Assembly: GCF_040712315.1 (NCBI RefSeq)
Contig: NC_134017.1
Location: 58,752,636 to 58,816,635, forward strand
Source of the DNA: Castanea sativa
Taxonomy: Eukaryota; Streptophyta; Magnoliopsida; Fagales; Fagaceae
DNA length: 64,000 nucleotides
Direction of reading: 5' to 3'
Positions 1 to 64,000 of the stretch are shown piece after piece; position 1 is the stretch's first letter, and each line of letters opens with the position of its first letter. The position numbers were made by a program, and so were the translations under genes. The notes below the pieces were generated by a model. The model had not been told where the DNA came from, made no database searches, and saw only the letters and a program-made list of their open reading frames with translations.

Positions 1-310
1 GGATGTGCGCATGAGTGAAGTTTAGGAAATCAATGGAATAAGATTTGAATTTTTATGTTTAAGATTACCATTTTGTGTGGACCTTTAGATTTAAAGGGTT
101 TAGTTATTTTTATTTTGATGTTGGAAGATTATTATTGGAGATCTTTTGATAATTGCATTATTGAGGATATTTTCAGATTTATTGATGAAATTTTCTTTGA
201 GGATAACTCTTTAATTGTTATGAGGGCCTTACACACTTGTAGGGTGTAAACTTTATAAGTGTGTGGCTATTGTCACATGCCTAGCTCTTACTTCGGTTTG
301 GGGCGTGACA
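1..310 (+). repeat. 5' LTR, 3' portion only
   Basis: Matches 6934-7243 base for base without indels and ends in GTGACA. The left part of the LTR lies before the window. Confidence 0.92.
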
Positions 311-317
311 ATATTAA

Positions 318-329
318 TGGTATCAGAGC
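318..329 (+). promoter_or_regulatory. Primer binding site, initiator-Met tRNA type
   Basis: TGGTATCAGAGC lies eight bases after the 5' LTR end. It is the usual complement of the 3' end of plant initiator tRNA-Met that primes minus-strand DNA in gypsy and copia elements. Confidence 0.85.
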
Positions 330-517
330 TCTAGGTTGGATCCTTAGGCATTGATTTATGTAACTAAATGGTGAGAGGGGGTAGAAATTAGGCATTTAGG
401 GATACGTTGTATGATATATACACTAAATGAGTTTCAAATCTGTTTTCTTTTTTTTATATATTATTAGAAATTTGATGACATGTTAATTTGTCATGTGCAT
501 AATGAACAGAGGTTAGG

Positions 518-3500
518 ATGCCACCTCGTAGCAAAAACATTGGGAACATTCCTAACGACTCTGGCAATGGTAGGAATCAGCAAGATGAGAACCAAGAGTT
601 TAGGCACGACCAAGGCTAGCCACCAGAGATGATCCAGATGATGCAGACCTTAGTTGGAGTAGTCCAACAACAGGTCACTACTGGAGATAACTTGGCTAGG
701 ATGATGGAGCAACGCCGAGGTCATCATGGTGGGATGATTGAATTCAAGAGGTTGTCTCCTCCAACTTTTGAGGGGACTACTGAGCCTATGGAAGCAAAAA
801 AATGGATCATTGAGATGGAGAAAGTATTCAGAGTTCTTGAATGCTCTGAGGGTGAGAAAGTGACGTATGCAGCCTATATGTTGCGTGGAGATGCTTATGA
901 CTGGTGGCGGTTGGAAGAAGACAAACGTGGCCAAGAGACTGAGCCTTGGACTTGGAAGCTATTTAAGTCTGTATTCTATGAGAAATATTTTCCTAAGAGC
1001 ATCCGTTTTCAAAAGGAAAAAAAGTTTATCAAGCTGACACAAGGTAACATGACAGTTGCTCAGTATGAAGCAGAATTTTCTAGGTTAGCCAAATTTTCTC
1101 CAACAATGGTGGTGGATGAAGAAACTAAGACTCAAAGGTTTGAAGATGGATTAAGGTTCCGAATCAAGCAATGAGTTGTGCCCTTTGAGTTGACTACCTT
1201 TAAGGCAGTGGTGAGTAAGGCTTTATTAGTGGAGATGGGGCTTAATGAGGCTCAAACAGAAAGAGATAACAACCAGAAGAAGAGGCCTAGGCAAGGAGAG
1301 CAAAGCTCTAGCTTGCAAGCCATGAAACAAGGAACACAACGTGCTGATGCCAAGGCATTGCCAAAGTGCTCTCGATGTGATATGCCTTATGCAAATAAGG
1401 ATTGCCACTGGAATACTGGAGCATGTTTCTCATGTGGACAAAGGGGTCACAGGATTGCTGAGTGTCCCTAACGGAAGGAGGGTCAGACCATTCCAAGACC
1501 AACAACAGGACAGAATTAGGGAGCAAGCCAAAGGCCCAAGATCCAAGGAAGGGTTTATGCACTCACTCAACAGGATGCTAATACTTCTAATGCTGTGGTA
1601 ACAGGTATTATTCCAGTTTCCACAACTTATGCTTATGCATTGTTTGATCCTGGTGCCACTCACTCCTTCATATCTACTAATTTTGCAAAGAAACATAATT
1701 TTAAATTTGAGCCTATGGAGTCTGAATTGTGTGTAGTGCTTACTAATAGTGTTTACAAGTCTTGTATTGTCAAAATAGCAAATAGAGAGTTATTAGCAGA
1801 TCTAACATTGTTGGGAATGGATTTTGACATAATCTTTGCAGTGGATTGGTTGGCTGCCCATTATGCCATAGTTGATTGTCATAGGAAGAAGGTAATTTTC
1901 CAAGTACCTGGTGAGATTGAGTTCTGTTTTGTGGGAAGTGGGGCATATACTTCTCCACGGGTGATTTCAGCTTTACAAGCTAGACGTATGATGAGGAAAG
2001 GGTGTAAAGGATATTTGGCAACCGTGAGAGACACACAACAAGGTGAATTGAAGCTGGAGGACATCCCTGTAGTGAGAGAGTTTCCAGAAGTGTTTCCAAA
2101 AGACTTGTCAGGGTTACCATCAGATAGGGAGATAGAGTTTTCTATTGACCTATTACCAGGTTCTAGCCCAATTTCTAAAGCCCCATATCGAATGGCACCT
2201 GCTGAGTTAAGGGAATTAAAAGAACAACTTCAAGAGTTGCTTGAAAAAGGCTTCATCAGGCCTAGTGTTTCCCCTTGGGGTGCACCTGTATTGTTTGTAA
2301 AGAAAAAGGATGGGAGCATGTGACTTTGCATTGATTATAAGGAGTTGAATTAGGTGACAGTGCAAAACAAGTACCCTTTACCAAGGATAGAGGATTTATT
2401 TGATCAACTTCAAGGAGCACAAGCTTTCTCTAAGATTGATCTTCGCTTTGGTTACCAACAATTGAAGATTAAGATTGTTGATGTGCCCAGGACAGCTTTC
2501 CGTACAAGATATGGTCATTATGAATTTTTGGTGATGCCTTTTGGCTTAACCAATGCATCAACAACCTTTATGGACTTGATGAATAGGGTATTTAAACCCT
2601 TCTTAGATAAATTTGTTGTGGTTTTTATTGTTGATATCTTGATATAATCCAAGAGTATGGAGGAACATGAGAATCATTTGAGGCTTGTACAACAACTATT
2701 GCAGGAGAAGAAGTTGTATGCGAAGCTTATAAAATGTGAATTTTGGCTAGATAGTGTTGCATTCCTTGGGCATGTTGTGTCTAAAGATGGGATTGCTGTT
2801 GACCCTAAGAAAGTGGAAGCAGTAGTAGAATGGAATAGACCGAACAATGTGACAGAGGTTCGTAGCTTTTTGGGATTAGATGGTTATTACAGGAGGTTTG
2901 TTGAAGGATTTTCTCACTTAGCCATGCCTTTGATTCGCTTGACCCAAAAGGGAGCCAAGTTTGAGTGGACCGGAAAGTGTGAAGAAAGCTTTCAGGAATT
3001 GAAGAGAAGGTTGGTGTCAGCACCCATTCTCACCGTACCTTCAAGAAGTGGAGGTTTCACCATTTATAATGATGCCTCTAGGAAAGGCTTGGGGTGTGTT
3101 CTTATGCAGCATGGGAAGGTAGTGGCATATGCCTCGAGACAGTTAAAGCCTTATGAGCAAAATTATCCCACACATGACTTTGAGTTAGCTGCAGTGGTTT
3201 TTGCACTAAAAATTTGGTGGCACTATTTGTATGGAGAACAGTGTGAGATATTCACTGACCACAAGAGCCTCAAGTACCTCTTTACTCAAAAAGAGTTGCA
3301 TATGAGACAAAGAAGATGGTTGGAGCTAATAAAGGACTATGACCTGACTATTAGTTACCATCCTGGAAAAGCCAATGTGGTAGCTGATGCTTTAAGTAGG
3401 AAGTCTACAAGAAATTTGGCAGCATTGTTGACTACACAAAAACACATCCTAGAAGATTTGAGGAAGATGAGGATAGAAGTACGGTTTCATGAAGCAGAGG

Positions 3501-5026
3501 CACATCTGGCAAACTTTAGAGTTCAACCTACCTTGATTGAAAGGATAAAGGTTGCACAAAGTAATGATTCACAATTGAAGAAGATAAGAGGTTTGATAAA
3601 TCTAGATTCTCAATCTAAATTTTGCATTCATAAGGACGGATCCTTGAGATTTGGTAATCAACTTTGTGTACCAAATGATCCAGACCTTAAGGTAGAAATT
3701 CTAAAAGAAGCTCATAACACGAGTTACATAATACACCCAGGAGGTACCAAGATGTAAAGGGATTTAGGGGAAACGTTTAGGTGGAACAACATGAAGAGGG
3801 AGATTGCTCAATATGTTGCTCAATGTTTAATGTGTCAACAAGTCAAGATTGAGCATCAAAAACCAATTGGATTGTTGCAACCTCTTCCCATTCCAGAACG
3901 AAAGTGGGAGGACATCACTCTGGACTTTGTGATGGGGCTGCCAAGAATCCCTACTAGTAAGGATGCAATTTGGGTGATTGTGGATCGGTTGACAAGATCT
4001 GCACACTTTTTGGCCATTAGGGTGGATTTCACACTCGAAAGGTTAGCTAGATTGTATATCAATGAAATAGTGAAATCGCATGGTGCTCCTGTGTCCATTG
4101 TGTCTGATAGAGACCGAAGATTTGTGTCTCAATTTTGGGAGAGCGTGCATAAGGCAATGGGTACTAACTTGAAGTTCAGCACAGCCTTTCACCCTCAAAC
4201 AAATGGACTTTCAGAAAGAACTATACAAACATTGGAAGATATGCTGAGAGCTTATGTAATTGATTTCAAAGGTTCATGGGATGAACATCTACCTTTGGTG
4301 GAGTTTGCATATAATAATAGCTACCAGGCAAGTATTAAAGCAGCACCATATGAGGCTTTGTATGGTAGGAAGTGTAGGTCTCCTATATATTGGGATGATG
4401 TTGGAGAAAGAAGATTGTTAGGTCCTGAGATTGTACAGCAAATAGTAGATAAAATTCAAGTGATCAAAGGGCGGCTACAAACAGCTCAGAGTAGGCAGAA
4501 GAGTTATGCAGACCTTAGAAGAAGGAAATTAGAGTTCCAAGTAGGTGATCATGTGTTCTTGAAGATTTCACCTACTAAAGGAGTTATGAGATTTGGTTTT
4601 CGAGGTAAATTAAGCCCTCATTTTGTAGAACCTTTTAAAGTCTTGGAGAGGGTAGGTAATGCTGCTTATAGGCTCGCCTTACCACCTTCTTTATCAGGGA
4701 TACAAAATGTTTTCCATGTCTCAATGTTGAGGAAATATGTTCCAGACCCTAGTCATGTAGTGGATTATGAGCCTCTAAAATTAAGAGATGATTTAACTTA
4801 TGAAGAGCAACCAGTTAAAATTGTGGACAAGAAGGAGCAAGAGCTGAAGCGTCGTACCATAAATTATGACAAGGTTCAATAGAGGAACCAGTCTATGAGA
4901 GAGGCTACATGGGAGTTAGAAGATGAAATGAAGGAGAAATACCCATACCTTTTTGAGGACTCAGGTATGTCAAGTTTAGAGGAAAAAACTTCTTTTAAGG
5001 GGGGGGGGGGAGAATGTAATACCTGA
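518..5026 (+). pseudogene. gag-pol polyprotein of the gypsy element, nine in-frame stops
   Basis: One reading frame runs from ATG 518 into the 3' LTR with no frameshift. Stops fall at 617, 1172, 1469, 1517, 2321, 2351, 2645, 3755 and 4880. In order: a retrotransposon gag domain (about 740-1170), a CX2CX4HX4C zinc knuckle (about 1424-1465), an aspartic protease with LFDPGATHSFIS (about 1637-1672), RT from about 2130, RNase H (about 3060-3400), integrase zinc-binding and DDE core (about 3700-4400), and a chromodomain-like tail (about 4800-4950). The RT catalytic FIDD-type box reads FIVD (about 2627), losing the first Asp of the pair. Several stops fit single transitions such as CGA to TGA or TGG to TAG. 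The normal stop cannot be fixed; the frame closes at TGA 5024 inside the LTR. Confidence 0.9.
4997..5014 (+). promoter_or_regulatory. Polypurine tract
   Basis: A run of purines, AAG then about twelve G then AGAA, abuts the TG that opens the 3' LTR. It is the plus-strand primer site. Confidence 0.8.
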
Positions 5027-7243
5027 AAAGAAAAAAAAAATTAAAAGGAGGGGTATTTAAGTAAATTTGTTTGTGGGGTCAATTGTTATAATTAAAATTA
5101 CTAAGGGGTTTTTAGAAAATAAGGTTGAAACCCTAGTTTATATAGTCTAATTTAAGTCAGCGTATACTGACAGATGTTTTGAGGGAGGAGACTAGCCAAA
5201 ATACTTAAGTAGAGAAGGTTTGACTGCACAATTGAGGTAAAAGCCTAAGAATCTCTCTGGTCAAATCTAAGTGTTACTTGGAATTAGAATATATTTTATG
5301 TTGGTATTTTGGACACTAGTGAAATTAACAAAAAAATTTATGTGTAAGTGTGAACGGAGAAGAGTTGGAATTTGGGCGATGAATCTTTTTTTTTTTCACT
5401 ACACGTCTTCTCTGTAATATGCTTTATTCGGGTGCTTTGTTGGTCATGAAATTTCTCTGGGCGCATACTATATTTTGTAGACATTTATTATAAGAAACCA
5501 GTGGACTATAGGTTAGACCACCAATAGTCCAATAGATTATTAGACTTCAGGGTCTATGGAGATAAGAAATAGAGACTTTTGTTAAAGGTTGAACAGCTTT
5601 ACAGGGCATTCATTCAATCCTTATATATATATATATATATATGCTTTGACTTTTCAACCCAAATGGTTATGTGAGGAGAGTCTTATATTTATTTCACAGT
5701 GCTTTGGATTTTTCTGCGTGAAACAAATTTTAAACAAGTCAATACAAATGATAGAAGGTGGAATATAGCTAGAGAAACCGTGGGAGAGTTAATACTGAGA
5801 AATTATTGGGTACTTTAGAAGTTTCTCCTTTGGTCAAATATGTTACAAGTTATTCCTATTATTTGATTATTGAGTAAATGGTGCTCTAAAGTTGTTAGGT
5901 GATATCTAAGGATTTTAGAGAAAGTGTTAGGGAGAAGTTCTTTGTGGTGAGCTAACTGAGGTAAGTAACCTTATCCTAATTGGGTTTTATTTTGTTTATA
6001 TTAATGTATTTTTAACTACTGAAAATTTGTTTATAATTGTTACAATTTTATTTCTATTGTATCACTAATTTCAAGTAAAGAATTTTCACAAATATATATA
6101 AGCATTGAATATAATTTTTATTTTATTTAATTGTTTTTTTTGTTGGCTATTTTGATTTAAGGTAAAGAATATAAAAATATCACAAATATATTTAAATACT
6201 GAATATAAGATAATATATATGTATTTGAATGAGATTTATTTTTGGTTTGAACTATGATTTCATATATATATAATTATGAACAATCTGACTATGTATTGAT
6301 TCTGATACCCAAACCAATGGAGGTTATTCATTGGTGCTCTGATACCCAGCCAATGGGGGTTATTCATTGGTACTTTGATACCCAAACCAATGAGAGTTAT
6401 TCATTGGTACTCTGATACCCAACCAATGGGGGTTATTCATTGGTACTCTGATGCCCAGTCACGGGGATATAGTGTGACCATAGTCATAAGATTATTAAGA
6501 AATATGAATTGCGTTGAATATTTGAATTATTTTAAGTCCTTAAACTACATATATGATTATGGAAATGTTTGAGTATTGGAACTATTTTGAGACACAAACA
6601 CTGCTTATGAGTTTTGGAACGTATTGTAAGTTATGGCTTCTGTATATATGAGAAACTGACTATTTTCTAAACCATCTATGATATATTTGTAAAAGTAAAG
6701 TATGTGATCTATGTGCAACCTATTATTTTAAGACTATGAAACTTCTTCAGTTAATTTGAAAACACATAGTATATTATAACTTTTGAAAACACATATTACA
6801 TCTTATACTTTATGAATCTATTATTTGATAGAACTTCATAGGATTTTGGTTACTTATTGAGTTGTCACTCACCCCCCTCTTTCTCCTTTCAAATTTTGAT
6901 CAGGAAGAGTAGCATATGTTTGGGCTTCTGCTAGGATGTGTGCATGAGTGAAGTTTAGAAAATCAATGGAATAAGATTTGAATTTTTATGTTTACGATTA
7001 CCATTTTGTGTGGACCTTTAGATTTAAAGGGTTTAGTTATTTTTATTTTGATGTTGGAAGATTATTATTGGAGATCTTTTGATAATTGCATTATTGAGGA
7101 TATTTTCAAATTTATTGATGAAATTTTCTTTGAGGATAACTCTTTAATTGTTATGAGGGCCTTACACACTTGTAGGGTGTAAACTTTATAAGTGTGTGGT
7201 TGTTGTCACATGCCTAGCTCTTACTTGGGTTTGGGGCGTGACA
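5015..7243 (+). repeat. 3' LTR of the gypsy element, 2229 bp
   Basis: Starts TGTAATACCTG after the polypurine tract and ends GGGGCGTGACA. It holds a (TA)n run near 5623-5642 and a short minisatellite at 6301-6470. A 64-codon ORF near its right end is also present in the 5' LTR and shows no protein-like features; it is not called a gene. Confidence 0.88.
6301..6470 (+). repeat. 36-37-bp minisatellite in the 3' LTR, five units
   Basis: Units begin at 6301, 6338, 6374, 6411 and 6447 with TCTGATACCCA or close variants. The first four contain CCAATG...CATTGG (one reads CCAATGAG), so each could form a small stem. The fifth unit is degenerate. Confidence 0.85.
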
Positions 7244-8155
7244 GAATCAAATGAGGAAAAATTTGCTAAATGGTGAACCATTCCTAACAAATATCAAATA
7301 TGTGGACAGCACAACACTTATCTAAAGCTTACATTAATGATTCTCTACGAATCCACAAATGACAAGAAAATATTTATTTCTAATTAGCTTACATGCCACT
7401 AATTAAGATCCTAAAAATCACAATCATGAGCTATCGTTATAGTTCATATTCAAATGGATTGAATTTAGAGATAATACATATTATCTTCTTCTTTTTTCTG
7501 AAAATTCGATAATAGGGGGATTTGAACTCTGAACATTCTTGTTGAAAATATCAAGAAATGCTAATTGAACTACAAAGCCCATAGCAAATAATTCATATCA
7601 TCATAATGGGTAAAAAGAGGGATAAGATATTAACTTTGATGGTCCCATCATAATTTATCCACACACATTTTAAATTTTTTAATTACATAACCCAAACATC
7701 TTTTACGATGTGTTTGGCCTGAAGCCACATCAACTGATAGGTACCAGGGCAGTTGGGATTATAATTTGCCGGCTGTAAGTAGTGACTGGTGAAGTTAGAG
7801 AAAATAGCTTTATACCATATATGCATAACGCAAAGCAAGCTGGCACATTTATAATCTTATCTTATGAGGTTTCTACTTTTTTATTCATTTCTTTTGAAAT
7901 TTATTAGACATGGATTCCATTCAATTTCACATGGGTAGTGCAAAGTCTAATAGTAACGGAAAATGCAGTACCATTAATTGCTACAAACAAGTGACTCCAA
8001 TCAAACAAACACAAATAAATAAACAAGAAAAGAATTTAAATAGCCTATTTAAAGTGCAATGAAATGCATGCCATGCTCCCATTCTCTCTAGTCTCTTTCT
8101 TCTTATTTCATTGTCCTTAGCTTCCAAATTTAATCATTTACTCCTTCAAAACATA
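7244..8155. other. Intergenic stretch with a SINE-like piece
   Basis: No coding region seen. A minus-strand tRNA-like SINE fragment sits at about 7487-7585. An ATTTAAA TATA-like string near 8047-8053 lies about 100 bases before the esterase-like start codon. Confidence 0.5.
7487..7585 (-). mobile_element. Possible tRNA-derived SINE fragment
   Basis: Read on the minus strand, there is an A-box-like region (complement of about 7562-7580), a B-box-like GTTCAAATCCC (complement of 7517-7527), and an A-rich end (T-run at about 7487-7498 on plus). Family not known; no target duplication identified. Confidence 0.4.
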
Positions 8156-9120
8156 ATGTCTCACCCTGTACACGATGCTAATGAAAGCAGCCCTTATGGA
8201 GACCTTACAAGAGAAGTTTTACAAAAATCACCAAATCCTCCACAAAGAGAGCTTCATGCTAAACCAACAAAACATGAAAATCTTCACCCAATCATGGAGA
8301 CCCTATTCCACTCTCCAACTCAAAGGCCTAGTAGCCATGGTAGGCTACAACTCTGAGAGCAGCTGGCTCTTTGAGCTAACTTCCGTGGCCATAGCCAAAG
8401 CTGGATTCCTTGTTTGTGCAATAGACCTCCAAGGCCATGGCTATTCAGATGGCTTACCTGGTCACATCCCCAACATTGAGCCCATTGTAAGTGATTGCAT
8501 ACAATTCTTTGACTCTATTAAAGTTGACCACCCTAAGCTTCCAGCTTTCATTTATGGTGAATCACTTGGTGGTGCCATTGCTATTCTTGTATGCTTAAAG
8601 CAAAAAAGAGAATGGAATGGCTTAATTTTGAATGGTTTAATGTGGGGAATTTCGGCTAAATTCAAGCCCACATGGCCCTTAGAAAAACTACTTCCTGTGG
8701 CTGCATTCTTAGCACCCATATGGAAAATAGTGATCTCAAAGCCTCTAGCTAGTAAATCATACAAGGAGTGGAAGAGGAAATTAGTTGTGAAAAATCCAAA
8801 CCGTAAGGCCCCTGGGAAGCCGCCAATGGCGACTGCATTGGAATTGTAGAGAGTTTCTGAGTATATAAGAAGGCATTGCCATGAATTAGAGGTTACCATG
8901 CTAATGGTGCATGGAGAGGATGATGTGGTATGTGACTATAGGTCTGCTAGGTTCGTCTATAAATCAGCTGCAAGCGAGGACAAGATACTGAAATTTTCCA
9001 AGTATGTGGCATCAGTTGATTGGTGAACCTAAGGATAATGTGGAGCTTGTGTATGGATTCATATTGTCTTGGCTAGGGGATCGGGCAAACAAGGCTAAAA
9101 GCAGTATAAACTGTTTCTGA
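8156..9120 (+). pseudogene. Caffeoylshikimate esterase / monoacylglycerol lipase-like pseudogene, intronless
   Basis: An alpha/beta-hydrolase of the plant MAGL/CSE family, whose members hydrolyse monoacylglycerols or caffeoyl shikimate (lignin pathway). The nucleophile elbow GESLGG lies at about 8559-8576, and the C-terminal WHQLIGEP stretch with the catalytic His is at about 9007-9030. Overall length matches the usual ~320 aa. Lesions: a frameshift at about 8215 (two bases lost); loss of the His codon in the usual VHGYN oxyanion segment, which reads VGYN near 8340; TAG at 8847-8849; and a second frameshift near 8997. The start ATG 8156 fits the family N-terminus. With four separate lesions it is almost certainly dead. 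Assignment between CSE and generic MAGL is not possible by eye. Confidence 0.85.
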
Positions 9121-9218
9121 AGTCCAGGAGTTCAATGTTTCATACTATTATTGTACTGGGTGGGTCTCAGCTATGATTATTAAAAGGCCAACGATTGCTT
9201 TGTATAGTTGGTCTTGAC

Positions 9219-9785
9219 ATGAAGAATAGGGGTGTCCACAGGTCGGTCCGGGTCGGGTTTGTGCCCAACCCGTGACCGACCCGACAAAATCGGGTGGTGA
9301 ATATTCAAACCCGCCACCGACTAGCGAGAGAGTCGGATCGGAGTGGTCGGATCAACATCGGATAGCGGTCGGGTCGTCCATAGTGGAAAAATCTGAAAAA
9401 TTTGTTTTTCTCAGGCGAAAATTCGCAAAATGCGGCTGAGATCTCACCAAATCTGATGAGATCTCACTAGATCTGGTAAGATTTCCACCAAATCTAACTG
9501 AGATCTCCCCAAATCGGGCATAAATCTCGCTAGATCTCAAGTAATTTGCCATAAAACTCGCCGGAAAAAGCTTGAATCGCCGATTCTTGTAAGTCTCTGG
9601 TCGGGTCGATTGAGGCGGGTTTTAAAGGAGAGAACCCGCCAACCGACCTGTCAAACTCAGTTTCTGGGCTTTGTAACCCGCCGCCGACCACCAAAGCTCA
9701 TGGATTGATCTCAGGTGGGTCGGTTCCGATCGGGTCTGGTCAAGTGGAACAAGTCCAGGTCTAGGTGGACAGCCCTAATGAAGAA
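9219..9785. mobile_element. Non-autonomous hAT element (MITE), 551 bp plus 8-bp TSD
   Basis: Terminal inverted repeats TAGGGGTGTCCAC (from 9227) and GTGGACAGCCCTA (to 9777) are flanked by an exact 8-bp duplication ATGAAGAA at 9219-9226 and 9778-9785. An 8-bp TSD is the hAT hallmark. The interior is GC-rich with many GGTCGGGTCGG-type subterminal motifs and AGATCT-containing repeats; it has no transposase. It lies about 100 bp downstream of the dead esterase-like gene. Confidence 0.9.
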
Positions 9786-9983
9786 GCATAAAAAAATATA
9801 TTGAATTTTTTAATTAAATTTCAGTTTAAAAATATTTTTTAATAAAATTATTCTAAAATGACTTTTTAATAAAAATGAAATGAGAGTGAAATAAAAGCAT
9901 CAGTTTGGATATTATTCATAGTTCAAGGGTTTTAAATTTTAAATTAGAAGATTAAGGAACCAATTTGATTTGTTCCAAAGTTC

Positions 9984-10126
9984 AAGGGTAAATTCTGTTG
10001 CACACTGTGTACATGCAACAACTAAAAGTCACAATTTCAAACTTGAAAAATGACTTGAAGACACAATTTCAGTTGTTTGCATGCAATATGTGTACATACA
10101 TTTTGTGTGCAACAATCGCTACCCTT
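9984..10126. mobile_element. Short foldback MITE-like repeat
   Basis: Left end AAGGGTA...GTTGCACAC and right end GTGTGCAAC...TACCCTT are inverted copies about 140 bp apart, with further pairing of TGTACATGCAACAACT against AGTTGTTTGCATG. No clear target duplication was found, so the superfamily is open. Confidence 0.55.
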
Positions 10127-10515
10127 TTTAAAAAGACCATTTTTAGCTAGATCAACATTGGTTCACACTTGACTTGATTGGACCGGCCAATTTTTAAAAT
10201 CATGGAAAGAACTAATTGTGGAAATGGAGCTGAATATGTCATTCCTTGCTCATTTATAATTAGAATGAATACACATTATCATCAAAAGGAGCTCTAGAGT
10301 TTATGCAATCAAACTACGCCATGAATAATTAAAAGGAAGGTCTAGAATTTTATTTAGAGCCATAATACGGCTCTGTGGCATACATATCCTCACAAGTCAC
10401 AACATCCACTCTTACTGTTCCAGGTGCAGCGGTTTCTTTCAGATATGTGTGCTGGTGACTAGAATGTGGGTGAATTGCTTACTGATATGATGCTCCGAAC
10501 AACCAAGTGAGATAC

Positions 10516-13500
10516 TCATAAACTGCTATGCAAGGATTGGAGATGAGATATAACTTCTCTTCGAACTTGATCTCTTTTTATTTTCCCAGTGGTTGTGGCT
10601 GGAAATGTTCCCGTCCATAAAATAAATACCTTTGGAATCTTGAACCTTTTGAAGATCAAAAGGAAACAGTAAGTAAACCATCCAATCTAATATTACACAT
10701 GAATCACAAAAACCAATATGTACTTAGAAAGGATACCCAGTTAAATTCTTTTCTCTACAATAACGTCGAAGAATTGCACCAGATAAGACTGGCACTTTGT
10801 TTTTAGGTAAGTGTTCAAAGCTTCCATGAGACCAATGCCAGTGTTCTCTCAACTGAACACAAGCAACAACCATCTCTGTCAGGTTAGCATCTGGAACTCC
10901 CACAATGACAGTGCCAACAATTCCTGGATGTTGTAACAGGATTCCCTCCACCTATTCATCACCAAACAACTATACTTTTAGTGTGGGACCATGTATAATA
11001 TAATACATATCCATTAAAGCTAGAATTTTTTTTTTTCAAGAAATTTAACTTGCTGGTGAAAGAGAATCCCAGTGAATCATTAGATTCATTTTCTACTTCT
11101 TTGGTCACCACCAAACAAATGGAAAGTGTATAACTTATTAATTCCGCTTGTTTTTTAATGGATTTCTCAATAAGTGGATAGTTAAGCAAGGCTAATTCAA
11201 ATTATGCTACCTCTTCAGGGTAAATGTTCTCCCCTCCACTTTTAATTTGCCCTTTTGCTCGTCCAATGAGCCATACATTACCATATTCATCAATGGACCC
11301 AACATCACCTGTGTCAAACCAACTCTCATTGCTGGAGTGAGCTGCCTTTGCTGGAATTTCTCCCCAATATCTGAGCATTAAATGAGGGCCTCTAGTTAAA
11401 ATTCTTCCAACAGGAGAAGAGCCATCAACACATATCTTTAATTCTACATGGGGTGCAGGCTTGCCAACACAAACACCTTGTGGTTGGTGAACTGAAGTAT
11501 ATTTTATATTAGCAACAGTCTGATGGTGCTGGCTGTAGGTTTTCATTGTTGGGTCATAGATGGTCGTGAAGGTTAGCGAAGAACATGTCTCTGTCATCCC
11601 TACATTAATTAAATGGAAAAAGGAGAGAGAATAGTAAGAACACTATTATACATTGCAAAAGACTTTTTTTTGGGCACGGGGGGATCTAAAGAAATATCCA
11701 TAATGTCAATAACCAACAGCAATTACATTCTTTTACTCATCTAGTTACTAGTTCATCTTCTTGAGGTATGTAGATAAGACAAGTTGACCCTGGCTCTTTG
11801 AACTTAGTTTGCAAACTCTGAGCAAGATCTAACACAGCTATGCTGAGCTTAATGCTTAAGCTTGACTCAAAATTCAGAACATTATTCAGCTTTAGCTTGT
11901 TCACATTCTTTTGCCCGCAACTAATTGACCCAGCTAATTAGCATAGATAGAAATGCTAATTGTGAAATACTCAATGGTCATTTCATCCATAAAACACCCA
12001 TTCTAGCTGTTCAGGACCCAAGCTAATCTATTATGGGAGTGGCTAGTGGTTCGGTCAGTTATTGAACGTGGAAACTCAGGTTGAACACAGCTCCTTGGGC
12101 TAGTTAACAAGATGGAGTACAAGCAAAGGACCATTTACAAGAATTTTTTTGTTTAACAACTCCACAAGGTCAATCTTAATCACTTCTGATAGTAAAGTAC
12201 CAAAGTATCTTGCCTGGTCATGGTGGGTGGAGTTAACATGGAAACATTACTGGGTCAAGACAGTTATTGTTTAAGCGTTTAAGATAGATATTTATTTTTG
12301 GGGGAAAACTTCTCATTTTAAAGCTCTTCATTCTTTTTCCCCTCAAATGACTTCAAGTTGCTTCCAAATATAAGCCGAGATCTTTAGATTCCACATCACT
12401 TCAGAACAGAACTTGTAATACTGAAACTTGGGAGAAACTATGTATGAGAGATACCCACCATAAGCAGAGAGAAGCTTAGCTCTTGGGAAGAATAAGGTGG
12501 CATCTTTGATAAGCTCAATTGACAGACCCCCACCTCCATTCAATATCTTGTTCACAGTCTCCATTCCTTTCCAAGTTTCCTTCTGCCTGACAAAGCCTTC
12601 AAACATGACTGAGTAAACTACATACATCATAGATACAACTTACTAGCATTAAGCTGTATGATACATATTGTATAAAAGGCAAGACATTGAGGAGGGGCAG
12701 AAGCATTAAATTTCTGGAGTGAACTTAAAGATAGCAAAAGGGCATTGTTGATGATTTAGAAGAGACAACATCTAGGAAGAAAGAATAGTAAAACAGTAGT
12801 ATAGCCGTCTGCAAATTGTTAGGACATGATGTGCTTTAAGTAAATTAAGCATAAAAATTCACAAAATAATGCATATGATCTTATTTCTATAAATTTAGTA
12901 CCAAAATTTATTATTATATAGCTCATTAAACTATTTTCAAAGTAGCATGCAATTGAGATACTTTATATCATCTCGTTGGTTAGCACAAACCACATGAGAA
13001 AGCTCCGCAAATATTTGTTCCAAATACATTGGAATGTATAGTTTGCCTATTTTTTTATCCAAAAATAAATAAATAAAGAAGAAGAAAGAAATAAAGAAAA
13101 AACATAGTATACCTTATTAAAGAAATTATACCAGCCATTATTGCAGGGACAGTGATAAAAGAAGTCACTTTGTGTCGTTCTATGGCTTCGAGGGCTGATT
13201 TAGGCTCAAATTTAGGAATTAAGACATGGCAACCTCCAACCATTAGCATGGTCATGGCTGACGAAAGACCACCGATGTGGCACAATGGTGCAGTATGCAA
13301 ATAAACCTGCATATACCAGCACAACAGACATTTAGAAATCATTCTTCCTTGAGCTGCTTTCGGTGTAAATGGTTTATCCCCTACTAACACGTGTATGTGC
13401 AACTTTAATTCAAAAACCTTTAGTGCTCACAGTATTATCCTCAATGCATATTGTATAAACTAAAAAGAACATGTACACATCATGACGAATAACATACATC

Positions 13501-15833
13501 ATCCTCACCGTAACCAACAATGGCAATTTTTGATAACGATTGTATAATCAAAGCTGCATGGCTTAAAGTAACTCCCTTTGGCCTCCCAGTGGTTCCTGTA
13601 GAAAACAGAACAATCATAACAAAAAACTAAAAATCTTTATCATTTTATATTTCTTAAGATTCTATATAATGATTTTTTTCTTTTTTGGTTGAAAACATCA
13701 CTTGAATTCTTTGTTGAATTTATTCGAGTAAAATAGTGACCATTGACTGTAGAAATAGGCAGAGCTAGAGCTCCATATATGCGTGTTCCATACAAGATTT
13801 TTCTCTGAAACTACAGGTACAAACTTTTAATAATTGATAAAATCCTACCAAGCTCTCAAAATTTCAGATTGGCAGTGCCTAACATTAGCTCAAACAGTAT
13901 TTAGGACTGGCAGTTAGTTGCACATCATCACACTTTCTAGATTTGCTCAAATATTAACTCATCAAAACAATTTTAGCACTGACTTTGGCACTTGTTACCA
14001 ATTTATTCGCTGAAAATTATGAATGCCCAATTCTATATATAATGCAGCATGCATGCATATATCAGGGTTGAAAGGAAGGGTACAGCAGAGTTAAAAGCAA
14101 GAGTACAGCTTACTAGAAGGGATTTTTATTTCCAGACAGTACAACTATAATGACTGCCCAAATTAATCAAATTACTCATCTATAAATTACTTATGGAAGT
14201 TTTTGAAAGGCAATAAATTATGCAATTAGGCAGAAGCATTTCCTAATCCACAATCAAAATCCATATAGAAATTATAAGGAAAAGAAATAATGAACTTGTA
14301 CCTGATGTGAAGCATATTATAACAGCACCTTCATGTGCCCAGCAGTAGTTCAATGGCAGAGAACTTACAGAATTCTTCTTGAGCATTTCAGTAGTTAATA
14401 CTGGAAAAAATGAAAGAAGCAAGTACCATTGTCAAACAGCAGGTAAACTCTTCAATCCATTACGTCATCATTCTTCATAGCAGCATTTTAAATGTCCACA
14501 AGACTACATACCATTCCACATCTTCATGAAATCTGAGGAGGGGGAATTTAAAGAAACATGCCACCTCAGGGAAGGTATGTCATCTTTTTGGAAGTTCGAA
14601 TACCAGCAGTGACAGCTCTCATCAGTAACCAACATAACTGGCCTCACAACCAGCATTGCCAATCTTGCCTCTTCAAAGCTCTACAAGTTAAAAATGAAAA
14701 TATCAAATACATCAGTAGGAATACATGAAAAGGATACTTTTCTAATCCTTTATATAAAAATGATTGTCATCAATCTCCATGCAGTTTCTAGATATAAAAA
14801 AAATATAGAAATAGCCTTAATTAGGTCAACTGGCAGACCTAAAACAGCAGCCTTTTCATGGATCAGAGTATGGATGTCTATGAGGTCTTTGGTTCTAGTC
14901 TTAGTGGTGACATGATTCTAGCAATTTTCTTCTGTTTTCACATTTGATTCAAGGTTGTGCATGTGCGTGTGTGTTTTGCTAACATGTCCAAAGCTCTTTG
15001 AGCGCCAAACTATTCCACGGGTGTATAGCGCCCATCTCATACAAACCAAGGTAAAAATAAGAATTCCTTCGGGGTAGTCAGGTAGACCCAAAATGCAGGC
15101 TAGGAGTTTTGAACCCAATACCTCATGGATCTTATGAACTAGCATATGTGTTAGTGTATGGTATATATGCTTGAAATACATTTCTGGACAACTTCCTAGT
15201 AGCTTACTGCTTACTCATCCAGCTTCAGAAGAAAATTCTAGATTCTAGATTCAGATTCAGAATAAAGCCCTTTAATCATAACCATTTTAGCATTTTCGAT
15301 ACAGTACATCATACATGTATGTTATATTTCATGTCCACATTCAGTAAACCATGATAACCATCTATTAAAAAACTACAAGAGCTTATATATCTCCATGAGT
15401 TGCATAATTAAATACTAAAAAAACTAACTCAAGTGTGGTAACTTCATTCTCACGGAATGATTGTATGTTTATTATATAACTCCTATAGTCAACTGAAATA
15501 TCCCAGGTCCCAGTCAAATTAAATCAATTTTAGCATTACAATTAAATTCATCATTTCTTAACATTTTAACTTTTGGAAACAAATCAGTAATTTATCATAC
15601 TATCAAAACAATCATGTTTTGCCCGTTATGCTATTTTTGCAAACTTACTTATGCAGCCTCATTTGAAACTTTTTTTATTGAAGTTTCCGGTGGAACTTGA
15701 GTTCCAAATAAGGCCACATAACTAATATGTTTAGTTAACACTCATCTTATTTTTCAGGTTAAAAATCATAAAGTGATGAACCCCACTAAAAAGTTGGGTC
15801 CACACACAAAAAAGTGCTAAAATTATGATTAAA

Positions 15834-15871
<38 letters not shown>

Positions 15872-16271
15872 CATGAATTAAACTGAGGAGTGAGGACTGA
15901 CCCATCGGTAATTAAGAGGAGCAACTATACCTCCAACGAATGCAATGGCTAGTAACCACTCCATATACATATCACTGTAACAAAAATTCACATTCACATT
16001 TATCAAAACAAAAACAAAAATAACAATAACAATTTAGAGAGAGAGAGAGAGAGAGAGAGAACCTGTTGAAAGCAGAGATGGCAACAATGTCACCGGTGGC
16101 GACGCCGAGTTGAAGAAGTCCACGAGCAAGACACAACACTTCATCGGCAAATTGTTTGCCTGTCTTTTGCCGGTTGCTGGTGATGGTGACCACGTCATCA
16201 CTCCGGAGAGTTGAGAGGCGGGTCAGGCACTCACAAATGTGGGGCTCCGAGTATGAGAATTTACTACTCAT
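10516..16271 (-). CDS. AAE14: o-Succinylbenzoate-CoA ligase (AAE14 / MenE type), ten exons, intact
   Basis: Adenylate-forming enzyme that activates o-succinylbenzoate to its CoA ester for phylloquinone (vitamin K1) synthesis. Exons (high to low): 16271-16063, 15974-15902, 14680-14512, 14400-14302, 13595-13498, 13306-13113, 12586-12459, 11599-11211, 10951-10737, 10645-10516. All borders are GT/AG, and the exons sum to 1704 nt in one frame, giving 567 aa (Arabidopsis AAE14 is about 560). P-loop TSGTTGRPKG is at about 182-191, YG-MTET at about 323-328, DTGD at about 419-422, GRAKGQIKSGGE from about 437, and the adenylation Lys in TTGKIKRD at about 546. The protein ends SSL, a PTS1-like tripeptide also found on Arabidopsis AAE14, fitting peroxisomal import. 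Start chosen: MSSKFSYSEPH; upstream in-frame ATGs give no family match. No lesion seen. Confidence 0.93.
15839..15868. repeat. (TA)n microsatellite in intron 2 of the ligase gene
   Basis: An uninterrupted AT dinucleotide run of about 30 bases inside the intron between exons 2 and 3. Confidence 0.9.
16036..16060. repeat. (GA)n run directly at the donor of intron 1 of the ligase gene
   Basis: GA dinucleotides on plus (CT on the sense strand) begin two bases after the GT donor of exon 1, so the intron opens with a CU-rich tract. Confidence 0.85.
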
Positions 16272-17039
16272 TTTGTTTTTTTTTTTGGGGGGGAGGGATT
16301 TTAAATTCATTGAGGAAGCTGGAAAGCGCGGTATTATAAACAAACAATACCTTATCTACTGAGAGACAAAATAAGGTTATATGTCGGTGATAATTCCCCA
16401 GATACCTCAAAGCTATATCTGATTGGATATTGTGATTGCAAAAGCCTATCTCGTACTTGACTCCAGTGTGTGTGACTCACAACCTTTGTTAAACTTTCTG
16501 TTTTTGATAGGGAAACTTGTCTAATTAGTAATTATGGAAGCAATAAAAAGTGTTGTAAAATAAAGGATTTTTTTTTTTTTTGGAAATTCCATATTAGAGC
16601 AGGAGATTGGGGATTTCAATCCTGAATTTTTCAGTTGGAAAAACCAAAATGTGTCCACTTAAACTACAATTTTACAAGAATATGTAATTTGATTTGTTAT
16701 GCTTTAACATGTATATTTATTGTTTCACTATGTTGTTTTCTACATACAATTTTATCACAGGATTTCAATTCATTTTTCACTATTTATTGTTAGAATTTTG
16801 ATACTCCGATTGCATTTTTTTTTTTTTTTTACTCAATTATATCATACAATGAGACTTTTTTATTATTATTTAGTATCATAATTTTTCATTCATTCCAATT
16901 TAAAGTTTACACATTTTCCAATAATATTATATATTTATGAACTATTGATACAACCAAAATTGTTATAAGTTTAACTCCAAAAAATGAACACTAAAATGGC
17001 ATTGAAATTATAACTTTCAATTATTAAATGTGCACTGAA

Positions 17040-17190
17040 AGAGTTTTAGTTAACTCAACTGATAAAATATCTTCTTGTTAAATAAAAAATCTGAGGTTTG
17101 AACCTTGCTTATACCATTAACCAATTAGTTCTTAACCTATAGATAAAGAGCACTCATCATGAAATGCATAGGTTGAAAATTTTCTCAAAA
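17040..17190 (+). mobile_element. Possible tRNA-derived SINE
   Basis: A-box-like TAACTCAACTGATA near 17051 and a B-box-like GGTTTGAACC at 17095-17104 are about 40 bases apart, followed by an A-rich end at about 17180-17190. Family unknown. Confidence 0.45.
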
Positions 17191-17198
17191 AATAAAAG

Positions 17199-17465
17199 AG
17201 TAAGTGGACCGAATTGGACCAAAGTGAGCTTATTAGACCAAAGTGAAACAAATGGACCAATATTGACTAATCGAGATTTTTTATATTAAAAAAATGCATA
17301 AATTTCAATGACAAATGCATAAACCCTTAGTTGAGATGAATAGAAAGTTATATATATATATATAGAAGAGGCTAGTTTCTTTTAATACAACTGCCAATTA
17401 TGCATTTGTGACATCAAACGATAGCAAATTATTAGCAATACATGAAATTTATTAGAAAAATAGAA
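17199..17465 (+). repeat. Dispersed repeat R, copy 1 left part
   Basis: Similar over most of its length to 31145-31400 (shared AGTGGACCGAA...GGACCAAAGTGAAACAAATGG, then AATGCATAAATTTCA, GGCTAGTTTCTTTTAATAC and GACATCAAA.GATAGCAAATTA). The end also matches 26811-26880. Confidence 0.75.
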
Positions 17466-17504
17466 AGATAACATCAATGGTGGCTCCACATATAATCAAG
17501 GGTG

Positions 17505-18144
17505 GTCACAGATAGGGATGGCAATGGGGCGGGGGGTTTTGTCTTGTCCCATCCCCGCCCCGCATGATAGGGAAAACTTTCCCACCCCATCCCCGCCCCT
17601 TGGGGCCCCACGAAGCCCTACCCCACCCCATAAAACGCTACTTTTTGTTATTTTGCCCTATAATTAGTACAGTTTTTTTTAATGAAACCTATGTTATTAA
17701 TAAAAATATATTTGAAATTACAACTAAATTTATCCCATCAAATCAAATCAATTTTTAGAAAAAAATTGAATAATATATCCAAGTGTTTAACAAAACAATC
17801 ACAAAAATAAAATAAATAAATAAATCTCATAATATAACATATAACCAAATAAAGGCAGGAAACCACATTAGGTAGAATAAAATAAGCTAATATTGATATG
17901 TTTATTTTAATAGTAGGGTTTTATGGTATGAAAAATTTATAATTATAACCCTTAGTAACGTGAGGCGAGGCGAGGTGGGTCTAAAAAGTTTAAACCCATC
18001 CCCGCCCCACCCCGTGGTGCGGGGCTAAAATCTTGCCCCATCCCCGCCCCACCACATTTGCAGGGCGGAAAAAACCCGCACAGGGCGAAGCGGGGAGGGG
18101 AGGGTTAAGCGGGGCGGGTCAAATTTGCCATCCCTAGTCACAGG
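17505..18144. mobile_element. Non-autonomous hAT element (MITE), 624 bp plus 8-bp TSD
   Basis: Ends TAGGGATGGCAAT (from 17513) and ATTTGCCATCCCTA (to 18136) are inverted repeats. Flanks GTCACAGA (17505-17512) and GTCACAGG (18137-18144) match at 7 of 8 bases, as for an aged hAT TSD. Subterminal regions are rich in GGGGCGGG/CCCCGCCCC; the core is AT-rich without transposase. It appears to have inserted next to a copy of dispersed repeat R. Confidence 0.87.
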
Positions 18145-18814
18145 ACCACCCTCACTTGCCAAAATTTATATATATACACTTGAAATTAAAAATAAATTAT
18201 ATACTAAAATAACCTATTTTGACCACTCTAATAATAATATTGAACACTGAGACTTGAGAATTACAAAAATATGAATTCAATAAAAATAAAAATAATGTTG
18301 CATCCACAATATTTTCACAATAATCTCACTACAAATTGCAGCTTCTAACTTGAGAAATAATATTGTAGTAAGCTATTATTAATTTTAATTTGAGCCTAAT
18401 ACTAACATCACTTTTTTATCTATCAATATATAATAGTTGGTCGCATAAAATTTGTTATGAAAATGTTATGAACATAGCATTACTTCATAAATAATTTTGG
18501 CCCCCCCAATATAATCCTTAACCTCTTTAAAAAAAAAAAAACCATAAATAAATAAATAACAACAATAAAAATTAGCCCAACAAAAATAAGAGTAATATTA
18601 CGTCAATGAAAAAAATGCATTTCACAACAAAAATAAGAGTAATGTTACATCCACAACATTTACTTTGTTAATAGAAAGAAATGGTAATACTTCATGTATT
18701 TGCGGGGTTTTTTTTTTTTTTTTTGTGACATACATCCAAGTAATTTCTTTATTAGATTTTATCTAATTTAATTTTTTTAGTGATCACCCTAAAAAAAAAT
18801 TCCTACAACCGCCA

Positions 18815-18917
18815 CTACATAACATGGGTCAAAAAATTCTGACTATAAACAAAACCCTTTAAACATTGTATCATTATTCCAATTCCATTTCATGTATACT
18901 TTTGATGTAAGTAACAT
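18815..18917 (+). repeat. Dispersed repeat R, copy 1 right part
   Basis: Similar to 26877-26967 (shared ATAACATGGGTCA, ACAAAACCCTTTRAACAT, TATCATTATTCCAAT). In copy 2 this follows directly on the part matched by 17408-17465; here it is about 1.35 kb further on. Confidence 0.75.
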
Positions 18918-18997
18918 CAGTAACCTCTACTTAAACCCACCCTTCCTCCCTTCGAACATGCATTTGATGCAGAACCTATTGAACTCATATAAAAATT

Positions 18998-19110
18998 AAA
19001 AGCCTTGTGGTTTAATTGATTGGCACCTCATTATTTATGGTGTTTGTAGCAAAGATATTTAAGTTCAACCACCTCATTCTCATTATAACTATAAAATTAT
19101 AAATTAAAAA
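18998..19110 (+). mobile_element. Possible SINE
   Basis: An A-box-like GTGGTTTAATTGATTGGCACC and a B-box-like AAGTTCAACC about 45 bases later are followed by an A-rich tail. Weak support. Confidence 0.35.
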
Positions 19111-19424
19111 AAAGAATTGAAGGATTTAAATAGGACAAGGAGGCCCAAACCCACTCTGTTCGCTCAATTAAAAAGAGAAAGCCTGCCTCATTCGTGATGG
19201 GCTGAGATGAATAGGATTCTAAACCCAGTTTCGGCCCACGCCCATCTGAGACTCAAGAGTATCCGACCAAACATATTTCCCTCCTCATTTTCCCGCCAAG
19301 GAAAAAGAAAAGGCAAATGCTTAAACGCCCTCAGCCAAAAAAAAAAAAACGAATGATTTTTTTTTTTTTTTGGTGTTGAGAAGAATATTGGATAGGAGTG
19401 AGTGAGAAAGAGAAGAAAAGGAGA

Positions 19425-19570
19425 ATGCAGCCGCAACACCAATAGGATGCTACAAGTGCGACCGCCCAGGCCACTGATTGCATGACTGCCCCTCCTCTGC
19501 CTCCACCTCCGCCTCCACTCCAATTCCTAATTTGGAATCTACAGGACCACAAGACCTTCTTCCTCTTTCA
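19425..19570 (+). pseudogene. Fragment of a CCHC zinc-knuckle gene
   Basis: Frame from about 19427 reads GCYKCDRPGH, then TGA (19475-19477), then LHDCP: a CX2CX4HX4C knuckle (Cys codons 19448-19489) whose residue after His, usually Trp or Phe, has become a stop. A Ser/Thr/Pro-rich tail follows. No start codon in frame or further exon is recognised. It could be the first exon of a nucleic-acid-binding zinc-knuckle gene; the parent is not identified. Confidence 0.5.
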
Positions 19571-20331
19571 AGACCACAAGCACTGGCGTAGCTAAATTGA
19601 GTGTGATACACACACACACACATATATATATTGACAACAGTTAAACGTCATGATATACAAACTATAATATTAATCTCAATAACGTATATGGTAAATATAT
19701 ATGTATTTTTCTTACAAATTTTTTAAAAATAAACGTAACATACGCATACTATACACGTATCATTCTTTATTTGTTTCTCTATTTTTATGCCGAATTTTTT
19801 AAACATATTTTTTCTAAAAGATATTGAATAAACTTACCATATTAAACACATAGTATTTTACTAACTAATTTCACAGAATATTTTCATTTGAATTTATAAG
19901 ATACACTTGCTCACAGGGAATATTCCCTAATGAATAAAAACAATCGAAACTCAACATAAATAGTCACTTCACTCATATCTATATCATATACTTACTATAT
20001 ATAATAGCAGAAGCTTAGAGAATTGGTTTCTACGTTTAAGGAGATATTGACAAATAGGAAAAAATGCCCCTTAAAATGCTACCACATATACAACTTTTAA
20101 GTAAAACAGCCGCACGTTACAACGTTTGGCCTTTCAAAACTCGACCACACTTGCAATTAAAAAAGTATAAATTAAATAACCGGTTAAAAAAAACCGTTAA
20201 CGTTGCAATTAAAAAAACCCTACCGATTTCTTTTCATAAGACTGCTTAACATTTTCTCTCTCTAAACAAAAAAAAAAACAAAAAACAAAAAAACAAGTGA
20301 TATAGAGCAAGGGAAGGAGGAAAAAAAAAAA

Positions 20332-22017
20332 GAATGTGGCGTTTGGTATGGGGGAATGTTTTAGGATTCCCAGGAATGTTTAAAGATTCCTATGTTTGGT
20401 TGCAAATTACGCTTGGGAATCAGATGCCAGGGGAATCTGGATTCCCCTCTTAAACCCCTCCTAGTGGGAATGTGGATTCCCTTTAAAACAGGTAGGAATC
20501 CAGATTCCCAAGCTTAAAAGAAATTATATTTTTTATAAATTGACAATTTTAACCCTTTTTCCTTATCATTTAAGCAATTAAGATAAACTATAAGCAAATT
20601 ATCAATATCTTCTCTTTTGTCTTTATCTTTTCCCGCCAAAACAATATAAGGATAAACAACCCTGTTAATATATATTTTAACAAGGTTCTATTTAGATTTT
20701 ACGTGTGAAAAAAAAAAGTTTGAAGGAGACTCTCCATTATTGCCAGGTATTCAATTTTACTTTCTTTTTTTTTTTTTTTTTTTGAGAAATCACATTTACT
20801 GTTGTGTGTATTGTTCAACAAAACTTTAATGAATTTATTTTCATGAGAATTTGTTAATGTTTCTATCCGTATCTCAGATCTTAGTTTTGTGTAGTTTCTA
20901 GAAATATAGATCTAATTAGTAGCTTCATGTAGTCTTTTTTTTTTTTTTGTGGATTTATAGCTTTGTTTCTAGATTCATATGTTACAGTACATGTCAATAA
21001 TTTGTATCCTCTCTAGTGCTTTTGATTTTTATTTTACAATGATACAAAAAAAGGCGAGGCTCCTAAACTAAGAGAGTCCAGCCTCATTCTGAACAACATT
21101 TACAAAAGAAGGACCATCTTGCTAAGTTATGGCAGCCAAATTTCCAGCTCTAGGCATTGAAATTCCAGCTAGATTGCTCCGAAAGGTCCGAAGGGCATCC
21201 TTTGCAAAAGTGACAAGCCGCCATCGTGAGACAGGCTTTGACTTACTCAAAGCTTCAATGCAGGCCTTAGAATTCCCTTCAAACACCATCTGATCTACAT
21301 TCAATTGTCTAGCCAAACTAACCGCCCTAAGGATTGCTTTTGCTTTTGCTTTTGCTTTAGCTTGGACATGGATGTTGGTTTTTTTTTTTTCTTATTTCAT
21401 AAAAAAAAGTTTCGAAATCTATGCTCTTAGTTAACTATTAATTTTTCCCAATTTTGTAAGGAAAAAAATTAATGGAAAAGAAAATTTTAAATTTCTAGAA
21501 ACTTGTTAGGAATTTTTTTTTTAAATTGATTTTTTCTGCCATTTTTTTTATACATTTCATAAAAGTAGTGTCAAAATAATTCATTAACAAAGAGGTACCA
21601 TTAATTAGTTCAAATTAGGTGACACCCTTGTTTACCTGTCGATTGAGCAAATTACAATATCATTGATTAAAAACGTCAATTTCATATTAATTCTAAAATA
21701 TTTTTTTTATCTATCTATTTAGAGGAAGATATTTTTAATAGTTTATATATATTTTTCATTATTTATTTAAAGGAAGTTTTTTTTAAAGGACTTAGTAGTT
21801 CACATTCAAATCTAAGGACAAAATGGGAAAAATAAATAATTCATTTAAGATTCCTGGGAATACACCAAACATTATCATCTCACATTCCTAAGAATCTCCA
21901 AATGAAACCAAACATAGGAATAAATACATTCCTAGGAATGTGATTCCTAGGAATCACATTCCTAGGAATCTGGATGCCAGAAGTAATGTGGATTCCCCCG
22001 TACCAAACGCCACAGAA
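20332..22017. mobile_element. TIR element of about 1.68 kb, PIF/Harbinger-like, carrying an RNase H fragment
   Basis: Ends TGTGGCGTTTGGTATGGGGG (from 20335) and its near-exact complement (to 22014) are terminal inverted repeats. They extend as imperfect copies over about 150 bp at each side with recurring GGAATCTGGATTCCC-like and ATTCCTATGTTTGGTT motifs. Flanking GAA (20332-20334, 22015-22017) is a 3-bp duplication, as in PIF/Harbinger, though not the usual TTA/TAA. No transposase seen. Confidence 0.7.
21060..21380 (-). pseudogene. RNase H-like (RVT_3) fragment inside the TIR element
   Basis: The minus strand encodes AILRAVSLARQLNVDQMVFEGNSKACIEAL, then a segment ending MPRAGNLAAIT and a stop. 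This fits the C-terminal RNase H fold of plant non-LTR retrotransposons or RNase H-like proteins (family knowledge: a helix, then V.FE.DSK..., then a late R..N..A). The first acidic residues are absent and the usual DS before K reads NS. A short (GCTTTT)n run encodes AKAKAK just upstream. Probably captured or nested sequence. Confidence 0.55.
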
Positions 22018-25000
22018 GAGTTTTCCCTGTCGATCTGCCTTTCACTCTATTCTGTTCCTTCTCTGCAACAAAGTGCAAACTTGCCCACTTAGATTTCTAC
22101 CACCAAGTCAATTTAAAGTCCCAAGAGAACGATCGTTACATCGTTTGAAGATTCTTTTAATAACCATTTGGAATAAGCCGATAGAGAAAGAGAGAGAACA
22201 ATAGAGAGATGGAAAGTCAAAATAATAAGTAGATGTGAGAGACAGAAAGATAAATCTGAGGGGCGCCATTACAAGTTCTGACAATTGGAATCGCTCCAAG
22301 TAAAGTTTTGTTTTTAATTTTACAAATTGAGGGTTTTTTTTTTTTTTTTTTAGAATCACTTGTGCATAATTTATGATTTAGATTGGGGTATTTTGGTTTG
22401 ATTGGTTATGATTTAGGTTTTTCAATTAGGAGTAGTTTTGTTTAATTAGTTTAACAGATCAGTTAGATTTAGGTTCGAGGGATTTTGGTTAGAAGTTGTT
22501 TTGTTTAGGGTATCTAGCTTGGCTTAAATTGGTTTTAGGTATCTAGAATCGATTTTTCCCATTTGGGTCACTTTGATTTTGAATTTGCTTTCCCATTTAG
22601 AGTAAGGTGAAGATTTGCTCTGTCACTCAAAACACAAATTTTTAATAATCAAAACCACACCAAAGTTTTATTTTAAAATTTTATTTTTTTGGGTCTGTTG
22701 TTTTTGAATGGTCCCTTTTTAAAAGCCAGTGGAAATCTACGGTGAAATTTTATACAAATTAAATTTACTATGATTGTCTTGTTTTTTAAATTCCTCTCAC
22801 TTGGATATCCCTGCCAAAAAACAAAAAAAATATAGTATCGGTGTATGTTCTATTAGTTTATTGCTCTCAATCTCAATCATGTTATGATATTAGAATCATA
22901 ATTAGATTGGTCCATGAAAGAATCATCCTTCAATTGTGTTCTTTGTGTATGGTATGTTAGCGCTCTCAATTATGTTATGAAACTAGAATCATAACAGATT
23001 GCAATATAGAAAACCAGAAAACCATAATTTCGCTTAGAAAACATTATAAATTGCTATACACTCTAAACTTTCAGATTTTACAAAATAATGTGACAGAGAA
23101 GAGATGGGGGCAAAGCAGCAAAGCAGTAGATCATATGGCCGTTGCAGTGACTATTGAAAGGATGGGGGGAAGGTGTTTTCTTTTGTCTTGAATGATTGGG
23201 TTTGACGTTCAGGTGAGATGCGGCATTTGGGTTTGAGTTTTTACACGCTCGAAATTGATCCATGAAAGAAATACCATATTGCCGAGTAGTTTTTCTGCTG
23301 CATTATATTTTGATTTTTTTAAAGTTATTTTAAAAGATTATCATGAAATTTTAGCTTGAACTAATGGGGTTTCAGGCAGTCTTCTTATTACAAAATGTCA
23401 TTTATATGGTGAGATATGTCATTTTGCCTTACTTTGTTCAGTTCTCTTTTACAGGGTGTTGCTGTTGCATTTCCTGATTATTTTGCAGCACAGAGGTAAG
23501 TTCTATGACGGCACCAATTAGTTAACCCTTTTGAAAGTTTTTATTTTTTACTTCAAATATTTATTTATTTGCCTTTTGTTTCAGTGCATAAAAAAAATCA
23601 TAGTTAGTAAGTACATATGTAAATAAGAGAATCGTTACATTAATGATAATAGCTGTGGTGATAATTGTTAAGGGTGTTAGAATTCACTGCAATGCAGCAT
23701 GGTGTGAAAGAAATTTCAGGTGGTCATAGAAAGAGCAATTGTTTAGAGGTTATCAATTTGGTGGTTGTTATTGTAGTGTTTGGTAGTGTTGAAGATAGGG
23801 AAGATAGTGCTTTGAGGCATTGGAGGAGATGCTCATTATGGTTGAGCTTAGTTATGTTGTACAATATTAATATACAGTGTTAGTATTTTTTCCTTTACTT
23901 TCTAAAAATTGTCCGAGTATCTTATCCATAATATATGTTGGGATTATTATGGAGACCATAAAGCAAAGGTAGAAGCTGGAAGAAGGAAAGGAGCATCCTA
24001 CATTCTACATGTGAACTTGATGCAATTAGCATCAACATGTGGGTTGAAAAACACCATAATCATGTTTAATTTTATGATTTCATTCAAATAGATTTTTTAT
24101 TATTACATGCCAAAAGTTAGATGAAGCTTGCTTTAGTCTTTATAGGTCATTTTTGGATTTTTTTTTTTTTTTCCTCTGAATGATTTATTAATTCCTTTTG
24201 TTTGGGTCTCATGTTATTTTTGCTGATAATAGGAGAAAAGAAATAAATGTCAAGAATTCTTTTATTTGCTTAGAAATTTTAGATTTCAGATAAAGGCATT
24301 TGTCTTTTATAGGAATTGAAACTTTATGGAAAATATTAGTGTATTGGGTCAAATATTTTCAAATCTTAGCATCTATCTAGAGATGGTTTCTTTGAATAGA
24401 AGGGTACCTCATGCATAGCACGGCTATTAGGCTAGCTATATATAAAAGCAAAAGTTTGGCCCTACAGAAAAATATAGAGACAGAGACAGAGAGATACATA
24501 GATACAGCCCGTAAGATCCCGCTGACTCAAACTTCTTCAAAATCAGTCCAAAGGTGAGGTAGAAATGGAGCCAGCATAGGTACCCTTTCTTCCATCAATA
24601 TTGCCCTTGATTATATTTTTGATTCCATTCAAAATATCAAATCTACGCTTCTTTCTTTTTTCTTATTAAAGATACATAATTAGTCATAGAGCAAAAGATT
24701 TAATATAGTTCCTAGAGCTGAGTATCAGTGTATCTTTCTATGAAAACCTTTCATTATATACATTGGAATTTGACAATGACTGTTGTTTTCATTTTGGTGT
24801 GATTGTTGTTTTCAATATCTGCAAGGCTCGATATTTTTGATCGATCGAGCCTTGCAGATTTTGTCCAATAAATCCTGCAATCACTCGATTGCAATTTTAC
24901 ATTAAATCACACTTTGAGCAAGTCTAAACCTAGACTCTATGTTTTGATCATGGTTTGCCAACATAATACACATTGAAGTTCTAATACATTAGTTTCTAAA

Positions 25001-25312
25001 GTCTTAGAACCTAACATTTTTAAATTTAAGAGAGATATGTGTTATTTTTTATGATTTTTTATTTTTATAATTATTAGACGTATATGAAAAGTTTATTTAT
25101 TTGAAAATATATTATGTTTTGAAATTAGTGCACTTACTAAAAAGTAGCTAATACAATATTTTAAAGAGTTATTCCTCATTTTGAAAAGTAACTATTCATA
25201 AAGAATGATTACTCATTGTAATAAAAACATAACCAAACTATAAGAATAACTATTACATTACAGAATCTATTATAGTCTACTAAACATGCCATAAGTAAAT
25301 TCTATGTATGAA
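22018..25312. other. Long stretch without recognised genes
   Basis: Short open frames here show no recognised protein. An exon-like string with good splice borders lies at about 23455-23496 (TTTTACAG before, AG|GTAAGT after, encoding GVAVAFPDYFAAQR), but no partners were found. A perfect 15-bp inverted repeat lies at 24817-24859. Many T and A homopolymers. Confidence 0.4.
24817..24859. repeat. Perfect 15-bp inverted repeat with 13-nt loop
   Basis: ATCTGCAAGGCTCGA (24817-24831) is followed by TCGAGCCTTGCAGAT (24845-24859), an exact reverse complement. Too short for a MITE with known ends. Confidence 0.85.
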
Positions 25313-25640
25313 ATAAATGACCAAGAGCCTTATAACTCAACTAACATTTTTAAGTGTTTACACCTTAGATGTCTAAGATTCTAATTCCCCTTCTTCCAAC
25401 TACCAAATTATCAACAAAAATAACAAGGCCGTAAATTAAGCAAGTTGATTATGAATAGGTTTGTTAAAAAATAAAATGTAGTTTATCTTCATTTATTTAA
25501 CAAACGAGTCAAACTCAGGCACATGTTTAGGTTAAACTATTAATTATAATTTGTAATTTATTCATAATATAAATAATTGAACTCTTCAATTTTCATGGAA
25601 ATTTTGGCTTTAGATTTAATCAGAGTAGTATTCTAATTTT
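25313..25640 (+). repeat. Dispersed repeat S, copy 1 (about 330 bp)
   Basis: Matches 29268-29600 with many substitutions and small indels (shared GACCAAGAGCCTTATAACT, TCTAATTC, AATTATCAACAAAAATAAC, ACATGTTTAGGTTAAAC, ATAAATAATTGAACTCTT). The start, with a possible B-box-like GATTCTAATTCC, could be SINE-like. Confidence 0.75.
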
Positions 25641-26058
25641 CATAGCAATTGCCCCACATCAAATAATCTATCTGTTTTTTAAAAAATAAGTTAGTTTTTG
25701 ACTTTTTATCTCATCTTATGTAAATAAGCTATCATAAATAAGCTTGTAAACTGTGAAATGAGTGATGTGTATGGACGATGTACACTCATGAGTGCGCAGT
25801 AATCAGTGCCCTTTGCCATCACTGCGTAGTTTCCAACAGTGTCTTGGTGGAGCAGGACAAAAGCTATGGTCTACCTCCCTCTACTTAGAGGCTTACTTCA
25901 AGACTCCATAGTAGTATGTACAAATTGATCATTCAGCAACTCTGGCAGCCTCTGCAGCTCTCTGTCTCATCATCTCCATCATGGCAGCTCTTTTGGCGTG
26001 AATCAGACTCTTGCTTTAGCATCCTAATATGTTCTTTTAGATCTCTGAACAAATTATT

Positions 26059-26092
<34 letters not shown>

Positions 26093-26095
<3 letters not shown>

Positions 26096-26216
26096 ATAAT
26101 CATCAAACACAAAATGGAAAAAGGACCGGAAAAGGAGCAAAGTCAGCAAGTGACAATATAATCATCAAACACAAAATGGAAAAAGGACCGGAAAAGGAGC
26201 AAAGTCAGCAAGTGAC
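26093..26216 (+). repeat. Exact 62-bp tandem duplication
   Basis: 26093-26154 and 26155-26216 are identical (both begin AATATAATCATCAAACAC and end AGTCAGCAAGTGAC). It lies in the last intron of the HAC-like pseudogene, beside a (TA)n run at 26061-26090. Its identity implies a recent event. Confidence 0.9.
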
Positions 26217-26810
26217 TGATGATGGTCCATAAACCTGCAACGTGGTACATGGCACACAGATTCTTTGCAGCCTCGAGCATGAAGTTGAAGGAGATACCAC
26301 ATTTTCTTACAGAGAACACAACCTCCAGTAGTGCTGATTTTGCAATGTATCCCATGGTTGAAAAGCCCCTTCACCTTGCTACAATTTGTGTATTGGCATT
26401 TTGCGGAAACGCATTGTGCTGTATGCACCAGAAGATCAAGCATCTTCCTTAGCTGCAATGTGAAATAACCACTGATGTCAGACCGAATATATAAAGATGC
26501 AAAGGTCTCCAGATTGCATGGTCATATATATGGTCAATATATGAAAGCTATAAATAAGAGAATGTATTGCAAAGCCTTGGACAAAGGCATCCCAATACAC
26601 AGTGAAGGAACATATGCAGATTGCAGAACTACAAGGAAAGATGGAAAAATTTTGAAAAACAAAACCATTAATGTTACAACATGAGGATAATTATAGGGAA
26701 TGTCTGCCCTCCTCTTTCCATCACCACACTTTAGTAAGCCATATTAATAATTCAAGACTAAGAACAATACATGTAACCTACTGTCAAGGAAATACACCAC
26801 ACAAACATAG

Positions 26811-27090
26811 TGACATCAAAAGGTAGCAAATTATTAGCAATACATGAAATAGCATCAGAAAAAATAGAAAGATGTATAACATGGGTCACAAATTCTGGCC
26901 ACAACAAAACCCTTTGAACATGGTATCATTATTCCAATCCCAATTTATGTATGCGTTCAATGCAAGTAACAAGAGCTGGTGAATAGTCAATCCAACATCC
27001 TCAATGAAACTCAGAATCTTAATAGACTTTCCAAACCTAAAGTCCTTATTGCAACCACCCAGATCCAATCTCAAAGCTAAAACCTAGAGA
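26811..27090 (+). repeat. Dispersed repeat R, copy 2
   Basis: Left part matches 17408-17465 and 31370-31400, the middle matches 18819-18917, 26968-27037 matches 28545-28610 directly, and 27037-27089 matches 28384-28438 in inverted orientation. Its minus strand has a 62-codon open frame with no recognised domain. Confidence 0.75.
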
Positions 27091-27491
27091 TCTGATCACA
27101 CCCTTGTCACAAAAGCTGTCGTGGAGCAAACACAACCCCCTCTGTCATCGTTGAGAGGGAGAGAGAGAGATGCGTAAGAAAAACATTATTGTTTTAATAT
27201 CAGTAATTTTAACCATTATTCCTTAAACAGGAAACACCCTAGAGGTGACTTAAATGAACAAAAATAAAATTAAAGGTCTTAAATAAATTTTAGTCAAATA
27301 TAAAAGGTGCAATTTGCATTTTTGGCAAAAGAAATAAATGAAATGTTGACGTGTTTAAGTTTTAATGGACAAATTATATGACTTTAGTTCACATTAAAGT
27401 GTTACTTTATGCATAAATTACCCATTAAGGAAAAATGTGACACACATACAGTGATGATGATCTCAGGCAACATGTGTAAAAGACAAATTAC

Positions 27492-28390
27492 CTCCATGGA
27501 TTTCATTTCATCTCTTTTAGTTCTAGAACCCAAGGTTGTGTTCTCTAAAGATTTCGGTGCATCTCCACCCTCTTCAGCTTCCCTTTTCCGTTTTTTCGAC
27601 ACTGCAACATGGTAAAAGGAATAGTTTTAATTTATGGCCTGTTTGGATGTTTAAAAAATGAGGAGGAGTAGAGTAGAGGGAATGGGAGTAATTCAATTAC
27701 CTTGTTTGGGAGTTTTTTAAGGAAGGAGGGGGAGAGGTTTGAAGGGGTTTCAACTACCTCCAACCCCCTCATTTTTAATTCCCCCAAATTGGAGAGATTT
27801 GGAGGGAGAGTAGAGTACATAAAATTATTGATAAAGTAAATTACCTAATTTACCCTTATTATATTTATAAAATTACAATGTTAAAGACAAGGGGAAGGGC
27901 TAATTACTCCCTTCCCCCTTACTAATTATAAAAACATCCAAACAAGGTGGAGGATAATCATTCTCCTCTACTCTCCTCCCCACTACTTCCCTCCCCTCTA
28001 CTCCCCTCTACTCTCCTCCCTCTCTAAACTCCCAAACATGTCATTACTGACGAAATCAAAATCCTTCCATTTGTGATATCAAGATTTAGGCTAAAATTTT
28101 TACCTGACGCTCTTTGGTAGCGCCAGACACAACAGCATAGTCTTTGTTTTTTGGGTCTGACCTAACCCAAATCTTAGCAGAGCAACTTATACATTTGAGG
28201 CATATCTGGTGGCTTTCAAAGTCTGGATACTTCTGCAATGAGAAACCATCCATCAAACAAAAAGATCAAGGGAGAGAGAGCGAGAAATACGGTACCTCAT
28301 CAAGAACCTCCTCCTTGTAGGCAAAGAGATTGGTGCCCTGGTAAATATATTCGGCGCAGGAGTTGCAGCGAATGTTGATACGGTATCTCT
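27492..28390 (-). pseudogene. YJU2 / CWC16 (CCDC94)-like splicing factor gene fragment, three exons
   Basis: Three exon-like blocks with GT/AG borders. About 28390-28296: INIRCNSCAEYIYQGTNLFAYKEEV. 28232-28104: KCISCSAKIWVRSDPKNKDY then VVSGATKE. 27601-27492: KSLENTTL...RDEMKSME. These follow the Yju2 family N-terminal half (two CxxC zinc pairs, then D-P-N-DY and SGAT, then a SLENRTL...DEMKS region), a step-2 spliceosome factor by family knowledge. The N-terminal exon is cut at 28390, where an inverted copy of repeat R begins, and the C-terminal half is absent. A Tourist-like MITE sits in its second intron. Nested in the HAC-like relic on the same strand. Confidence 0.72.
27632..28046. mobile_element. 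Tourist-like (PIF/Harbinger) MITE, 409 bp plus TTA TSD
   Basis: Starts TGGCCTGTTTGGATGTTT (27635) and ends with the inverted AAACTCCCAAACATGTCA (28043). It is flanked by TTA on both sides (27632-27634, 28044-28046), the canonical PIF/Harbinger target. Polypurine/polypyrimidine-rich arms pair with each other. Lies within an intron of the YJU2-like fragment. Confidence 0.85.
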
Positions 28391-28610
28391 AGGTTTTAGC
28401 TTTGAGATTGGATCTGGGTGGTTGCAATAAGGACTTTATTTAGGTTTTGGGTTTTAGGTTCAATTGTTGTTACATGGCAGCATAGTTTGATATTCAGAAA
28501 CCTCATTGTGGGGCATTGTTCAGATATGAAAAAATTTGAACCAAACAAGAGCTGGTGAATATTCAATCCAACATCCTCTATGAAACTCAGAATCTTAATA
28601 GACTTTCCAA
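28384..28610. repeat. Dispersed repeat R, copy 4 (rearranged)
   Basis: 28384-28438 is the inverted complement of about 27037-27089; 28545-28610 is a direct copy of 26968-27037. About 105 bases between are unmatched. Confidence 0.8.
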
Positions 28611-29267
28611 ACGAGCAACACCAAAACTAAAGCAATTAGTTACATTAGCTGATTAGTAACAGTGAATAAAAGTTAAAGACAAGTTCTCTGTATCTTCTAT
28701 GGTGGGTTCTTCTTGTGGTTGGGTTGGAAGACTGAAGCGTATTGAGAAAAGTAGAAAAACACATCTGATTTTATTTATTTTTTTCTTTGTTTATATGCAT
28801 GCTTAAAGTCTTTACGGTTTGAGATCCATGCAATAGCCCCAAACCCAAAAATTAACTTTTTTATGGATCAAAAAAAAATAAAGTTGAAATTTTTGAAAAA
28901 GTTAAAACGTTGTGGGAGGAATTACTAGTTATTGCATCAGATCTCAATCCATGTTTTACCAGTATCTACTCAAATTAAATGAAAGATCGAGATCAAAACA
29001 ACACTAAATTAATGGTTTAGATTTATGTGAGTGCCGTACTCTAATACGATAAAATGACCCAAAGGAAAATTAGGGTTTTGTTAGCATTTTAAGAGGCCAC
29101 TGATTAAGGAATAGGCCTGAATATAGGTAATTTTTGTGAATTTTTTTTTTTTTGTCCCAAGTTAATATTTTTTGTAAGGTGTAAATTTGGGCAATTACTT
29201 TTGTCAATATATGGTCTAAATTTTAGATTTTGAAATGTCAAATTCTAGATTAATAAATTATATATAT

Positions 29268-29600
29268 TGAGATAAATGACCAAGAGCCTTATAACTAAAC
29301 TAGCATTTTCTAGTGTTTTTTTCAACAAAGATGTCTAGGATTCTAATTCTACTTCATTCAACTACTAAATTATCAACAAAAATAACTAGGTCGTAAATAA
29401 AGAGTTTTAATTAAGAAAAAGGTTTGTTAAAAAAAAAAAACTTGTTTATTTTCATTTATTTAATAAACGAGGCAAACTCAACACATGTTTAGGTTAAACC
29501 ATTAATTATAATTTGTAATTTATTTATAATATAAATAATTGAACTCTTTTTAATTTTCATGACAATTTTGGTTTTAGGTTTAATAAGAACAGCATTCTAA
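29268..29600 (+). repeat. Dispersed repeat S, copy 2
   Basis: Same orientation and order of shared blocks as 25313-25640. Confidence 0.75.
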
Positions 29601-29670
29601 ATTTCTTAAAACTTTAATGATGAAGTTTTACCGTACACTAATATAAGTATGTTAATAATATAAATGTACA

Positions 29671-29780
29671 TATGAGGTTGAAGTGATAACTCAATGGTAA
29701 TAGTATCTTTAGTAGTATTTCATGTCTATGGTTTAAACTCCACTTCCCTACCTTCACTCTCTACCTTTAAAAAAAAGGAA
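29671..29780 (+). mobile_element. Possible tRNA-derived SINE
   Basis: A-box-like GTGATAACTCAATGG near 29683, B-box-like GGTTTAAACTCC at 29730-29741, and an A-tail at about 29768-29776. Confidence 0.45.
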
Positions 29781-29858
29781 CATAAAATATGCCAAATAGT
29801 AAAAACACGTAAGTAAACCAAACCACACAAGCACATCTATAAGACCCAACTTTAATAA

Positions 29859-29867
<9 letters not shown>

Positions 29868-29939
<72 letters not shown>
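29868..29939. repeat. (AT)n microsatellite, about 36 units
   Basis: Uninterrupted alternating A and T; the longest simple repeat in the window. Confidence 0.95.
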
Positions 29940-29940
<1 letters not shown>

Positions 29941-30144
29941 CCTCTGTGTGCGCGCGCTAGATGATTAAAATAGAATAGGGTCAATTGAAATTTTGATCCC
30001 TCAAATATATGGTTTGTTTGATTCCCACACTCCCCCCCCCCCTCTCTCAATTTAATTTCAAAAGGCTCAATTTTGGTCCCTCAAATTTTTGAAACTTAGT
30101 ACCTTCATCAAATTTCCGTTCATCCCTCAAATTTTCTCATCATT

Positions 30145-30630
30145 GAATTTCTAAGTTCCCTAGAGTTATAAGACCAAAATCAAACTCAATACATATTTAA
30201 GGGACCAAAATAAAATTGATTTTATATTTAACATCATTAAAAAAAAACAGTTAAAGTTTTTCATTGAATTGATTTTTGGAGCATGAACTTCTAGAAATGG
30301 GTTGTAGGTCTTGGTATTAAATCTCGAACTAGGAAGCACTTTGAATTATTTCCATGCCACTATAGCCAAATGTCCACTTGTGCCTTCAGAATTTCTAAGT
30401 TCCCTAGAGTTATAAGACCAAAATCAAACTCAATACATATTTAAGGGACCAAAATAAAATTGATTTTATATTTAACATCATAAAAAAAAACAGGTAAAGC
30501 TTTTCATTGAATTGATTTTTGGAGCATGAACTTCTAGAAATGAGTTGTAAGTCTTGGTATCAAATCCCGAACTAGGAAGCGCTTTGAATTATTTCCATGA
30601 CACTGGCCCAATGTCCACTCGTGCCTTCAG
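30145..30630 (+). repeat. Tandem duplication, two units of about 244 bp
   Basis: 30145-30388 and 30389-30630 share the whole sequence from GAATTTCTAAGTTCCCTAG to GTGCCTTCAG with only scattered substitutions and single-base indels. Confidence 0.92.
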
Positions 30631-31144
30631 TGGGGTTGGGTCATGATGTCTCTCAATCGATCCTTTTTTTTTTTCTTTTTTTTTTTAGGAACATGTCTCA
30701 ACTGATCCTAACAAATAAAATGCTAATATGGTCACGCAATAAGGAAACCACCTTCAATCTTACTCTCCTGCCCTTGATTTGGGGGAAAAAAAAGGCTTTA
30801 TTAATCCTCCTCCCTCATCCAAAGGTTAGTTTCATCACATCAAATCCAAAGTAAAATAACCTTACTATGAACAAAACCACGAATCCCACTTCTTTCATGT
30901 TTACTATTATATATCTGAGTTAGGCACGAGAATGTTTGACATATAGAATCACATTATGACATTAACCATAAAGAATCAACAAATACTCATGCATTACATT
31001 CATCAAAAGTCCCAAATTCAAGTAACAAACTAATCCACAATATTGCAAAAGAGCACAAGAATTTTTGAAAACAAGATCGTGTTAACCATAAAGTATCAAC
31101 AGTTGTCAAATGGACATCTATTGTGCCGCATGTTCAGCAAAGGT

Positions 31145-31400
31145 GCAAATTCAAGTGGACCGAAATGGACCAAAGTGAAACAAATGGATCAAAATTGACC
31201 AAAGTGGATCAATTTTTTTATTAAAAAAATGCATAAATTTCAGTGATAAATGCATAAACCCTTATAAGTTGAGATTAATAGAAAGTTATATATATAACGA
31301 CCCCTAATCCTCATGCAATGGCATGCAAAAAGGCTAGTTTCTTTTAATACAACTGCCAATTGTGCATTTGTGACATCAAAAGATAGCAAATTATTAAAAT
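31145..31400 (+). repeat. Dispersed repeat R, copy 3
   Basis: Corresponds to 17199-17430 in the same orientation. A short insert (about 31298-31330) is absent from the other copy. Confidence 0.75.
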
Positions 31401-32359
31401 TTTGTCACTCTTTTATGAATGGATTAACAAAACATTTGCACCCAGGTTCAAAACTGACATTTGCAATTTCTACATTTAAGAAAATTGGGATTAAGACTTG
31501 GTTGTTGTTGTACACACTAGTTATGATTAGCCATCAAAAAACTAAAAGGTAACTTAATCAAATGTTGTAAGTAATGGCTTGAAGCTTTCACTTAACATTA
31601 TTCAGCAAAGGAACTCCAAATTATAGATATATGCCATGATGAAATGCAACCTTTCATAATATCTTCACTAGAAAACAATGAGAGCATGTTAAATGCAATC
31701 ACCTCATCAAAACCTTTTCCATGAATCCTTGTCCTCTCTTGTCTTTCTTGCTTCAGTTTCCTAAATAATCCCTCCTCTAAATGGTCACTAAGAATTGTTC
31801 TTGGCAAATCTTTGGCCCCAAGAACAACACTTTGTGGTAAATACTTGCACTCTCCTCTTTCAACCTCTTGTATGTAGCATTTTGGGCAAGTGTATTCGAT
31901 TGGTGCTCTTCGACAGTAATATAAAGCCAAAATTTGATGTTGCCAACCTTCACAATTCTCACATTGAACCCACTGCACATGACATTGACAGTTTAATAAA
32001 AAAGAAGAGTTGTCAAAATCATACAGTAAAACGATTAAGAGAAGATACCCATTCTTCAATCTTTTTATTGTTGTTCTCTCCTAGCCTTGCCTTTGGAATG
32101 GCAGTCCCATAAACAACTATGGTATCTCCACGAGCCTCATTATAGCATGTATTACAGAAAACATGTTGTGTATCAGTAGCACCCATGGTATAATACATTG
32201 CATTTCGCTTGATGCAAGCACCACATGGAGTGCAATACATAGGGGCCGGGTGGTTCAAAAGTGAGCTTCCCAGCTGCACACAACTGACAATAGTCCTCAC
32301 TCATTGAATGCTCCATTGCTTGATTCTTTTCTGCCTTTGCTTTACTCTGGAAATAGGAA

Positions 32360-33385
32360 AAGAAATGAATTGTCATTCATTTGGAATTATTGACATCTAG
32401 TTGAGTGGACTAAACAGATAGCAGTCATTCTCAAACAATGTTCTGAAGACCAAAATAAATAAATAAATAAAAAGTCCAACAGCAAAAGAACCTCAGAAAT
32501 CAAATCATACGCCATGCCAACTAGGATTAAAACATTATAGTCCATAATACTTGCCTAGATCAATATAGTAATATACAGGATTCATTTTCTAGTATGTGTA
32601 AAAGCCAGAACCCATGTTTGATGTGGTGCATTTTTTTTAGAATTCTTTCATTTAACCTTCCACTTAAGCAAAGATTTTAATAGATTATCAATTTTTTATT
32701 ATTTATATATATTCAACAATAAATCATTTTATTTCCTTAGTACTTGAATTTTAATAAAATTTATGGGCAACCACTTAGCAATATAAAATTATTTGCAATG
32801 CCACTAAGACACAAAGGTCTTTATAATTTATATGGTTATTTCTAAGATTTATATTAAAAATTAACTAATATGGAATTCATAATCAAGTTCAGTTGCATTA
32901 GCACCAATTGAAACAAAAACTAGCAAAACACATAAGAAAATTTAATACTACACGCAATCAAAAAATTAGAAAATAATTATGCAAATTAAATAGTTGTGAA
33001 TTCATTCAAACAGTATATATCTGTATACTACATAATTTCAATCATAATAATCTACAGTTTTACTAGTCTTAATTACATGTAATATAAGTATATAACTAAT
33101 TCTCAAATATATATATATATATATATATTTTAAAGTAACTAATTCTCAAATATAATACAAAAGCAATAAGTATTGTATAAGAACAGTGGCAAGAAAGCAA
33201 TATTTATTTGTTTAGGTTCAGATTTTGAACCTTTCTTGAGGTCCAAGCACAACCTCTAAAGTTTCATCGTTAGGTCATAGGATTGAGCAATAACTTTGAG
33301 ATCTTGAACATGTTTTCTCTCTTAAAATATGTACCAATTATGAACAGCCAAACGTGAAAACTACCATACCATTAGCATCACACAT
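32360..33385. other. AT-rich intergenic stretch
   Basis: No gene seen. Contains a (TA)n run at about 33109-33128 flanked by a short duplicated string (AACTAATTCTCAAATAT). Confidence 0.5.
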
Positions 33386-33479
33386 GCCAATATGTACCAA
33401 TCTTGAAAATACTACTAGAATAGTCGACCACAATGCTTTCCACCCTTCGGTCATCTTCCTGCCAAATACCATTAGCATC

Positions 33480-34345
33480 ACACATCCCTTGGATCAAATT
33501 TCTCTAGTGTCTATTTGAGGCCTTAGCATGAAAAAAACTGGTGTTTCGGTCACCCCCTACCAACCACATATTTCGAAAGCGTTGATTCCACATTGCTGCT
33601 TCTGTATCCAACCAACTATTTAAAGCCCTACGGACTTCATCTACTTCACCATTTATATTGCTTCCACTTTGAAGTTCCAAGATTTGTAACTTCTTTTGCA
33701 GCTCAGCAATCTTTCTCCCAACATGCCCGAATTCTAGTTTATTCCAAGACACAAGCCTATCACGACAGCTTTCCATGCAGTTCATAAATGGAGACCCACC
33801 CGTTTTGTATAATCCTTCCTGCCAAGCTTCTTGGACAATCTCATCACACCGAGGATCTTGTAGCCACATCGCCTCAAACCAAAAAACTTTTCCTATAACA
33901 CGGGTTTGGTTACTAGTACTCGGGAAACGCAAAACAAGAAGGGAATGATCAAAGGCTGACATGGAAATATGGTGTAGCTTGGCTCCCGGGAATTTCGCCA
34001 TCCATTCAGACGTTGCCAAAGCACGATCCAGCCTGATCCTTATCCTACCTTCATCTCCAATATTTTTTGACCAAGTGAAAGGTGATCCAATATACCCTAA
34101 ATCATGAAACGCACAAAGATTGATGGCTCTTCAAAATCTATCCATTTGTTTTGTAGGTCTGACATTCCCCCCCGCCCCGGCTCTGATTTTGTTAAAACTA
34201 CTGATAATCTCATTAAAATCTCCAATGCATAACCATGGATATTGATTGTTTTGACTAAAAGATTCAAGTATCGACCACGTCTCTTCCCTTTGATTTGTAT
34301 CAGGATGACCATAGAAACCTGTTAGCCGCCACATCTCCCCCCTAT
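33480..34345 (-). pseudogene. L1 ORF2 endonuclease and linker segment (inverted arm)
   Basis: Reads from the endonuclease C-terminal half (about 34345-34100) into the linker before RT (34019-33500), with a stop and frame change near 34090 and a stop at 33504. The part nearest the junction is the most 5' part of ORF2, and the far end is the most 3', as twin priming predicts. Confidence 0.85.
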
Positions 34346-35575
34346 GCATGGAAGAGCATTTTGGTGGCACAGAATATTGTTCAGAAAGGGTGTATATGGC
34401 AAGTGGGTAATGGAGCTTCAATTAATATTTGGGTAGATAAATGGCTCAATGGGCCGGCCACATTCAGTGTGCTTACTAGACCGAATACCTTACTAGATCA
34501 GTCCTTGGTTAGCCTACTCATTGACCCAGTGACTGGTGGATGGCGTAATTGACTAGTGAGACAGGTTTTTCTTCCAGCCGATGTTCAGTCCATCCTGAGC
34601 ATCCCTTTGAGTGTTCGCATGCCACGGGACAAGTTGGTATGGGTTTCACCTCAAAGGGAAACTTTATAGTTCGTAGTGCGTACAAGATTGCAATAGCTGA
34701 TTCGATGGCGACACGCATAGGGAACTTCGAATGGTGAGGATCACAAAACATTTTGGAGGAGACTCTGGAGCTTAAATGTACTGAATAAAATTAAGTCCTT
34801 CACCTGGCGGGTGTGCCGAAATGTTATTCCCACGAAGGTGGACTTGTGTCATAGGCAAGTTATTGATAATGATATGTGTGAAGCATGTGGGTTGGGTAAA
34901 GAAACCAGTGGGCATATTTTTTGGGAGTGGGAGGCAGCTCGTGAAGTATGGGTCCAGTCTGGCATTATCTTCGAAGCACAAGGAGTCAGGTACAATGAAT
35001 TTGTTGATCTGGTCTGGTTTCTCATTTTTATCCAGCATGTGGGGAATGACCTTTTAGAGATGCTATTTATGATTGCATGGAGTATGTGGCATAATCGAAA
35101 TGCAGCTCAACATGGGAGCCCACGACAATCTGCGAATCTGGTAGTGCACATAGCTTGGGTGTTGCTAGATAAATTTCAAACAGCAAACCACTCTATTTCC
35201 ACGCTGGGACTTTTGGAAATCGAAGCAAAAGCTATGGATGTTGGGGTTTCGTTTGCTTGGGATGTGGGTACAAGGGAAGTGATCTTTGAATGTGACTCCA
35301 AGATTGTATCTAATGCCCTTTTGGGGTTATGTACACCACCTATAATTATCTCAAATATCTTAGCCAGGTATCTTTTAAGTGTTAGGATTTTTGATTAGCT
35401 CAAGTGTCTCATGTTAGGCATCAAGGCAATAAGCCAACATGTATATTAGCAAAACATGCAAAAAAATATAGTCAATAGTGATAATTTTGTAACATGGATA
35501 GAAGAAAATCTATCGCTGATTGAATCAGCTATTGCTCATAATGTATTGAATTTATTTTTGTCTTAATAAAGTTAC
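34343..35575 (+). pseudogene. L1 ORF2 C-terminal segment (zf-RVT and RNase H-like)
   Basis: Begins with the segment just after the RT core and runs to the ORF2 end. Stops occur at 34550-34552 and near 34669; frames change before 34800. The longest clean frame is 34811-35398. Confidence 0.85.
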
Positions 35576-35597
35576 AAGTTTCTTATTAAAAAAAACA

Positions 35598-35647
35598 AAT
35601 CACTATTATATGTTATATTATTATAAATATACATATTATTTTTTTAT

Positions 35648-35694
<47 letters not shown>

Positions 35695-36260
35695 AACACA
35701 TACTCAACAGAACCATTATATACTAGATGTTATAATATACTATTATTTATCATGAATAACGATATAAACAGACACATGCAACAGTGATAAACGCTTGATA
35801 ATTGTATCTCAAAGGAGAGAGAGAGAGATACCAGGGGCTGAAGGCATGGACTGGAGCATAGGAGTCGAGCAGTAACTGTAGATCTCCTTACTTCTTTTTG
35901 GTGATTTATAATTTATTTATAGGATAATTACAAGTGTTTTGTTAGTATTTGAAGAGGCCACGGATTAATTTAGGATGATGGGCACGAATATGAGCAATTT
36001 TTTTTTTAATCTAAACTCTAAAGTCAAAGCCGTATAACATTATAACATAGTTTTTTGAGAAAGCACTATAACATAGTTATATTAGTCCACTCCCTGGCTA
36101 GAAGAACAGTTGTAGCTGCAGATACTGATGTGTGGTTAGAAGAGCTACCACCTGATTTGGAAGATGTATTCCAGATAGATTTACCGTAATAATATGGACT
36201 TACCTTTTTTTTTAAAAAAAAATAAAAGAGTTAATATCTATTATCTCATATCTATCTATA
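35598..36260. other. AT-rich intergenic stretch
   Basis: No gene. Contains (TA)n at about 35652-35688 and (GA)n at about 35815-35828. Confidence 0.55.
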
Positions 36261-36264
36261 TATC

Positions 36265-36735
36265 TATATATTACTAAAAACTAAGACGTAACATTTAATG
36301 TTGCTACGCTCAGGTTGAGCTACATCAGTTACTATGTCATCCATATCTATATCTATATCTATATATTACTAAAAGCCGAAGCGTAGTATTTAATGTTGCT
36401 ACGTTTAGATTGAGCCACATCAGCAGCCATGTCATTACCATTTTTTTTCCTGAATTTGTCCTACAATTTAAAAAATAGTTTTTCTAAATCTAAAAATTTA
36501 TATTCTATATATTACTAAAAGCTGAAGCGTAACATTTAATGTTGCTACGCTCAGGTTGAGCCACATCAACTACTATGTCATCTATATCTATCTATATATT
36601 ACTAAAAACTGAAGCGTAGTATTTAATGTTACTACACTTAAGTTAAGCCATATAAGCAACCATGTCATTACCATTTTTTTTCCTGAATTTGTCCTACAAT
36701 TTAAAAAATAGTTTTCCTAAATCTAAAAATCCTAA
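36265..36735 (+). repeat. Dimeric tandem repeat, A-B-A-B, about 230 bp per dimer
   Basis: Four units open with CTATATATTACTAAAA near 36265, 36362, 36507 and 36593, each followed by GAAGCGTA.YATTTAATGTT. Units 2 and 4 carry an extra AT-rich tail with CCTGAATTTGTCCTACAATT. The opening TCTATATATTACTAAAAGC resembles Helitron 5' ends, but no CTAG-hairpin 3' end was identified. Confidence 0.75.
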
Positions 36736-36768
36736 TAAAAAGAAAATAATTCAAACCCTCTCTCTCTC

Positions 36769-36870
36769 ATGGTTACAATTTTAGATGGCAACCTTTTATG
36801 TTCCATAGTTACAATTTTAAATAGCAACCCTTTGTGTTCACGGTTACAATCTCAAACGGCAACCATTCAA
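36769..36870 (+). repeat. Three-unit minisatellite of about 35 bp
   Basis: GGTTACAATTTTAGATGGCAACC, its variants with AGTTACAATTTTAAATAGCAACC, then GGTTACAATCTCAAACGGCAACC. The 66-codon open frame across it is a product of the repeat. Confidence 0.75.
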
Positions 36871-37963
36871 CTTCTTAATGCCAGACTTTGGCTTTCTAAC
36901 TCCTTCATCCCTTCCTCTCCTCACACTATATTAATACTGAAAATCTATATCTATCCATATATAATATAAAACACCACTCCTTATTGCACCAACCATGTTT
37001 ACATATAAAACACCTTAAAACAAGTGACTTTTCGTTAGTGGTTTAAATGTTTTGATATTCTTAGTAACTTGGTGTTTAGTAGCCTATGTTAATTTAAAGA
37101 AACAATGTTCTGATTCATTAGAACGTTTTGAATCTTGGTTACAGACCCGTTTCATATTTCTAATCATAAAAAAACTATATATATATATATATAAAATAAA
37201 AAATAAATAAAAAATCTCTAACAATTTACATATATCTTTTTATCTCTAGCTAATAATTTTATATATATCTCTAGTAAACAGAAATTGAATTTCTTAAATA
37301 TATGATGAATAACTTAAAAGATTAAACCAGGTACTCAAGGATTAAGATATAGTAATCTTCAAAGTGGCAGTCAACATTCATGACTTTGTATTCCTACGAA
37401 TATTTTAATAAAGAGGTTGAATGTCTAATAAAGTCTTGGGATATAATTTATTAATAAGGCCTAGAGTGAAATTATATTTATGTAGTGATATTAAATATAA
37501 TTAATGGTAATTTTGAGCTTGTCAAAAGTTGACAGAAAAGTCCAAAACCCATTGGAGCTAGTATCTTATTTGTTCCTTTTGGTCCCACTCCAAGCCACAT
37601 ACTAAAGCCTAATTTGAATGGCCCAAAAAGGTTAGCCAAATTAGATAATCAATTATATATAAGGAGATAAACAAAATTTCATATAGAATGAAATGGTGTG
37701 TATGTGAGTGTAAGCCACTCTCTTATTCTTCCTTGAACACATACATGTAAACTGCTTGGGCAAAAGTAGAATTGGAATGAAGATTAAAAGTGTTCCCAAG
37801 TATTTTTAATCTTTAGTTTTGAATTTCACCGCACCAAGATACGCTCTCTTTTTCTTAAATTCTAAAATTTACATAGTATATGTTATCAATTACGAATGAA
37901 GTGGATCCGTTAATTTTTCGTTGCGTGTGTTTTGTATGCGATACAAACCATGTTTTTCCAACA

Positions 37964-38724
37964 CTAAGTGTGCATTTCGGATGCACTTAAATAGCTTAAA
38001 ACTGCTAGCTTATTACTTATTGCTTCTATTATTTGTGGGTACTGCAAAGAAGAAGGTTTTTTTTTTTTTTGGCTTAAGTGAGCTTAATTAGTCAGCCGGC
38101 TTGGCACATTGGGGGACCCACTATAACCTTCTTTTTTTCTAAGTAAGGTAAATTTGATTGTTTGTAGGTCTCATGCTCTAGTTTTTGCACAAATGCTAGT
38201 TACTTTTTAATTATTGCGGGTTTGACTCTACTCTTTTTGCTAGAGTATTTTTAGTAAAAATAAACAATTAACTTATTGTATTTAGTTTTTAACTTTTATA
38301 TACAATACTTTTAACAAATGATATCATCAAAAGGCTATAGAAGTTGTTCTCAAATGGAAGTCCATTTGTAAATTGTTTATTTTCGATAGATTATTTGCAT
38401 AATATGAGATGAAAAGCTAAAAATTAGTATATTTCTAAAAAACTGAAAATTAGACTAAATGTTAACTTTTGTCTACAATACTTTTAACAAATGATTTCAT
38501 CTAAAGGTTATCGATAAGTTGTTCTCAAATGGAAGTTCGTTTGTGAATTGTTTATTTTCAATAGATTATTTGCATAATATGGGACAAAAAGCTAAAAGTT
38601 AGCATATTTCAAAAAATTGAAAATTTGATTATTGAAATAAAGTTAATACAAAAAGTAATATGAGAAACACAAACAATACTCAAAATAAAAAGCTAGTTTA
38701 TAATATTTCCGCAAACACACTTAG
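37964..38724. mobile_element. Possible non-autonomous TIR element
   Basis: CTAAGTGTGCATTTCGG at the left and the inverted CCGCAAACACACTTAG at the right are about 760 bp apart. No clean target duplication found, so only tentative. Confidence 0.35.
38290..38635 (+). repeat. Tandem duplication, two units of about 174 bp
   Basis: Both units contain CAATACTTTTAACAAATGAT, GTTGTTCTCAAATGGAAGT and GATTATTTGCATAATATG in the same order; moderately diverged. Confidence 0.85.
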
Positions 38725-38913
38725 CAAATTCATGCTTTTATTTTTAAATTCAAAATTACATTGGTAATATTTTAACAAATGGTGGAGGGAATTGATTCTT
38801 CTCATGGGAAGAACTAAATTTCAAATCCTTACCCCATTTATTGTACGAAAAAAAATATTTTACTAGCTGCATGCAAAGAAGATTCAACCTAGCTAGGCTT
38901 ACACAAGAACTAA

Positions 38914-40452
38914 TTAAGTGCTTAGTATGACATTTGCATGCTCCTGCACCACTTTCCAAGCCATGATAACGTGTCGTTCCTCAACTAGAGTTGCACCAAT
39001 GACAAATCGTATCACGTATACTCCCTCGACCACAGCATGAGTCATGAAGACACAGCCCGACATGTTAATGGACTCCAACAATTTGCGGTTTGCCTCATTC
39101 GCAAGTTCCTCGATTACTATGCCAAGCTTACCATTTTTGTATACTGTCTCACTTAGTGCTGATGGCAAAATCCTGAAACAAACCATGGCAAAATTTATAG
39201 GTACCACAATTTCAAACCTTTTATCCATAGCTACAAACCCTTTAAAAAGGTTGGCTATTTTCACATGGTTTCTCATGAAGCTCCTAAGGTTAGCTACACC
39301 ATAGCTTCTAAGAACAAACCATAATTTCAAGGAACGAAATCTTCGGCTTAGGGTTATCTGCCAATCTTTATAGTCCACCACTTGCTTTGAATCTGAGGCT
39401 TTATTCCTCAAGAACTCAGGGTTGGTTAAGAGTGACTTTATCAAGGCGCTCAGATCTTTTACCCAAAGGCAGCAACAATCCAAAGAGGTGAAGAACCATT
39501 TGTGTGCGTTGAGACTAAATGAGTTTGCACCCTCAACACCATCGATGAAGTGCCGAAACTCAGGACAAATACAGGCACTTTCGGCATAAGTAGCATCAAC
39601 ATGAACCCACATTCCATAATCTTTTGCCACAACACATAACGATTCTAGTGGATCAATGGTAGCTGTTGAACTTGTTCCCACGGTGGCACATAAAAACAAT
39701 GGAACTAGGCCTGCTTCCACATCTTCGCAAATTTGGGCTCGTAATGAGCCAGGTGATAGTGCATATGATGTTGACTTAGAAGTCTTGATGGCTCTGAAAT
39801 TCGTTGGATGGATCCCTGCTATTTGTGTTGCTTTTTGGATTGCACTATGTGTCTGGTCAGAAGCATAAACCACCAACTTTATAAGGTTCTCTCTCCCAAT
39901 TTGGCTTAGCATTTGATCCCTTGCAGCGACCATTGTGCACAAAACGGCCTCACAAGTAGTCCCTTGTAGCACACCCCCGCCATTGCCAGAGAAAAGGAAA
40001 GACTTTGGAAGCTCAAGCATCTCTCCAAGCCAATCCAAAACTATTGTCTCTAGTTCAGTAGCTGCTGGTGATGCAATCCAATTGAATCCGACCACATTGA
40101 AGCCAGTGCCAAGCATCTCGCCAAGAAACCCTGCAATGCTACTACTGCTTGGGAAGTAAGCAAAGAAGTTAGGGCTTTGCCAATGTGTTAAACCAGGAAT
40201 TATGTGCTCCTGTACATCCTGAAGAATGGTTTCAATGGGTTCTGGATTATGTGGGGTGGACTCTGGCAGGCATTTTCGGAGATATCCTGGTTCAACTTGG
40301 CTTAGAACCGGGTATTTTTCTACATTGCGATAATAATCAGCAAGGAAGTCTATGGTCATATGGCCTTGTCACCTGAATTCCTCGGGTTCTAATGGGTTAA
40401 TGTTATGGGAAGAAGTATGGTTAGGCATATGGTCAGACTTGATGCTACCCAT
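38914..40452 (-). pseudogene. Aromatic L-amino-acid decarboxylase (tyrosine/DOPA type), copy 1, in-frame TGA at codon 28
   Basis: PLP-dependent group II decarboxylase, intronless as in plant TyDC genes. ATG at 40452 gives the family N-terminus [12 protein letters not shown]...LEPEEFR, then TGA (40371-40369), then QGHMTIDF and 481 open codons to TAA 38914. Full length would be about 512 aa, normal for the family. PLP Lys is in NAHKWFF (about residue 318), and the PLP-contact His is in SDQTHSA. The loop Tyr in VDYKDWQ (about 361) favours decarboxylase over aldehyde synthase. HVDATYAES differs from the usual HVDAAYAGS. Copy 2 has ATG at the stop codon. Restart at Met 40359 would lose 31 residues of the dimerising N-terminal helix, so function is doubtful but not excluded. 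Substrate (Tyr, DOPA or Trp) not decided. Confidence 0.85.
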
Positions 40453-40596
40453 ATATATACGTACTACGGGGAAAAGAAATGGTTCAGGATTCTTTGATTT
40501 TTTGGTGGAAGAGTTATAATTGTGGAAAGGAAAAAGTGAAACAAGAAACTAGAGACTATCTTGTAGCTAATGAGATAAAATGAAGGGAATGGAGAG

Positions 40597-40641
40597 TTTA
40601 TATAGATGTCATGAAGCTACGTGAGGAATGAAATTCACGTG
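40597..40641 (-). promoter_or_regulatory. TATA box and G-box of decarboxylase copy 1
   Basis: Minus-strand TATATAAA (40604-40597) lies about 150 bases upstream of the ATG. A palindromic G-box CACGTG (40636-40641) lies about 35 bases further upstream. Both are conserved in copy 2. Confidence 0.65.
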
Positions 40642-42357
40642 ATTTTCTTTGAATAGAACACCATTGTCTCAATAGCCACAATCGTTGGGCCTTAGCCTAT
40701 GTTTTGTATCATATGTGGTTTTCCAAATAATTCCATGGGCCCAGATGAACAATAGGAGTAGCAGTTGGAAGTCCAAAATATGTAGTTGGAAGTCCAAAAT
40801 ATGTAGCCACAGTGTTTAGCCTTAACTTTCATAGCGAATATCTTGAAGATTGAAAGTTTCGAGATATATCAGGATAGATGTATTCCAACACGTTGAAGAT
40901 TGAAAGCTTACCATGACAAGCTTACCATTACGTAATCAATCTCTAGTGATTTGAATTGCTTTAACGTATTACAAAATGGAAAAATTCTATCATATATGCA
41001 CTAATACACATACTCTTGTACACACACAATTTTGCGTGTATATTAGTCAGTATGTAATAAATACTACATTTACAAGAATTTCATTTCCTACTGTTGATGC
41101 CCAGATAAACAATAAGAGTAGAAGTTAGAGGTTTGGAATCTAGCTATCTAGATATATGTAGCCACAGTGTTTAGACCCTTTTAAATATACACCACTGTAA
41201 GTTACTTTAAAAAAAACATTCTCCCCTCTCCCTATGTGTGTGTGTGTTAAAAATACTTAGTATTCTAAAAAAAAAAAAAATTTTCCTAGTGAATATCTCG
41301 AATATCTCGAAGATTGAAAGCTTCAAGATATATCAAGGTATATGTATTCCAACACGTTGAAGATTGAAAGCTTACCACGTCAACCTAACCATTACGAAAT
41401 CGGTCTCTAGTGATTTGGATTTCTTTAACGTATTACAAAATGGAAAAATTCTGTTATATATGCACTAATACACATAAACTTGTACACACACAATTTTGCG
41501 TGTATATTAGTGAGTATGTAATAAATACTACATTTACAAGAATTTCATTTCCTACTGTTGATGCCCAGATAAACAATAAGAGTAGAAGTTAGAGGTTTGG
41601 AATCTAGCTATCTAGATATATGTAGCCACAGTGTTTAGGCCCTTTTTGGATATACACAACTGTAAGTTTCTTTAAAAAAACCTTCTCCCCTCTCCCCGTG
41701 TGAGTGTGTATTAAAAATACTTAGTATTCTAAAATAAAATAAAATAAAATAAACTTTCCTAGCGAATATCTCGAATATCTCGAATATCTAGAAGATTGAA
41801 AGCTTCAAGATATATCAAGATATATGTATTCCAACACGTTGAAGATTGAACGCTAACCACGTCAAGCTTACCATTACGGAATCAGACTCTAATGATTTGG
41901 ATTGCTTTAACGTATTACAAAATGGAAAAATTCTGTGATATATGCACTAATACACATACTCTTATACACACACAATTTTCAGTGCATATTAGTGAGTATG
42001 TAATAGATACTACATTTACAAGAATTTCATTTCCTATTTTTGATGCCCAAATGAACAATAGGAGTAGAAGTCGGAGGTCCAGAATCTAGCTATCTAGATA
42101 TATGTAGCCATAGTGTTTAGGCCCTTTTGGATATACATCACTGTAAGTTTCTTTAAAAAACCATTCTCCCCTCTCCCCTTGTGTGTGTGTGTGTGTGTGT
42201 TAAAAATACTTAGTATTTAAAATAAAATAAAAACTTTCCTAGCGAATATATCGAATATCTCAAAGATTGAAAGTTTCGAGATATATCAAGATATATGTAT
42301 TCCAATACGTTGAAGATTGAAAGCTTACCACGTCAAGCCTACCATTACGGAATCGGT

Positions 42358-43514
42358 CTCTAGTGCATGGTTTTGAAACCCGAACCGTTTATTGAACCAT
42401 CAAAGGGAGAGGTTTATGGTTTTTGAGGTCGAACCGGGATCGAATCGTGATTACATCATAATTAATTTAATAATTATTTTAAATATATATAAAAATATTA
42501 AATTAGTAAAAAATAGAAAAAAATAACTAAAGTAGTCCAATTAAAACTATAAATCAATATTTTAACTGTGTCTATTATATCCATCTCAAACCCAAATATG
42601 AAATATCTATCCAATAATAATAATAACCATTTTTTTATAAAAAGAAAATTAAAGCATCATTTTGTACCTGTAAGTGGACAAAAGATATGATGTATCATCA
42701 TATCATGTGGGGCTCAAGGCTTTGTAAGAAACAAAGTCTCAAATTGTCTTTCAAATTCCCACTTTCCAATGCCCATGTGACCTGCGGTCTAGCTCACATT
42801 CACAAACCTAAAAAAGCACTAGAAACAAAAGTGAATGAAATTAAAGGAAGAGATAAAAAAGCAATACAAACAAAAGCAATTGAAACTAAAGGAAGAGAGA
42901 AGAAGAAGAAGTCAGAAATGGCTCTAGAAGTCTCCACCTTGGTCAAACAAGCTGATCTCTCTCTCATCTCCACTTTGTCTCCATGCTACAATGGTATCAC
43001 TCCCGATGCCGTCCCTTCTGCCCCTACCTTCCTCCAAATCTCTGATCATGTTTACAACCTTCTCCACGGTTTCTATCTCTCTCTCTCTTATAGTCTTTGT
43101 TTGCTTGCTCAGAAAATTTTGTGTTCTGATTTTACTTTTGGATTTTGTTTTAATGACTGAGGTGGAGCTAAGTTACTGTTTGGTTGATGAGATAATAAAA
43201 TAGCGGGTGGTAACGTAGCTCTATTTTATTTTATTTTTTCTTTTTTGATTTCTTTTTCTTTTTATTCAAATTCTTTACCAGTGGATATTTTTTTTCCTGA
43301 CCAAAAATAGTAAATATTCTGGTATGGTGTCGTTTAAGGCTTTAAATTTCTTTTTTTAAAGGGGACCTATGAGGTCCGATCGCGGTTCGCACCGGTCCCT
43401 GCTTTTTCCCCACAGAGCAGTTCTTGAGGCTAAAAAATTGGAAAAATTAGCGGTTTGAGGTTTTCCTGGTCGGACCGTACGGTCCGGTCCAAGTTTCAAA
43501 ACCATGCTCTAGTG
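42358..43514 (+). mobile_element. hAT-type non-autonomous element with captured exon, copy 1
   Basis: Element 42366-43506: CATGGTTTTGAAACCCG at the left and the inverted AAGTTTCAAAACCATG at the right. Direct 8-bp flanks CTCTAGTG lie at 42358-42365 and 43507-43514. Subterminal GAACCG/CGGTCC motifs. Internal ORF 42687-43160. Confidence 0.88.
42687..43160 (+). other. Captured exon-like ORF in hAT-type element copy 1, 157 codons
   Basis: Starts MMYHHIMWGSRLCKKQSL. It has a Lys/Glu-rich middle and then MALEVSTLVKQADLSLIST..., ending near NLLHG where CTCCACG|GT looks like a donor site. The original gene probably began at the inner ATG (42918). The same frame is open in three further copies (56697, 58770, 60380). 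The parent gene is not recognised. Confidence 0.6.
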
Positions 43515-44558
43515 ATTTGGATTGCTTTAACGTATTACAACGTGGAAAAATTATGTTATATATGAACTAATACACATACTCTTGTACACACACAATTTTG
43601 TGTGTATATTTGTGAGTATGTGATAGATACTACATTTACAAGAATTTCATTTCCTACTATTGATGCCCAGATGAACAATAGGAGTAGAAGTCGGAGGTCC
43701 AAAATCTAGCTATCTAGATATATGTAGCCACAATGTTTAGGCCCTTTTGAATATACACCACTGTAAGTTTCTTTAAAAAAACCATCTCCCCTCTCCCCGT
43801 GTGTGTGTGTGTTAAAAATACTTAATATTCGGAAAAAAAAAAACTTTCCTAGCGAATATCTCAAAAATTGAAAGCTTCAAGATATGTGTGTTCCAACACG
43901 TTGAAGATTGAAAGCTTACCACGTCAAGCTTACCATTACGGAATTGAACTCTAATGATTTGGATTGCTTTAACGTATTACAAAATGGAATTATTCTGTTA
44001 TATATGCACTAATACACATACTCTTGTAAACACACAATTTTGTGGGTATATTAGTGAGTATGTAATAGATACTACATTTACAAGAATTTCATTTCCTATT
44101 GTTGATGCCCAGATGAACAATAGGAGTAGAAGTCGAAGGTCTAGAATCTAGCTATCTAGATATATGTAGCCACAGTGTTTAGGTCCTTTTGGATATACAC
44201 CACTGTAAGTTTTTTTAAAAAAACATTTTCCCCTCTCCCCGTATGTGTGAGTTAAAAATACCTAGTATTCTCAACAACAAAAAATTTCCTAGCGAATATC
44301 TCGAAGATTGAAAGCTTTGAGATATATCAAGATATATGTATTCCAACACGTTGAAGATTGAAAGGTTACCACGTCAAGCTTTCTATTACGTAATTGATCT
44401 CTAGTGATTTGGATTGCTTTAACGTATTACAAAATGGAAAAATTATGTTATATATGCACTAATACACATACTCTTGTACACACACAATTTTGTGTGTATA
44501 TTAGTGAGTATGTAATAGATGCTACATTTACAAGAATTTCATTTCCTATTGTTGATGC

Positions 44559-45879
44559 CCATTTTCTATGAAAGGCCCAATAATAGCAGAAGCTCAACAA
44601 TAAGGGAAATTGAAAGAAAAAGAAATAGGAATGGTAAAAGCAAGTTAGTAAGCCCAATGGGTCTGCATGACAAGAATAACAACCATCAGGCCCATGGGAA
44701 GAATAAGAGTAAAGATGAAGTTTTTGGGCCAGGGAAGCCCAAGAAAAGAGGTAGCAAGCCCAATGGGCCAGCATGGCTGGAATAACAGCTAGTAGTCCCA
44801 TGGGAAGAATAAGGAGAAAAGATAAGGAAAGTGGGCAGGAAAAGCCTGAGGAAAGAGGTAATAGGCCCAATGGATCAACATGGCCAGCAAGCCCATGGAA
44901 TGGAAAAGGAATGGCAGGATTAGGCACCCAATGAGCTATACGGACAGAGGCCCTTGTCTGGACAATGCCTGTTCCACGGAGGGTAATGCAAGCCAAAAAT
45001 CCCACGCATGCCTCATGCCGCAAAAGACAAACTTTACCAAGCACACGTGGCAGAAGAATACAGCGCAAGAGCGGCAAAAAATGGCATGGGAATGAAAGAA
45101 GACAAACCTAGACGGTAGTGGCACTCGCACAAGGCCCAGGGCACAACCTACGTGTACCCAGCCAATACATGGGAAGTGGGTCCTCGGTCAAGGGATTCAA
45201 CGGGTGTGGTTTTGAGGTTGGGAGAAAAGAGATCTATTCTGGGGTTCCTACTAAGTCTCCTTTCGGGAAAATACTTTGTTGGGATGACATTTCTCCTAAA
45301 AGAGGTAAATACAAGCTAGGACCACTTGATGCATGCCATACGGGTAGGTATAGAGAACACTCAACCCTTATCCGCTGAGGGGAGACTAGGTAGTGAGAGG
45401 GAGAGAAACAAAACACGAATTTTTGTTTGGAAATGTGGTGCGGCAAGCACCATCTGAGCAGAGGTAATGGCCAGGCAACCAACAGGCTAGTGGGTAGTCT
45501 TGGAAAGATGCCAAAAGTAGTTGGTACAGCCTTAGGGACAAAAGGGAGAAATCCCATAAATTTAAGCAAGTATAAAAGGGATAGAGGTAACCATGAACCG
45601 GGGATGAACGGAAGGAGGAAGGAGTGACAAAAGGTAGATAGAAAACACCCAGAGAGAAAAGAGAAAAGAAACTCAAAAGAAAATAAGAAAATCAAGTGGT
45701 AAGGTAGAGAGAGTTATGACAGAAATAGAGACATGCATCAATAGATCAAATTTTCTCTCCCCTTGACATTCCCACCTTCTTGAACCGATAATCTAGAACA
45801 CGATATGATAAGTGATTACAATAAAGTATTGAAACATATTGCTATAGAACACAAACTGAAAAGTTTTCTAATGAAACGT
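44559..45879. other. Duplicated block D, copy 1, unclassified
   Basis: Begins TTTTCTATGAAAGGCCC exactly where the last repeat unit stops and matches 61383-62702. Contains three degenerate ~125-bp repeats with GCCCAATGGGYCARCATG (44660-44905) and a TATAAAAGGG box near 45571. It could be part of a large LTR; no coding domain is visible. Confidence 0.6.
44660..44905 (+). repeat. Degenerate ~125-bp tandem repeat in block D copy 1
   Basis: Units marked by GCCCAATGG at about 44657, 44758 and 44865 and by CCCATGGGAAGAATAAG between them. Also present at about 61480-61745. Confidence 0.7.
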
Positions 45880-46354
45880 ATTGCTATCAGTGGCGGAGCC
45901 AGGATTTCAATTCAGGGGGGGCAAGATTAGAAGTCAATATTAAGAAGAAAAAAAACAGAAAAAATCCATATTAACAAAAAAAAAAAGCAATAACAACTAT
46001 AAGTATCATACGAAAACTAATTAAACGTAAACTATAGTTAGACATTTAAGTTAATACTATAAAATAAATTGCGGAAATAAATTAATTTGAAAATATTAAA
46101 AGTATAGCAATTTACTTGCAAAGTTGTATACACGTCTCACTATCTTTTGTTAATTGTTTTGGAAACTATAGGTAAAATTCGACTTTCTATTTATTTTTCA
46201 AAATAATTAAAAATTTTGTTCATAACATAAACCCACAATTTAAAACTAAAATGTCAATAAATTGAGGACAAAAAACAATTGTGTAAAATATAGGACTATC
46301 AATTGAAATGTCATAAGAAAGAAACTAAAATGCATGATGATGATGATGATGATT

Positions 46355-46356
<2 letters not shown>

Positions 46357-46386
<30 letters not shown>
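46357..46386 (+). repeat. (TTG)n microsatellite
   Basis: About ten GTT/TTG units, preceded by (GAT)n. Confidence 0.9.
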
Positions 46387-47160
46387 AAGGTCACAATTTG
46401 GCGCCCCAGCCCAACAAAAAGGGGTACGTAGGCCCAAAAAGCCCGATACAACAAATTTGTAGAGTGTGAGCTAGAAATCTTGGTTCTAATGAGTTTGAAC
46501 GGTCATGACAATGACCCAAGATCACAAAACCATATAGATGAACAAGTTTATAAAATGAAATTTATTCTCGGACTCAAGCCGAGAACCTAATGTTTATATT
46601 CTTCTTTCTCCAAAGATTCTTTTCAAGTCTCCTCCCCCCTTTTCTACAGGAGCTCTCCTCTTCTTATAGTCCCTTTCCCCCTCTCTCTAGATTCAGATTG
46701 CTCCCCTTGATACTTGTCTCATCCGCATCTTTTGGAAGTCCCTAGATAATAGCTGTAAGGCTGAATATCATTGTTCAGGTATCACTTCCTCATAAATGCA
46801 GCCAGAGACTTTGGCACAGAGCATTCAATGCGGTGGTAGCAGCTTTCTCTAAGATATTTTTTTTACCCCCCCCTGCTCTTTGTGCCCCTTTTTCAACATA
46901 TCTTCATCCCCTAGACCTTCTAAAAATATCATTCTAATTAACATGACGCATCACTTGATCCTTGTTGTACTCAGCCGAGGAGGTAGTCTTCCTCAGATTA
47001 TTTACATTTACCTCATCTACCACACTTACTTCCAGGGCTATACGTTTGATATCATTATTACCATTAATTCGTCCTCGAAAAATCAGTCGTCCTCGAAAAA
47101 TCAGACGTCCTCGGCTAAGCCCACGGCCCAAAAACGTATCTTGGGTCTTTCGCCCCCACA
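46384..47160 (+). mobile_element. Possible solo LTR nested in the hAT element
   Basis: Starts TGTAAGGTCACAA and ends TTCGCCCCCACA (TG...CA). Absent from the equivalent position in unit 2. It lies between a (TTG)n run and an (ATT)n run, so the 5-bp target duplication is obscured. Confidence 0.45.
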
Positions 47161-48502
47161 ATTATTATTATTATTATTATTATTTGTTTGCTTGTTCTTT
47201 TTTTCTATTTCTTTTTATCTCTAAGTCACCACTCTCTCACCTCTCTCTCTCTCAACTCTCAACTCTCAACTCTCTCTCAACTATCAACGGCTTAACCGTC
47301 GCCGGCCCATCCCCTGAAAGTGGCCGGAGATCCAATCTGATCATTCCTGAAAGTGGCCGGAGATCCGACGCGTCGCTACCAGTGCCAGAGAAGAATTTTC
47401 GTTTCGCCGCCACTACCACACTCACCACCATCCAAACACAGTTCAAATAGCTCATATTTGATTATTTTTTTCTCCAAGAAATCGATTATTTTGGTGTCAT
47501 TGCTACTCTGAATTCTACATGAAAGCACAACTGAGTTTTGAAGATTTCAAGATTTTGGAACTGGGATCGTGCTTACCTTGGATCTGTGGAGAAAATGAGG
47601 GCTCTGTGGACTTGGGGTTAACACAGGTGATCAGAGGAGGAGAGTGTACGATCGAAGAAGTGGATGTGAAGTATTGGATCCAAGTACGGAGGGGGTGTTG
47701 GTATCCAAGAGCTAAAGAAGAGTCTCTTTAAGTCTACAAGACTTTATCTCTCTGAGAAATTGAAGCACTGTGGGTTTTATTTTGGTGGTTGTGGGTTGAT
47801 TTTCTTGGGTAGTTGTGGGTTGATTTTGGTGGTCGTGGTGACAGTAGGAGTAGACTATGGGCAAGGTGGTTGTGGTGGCGGTAGGAGTAGACTATGGGCA
47901 GGGTGGTGGTGGTGGGCTGTATGAAGTGGTGGTGGCTATGGTGGGATGTATTGTTTTATTGTAGTAGGTATATTATTTTATTGTGATATTTATATTCTTT
48001 TATTGTGCTAAAAGTTAAAATAGATCCACTATTGCCAGATATTTTGTAAAATGAGTAGATAAAATAGATAAAGTAACTTTTAGTGGTGCCATATAGCTAA
48101 AAATATAGACCCACTACTGTGGATGCTCTTAAAAGCTAACAGCTGACAAGTCAAAGCTCTTGGTGTGTGTTATTATTCCTAAGGGAAATTCTTCCATTTA
48201 TTGGGCATTAGGTAAGCTTGTTTTCTATTTTCTGTTTTTTTTTTTTTTCCCTTACACGGTGTCATTGACTTATTGGGCATTAGGTAAGCTTGTCATTTTC
48301 CCTTTGTCTCAGTAGGGCAAGAAGCTTTTTTCCTGATTTGTGTTTAATTTCTACATCAAGGAGGGTAAAGCATTTTTAAAAATTACTAATAGTAGTACAT
48401 ATGGAATATTTTAGGAGGAGTCAATGGGGCACTCCCCCCCCCCCCCTTGCTCCGCCTCTGATTGCTATAAGAATATTTTATTAATTTATTAATATCCTAA
48501 GA

Positions 48503-48783
48503 CTTAGTATGACATTTGCATGTTCCTGCACCACATTCCAAGCCGTGATAATGTGTCGTTCCTTAACTAGAGTTGCACCAACGGCAAATCATATCACACA
48601 TACTCCCTCGACCATAGCATGAGTCATGAAGACACAGCCCGACATGTTAATGGACTCCAACAATTTGTGGTTTGCCTCATTTGCAAGTTCCTCGCTTACT
48701 TTGTCTAGCTTACCATTTTTGTATACTGTCTCACTTAGTGCCGATGACAAAATCTTGAAACAAACCATGGCAAAATTTATAGG
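48503..48783 (-). pseudogene. Decarboxylase copy 2, C-terminal end (distal part of left arm)
   Basis: Matches 38921-39200 of copy 1 (C-terminal ~90 codons, sense on minus). The stop codon is missing because the duplication junction falls at 48503. The coding sequence is interrupted at 48783 by the copia element and resumes at 53992. Confidence 0.92.
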
Positions 48784-48972
48784 TGTTAACGTACACTCAT
48801 ATGTGGGCTTGGCCCATTTAGATCACTTACTTGTACTGCACTTGGCACTACTTGTCTTTGCACTTTTCATATTTACTTGTACTGGCACTTTCATATGCCT
48901 CCTATATAAAGGCACTCATGTATATTATTTTACTTGAGAAATACAATACTATTCAATTCGGTATTTCTAACA
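48784..48972 (+). repeat. 5' LTR of the copia element, 189 bp
   Basis: Carries CTATATAAAGG TATA box near 48901. Differs from the 3' LTR mainly in a short region around CACTTGGCACTACTTGTC. Confidence 0.93.
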
Positions 48973-48984
48973 TGGTATCGAGCC
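48973..48984 (+). promoter_or_regulatory. Primer binding site of the copia element
   Basis: TGGTATCGAGCC lies immediately after the LTR end, a variant of the initiator-Met site TGGTATCAGAGC. Confidence 0.75.
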
Positions 48985-49259
48985 TTTGCTGCGACCTTTT
49001 CTTCGATCTTGTCTTTATTGGTGTAACTCCATTCTTCATATTGCTTCGTTGTCACAACAAGCGCGCACGATCTTTCGCCGATGAACATTTGAGTCATCTA
49101 GACATCGTCCTCAGGTTCGGACACGGCTTCTTGTTGGGAGTTCGAACCTTTGCAAAGACCACTGCATTTTCGGCACCGCCGTGAATATTGCTCCGAAAAA
49201 TTTTCTGAAGGTACCACGAAGATCGTCTTGCTCCGATCTGCCTGCTCGTGAAAACCTTA

Positions 49260-49570
49260 CAGTCATCGGAGCTTCCACGCGCCCTCACGCGCCGCCCAAA
49301 GGTTCTGCCCTAAAGGTCACGCGCCCACGCGCCTCCACGCGCTGATCTGAGCCGCCACGCGCTGCCACGCGCCGCCACGCGCCGCCACGCGCCAGGTCCG
49401 TCCTGCTGACGTCAGCCCTAGACTCGTCAGCTGCCACGTCAGCCCGTCACATCAGCTTGCCACGTCAGCCTGCCACGTCATCGCTGACGTCACCTTCCAG
49501 TGTGCTGCTGACGTCACCTCTGACCGTTGACCGTTGACTTTGACCGTTGACTTTTCTGGAGTTGACTTTT
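49260..49570 (+). promoter_or_regulatory. GC-rich leader with arrayed ACGT-core and TTGAC motifs
   Basis: Between the primer site and gag, repeated CCACGCGCCG/CCACGCGCTG (about 49265-49395) are followed by TGACGTCA and CCACGTCA repeats (about 49405-49520) and TTGACC/TTGACT repeats (about 49521-49567). These match the core sites of plant bZIP (ACGT) and WRKY (TTGAC) factors. Regulatory function is inferred only. Confidence 0.5.
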
Positions 49571-49647
49571 TCGGGCCAGGTTCTCCTTACTCAGTTTTTC
49601 GCGTAGATTTCATTTTTGCAGTTTGTTTTTGCATATTGTGTCTCTAA

Positions 49648-52600
49648 ATGGATAAAAAGGATGTTTTTCTTCCTCGTCCCATCAATACTGTATTGGAGGG
49701 GACTAGGAATTACTTATCTTGGTCTCAAGCTATGCGCAGTTTCCTTAAGGGTCGCATGCTCTGGCATTATTGCAACGGGTGCAATCACTATTCTGTGAAG
49801 GGAGCAAGTGAAGAAGATGCTTCTTTTCTCAATCGCATGATTGAATGGGATAGTCACAATCACATGATCCTCGCATGGATTCGAAATACTTCCATTCCCT
49901 CCATCTCCAATTTCTTGGGCGGCTTTGATGATGCGAAATCGGCATGGGATATGTTGGCCAAAAGATACTCTACTACTCACGGATCCATGAAATATCGGTT
50001 AGTGGTTGAATTGCATCAACTCGAGGTAAGAGCAGGGACGGAGTCCATCAATGACTACAATGATCGGCTTCGCTTCATTTGGGACCAAATTGACCTTTCG
50101 ATCCAACTTGGGCATGCTCAAAAGATGCCCAACAATATCTTGCTATTAGAGATGAATTTCGTCTCTATGAGTTCCCGATGTCACTCCACAAGGACTATGA
50201 GCCCATTCGAGGTCGGCTCACGAATCGTTTTCCTCCTCCCTCTCTTGATCTTCTTGTGAATGAGTTAGTCGAGAGAAGAAGCTCGCCTTGCAACTCTTCG
50301 AGCCCGGGATAAGTTTAATGTTCTGGCCTTACTCCTTCCATAGAGCAACCTCGGCACTCGGGTGATTCTTCGGCTCCAACAATCGTCGCGAACGACCAAT
50401 AAAAAGTTACTGCAACTATTGCAAGTGCCACAGCCACACTATTGAGACTTGTTACCGTCGCAACAAATCTGCTTGCGCGCAGTTGCTAACACGAGTCTGC
50501 TACTGCGCAATGCCTCCCATTTCGAGTGAGTCCCGGTCTTGGATCCTTTATCAACCTCTCACCCACTTGACCTACGGGAGATCATAGCTCGAAATTTGTT
50601 CGTATGGTAGTAATGCATCTTTTTCCACGCTTCTCTCGGTTTACCGGTAAGTCTCAAACTTGGCTTTTTGATTGCTGTTGCAACCACATGACACCTCACT
50701 CGTCCTTATTCTCTAAACTTGACCACACTCCACATCCCACTCAATATTCACGCCGTGATGGTTCCACCATGCATGGGAATAGTCTTGGTTTTGTTTCAAC
50801 CTCTAACCTCTGCGATTTCTGGGGTCTACCATGTTCACGACCTATCCTATAATTTGTGTTACGTGGGACAATTAGGCGAACTAGGTTATCGCCTTATTTT
50901 TTACTATTAGGTGTATTGTGCGGGATCCAGGGACGGGGCGAGAGCTTGGGACCGGCCCTAGAGTTGGGCGTATGTTTCCAGTGGATAATCTTCATCTTCC
51001 ACCTGTTGCTCCGGTGTCTGTTGCTGCTGCTGCTGCTGCGGTGTCTTCCCTACCTTCTCTCTCACTTTGGCACTCTCGTCTTGGTCATGCACCCTCTTCT
51101 CGGGTACAACAGTTAGTTTCTAAGGGTTTGTTAGGTTCTGTGTCCAAAGACAATTTTGATTGTACTTCATGCCAGTTAGGAAAACAGCCAGCTTTACCTT
51201 TTAATAATAGTGATTCTATTTCCAATAGTATTTTTGAGTTAATTCATTTTGATGTTTAGGGACCTTCTCCTGTTGCTAGTATTGGTGGATCTCGATATTT
51301 TGTTGTTTTCATCGATGATTATTCTCGTTACAGTTGGATATTTCCTATGAAATCTCGTTCTGAAATTTTGCCAATATATAGTAACTTTGCAAAAATGGTT
51401 GAAACCCAATTCTCCAAAAGAATCAAAATATTTCGTTACGATAATGCTCTTGAATACACTCGATATGCTTTTCAAGCTGCGTTACACTCCTATGTGCTTG
51501 TACATCATCTAACTTGTCCAGGTACCTCTCAACAAAATGGTCGAAATTTGAACGTAAACTTCGTCATATTCTTGACAACGTTCGTACTCTTCTTCTTCGC
51601 AAGGTTCCTCCTCCATTAAGGGTGAAGCTGCTCTTCATCTTGTTCACACCATTAACCGCATTCAAGCTTTGCATCATCCATAATCAAACTCCGTATGAGC
51701 GCCTCTTTGGGTCACCCCCTGGCTATCATCACCTTCGCTCTTTTGGATGCCTTGTTTCGTTCTTCTTCGGTCTCATGAGCACAACAAACTTGAGCCTCGA
51801 TCTAGACTCTGTTTGTTTCCTTGGTTATGGCGAAACACAAAAAAGGGTATCGCTATTATGATCCTGTCTCTCATCGCCTTCGTGTTTCTCGTAATGTTGT
51901 CTTACGGGAACACCGCTTGTTTGTTGAACTCTCTCATTTTCGTTCTTCTCTCACTACCTCATACTGTACTTGAAGTTTTCCGGAGGAGTCTCATGTTCCT
52001 TCTCCAACTCCAATTGATCCTCCTTTAGACTTCTCTATCCAAACACCCGATCCTTTTAATGTCTCTTGGGCCTGGTCGAAGATGAACAGATTGATGACGA
52101 GCTATCCCAACTCGAGCCTAGGTCTCCCGCTCCTGCTCCGCCTGAAGATCCTCCACAAGACCTTCCACCTCCACAAGACATTCCACTTCGTCACTCCACC
52201 CGGGTAAGATCCATTCCTACACATTTACTTGATTACCATTGTTACACTTGCACTTGCTACACTCCACGAGCCTCGAGCCTATCGTGAGGCCTCCGCGACC
52301 CTTTATGGCAGGTTGCAATGAAAGAGGAAATTGATGCATTAACCAAAAACCATACTTGGGACTTAGTTCCTCTCCCTCTGGACGTGTTTGTGGTTGGTTG
52401 TAAGTGGATCTACAAGATTAAGACTCGCTCGAGATGGGTCCATTGAGCGCTATAAGGCTCGCCTTGTTGCAAAAGGTTTTACACGGGAGTATGGGATTGA
52501 TTATGAAGAGACCTTTGCACCGAGTTGCCCGCATCTCATCTGTTCGTGCCCTGCGACATTGTTCTTCTTTGCTAGAAAATGGGATCTTTTTTCAGATGGA

Positions 52601-53796
52601 TGTGAAAAATGCATTCCTTAATGGGGACTTGAGTGAAGAAGTTTACATGCAACCTCCTCCAGGTCTCTCCATTGACTCCAACAAGGTTTGCCACCTTCGC
52701 CGAGCATTGTATGGTCTTAAACAAGCTCCTCGAGCACTGGTTTGCAAAATTTAGCTCTACTATTTTTCGCTTGGGTTACACGGCAGGTCCTTATGATCTT
52801 GCCTTATTTCTTCGTCGTCTTGATAAAGGCACCATTCTACTTCTCCTCTATGTGGATGATATGATCATAACTGGTGATGACCTTAGTGGCATACAAGAAC
52901 TCAAGGATTTTCTTAGTCAGCAGTTTGAGATGAAAGATCTTGGACACCTTAACTATTTCTTGGGGCTTGAAATCACTCGTTCCTCAGATGGTCTTTATAT
53001 TACTCAAGCCAAGTATGCTTCTGATCTTTTTGTCTCGTCTTGGACTCGCGACGGCAAAGCGTGACACCCCGGTTAAGCTTAATGCGCATCGACTCCCTCG
53101 GGGGGAAACCATTGTCTAATCCTTCTCTTTACGGACGATTAGTTGGCGGCCTAGTTTATCTCACGGTTACTCGTCCGGACATCTCTTATCTTTGTTCATC
53201 GGGTCAGCCGATGTTGTACGCTCCACGATCGACTCACTATGTTGCGCATTGCGCATTCTTCGTTACTTGAAGGGCACTCTCTTCCATGGCCTTTTCTACT
53301 CGGCTCAATCTCCTCTTGTACTTCGTGCATTCTACGATCTTGATTGGGCGGGGAGATCCCCACGATCGTAGGTCTACCAACGGCTATTGTTTTCTACTTG
53401 GCTCTTCCTTGATTTCTTGGCGAAGTAAGAAACAAACCTTTGTGGCCCGCTCCCGATGCGAAGCGAGAATATCATGCTCTTGCTGATACCACATCTGAGC
53501 TTCTTTGGTTACGATGGCTTCTTACAGACTTAGGTGTGTCTACATCCTCTGCTACACCTCTTTATTGTGATAATCAGAGTGCCATTCACATTGCTCATAA
53601 TGATGTCTTCCATGAACGGACTAAACATATAGAGATTGATTGTCATTTTATCCGTTATCATCTTGTTCATGGTGCTCTCAAGCTCTTCTCCGTCTCCTCC
53701 AAAGATCAACTTGCAGATATCTTCACCAAGTCCCATCCTAAGGGACGCCTTCGTGATTTGGTTGACAACCTCAAGTTGGTCTCACATCCACCTTGA
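49648..53796 (+). pseudogene. gag-pol of the copia element, frameshifted
   Basis: Gag from ATG 49648 (NYLSWSQAMRSFLKGRMLWHY) is open to 50259. A CX2CX4HX4C knuckle is at about 50413-50460. The protease active site reads DCCCNHM instead of the usual DSG form (about 50668). The gag-pre-integrase WHSRLGH is at about 51068. Integrase is at about 51250-51620, with a stop at 51257 and a frameshift right at the catalytic Glu (SQQNGR, then a shifted ERKLRHIL). RT is at about 52380-53035, with [17 protein letters not shown] and an intact YVDDM (about 52849). RNase H with CDNQSAIHIAHN is at about 53565 and ends LKLVSHPP at 53796. At least six frame changes; non-autonomous. Confidence 0.92.
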
Positions 53797-53800
53797 GTTT

Positions 53801-53808
53801 GAGGGGGG
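53801..53808 (+). promoter_or_regulatory. Polypurine tract of the copia element
   Basis: GAGGGGGG two bases before the 3' LTR. Confidence 0.75.
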
Positions 53809-53809
53809 C

Positions 53810-53991
53810 TGTTAACGTACACTCATATGTGGGCTTGGCCCATTTAGATCACTTACTTGTACTGCACACTGTACTTCTTGTACTGCACTCATATTTACTT
53901 GTACAGCACGCATATGCCTCCTATATAAAGGCACTCATGTATATTATTTTACTTAAGAAATACAATACTATTCAATTCAGTATTTCTAACA
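53810..53991 (+). repeat. 3' LTR of the copia element, 182 bp
   Basis: Same ends and TATA box as the 5' LTR, with a few indels. Confidence 0.93.
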
Positions 53992-54306
53992 ATAGGTACC
54001 ACGATTTCAAACCTTTTATCCATAGCTACAAACCCTTCAAAAAGGTTGGCCATTTTCACATGGTTTCTCCTGAATCTCCTGAGGTTAGCTACACCATAAA
54101 TTCTGAGCACAAACCATAATTTCAAGGAATGAAATCTTCGGCGTAGGGCTATCTTCCAGTCTTTATAGTCCACCACTTGCTTGAATCCGAGGCTTTATTC
54201 CTCAAGAACTCAGGGTTGGTTGAGAGTGACTTTATCAAGGTGCTCGGATCTTTTACCCAAATGTAGTAACAATCCAAAGAGGTCAAGAACCATTTGTGTG
54301 CATTGA
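53992..54306 (-). pseudogene. Decarboxylase copy 2, mid-region (proximal part of left arm)
   Basis: Continues the sense (minus) sequence interrupted at 48783, matching about 39196-39506 of copy 1, up to the HKW Lys region. One T is deleted near 54181 (CTTGCTTGAATC against CTTGCTTTGAATC), shifting frame. Confidence 0.92.
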
Positions 54307-54801
54307 TAAAGTCACAAATGGTTCCTAACCTCTTTGGATTGTTGCTGCCTTCGGGTAAAAAATCCGAGTGCCTTGATAAAGTCACTCTCAACCAACCCTG
54401 AGTTCTTGAGGAATAAAGCCTCGGATTCAAAGCAAGTAGTGGACTATAAAGACTGGCAGATAACCCTAAGCCGAAGATTTCGTTCCTTGAAATTATGGTT
54501 TGTGCTTAGAAGCTATGGTGTAGCGAACCTTAGGAGCTTCATAAGAAACCATGTGAAAATGGCCAACCTTTTTGAAGGATTTGTAGCTATGGATAAAAGG
54601 TTTGAAATCGTGGTACCTATAAATTTTGTCATGGTTTGTTTCAAGATTTTTCCATTGACACTAAGTGAGACAGTATACAAAAATGGTAAGCTAGACATAG
54701 TAAGCGAGGAACTTGCGAATGAGGCAAACCGCAAATTGTTGGAGTCCATTAACATGTCAAGCTGTGTCTTTATGACTCATGCTGTGGTCAAGGGAGTATA
54801 A
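54307..54801 (+). pseudogene. Decarboxylase copy 2, inverted duplicate (right arm)
   Basis: The plus strand carries the same coding region, from HKWFL (54313) to AVVKGV (about 54798), matching 39018-39507 of copy 1 in opposite orientation. Open on plus in frame 54334-54801. With the left arm it forms an almost spacer-free inverted repeat: AACCATTTGTG, 14 bases, CACAAATGGTT. Confidence 0.93.
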
Positions 54802-54802
54802 T

Positions 54803-54964
54803 ATGGCCTTGGCTTAGAACCGGGTATTTTTCTACATCGCGATAATAATCGGCAAGGAAGTCTATGATCATATGGCCTTGCATCCTGAATTCCTTGGGGT
54901 CTAATGGGTTAATGCTATGGGAAGAAGTATGGTTGGGCATATGATCAGACTTGAAGCTACCCAT
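54803..54964 (-). pseudogene. Decarboxylase copy 2, first ~50 codons
   Basis: ATG 54964 reads [20 protein letters not shown]...[29 protein letters not shown], then meets the inverted arm. At codon 28 it has ATG where copy 1 has TGA. The coding region for roughly residues 50-315 is absent. Confidence 0.92.
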
Positions 54965-55106
54965 ATATGTGTACTAGGGGGAAAAGAAATGGTTCAAGAT
55001 TCTTTGATTTTTGGGTGGAAGGGTTATAATTGTGGAAAGGAAAAAGTGAAACGAGAAACTAGAGACTATCTTGTAGCTGATGAGATAAAATGAAGGGAAT
55101 GGAGAG

Positions 55107-55151
55107 TTTATATAGATGTCATGAAGCTACGTGAGGAATGAAATTCACGTG
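55107..55151 (-). promoter_or_regulatory. TATA box and G-box of decarboxylase copy 2
   Basis: Same TATATAAA (55114-55107) and CACGTG (55146-55151) at the same spacing as copy 1. The promoter is intact and points into the hairpin locus. Confidence 0.65.
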
Positions 55152-56344
55152 ATTTTCTTGAAATAGACCACCATTGTCTCAATAGCCACAATCGTTGGGC
55201 CTTAGCCTATGTTTTGTATCATATGTGGTTTTCCAAATTATTCGATGGGCCTAGATGAACAATAGGAGTAGAAGTCGAAGGTCCAGAATATGTAGCCACA
55301 GTGTTACGGCTTAACTTTCCTAGGGAATATCTCGAAGATTGAAAGTTTCGAGATATATTAAGATATATGTATTACAACACATTAAAGATTGAAAGCTTAC
55401 CACGTCAGGCTTACCATTACGTAATCGTTCTCTAGTGATTTGGATTGCTTTAACGTATTACAAAATGGAAAAATGCTATTATATATGCACTAATACATAT
55501 ACACACACAATTTTGTGTATATTAGTGAGTATGTAATAGATACTACATTTACAACAATTTCATTTTCTATTGTTGTTGCCCAGATGAATAATAGGAGTAG
55601 AAGTCAGAGGTCCAAAATCTAGCTATCTATATATGTGTAGCCATAATGTTTAGGCCCTTTTGGATATACACCACTGTAAGTTATTTAAAAAAAAAAATTC
55701 TCCCCTCTCCCAATGTGTGTGTATGTTAAAAATGCTTAGTATTCTAAAAAATTTTAAGAAAAAAAAAAAAACTTTCTTAGCAAATATCTCGAATATCTAG
55801 AAGATTGAAAGCTTCGAGATATATCAAGATATATGTATTCCAACACGTTGAAGATTGAAAGCTTACCACGTCAAGCTTACCATTACGGAATCGATCTCTA
55901 ATGATTTGGATTGCTTTAATGTATTACAAAATGTAAAAATTCAGTTATATATGCACTAATACACATACTCTTGTACACACAATTTTGTGGTATATTAGTG
56001 AGTATGTAATAGATACTACATTTACAAGAATTTCATTTCCTATTCTTGATGCCCAGATAAACAATTGGAGTAGAAGTCAGAGGTCCAAAATCTAGCTATC
56101 TAGATATATGTAGCCACCGTGTTTAGGCCCTTTTGAATATACACCACTGTAAGTTTCTTTAAAAAAACCTTCTCCCCTCTCCTCGTGTTTTTGTGTGTCT
56201 TAAAAATACTTAGTATTCTAAAAAAAAAAATTTCCTAGCGAATATCTCGAAGATTGAAAGCTTCGAGACATATCAAGATATATGTATTCCAACACGTTGA
56301 AGATTGAATGCTTACCACTTCAAGCTTACCATTACGGAATCGGT

Positions 56345-57518
56345 CTATAGTGCATGGTTTTGAAACCTGGACCGTTTATTGAACCGTAAAAGGGAGAGAT
56401 TCAAGGTTTTTGAGGTCGAACAGATGTCGAATAGGGGTCGAACCGTGATGACGTCATAATTAATTTAATAATTATTTTAAATATATATAAAAAATATTAA
56501 ATTAGTAAGAAAGAGAAAAATTAACTAAAATAGTCCAATTAAAACTATAAATCCATATTTTAACTATGTCTATTACATCCATCTCAAACCCAAATATGAA
56601 ATATCTATCCAATAATAATAATAATAATAACCATTTTTTATAAAAAGAAAATTAAAAGCATCAATTTGTACTAGTAAGTGGACAAAAGAGGATGATTTGA
56701 TGTATCGTCATATCATGTGGGGTTCAAGGCTTTGTAAGAAACAAAGTCTTAGATTGCCTTTCCAATTTCCACTTTCCAATGCCCACGTGACCCGCTGTCT
56801 AGCTCACATTCACAAACCTAAAAAATCACTAGAAACAAAAGTGAATGAAATTAAAGGAAGAGATAAAAAAGCAATACAAACAAAAGTTGATGAAACTAAA
56901 GGAAGAGAGAAGAAAAAGTCAGAAACGGCTCTAGAAGTCTCCACATTGGTTAGACCAGCTGATCTCTCTCTCATCTCCACTTTGTCTCCACGTTGCAATG
57001 GTGTCACTCCCGACATCGTCGCTTCCGCCCATACCTTCCTCCAAATCTCCGATCGCGTTTACAACCTTCTCCACGGTCTCTATCTCTCTCTCTTATAGAC
57101 TTTGTTTGCTTGCTCATAAAATTCTGTGTTTTGTTTTACTTTTGGATTTTGTTTTAATGACTGAGGTGGAGATAAGTTACTATTTAGTTGATGAGATAAT
57201 ACAATAGCAGGTGGTAACGTAGCTCTATTTTTTTCTTTCTTTTCCGATTTCTTTTTACTTTTATTCAAATTCTATACCAGTGGATTTTTTTTTCCAACCA
57301 AAAATAGAAAATATTTCGGTATGGTGCCGTTTAAGGCTTTAAATTTCTTTTAAAAGAGACCTATGAAAACCGTGAGATCCGAACGCGGTTCGCACGGGCC
57401 CCTGCTTTTTTCCCATAGAGCGGTTCTTGAGGCTAAAAGAACCGCAAAAATGAGCGGTTCGAGGTTTTCTCGGTCAGATCGTACGACCTGGTCCGGGATT
57501 CAAAACCATGATCTAGTG
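56345..57518 (+). mobile_element. hAT-type element with captured exon, copy 2
   Basis: Element 56353-57510 with flanks CTATAGTG and ATCTAGTG. Internal ORF 56697-57098 (133 codons); the inner ATG is ACG here. Confidence 0.87.
56697..57098 (+). other. Captured exon-like ORF, copy 2, 133 codons
   Basis: Same product as 42687-43160. Length differences in the Lys-rich tract are multiples of three. Confidence 0.6.
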
Positions 57519-58443
57519 ATTTGGATTGCTTTAACATATTATAAAATGGAAAAATTATGTTATATAAACACTAATACACATACTCTTGGACACACACAAT
57601 TTTGTGTGTATATTAGTGAGTATGTAATAGATACTACATTTACAAGAATTTCATTCGTATTGTTGATGCCCAGATGAACAATAGGAGTAGAAGTCAGAGG
57701 TCCAGAATATATCTATCTAGATATATGTAGCCACCGTGTTTAGGCCCTTTTGGATATACACCATTGTAAGTTTTTTAAAAAGAAATTCTCCCTTCTCCCC
57801 TCTCCCCATGTGTGTGTGTGTTAAAAATACTTAGTATTCTAAAAAAAAAACTTTCCTAGCGAATATCTCGAATATCTAGAAGATTGAAAGTTTCGAGATA
57901 TACCAAGATATATGTATTCCAACACGTTGAAGATTGAAACCTTACCACGTCAAGCTTTCCATTAGGGAATCGGTCTCTAATGATTTGGCTTGCTTTAACG
58001 TATTACAAAATAGAAAAATTCTGCTATATCTACACTAATACACATACTCTTGTACACACACAATTTTGTGTGTATATTAGTGAGTATGTAATAGATACTA
58101 CATTTACAATAATTTCATTTCCTATTCTTGATGCCCAGATAAACAATAGGAGTAGAAGTCGGAGGTCCAAAATCTAGCTATCTAGATATATGTAGCCATA
58201 GTGTTTAGGCCCTTTTGGATGTACATCACTGTAATTTTCTTTAAAAAAACCTTCTCCCCTCTCCACGTGTGTGTGTGTGTGTGTGTGTGTTAAAAATACT
58301 TAGTATTCTATAAAAAAAACTTTCCTAGTTAATATCTTGAATATCTCAAAGATTGAAAGCTTCAAGATATATCAAGATATATGTATTCCAACACATTGAA
58401 GATTGAAAGCTTACCACGCCAAGCTTACCATTACGGAATCTAT

Positions 58444-59578
58444 CTCTAGTGCATGGTTTTAAAACCCGGACCGTTTATTGAACCATAAAAGAGAGAGGTT
58501 CAAGGTTTTTGAGGTCGAATCGTGATGACATCATAATTCATTTAATAATTATTTTAAATATATATATAAATATTAAATTAGTAAAAAATGGAAAAATTAA
58601 CTAAAATAGTCCAATTAAAACTATAGATTCATATTTTAATTATGTCTATTATATCCATCTCAAACCCAAATATGAAATATCTATCCAATAATAATAATAA
58701 CCATTTTTTTATAAACAGAAAATAAAAGCATCAATTTGTACCGGTAAGTGGACAAAAGAGGATGATCTGATGTATCATCATATCATGTGGGGCTCAAGGC
58801 TTTGTAAGAAACAAAGTCTCAGATTGTCTTTCCAATTTCCACTTTCCAATGCCCACATGACCAGCTGTCTAGCTCACATTCACAAACCTAAAAAAGCACT
58901 AGAAACAAAAGTGAACGAAATTAAGGGAAGAGATAAAAAAGCAATACAAACAAAAGCTGATGAAACTAAAGGAAGAGAGAAGAAGTCAAAAACAACTCTA
59001 GAAGTCTCCACATTGGTTAGACCAGCTGATCTCTCTCTCATCTCCACTTTGTCTCCACGCTGCAATGGTATCACTCCCGACGTCGTCGCTTCCGCCCCTA
59101 CCTTCCTCCAAATCTCTAATCGCGTTTACAACCTTCTTCACGGTCTCTATCTCTCTCTCTTATAGACTGTGTTTGCTTGCTCAGGAAATTTTGTATTCTG
59201 ATTTTACTTTTGGATTTTGTTTTAATAACTGAGGTGGAGCTAAGTTACTGTTTAGTTGATGAGATAATAAAATAGCAGGTGGTAACGTACCTCTATTTTT
59301 TTTTTGATTTCTTTTTACTTTTATTCAAATTCGTTACCAGTGGATATTTTTTTCCGACCAAAAATTGTAAATATTCTGGTATAGTGCCGTTTAAGGCTTT
59401 AAATGTTTTTTAAAAGGGACCTATGAAAACTGTGAGGACCGACCGCGGTTCGCACGGGTCCCTGCTTTTTTCCCATAGAGCGGTTCTTGAGGCTAAAAGA
59501 ACCACAAAAATGAGCGGTTCGATGTTTTCCCGGTCGGACCGTACGGCCCAGTCCAGGTTTCAAAACCATGCTCTAGTG
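58444..59578 (+). mobile_element. hAT-type element with captured exon, copy 3
   Basis: Element 58452-59570 with exact CTCTAGTG on both sides. Internal ORF 58770-59165. Confidence 0.88.
58770..59165 (+). other. Captured exon-like ORF, copy 3, 131 codons
   Basis: Same product. The inner ATG is lost, but the longer frame stays open. Confidence 0.6.
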
Positions 59579-60045
59579 ATTTGGATTGCTTTAACGTATT
59601 ACAAAATGGAAAAATTCTGTTATATATGCACTAATACACATACTCTTGTACACACACAATTTTGTCTGTATATTAGTGAGTATGTAATAGATACTACATT
59701 TACAAGAATTTCATTTCCTATTGTTGATGCCCAGATGAACAATAGGAGTAGAAGTCAAAGGTCCAGAATCTAGCTATCTAGATATATGTAGCCACAGTGT
59801 TTAGGCTCTTTTGGATATACACCACTGTAAGTTTCTTTAAGAAAAACCTTCTCCCCACTCCCCGTGTGTGTGTGTGTGTGGTTATAAATACTTAGTATTC
59901 TAATTTTTTTTTTTTTTTAAACTTTCCTAGCGAATATCTTGAATATCTCGAAGATTGAATGCTTCAAGACATATCAAGATATATGTTTTCCAACACGTTG
60001 AAGATTGAAAGCTTACCACGTCAAGCTTACCATTATGAAATCGGT

Positions 60046-61234
60046 CTCTAGTGCATTGTTTTGAAAACCAGACCATTTATTGAACCGTTAAAGGAGAGGT
60101 TCAAGATTTTTGAGGTCAAACTGAGGTCGAACCGGGGTCAAACCGTGATGATGTCATAATTATTTTAAATATATATATAAATATTAAATTAGTAAAAAAT
60201 AGAAAAATTAACTAAAATAGTCCAATTAAAACTATAAATCCATATTTTAACTTTGTCAATTATATCCATCTCGAACCCAAATATGAAATATCTATCCAAT
60301 AATAATAATAACCATTTTTTTTATAAAAAGAAAATTAAAAGCATTAATTTGTACCAGTAAGTGGACAAAAGAGGATGATATGATGTATAATCATATCATG
60401 TGGGGCTCAAGGCTTTGTAGGAAACAAAGTCTCAGATTGTCTTTTCAATTTCCACATTTCAATGCCTACGTGACCAGCTGTCTAGCTCACATTCACAAAC
60501 CTAAAAAAGCACTAAAAACAAAATTGAATGAAATTAATGGAAGAGATAAAAAAGCAATACAAACAAAGGCAGATGAAACTAAAGGAAGAGAGAAAAAGAA
60601 GTCAAAAATGGATCTAAAAATCTCCACCTTGGTCAGACCAGCTGATCTCTCTCTCATCTCCACTTTGTCTCCACGCTGCAATGGTATCACTCCCCACGTT
60701 GTCGCTTCCGCCCCTACCTTCCTCCAAATCTCCGATCGCTTTTACGACCTTCTCCACGGTCTCTATCTCTCTCTCTTATAGTCTTTGTTTACTTGCTCTA
60801 AAAATTTTGTGTTCTGATTTTACTTTTGGATTTTGTTTTAATGACTGAGGTGGAGCTAAGTTACTATTTGGTTGACGAGATAATAAAATAGCGGGTGGTA
60901 AAGTTGCTCTATTTTTTTTTCTTTTATGATTTCTTTTTACTTTTATTCAAATTCTTTACCAGTGAATTTTTTTTTCAAACCAAAACTAGTAACTATTCTG
61001 GTATGGTGTCATTTAAGGCTTTAATTTTTTTTTTTTTTTAAGAAGGAACTTATGAGAACCGCAAGAATTGTTCACGGTTCTCAAAACTGTGAGGTCCGAC
61101 TGTGGTTCGCACGGGTCAATGTTTTTTTCCCTATAGAGCGGTTCTTAAGGCTAAAAGAACCGCAAAAATGAGTAGTTCCAGGTTTTCCTAGTCGGACTAC
61201 GGTCCGGTCCAGGTTTCAAAACCTTGCTCTAGTG
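60046..61234 (+). mobile_element. hAT-type element with captured exon, copy 4
   Basis: Element 60054-61226 with exact CTCTAGTG flanks. Ends are slightly decayed (CATTGTTTTGAAAACC, CAAAACCTTG). Internal ORF 60380-60781. Confidence 0.87.
60380..60781 (+). other. Captured exon-like ORF, copy 4, 133 codons
   Basis: Same product. The inner ATG is retained (reads MDLKISTLV). Confidence 0.6.
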
Positions 61235-61382
61235 ATTTGGATTGCTTTAACGTATTACAAAATTGAAAAATTCTGTTATATATGCACTAATACACATACT
61301 CTTGTACACACACAATTTTGTGTGTATATTAGTGAGTATGTAATAGATACTACATTTACAATAATTTCATTTCCTATTGTTG

Positions 61383-62702
61383 ATGCCCATTTTCTATGAA
61401 AGGCCCAATAATAGAAGAAGCTCAACAATAAGGGAAATTGAAAGAAAATGAAATAAGAATGGTAAACGCAAGTTAGTAAGCCCAATGGGTCAGCATGACA
61501 AGAATAACAACTAGCAGGCCCATGGGAAGAATAAAAGGTAAAGATGAAGTTACTAGGCTGGGGAAGCCCAAGAAAAGAGGTAGCAAGCCCAATGGGCCAA
61601 CATGGCTGGAATAATAGCTAGTAGGCCCATGGGAAGAATAAGGGGAAAAGATAAGGAAAGTGGGCCGAAGGAGCCCAAGGAAAGAGGTAATATGCCCAAT
61701 CGGTCAACATGGCCAGTAGGCCCATGGAATGGAAAAGGAATGGCAGGAATAGGCATCCAATGAGCTATACGGACAGAGGCCCTTTTTTGGGCAATGCTTG
61801 TTCCACAGAGGGTTATGCAGGCCCAAAAGCCCATGCATGCTTCATGCTGCAAAAGACAAACTTTACCCAGTACACGTGGCAGTAGAATACGGTGCAGGAG
61901 TGACAAAAATGGCGTGGAAATGAAAGAAGACAAACCTAGATGGTAGTGGCACTCACACAAGGCCCAAGGCACAACCTACATGTACCCAGCCAATACATAG
62001 GTGGTGGGTCCTCGGTCAAGGGATTCAAAGGGTGTGGTTTGAAAAGAGATCTATTATGGGATTCCTACTAAGTCTCCTTTTGGGAAAATACTTTGTTGGG
62101 ATGACATTTCTCCTAAAAGAGGTAAATACAGGCTAGGACCACTTGATGCATGCCATACGAGTAGGTATAGAGAGCACTCAACCCTTATCCGCTAAGGGGA
62201 CACTAGGTAGTGAGCGGGGGAGAAACAAAACAAGAATTTTTGTTTGGAAATGGGGAGTGGTGTGGCAAGCACCCTCTGAGCAGAGGTAATGGCCAGGCAA
62301 CCAACAAGCTAGTGGGTAGTCTTGGAAAGATGCCAAAAGTAGTTGGTACAACCTTAGGGACAAAAGGGAGAAATCTCATAAATTTAAGCAAGTACAAAAG
62401 GGATAGAGGTAACCATGAACAGGGGATGAACGGAAGGAGGAAGGAGTGACAAGAGGTAGATATAAAACACCCAAAGAGAAAAGAGAAAAGAAACTCAAAA
62501 GAAAATAAGAAAATCTAGTGGTAAGGTAGAGAGAGAGTTATGATAGAAATAGAGACATGCATCAATAGATCGAATTTTCTCTCCCCTTGACATTCCCACT
62601 CTCTTGAATCCATAATCTAGAATACGATATGATAACTGATAACAATAAAGTACTAAAACGTATTGCTATAGAACACAAACTGAAAAGTTTCTAATGAAAC
62701 GT
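61383..62702. other. Duplicated block D, copy 2
   Basis: Matches 44559-45879 with modest divergence and small indels (for example a shorter segment after GGTGTGGTTT near 62035). No coding domain seen. Confidence 0.6.
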
Positions 62703-64000
62703 ATTGCTATCAATGTTGGAGCCAGGATTTCAATTCAGGGGGGCAAGATTAGAAGTCATTATTAAAAATAAAAATAAAAACAGAAAAAATCTATATTAAC
62801 AAAAAAAAAAAAGAACAATAACAACTATAAGTGTCATACAAAAACTAATTAAACGTAAACTATAGTTAGACATTTAAGTTAATACTATAAAATAAATTTT
62901 GTAAATAAATTAATTTGAAAATATTAAAAGTATAGCAGTTTACTTGCAAAGTTCTATACACGTCTCACTATCTTTTTTTAATTGTTTTTTAAACTATAGG
63001 TAAAATTCTACTTTCTATTTATTTTTCAAAATAATCGAAAAATTTGTTCATAACATAAACCCACAATTTAAAACTGAAATGTCAAGAAATTGAGGACAAA
63101 AAAAAAATTGTGTAAGATATAGGACTATCAATTGAAGTGTCATAAGAAAGATACTAAAATGCATGATTATTGTTATTATTATTATTGTGCTAAGCTTAAG
63201 TGCATGATAATTAAGAGCATTAGCAGCAGTGAAGCTAAATAGCTATATAGCTATTTTAGCTTCACCAAAACACAAAAATCCATGCTACAATAGTGGTGCC
63301 ATAGGTAAAAAAATTTACCTTCTTGCTACAATGCACAGCTATTTATGGTTGTGCACTGTGTAAGTAAAAGCTAAAAAAATTTATTTTTTTATTCTCCCTC
63401 CCGTTAAATTATTATTTGTTTGTTCTTTTTTTTTTTCTATTTCTTTTTATCTCTAAGTCACCACTCTCTCACCTCTCTCTCTCTCAACTCTCAACTCTCT
63501 CTCAACTGTCTCTGGCTCATTCGTCGCCGACCCGTCCCCTGAAAGTGGCCGGAGATTCGATCCGATCATTCTTGAAAATGGCCTGAGATCCGACACGTCG
63601 CTATTGGTGCCAGAGAAGAATTTTTGTTTCGCTGCCACTGCCACACTCGCCGCCATCCAAACCCGATTCAAATAGCTCATATTTGATTTTTTTTTTTTTC
63701 TCCGAGAAATCGATTAGCTTGGTGCCATTGCTACTCTGAATTCTACATGAAAGCACAACTGGGTTTTGAAAATTTCAAGATTTTGGAACTGGGATCGGGC
63801 TTACCTCGGATCTGTGGAGAAAATGAGAGATCTGTGGACTTGGGTCAACACAGGTGATTGAAGGAGGAGAGTGTACGATCAGAGAAGTGGATACAAAGTA
63901 TTGGATCCAAGTACGGAGGTGGTGTTGGTATCCAAGAGCTGAAGAAGAGTCTCTTTGAGTCTACAAGACTCTATCTCTCCGAGAAATCGAAGCTCTGTGG
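62703..64000. mobile_element. hAT element, second copy, running off the window
   Basis: TSD ATTGCTAT 62703-62710; decayed left end CAATGTTGGAGCCAGG from 62711; then the same interior as 45888 onward. Lacks the 777-bp solo-LTR-like insert. At 63211 it carries TTAA followed by GAGCATTAGCAGCAGTG, which looks like the left end of a nested element whose right end survives in copy 1 at about 48128. Confidence 0.8.

Follow-up and report, generated by a model that had tools for sequence, protein, structure and literature searches.

The window analysed here, a stretch of 64,000 nucleotides (C5:58752636-58816635; GC 36%, 0 N) within a searched genome of 716 Mb in 13 contigs, carries two copies of a tyrosine decarboxylase gene, the second of which is rearranged into a head-to-head inverted duplication. 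Copy 1 (38914-40452, minus strand) was delimited by translation and by tblastn with residues 1-512 of the Quercus rubra protein P0001 (90%); its closest proteins are the tyrosine decarboxylases of Quercus, namely P0001 (92%) and those of Q. lobata (89%) and Q. robur (88%), which points to the genome of an oak or a close relative. A TGA stands at codon 28, counted from the MGS start, where P0001 has arginine, and an in-frame ATG shortly past it leaves a 481-codon open frame. In the region shared with the inverted arms, copy 1 has 8 non-synonymous to 4 synonymous changes (N:S 8:4), about as expected without constraint, and copy 1 is itself decaying, as judged from its sequence. Comparison of the translations gives VDATYAES in copy 1 for VDAAYAGS in P0001, a stretch which is presumably near the active site of the enzyme. 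The changes in copy 1 (38914-40452) sit beside conserved residues.

The family occupies at least 11 places in the genome, one of which has both arms head to head, and several close copies share the chromosome of the window. Nine paralogue stretches were fetched for comparison, including L008, L009, L010, L011 and L016. L008, L009, L011 and L016 each gave one full-length tblastn match without a stop, L010 is a pseudogene with four stops (tblastn), and L008, about 2.3 Mb away, is the best conserved among the paralogues examined. Paralogues with an open frame lie at C5:56.53 Mb, 56.47 Mb and 28.45 Mb. Elsewhere in the window, direct repeats (1-317 and 6934-7250, 96.8%) flank RT_RNaseH and Tf2-1 SH3 frames, and the element at 1-7250 resembles an LTR retrotransposon of fairly recent insertion; the open frame 8175-8849 encodes a serine aminopeptidase S33 / alpha-beta hydrolase domain (Hydrolase_4, E 2e-30).

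Tandem units and anatomy of copy 2

The two copies belong to two tandem units. Unit 1 (38921-48502, about 9.6 kb) matches unit 2 at its right end up to 48500 and 64730, respectively; unit 2 (48503-64000) is opened by copy 2 and continues to 64730, 730 bases past the window (L017), beyond which the right ends of the units diverge. The units align at 40296-41894 with 54808-56352, 41300-44406 with 55325-58451, 44399-46359 with 61227-63188 and 47176-48500 with 63408-64730, in registers that overlap because of repeats of about 450 bp inside the region. These repeats lie 5' of both gene copies (40800-44560 and 55300-61390), are common to both units and are in many cases 85-95% identical. Open frames within the units at 42687-43160, 44448-45077, 45234-45695, 58770-59165 and 60380-60781 (five of the ten proteins scanned) gave no Pfam match. 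At the right end of unit 1 the homology ends at 48500, and at 48503 the 3' end of copy 1 (38921) begins anew, with no clear microhomology by eye at this junction; since 48503 is the tandem duplication junction, the arm beginning there (arm A) starts inside coding sequence.

Read leftward, copy 2 consists of the promoter, 52 codons, a flipped 3' part of the gene (arm B), 14 bases and the unflipped counterpart (arm A). The initial annotation had described a copy keeping a TATA/G-box promoter block and about 50 codons on the minus strand, followed by an antisense piece of about 490 bp and the same region in sense some 14 bases away, and this description holds in all its parts. A pattern search located TATATAA (55108-55114) and CACGTG (55146-55151) within 55107-55151 on the minus strand, both motifs being present in copy 1 as well, and tblastn aligned residues 1-52 of P0001 with 54964-54809 (minus, 77%). 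In the self-comparison, 54808-55295 matches the copy 1 region 40296-40785 (93.5%). Arm B (54313-54800, plus strand) matches copy 1 39504-39017 in inverted orientation over 488 bp (93.9%, E 7e-177), is a tyrosine/DOPA decarboxylase by sequence and has an open frame; residues 316-478 of P0001 align at 54310-54798 (+). Arm A lies in two pieces on the minus strand, a loop-side part (53997-54306; 53992-54306 matches copy 1 39197-39512 in the same orientation, 92.1%) and a distal part holding the gene 3' end in sense (48503-48783; 48503-48784 matches 38921-39202, 92.9%). The corresponding minus-strand tblastn matches are residues 314-357 at 54307-54176, 356-419 at 54182-53991 and 418-511 at 48783-48502. 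Arm A has one stop and a frameshift from a 1-bp deletion in its loop-side part. Copy 2 as a whole enzyme is ruled out, as 783 bp are absent, the order is scrambled and arm A is frameshifted.

The repeat search paired the inner arms 54181-54298 and 54313-54430, 14 nt apart, and the outer stretches 53992-54182 with 54430-54620 and 48600-48784 with 54615-54799. Total arm overlap is 488 bp. Next to the loop, the stem postulated earlier would join 54313-54620 with 53992-54298, its length being refined from about 315 bp to about 308 bp. Further out, arm A is interrupted by a copia-type LTR retrotransposon (48784-53991, plus strand), as had been proposed; the element has two LTRs (48784-48972 and 53810-53991, 90.5% identical in the blastn alignment) and a target-site duplication, ATAGG, at 48779-48783 and 53992-53996. 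The name copia follows the initial annotation and the look of the coding part. Self-comparison and motif search show that its 3' LTR (53810-53991, plus strand) carries TATATAA at 53922 and is aimed into the inverted arms.

Junction scars and origin of the inversion

Both junctions of the inverted piece carry short templated fillers. The 13-bp filler at junction 1, TTGATAAAGTCAC (54303-54315, plus strand), has exact copies in both arms and in copy 1 (54373-54385 on the plus strand; 54226-54238 and 39432-39444 on the minus strand); the filler itself shares 4 bp with arm A and 3 bp with arm B. The 11-bp filler at junction 2, ATATGGCCTTG (54801-54811, plus strand), recurs exactly at 54870-54880 and 40358-40368; it shares 4 bp with the promoter block and none with arm B. 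A chance match within 3 kb on both strands, assuming equal base use, is expected at about 9e-5 for a 13-mer and 1.4e-3 for an 11-mer; the stretches searched total about 5 kb, which raises these chances about 1.7-fold, the choice of window being uncorrected. Locally templated fillers and microhomology, the marks of template switching, are thus both found at the inversion junctions, with 3-4 bp at three of the four filler edges.

In plants and animals, small insertions copied from the flanks have been described as a hallmark of end joining by Pol theta (PMC12426944), and paired inverted insertions in yeast have been ascribed to template switching (PMC11724301). Such cases resemble the present one in their short flank-copied fillers, minimal microhomology and inverted pieces, and differ from it in that the inverted piece here measures 488 bp and lies at the junction of a tandem duplication of about 9.6 kb.

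We favour, with reasonable confidence, the formation of a promoter-bearing pseudogene by microhomology-mediated template switching, with Pol theta or MMBIR as the type of mechanism; the tandem duplication probably arose in that event too. The copying strand would have restarted at 38921 and copied about 590 bp, switched strands through the 13-bp filler and copied 488 bp in reverse; the 11-bp filler would then have been taken from the gene start and copying resumed at 40296, leaving 783 bp of the gene (39513-40295) missing. Without the copia element, which would have entered arm A after the rearrangement, all breakpoints fall within about 1.1 kb. An RNA read from the resulting locus, whether leftward off the gene promoter or rightward out of the copia 3' LTR, would fold into a stem of about 300 bp. 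A single event for tandem duplication and inversion would fit the divergence and site pattern given below, as would two events close in time; the preference for one event, the identity of the polymerase and any RNA are inferred. Against this account stand the fourth filler edge and the tandem junction, both without clear microhomology.

The Kimura distances (K2P) are of similar size throughout, at 0.081 between arms A and B, 0.074 between arm A and copy 1, 0.065 between arm B and copy 1, 0.071 and 0.089 for the unit flanks, 0.058 for the promoter block and 0.100 for the LTRs (182 sites). The tree groups the two arms (support 75, stem 0.004), and the AU test gives 0.88 for A+B, 0.39 each for A with copy 1 and B with copy 1, and 0.113 for B+L008, none of them rejected. 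A+B is therefore not significantly better than either pairing with copy 1, which counts against the favoured account, and neither L008 nor copy 1 is rejected as the source of arm B in the topology tests. Grouping arm B with the pseudogene L010 was tried and rejected by AU (0.030) and KH (0.049), not by SH (0.064). Arm B and the distant L010 have three derived sites in common, which may stem from recurrent changes or from past gene conversion, and these outnumber the two derived sites common to A+B alone (one with only gaps in the outgroups), a further point against that account; A with copy 1 and B with copy 1 have none.

The open order of A, B and copy 1, the unrejected B+L008 grouping and the three sites common to B and L010 would also suit an origin of the arms from two gene copies of a longer array, one of them inverted, joined by deletion. 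We regard this as unlikely, as both fillers are copied from this very locus, the derived sites exclusive to a pair are found in A+B and in neither pairing with copy 1, and B+L010 fails two of the three tests.

Constraint on the arms and hairpin potential

The initial annotation had proposed that a leftward transcript of copy 2 would fold into a hairpin able to silence copy 1 and other family members. The folding itself is borne out by prediction: inverted duplicate arms able to pair are present, and the fold predicted for the leftward RNA (54803-53992) reaches -538 kcal/mol and joins the arms by 293 pairs, of which 9 are G-U, with uninterrupted runs of 78 and 58, compared with -216 for the one control used, a copy 1 RNA of the same length (no shuffles). 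The rightward RNA, which could start in the copia 3' LTR given its TATATAA, folds at -544.

Exact 21-mers in common with L008 number 105 of 468 in arm B, 96 of 290 in the loop-side part of arm A and 22 of 261 in its distal part. In the same order, the counts are 104, 31 and 55 for copy 1, 104, 40 and 16 for L011, and 100, 42 and 5 for L009; the more distant L016 gave 0. Any siRNAs produced here could therefore act on L008 about as readily as on copy 1. The likeliest fate of a hairpin RNA in plants is dicing into siRNAs of 21-24 nt. If RNA is made here, such siRNAs would most likely act mainly on the hairpin locus itself. Detectable siRNAs in some tissue are conceivable, if somewhat less probable than their absence, and silencing of paralogues is possible; a real effect on them is unlikely. 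A check for miRNAs gave no match in the window to any Rfam family at gathering scores.

Sequence divergence argues against maintenance of the stem. Between the arms 37 of 487 sites differ, compared with 132 of 1947 (Fisher P 0.55) and 128 of 1531 (P 0.64) in the unit flanks. Pairing thus shows no sign of being kept, and the excess conservation over the flanks that selection on the stem would leave was not found. By comparison, L009 and L011 are closer to each other than the arms are (10/491, P 4e-5), and the lower divergence between L008 and L011 (25/488, P 0.12) does not depart significantly from that of the arms.

Changes in the arm region were further counted against the majority base of the seven copies. 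N:S is 2:13 for L008, 9:5 for L011, 9:7 for L009 and 16:8 plus two stops for L010, and of the seven copies L008 alone is clearly below the unconstrained expectation. Arm A, at 17:7, has changed nearly as if unconstrained (17.9 of 24 changes expected to be non-synonymous), and arm B has 11:9 (expected 14.1 of 20, P 0.10). A three-way count over 163 codons assigns 15N:4S unique changes to arm A and 10N:9S to arm B, three of the latter falling in the junction codon 308, with one multiple site; another 7N:6S separate copy 1 from both arms, and at six of the seven N sites the change lies in copy 1 (by eye, from P0001). The open frame and 11:9 ratio of arm B leave room for a longer period of coding constraint. 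C>T/G>A changes, counted as a possible trace of methylation decay at siRNA-directed sites, are high in arm B (13/20) and not in arm A (10/25), the other copies having 7/12 (copy 1), 7/15 (L008), 5/14 (L011), 6/16 (L009) and 9/26 (L010).

A working silencing locus, in which the gene promoter drives a hairpin RNA whose siRNAs lower the expression of tyrosine decarboxylase paralogues, has in its favour the kept promoter motifs, the 293-pair stem with its long runs, the 21-mers matching L008 and a soybean inverted-repeat precedent (PMC3534067). Nevertheless, it is unlikely: the arms have drifted like the unit flanks, the arrangement occurs in one of at least 11 places, and past the inner stem a leftward transcript runs into 5.2 kb of antisense copia with an AATAAA on the same strand at 53566. 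Of the silencing claim in the initial annotation, sufficient similarity for a small-RNA match stands; the drifting arms and the decaying copy 1 speak against a maintained silencing role. Very unlikely, too, is a hairpin silencer made in one repair step with its own gene promoter, to which the copia 3' LTR subsequently added another promoter facing the opposite way; if true, double-stranded RNA against the tyrosine decarboxylase family could come from either strand and could become LTR-inducible.

Misjoining of an inverted piece in assembly, for which several close family copies on the same chromosome provide some ground, is highly improbable, as the arm differences make a fold-back of one molecule unlikely, none of the other copies compared exceeds 93.9% identity to arm B, the locus around the junction (L001) has 0 N, and the fillers and target duplication are clean. 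We give scarcely any credence to arm B as an expressed small protein (frame 54334-54801, 155 codons) with the copia 3' LTR as its promoter, since, for all its open frame, 11:9 ratio and upstream LTR TATA, it covers only enzyme residues 316-478 and its N:S is not significantly below expectation (P 0.10).

Known inverted duplicates and significance

The inverted repeats at Arabidopsis PAI, rice Lgc1 and Antirrhinum niv-525 are natural inverted duplicates linked to the silencing of relatives. Genetic effects are known there, and the likeness of the chestnut locus, seen from its sequence, is that of a natural inverted duplicate. In soybean, the I locus carries CHS inverted repeats, and the aquaporin NIP6-1 inverted repeat on Gm14 measures 621 bp and has sequenced siRNAs (PMC3534067). 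The soybean cases share with ours a natural inverted gene duplication and double-stranded RNA matching relatives (621 bp against an overlap of 488 bp), and differ in that their siRNAs were sequenced, the present locus being known from DNA; the loop is 14 bases here and about 1,000 nt in the aquaporin repeat, and the copia-split arm and templated fillers are found here. The model in which new miRNA genes come from inverted duplication (PMC3237417) likewise places a target-gene fragment, derived from a pseudogene, inverted beside itself; unlike in that model, the stem here is long and the window has no Rfam family match.

A search for copies of arm B annotated in oaks, covering proteins of similar length, gave 149 proteins at E <=1e-3 among 173 candidates, and none of the matches listed (120 of the 149) combines more than 75% identity with more than 60% coverage of arm B. 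Among the papers listed, no title or opening lines described this locus or an inverted repeat of a tyrosine decarboxylase in oaks, which leaves absence from print unproven. Features beyond the initial annotation are the tandem junction, the templated fillers, the hairpin-facing copia 3' LTR and the other paralogues in the genome.

Taken together, the locus is a real inverted gene-fragment duplication of a known kind, capable of giving double-stranded RNA, which most likely arose as a by-product of repair and is now drifting. The similar divergence of arms, flanks and LTRs allows a natural test of selection on the hairpin, of which the sequence gives no sign. Furthermore, the scars are still readable and show how a promoter-bearing hairpin locus can arise when copying goes astray where a tandem duplication is joined, an origin that constitutes the first step required by the inverted-duplication model of new silencing loci.
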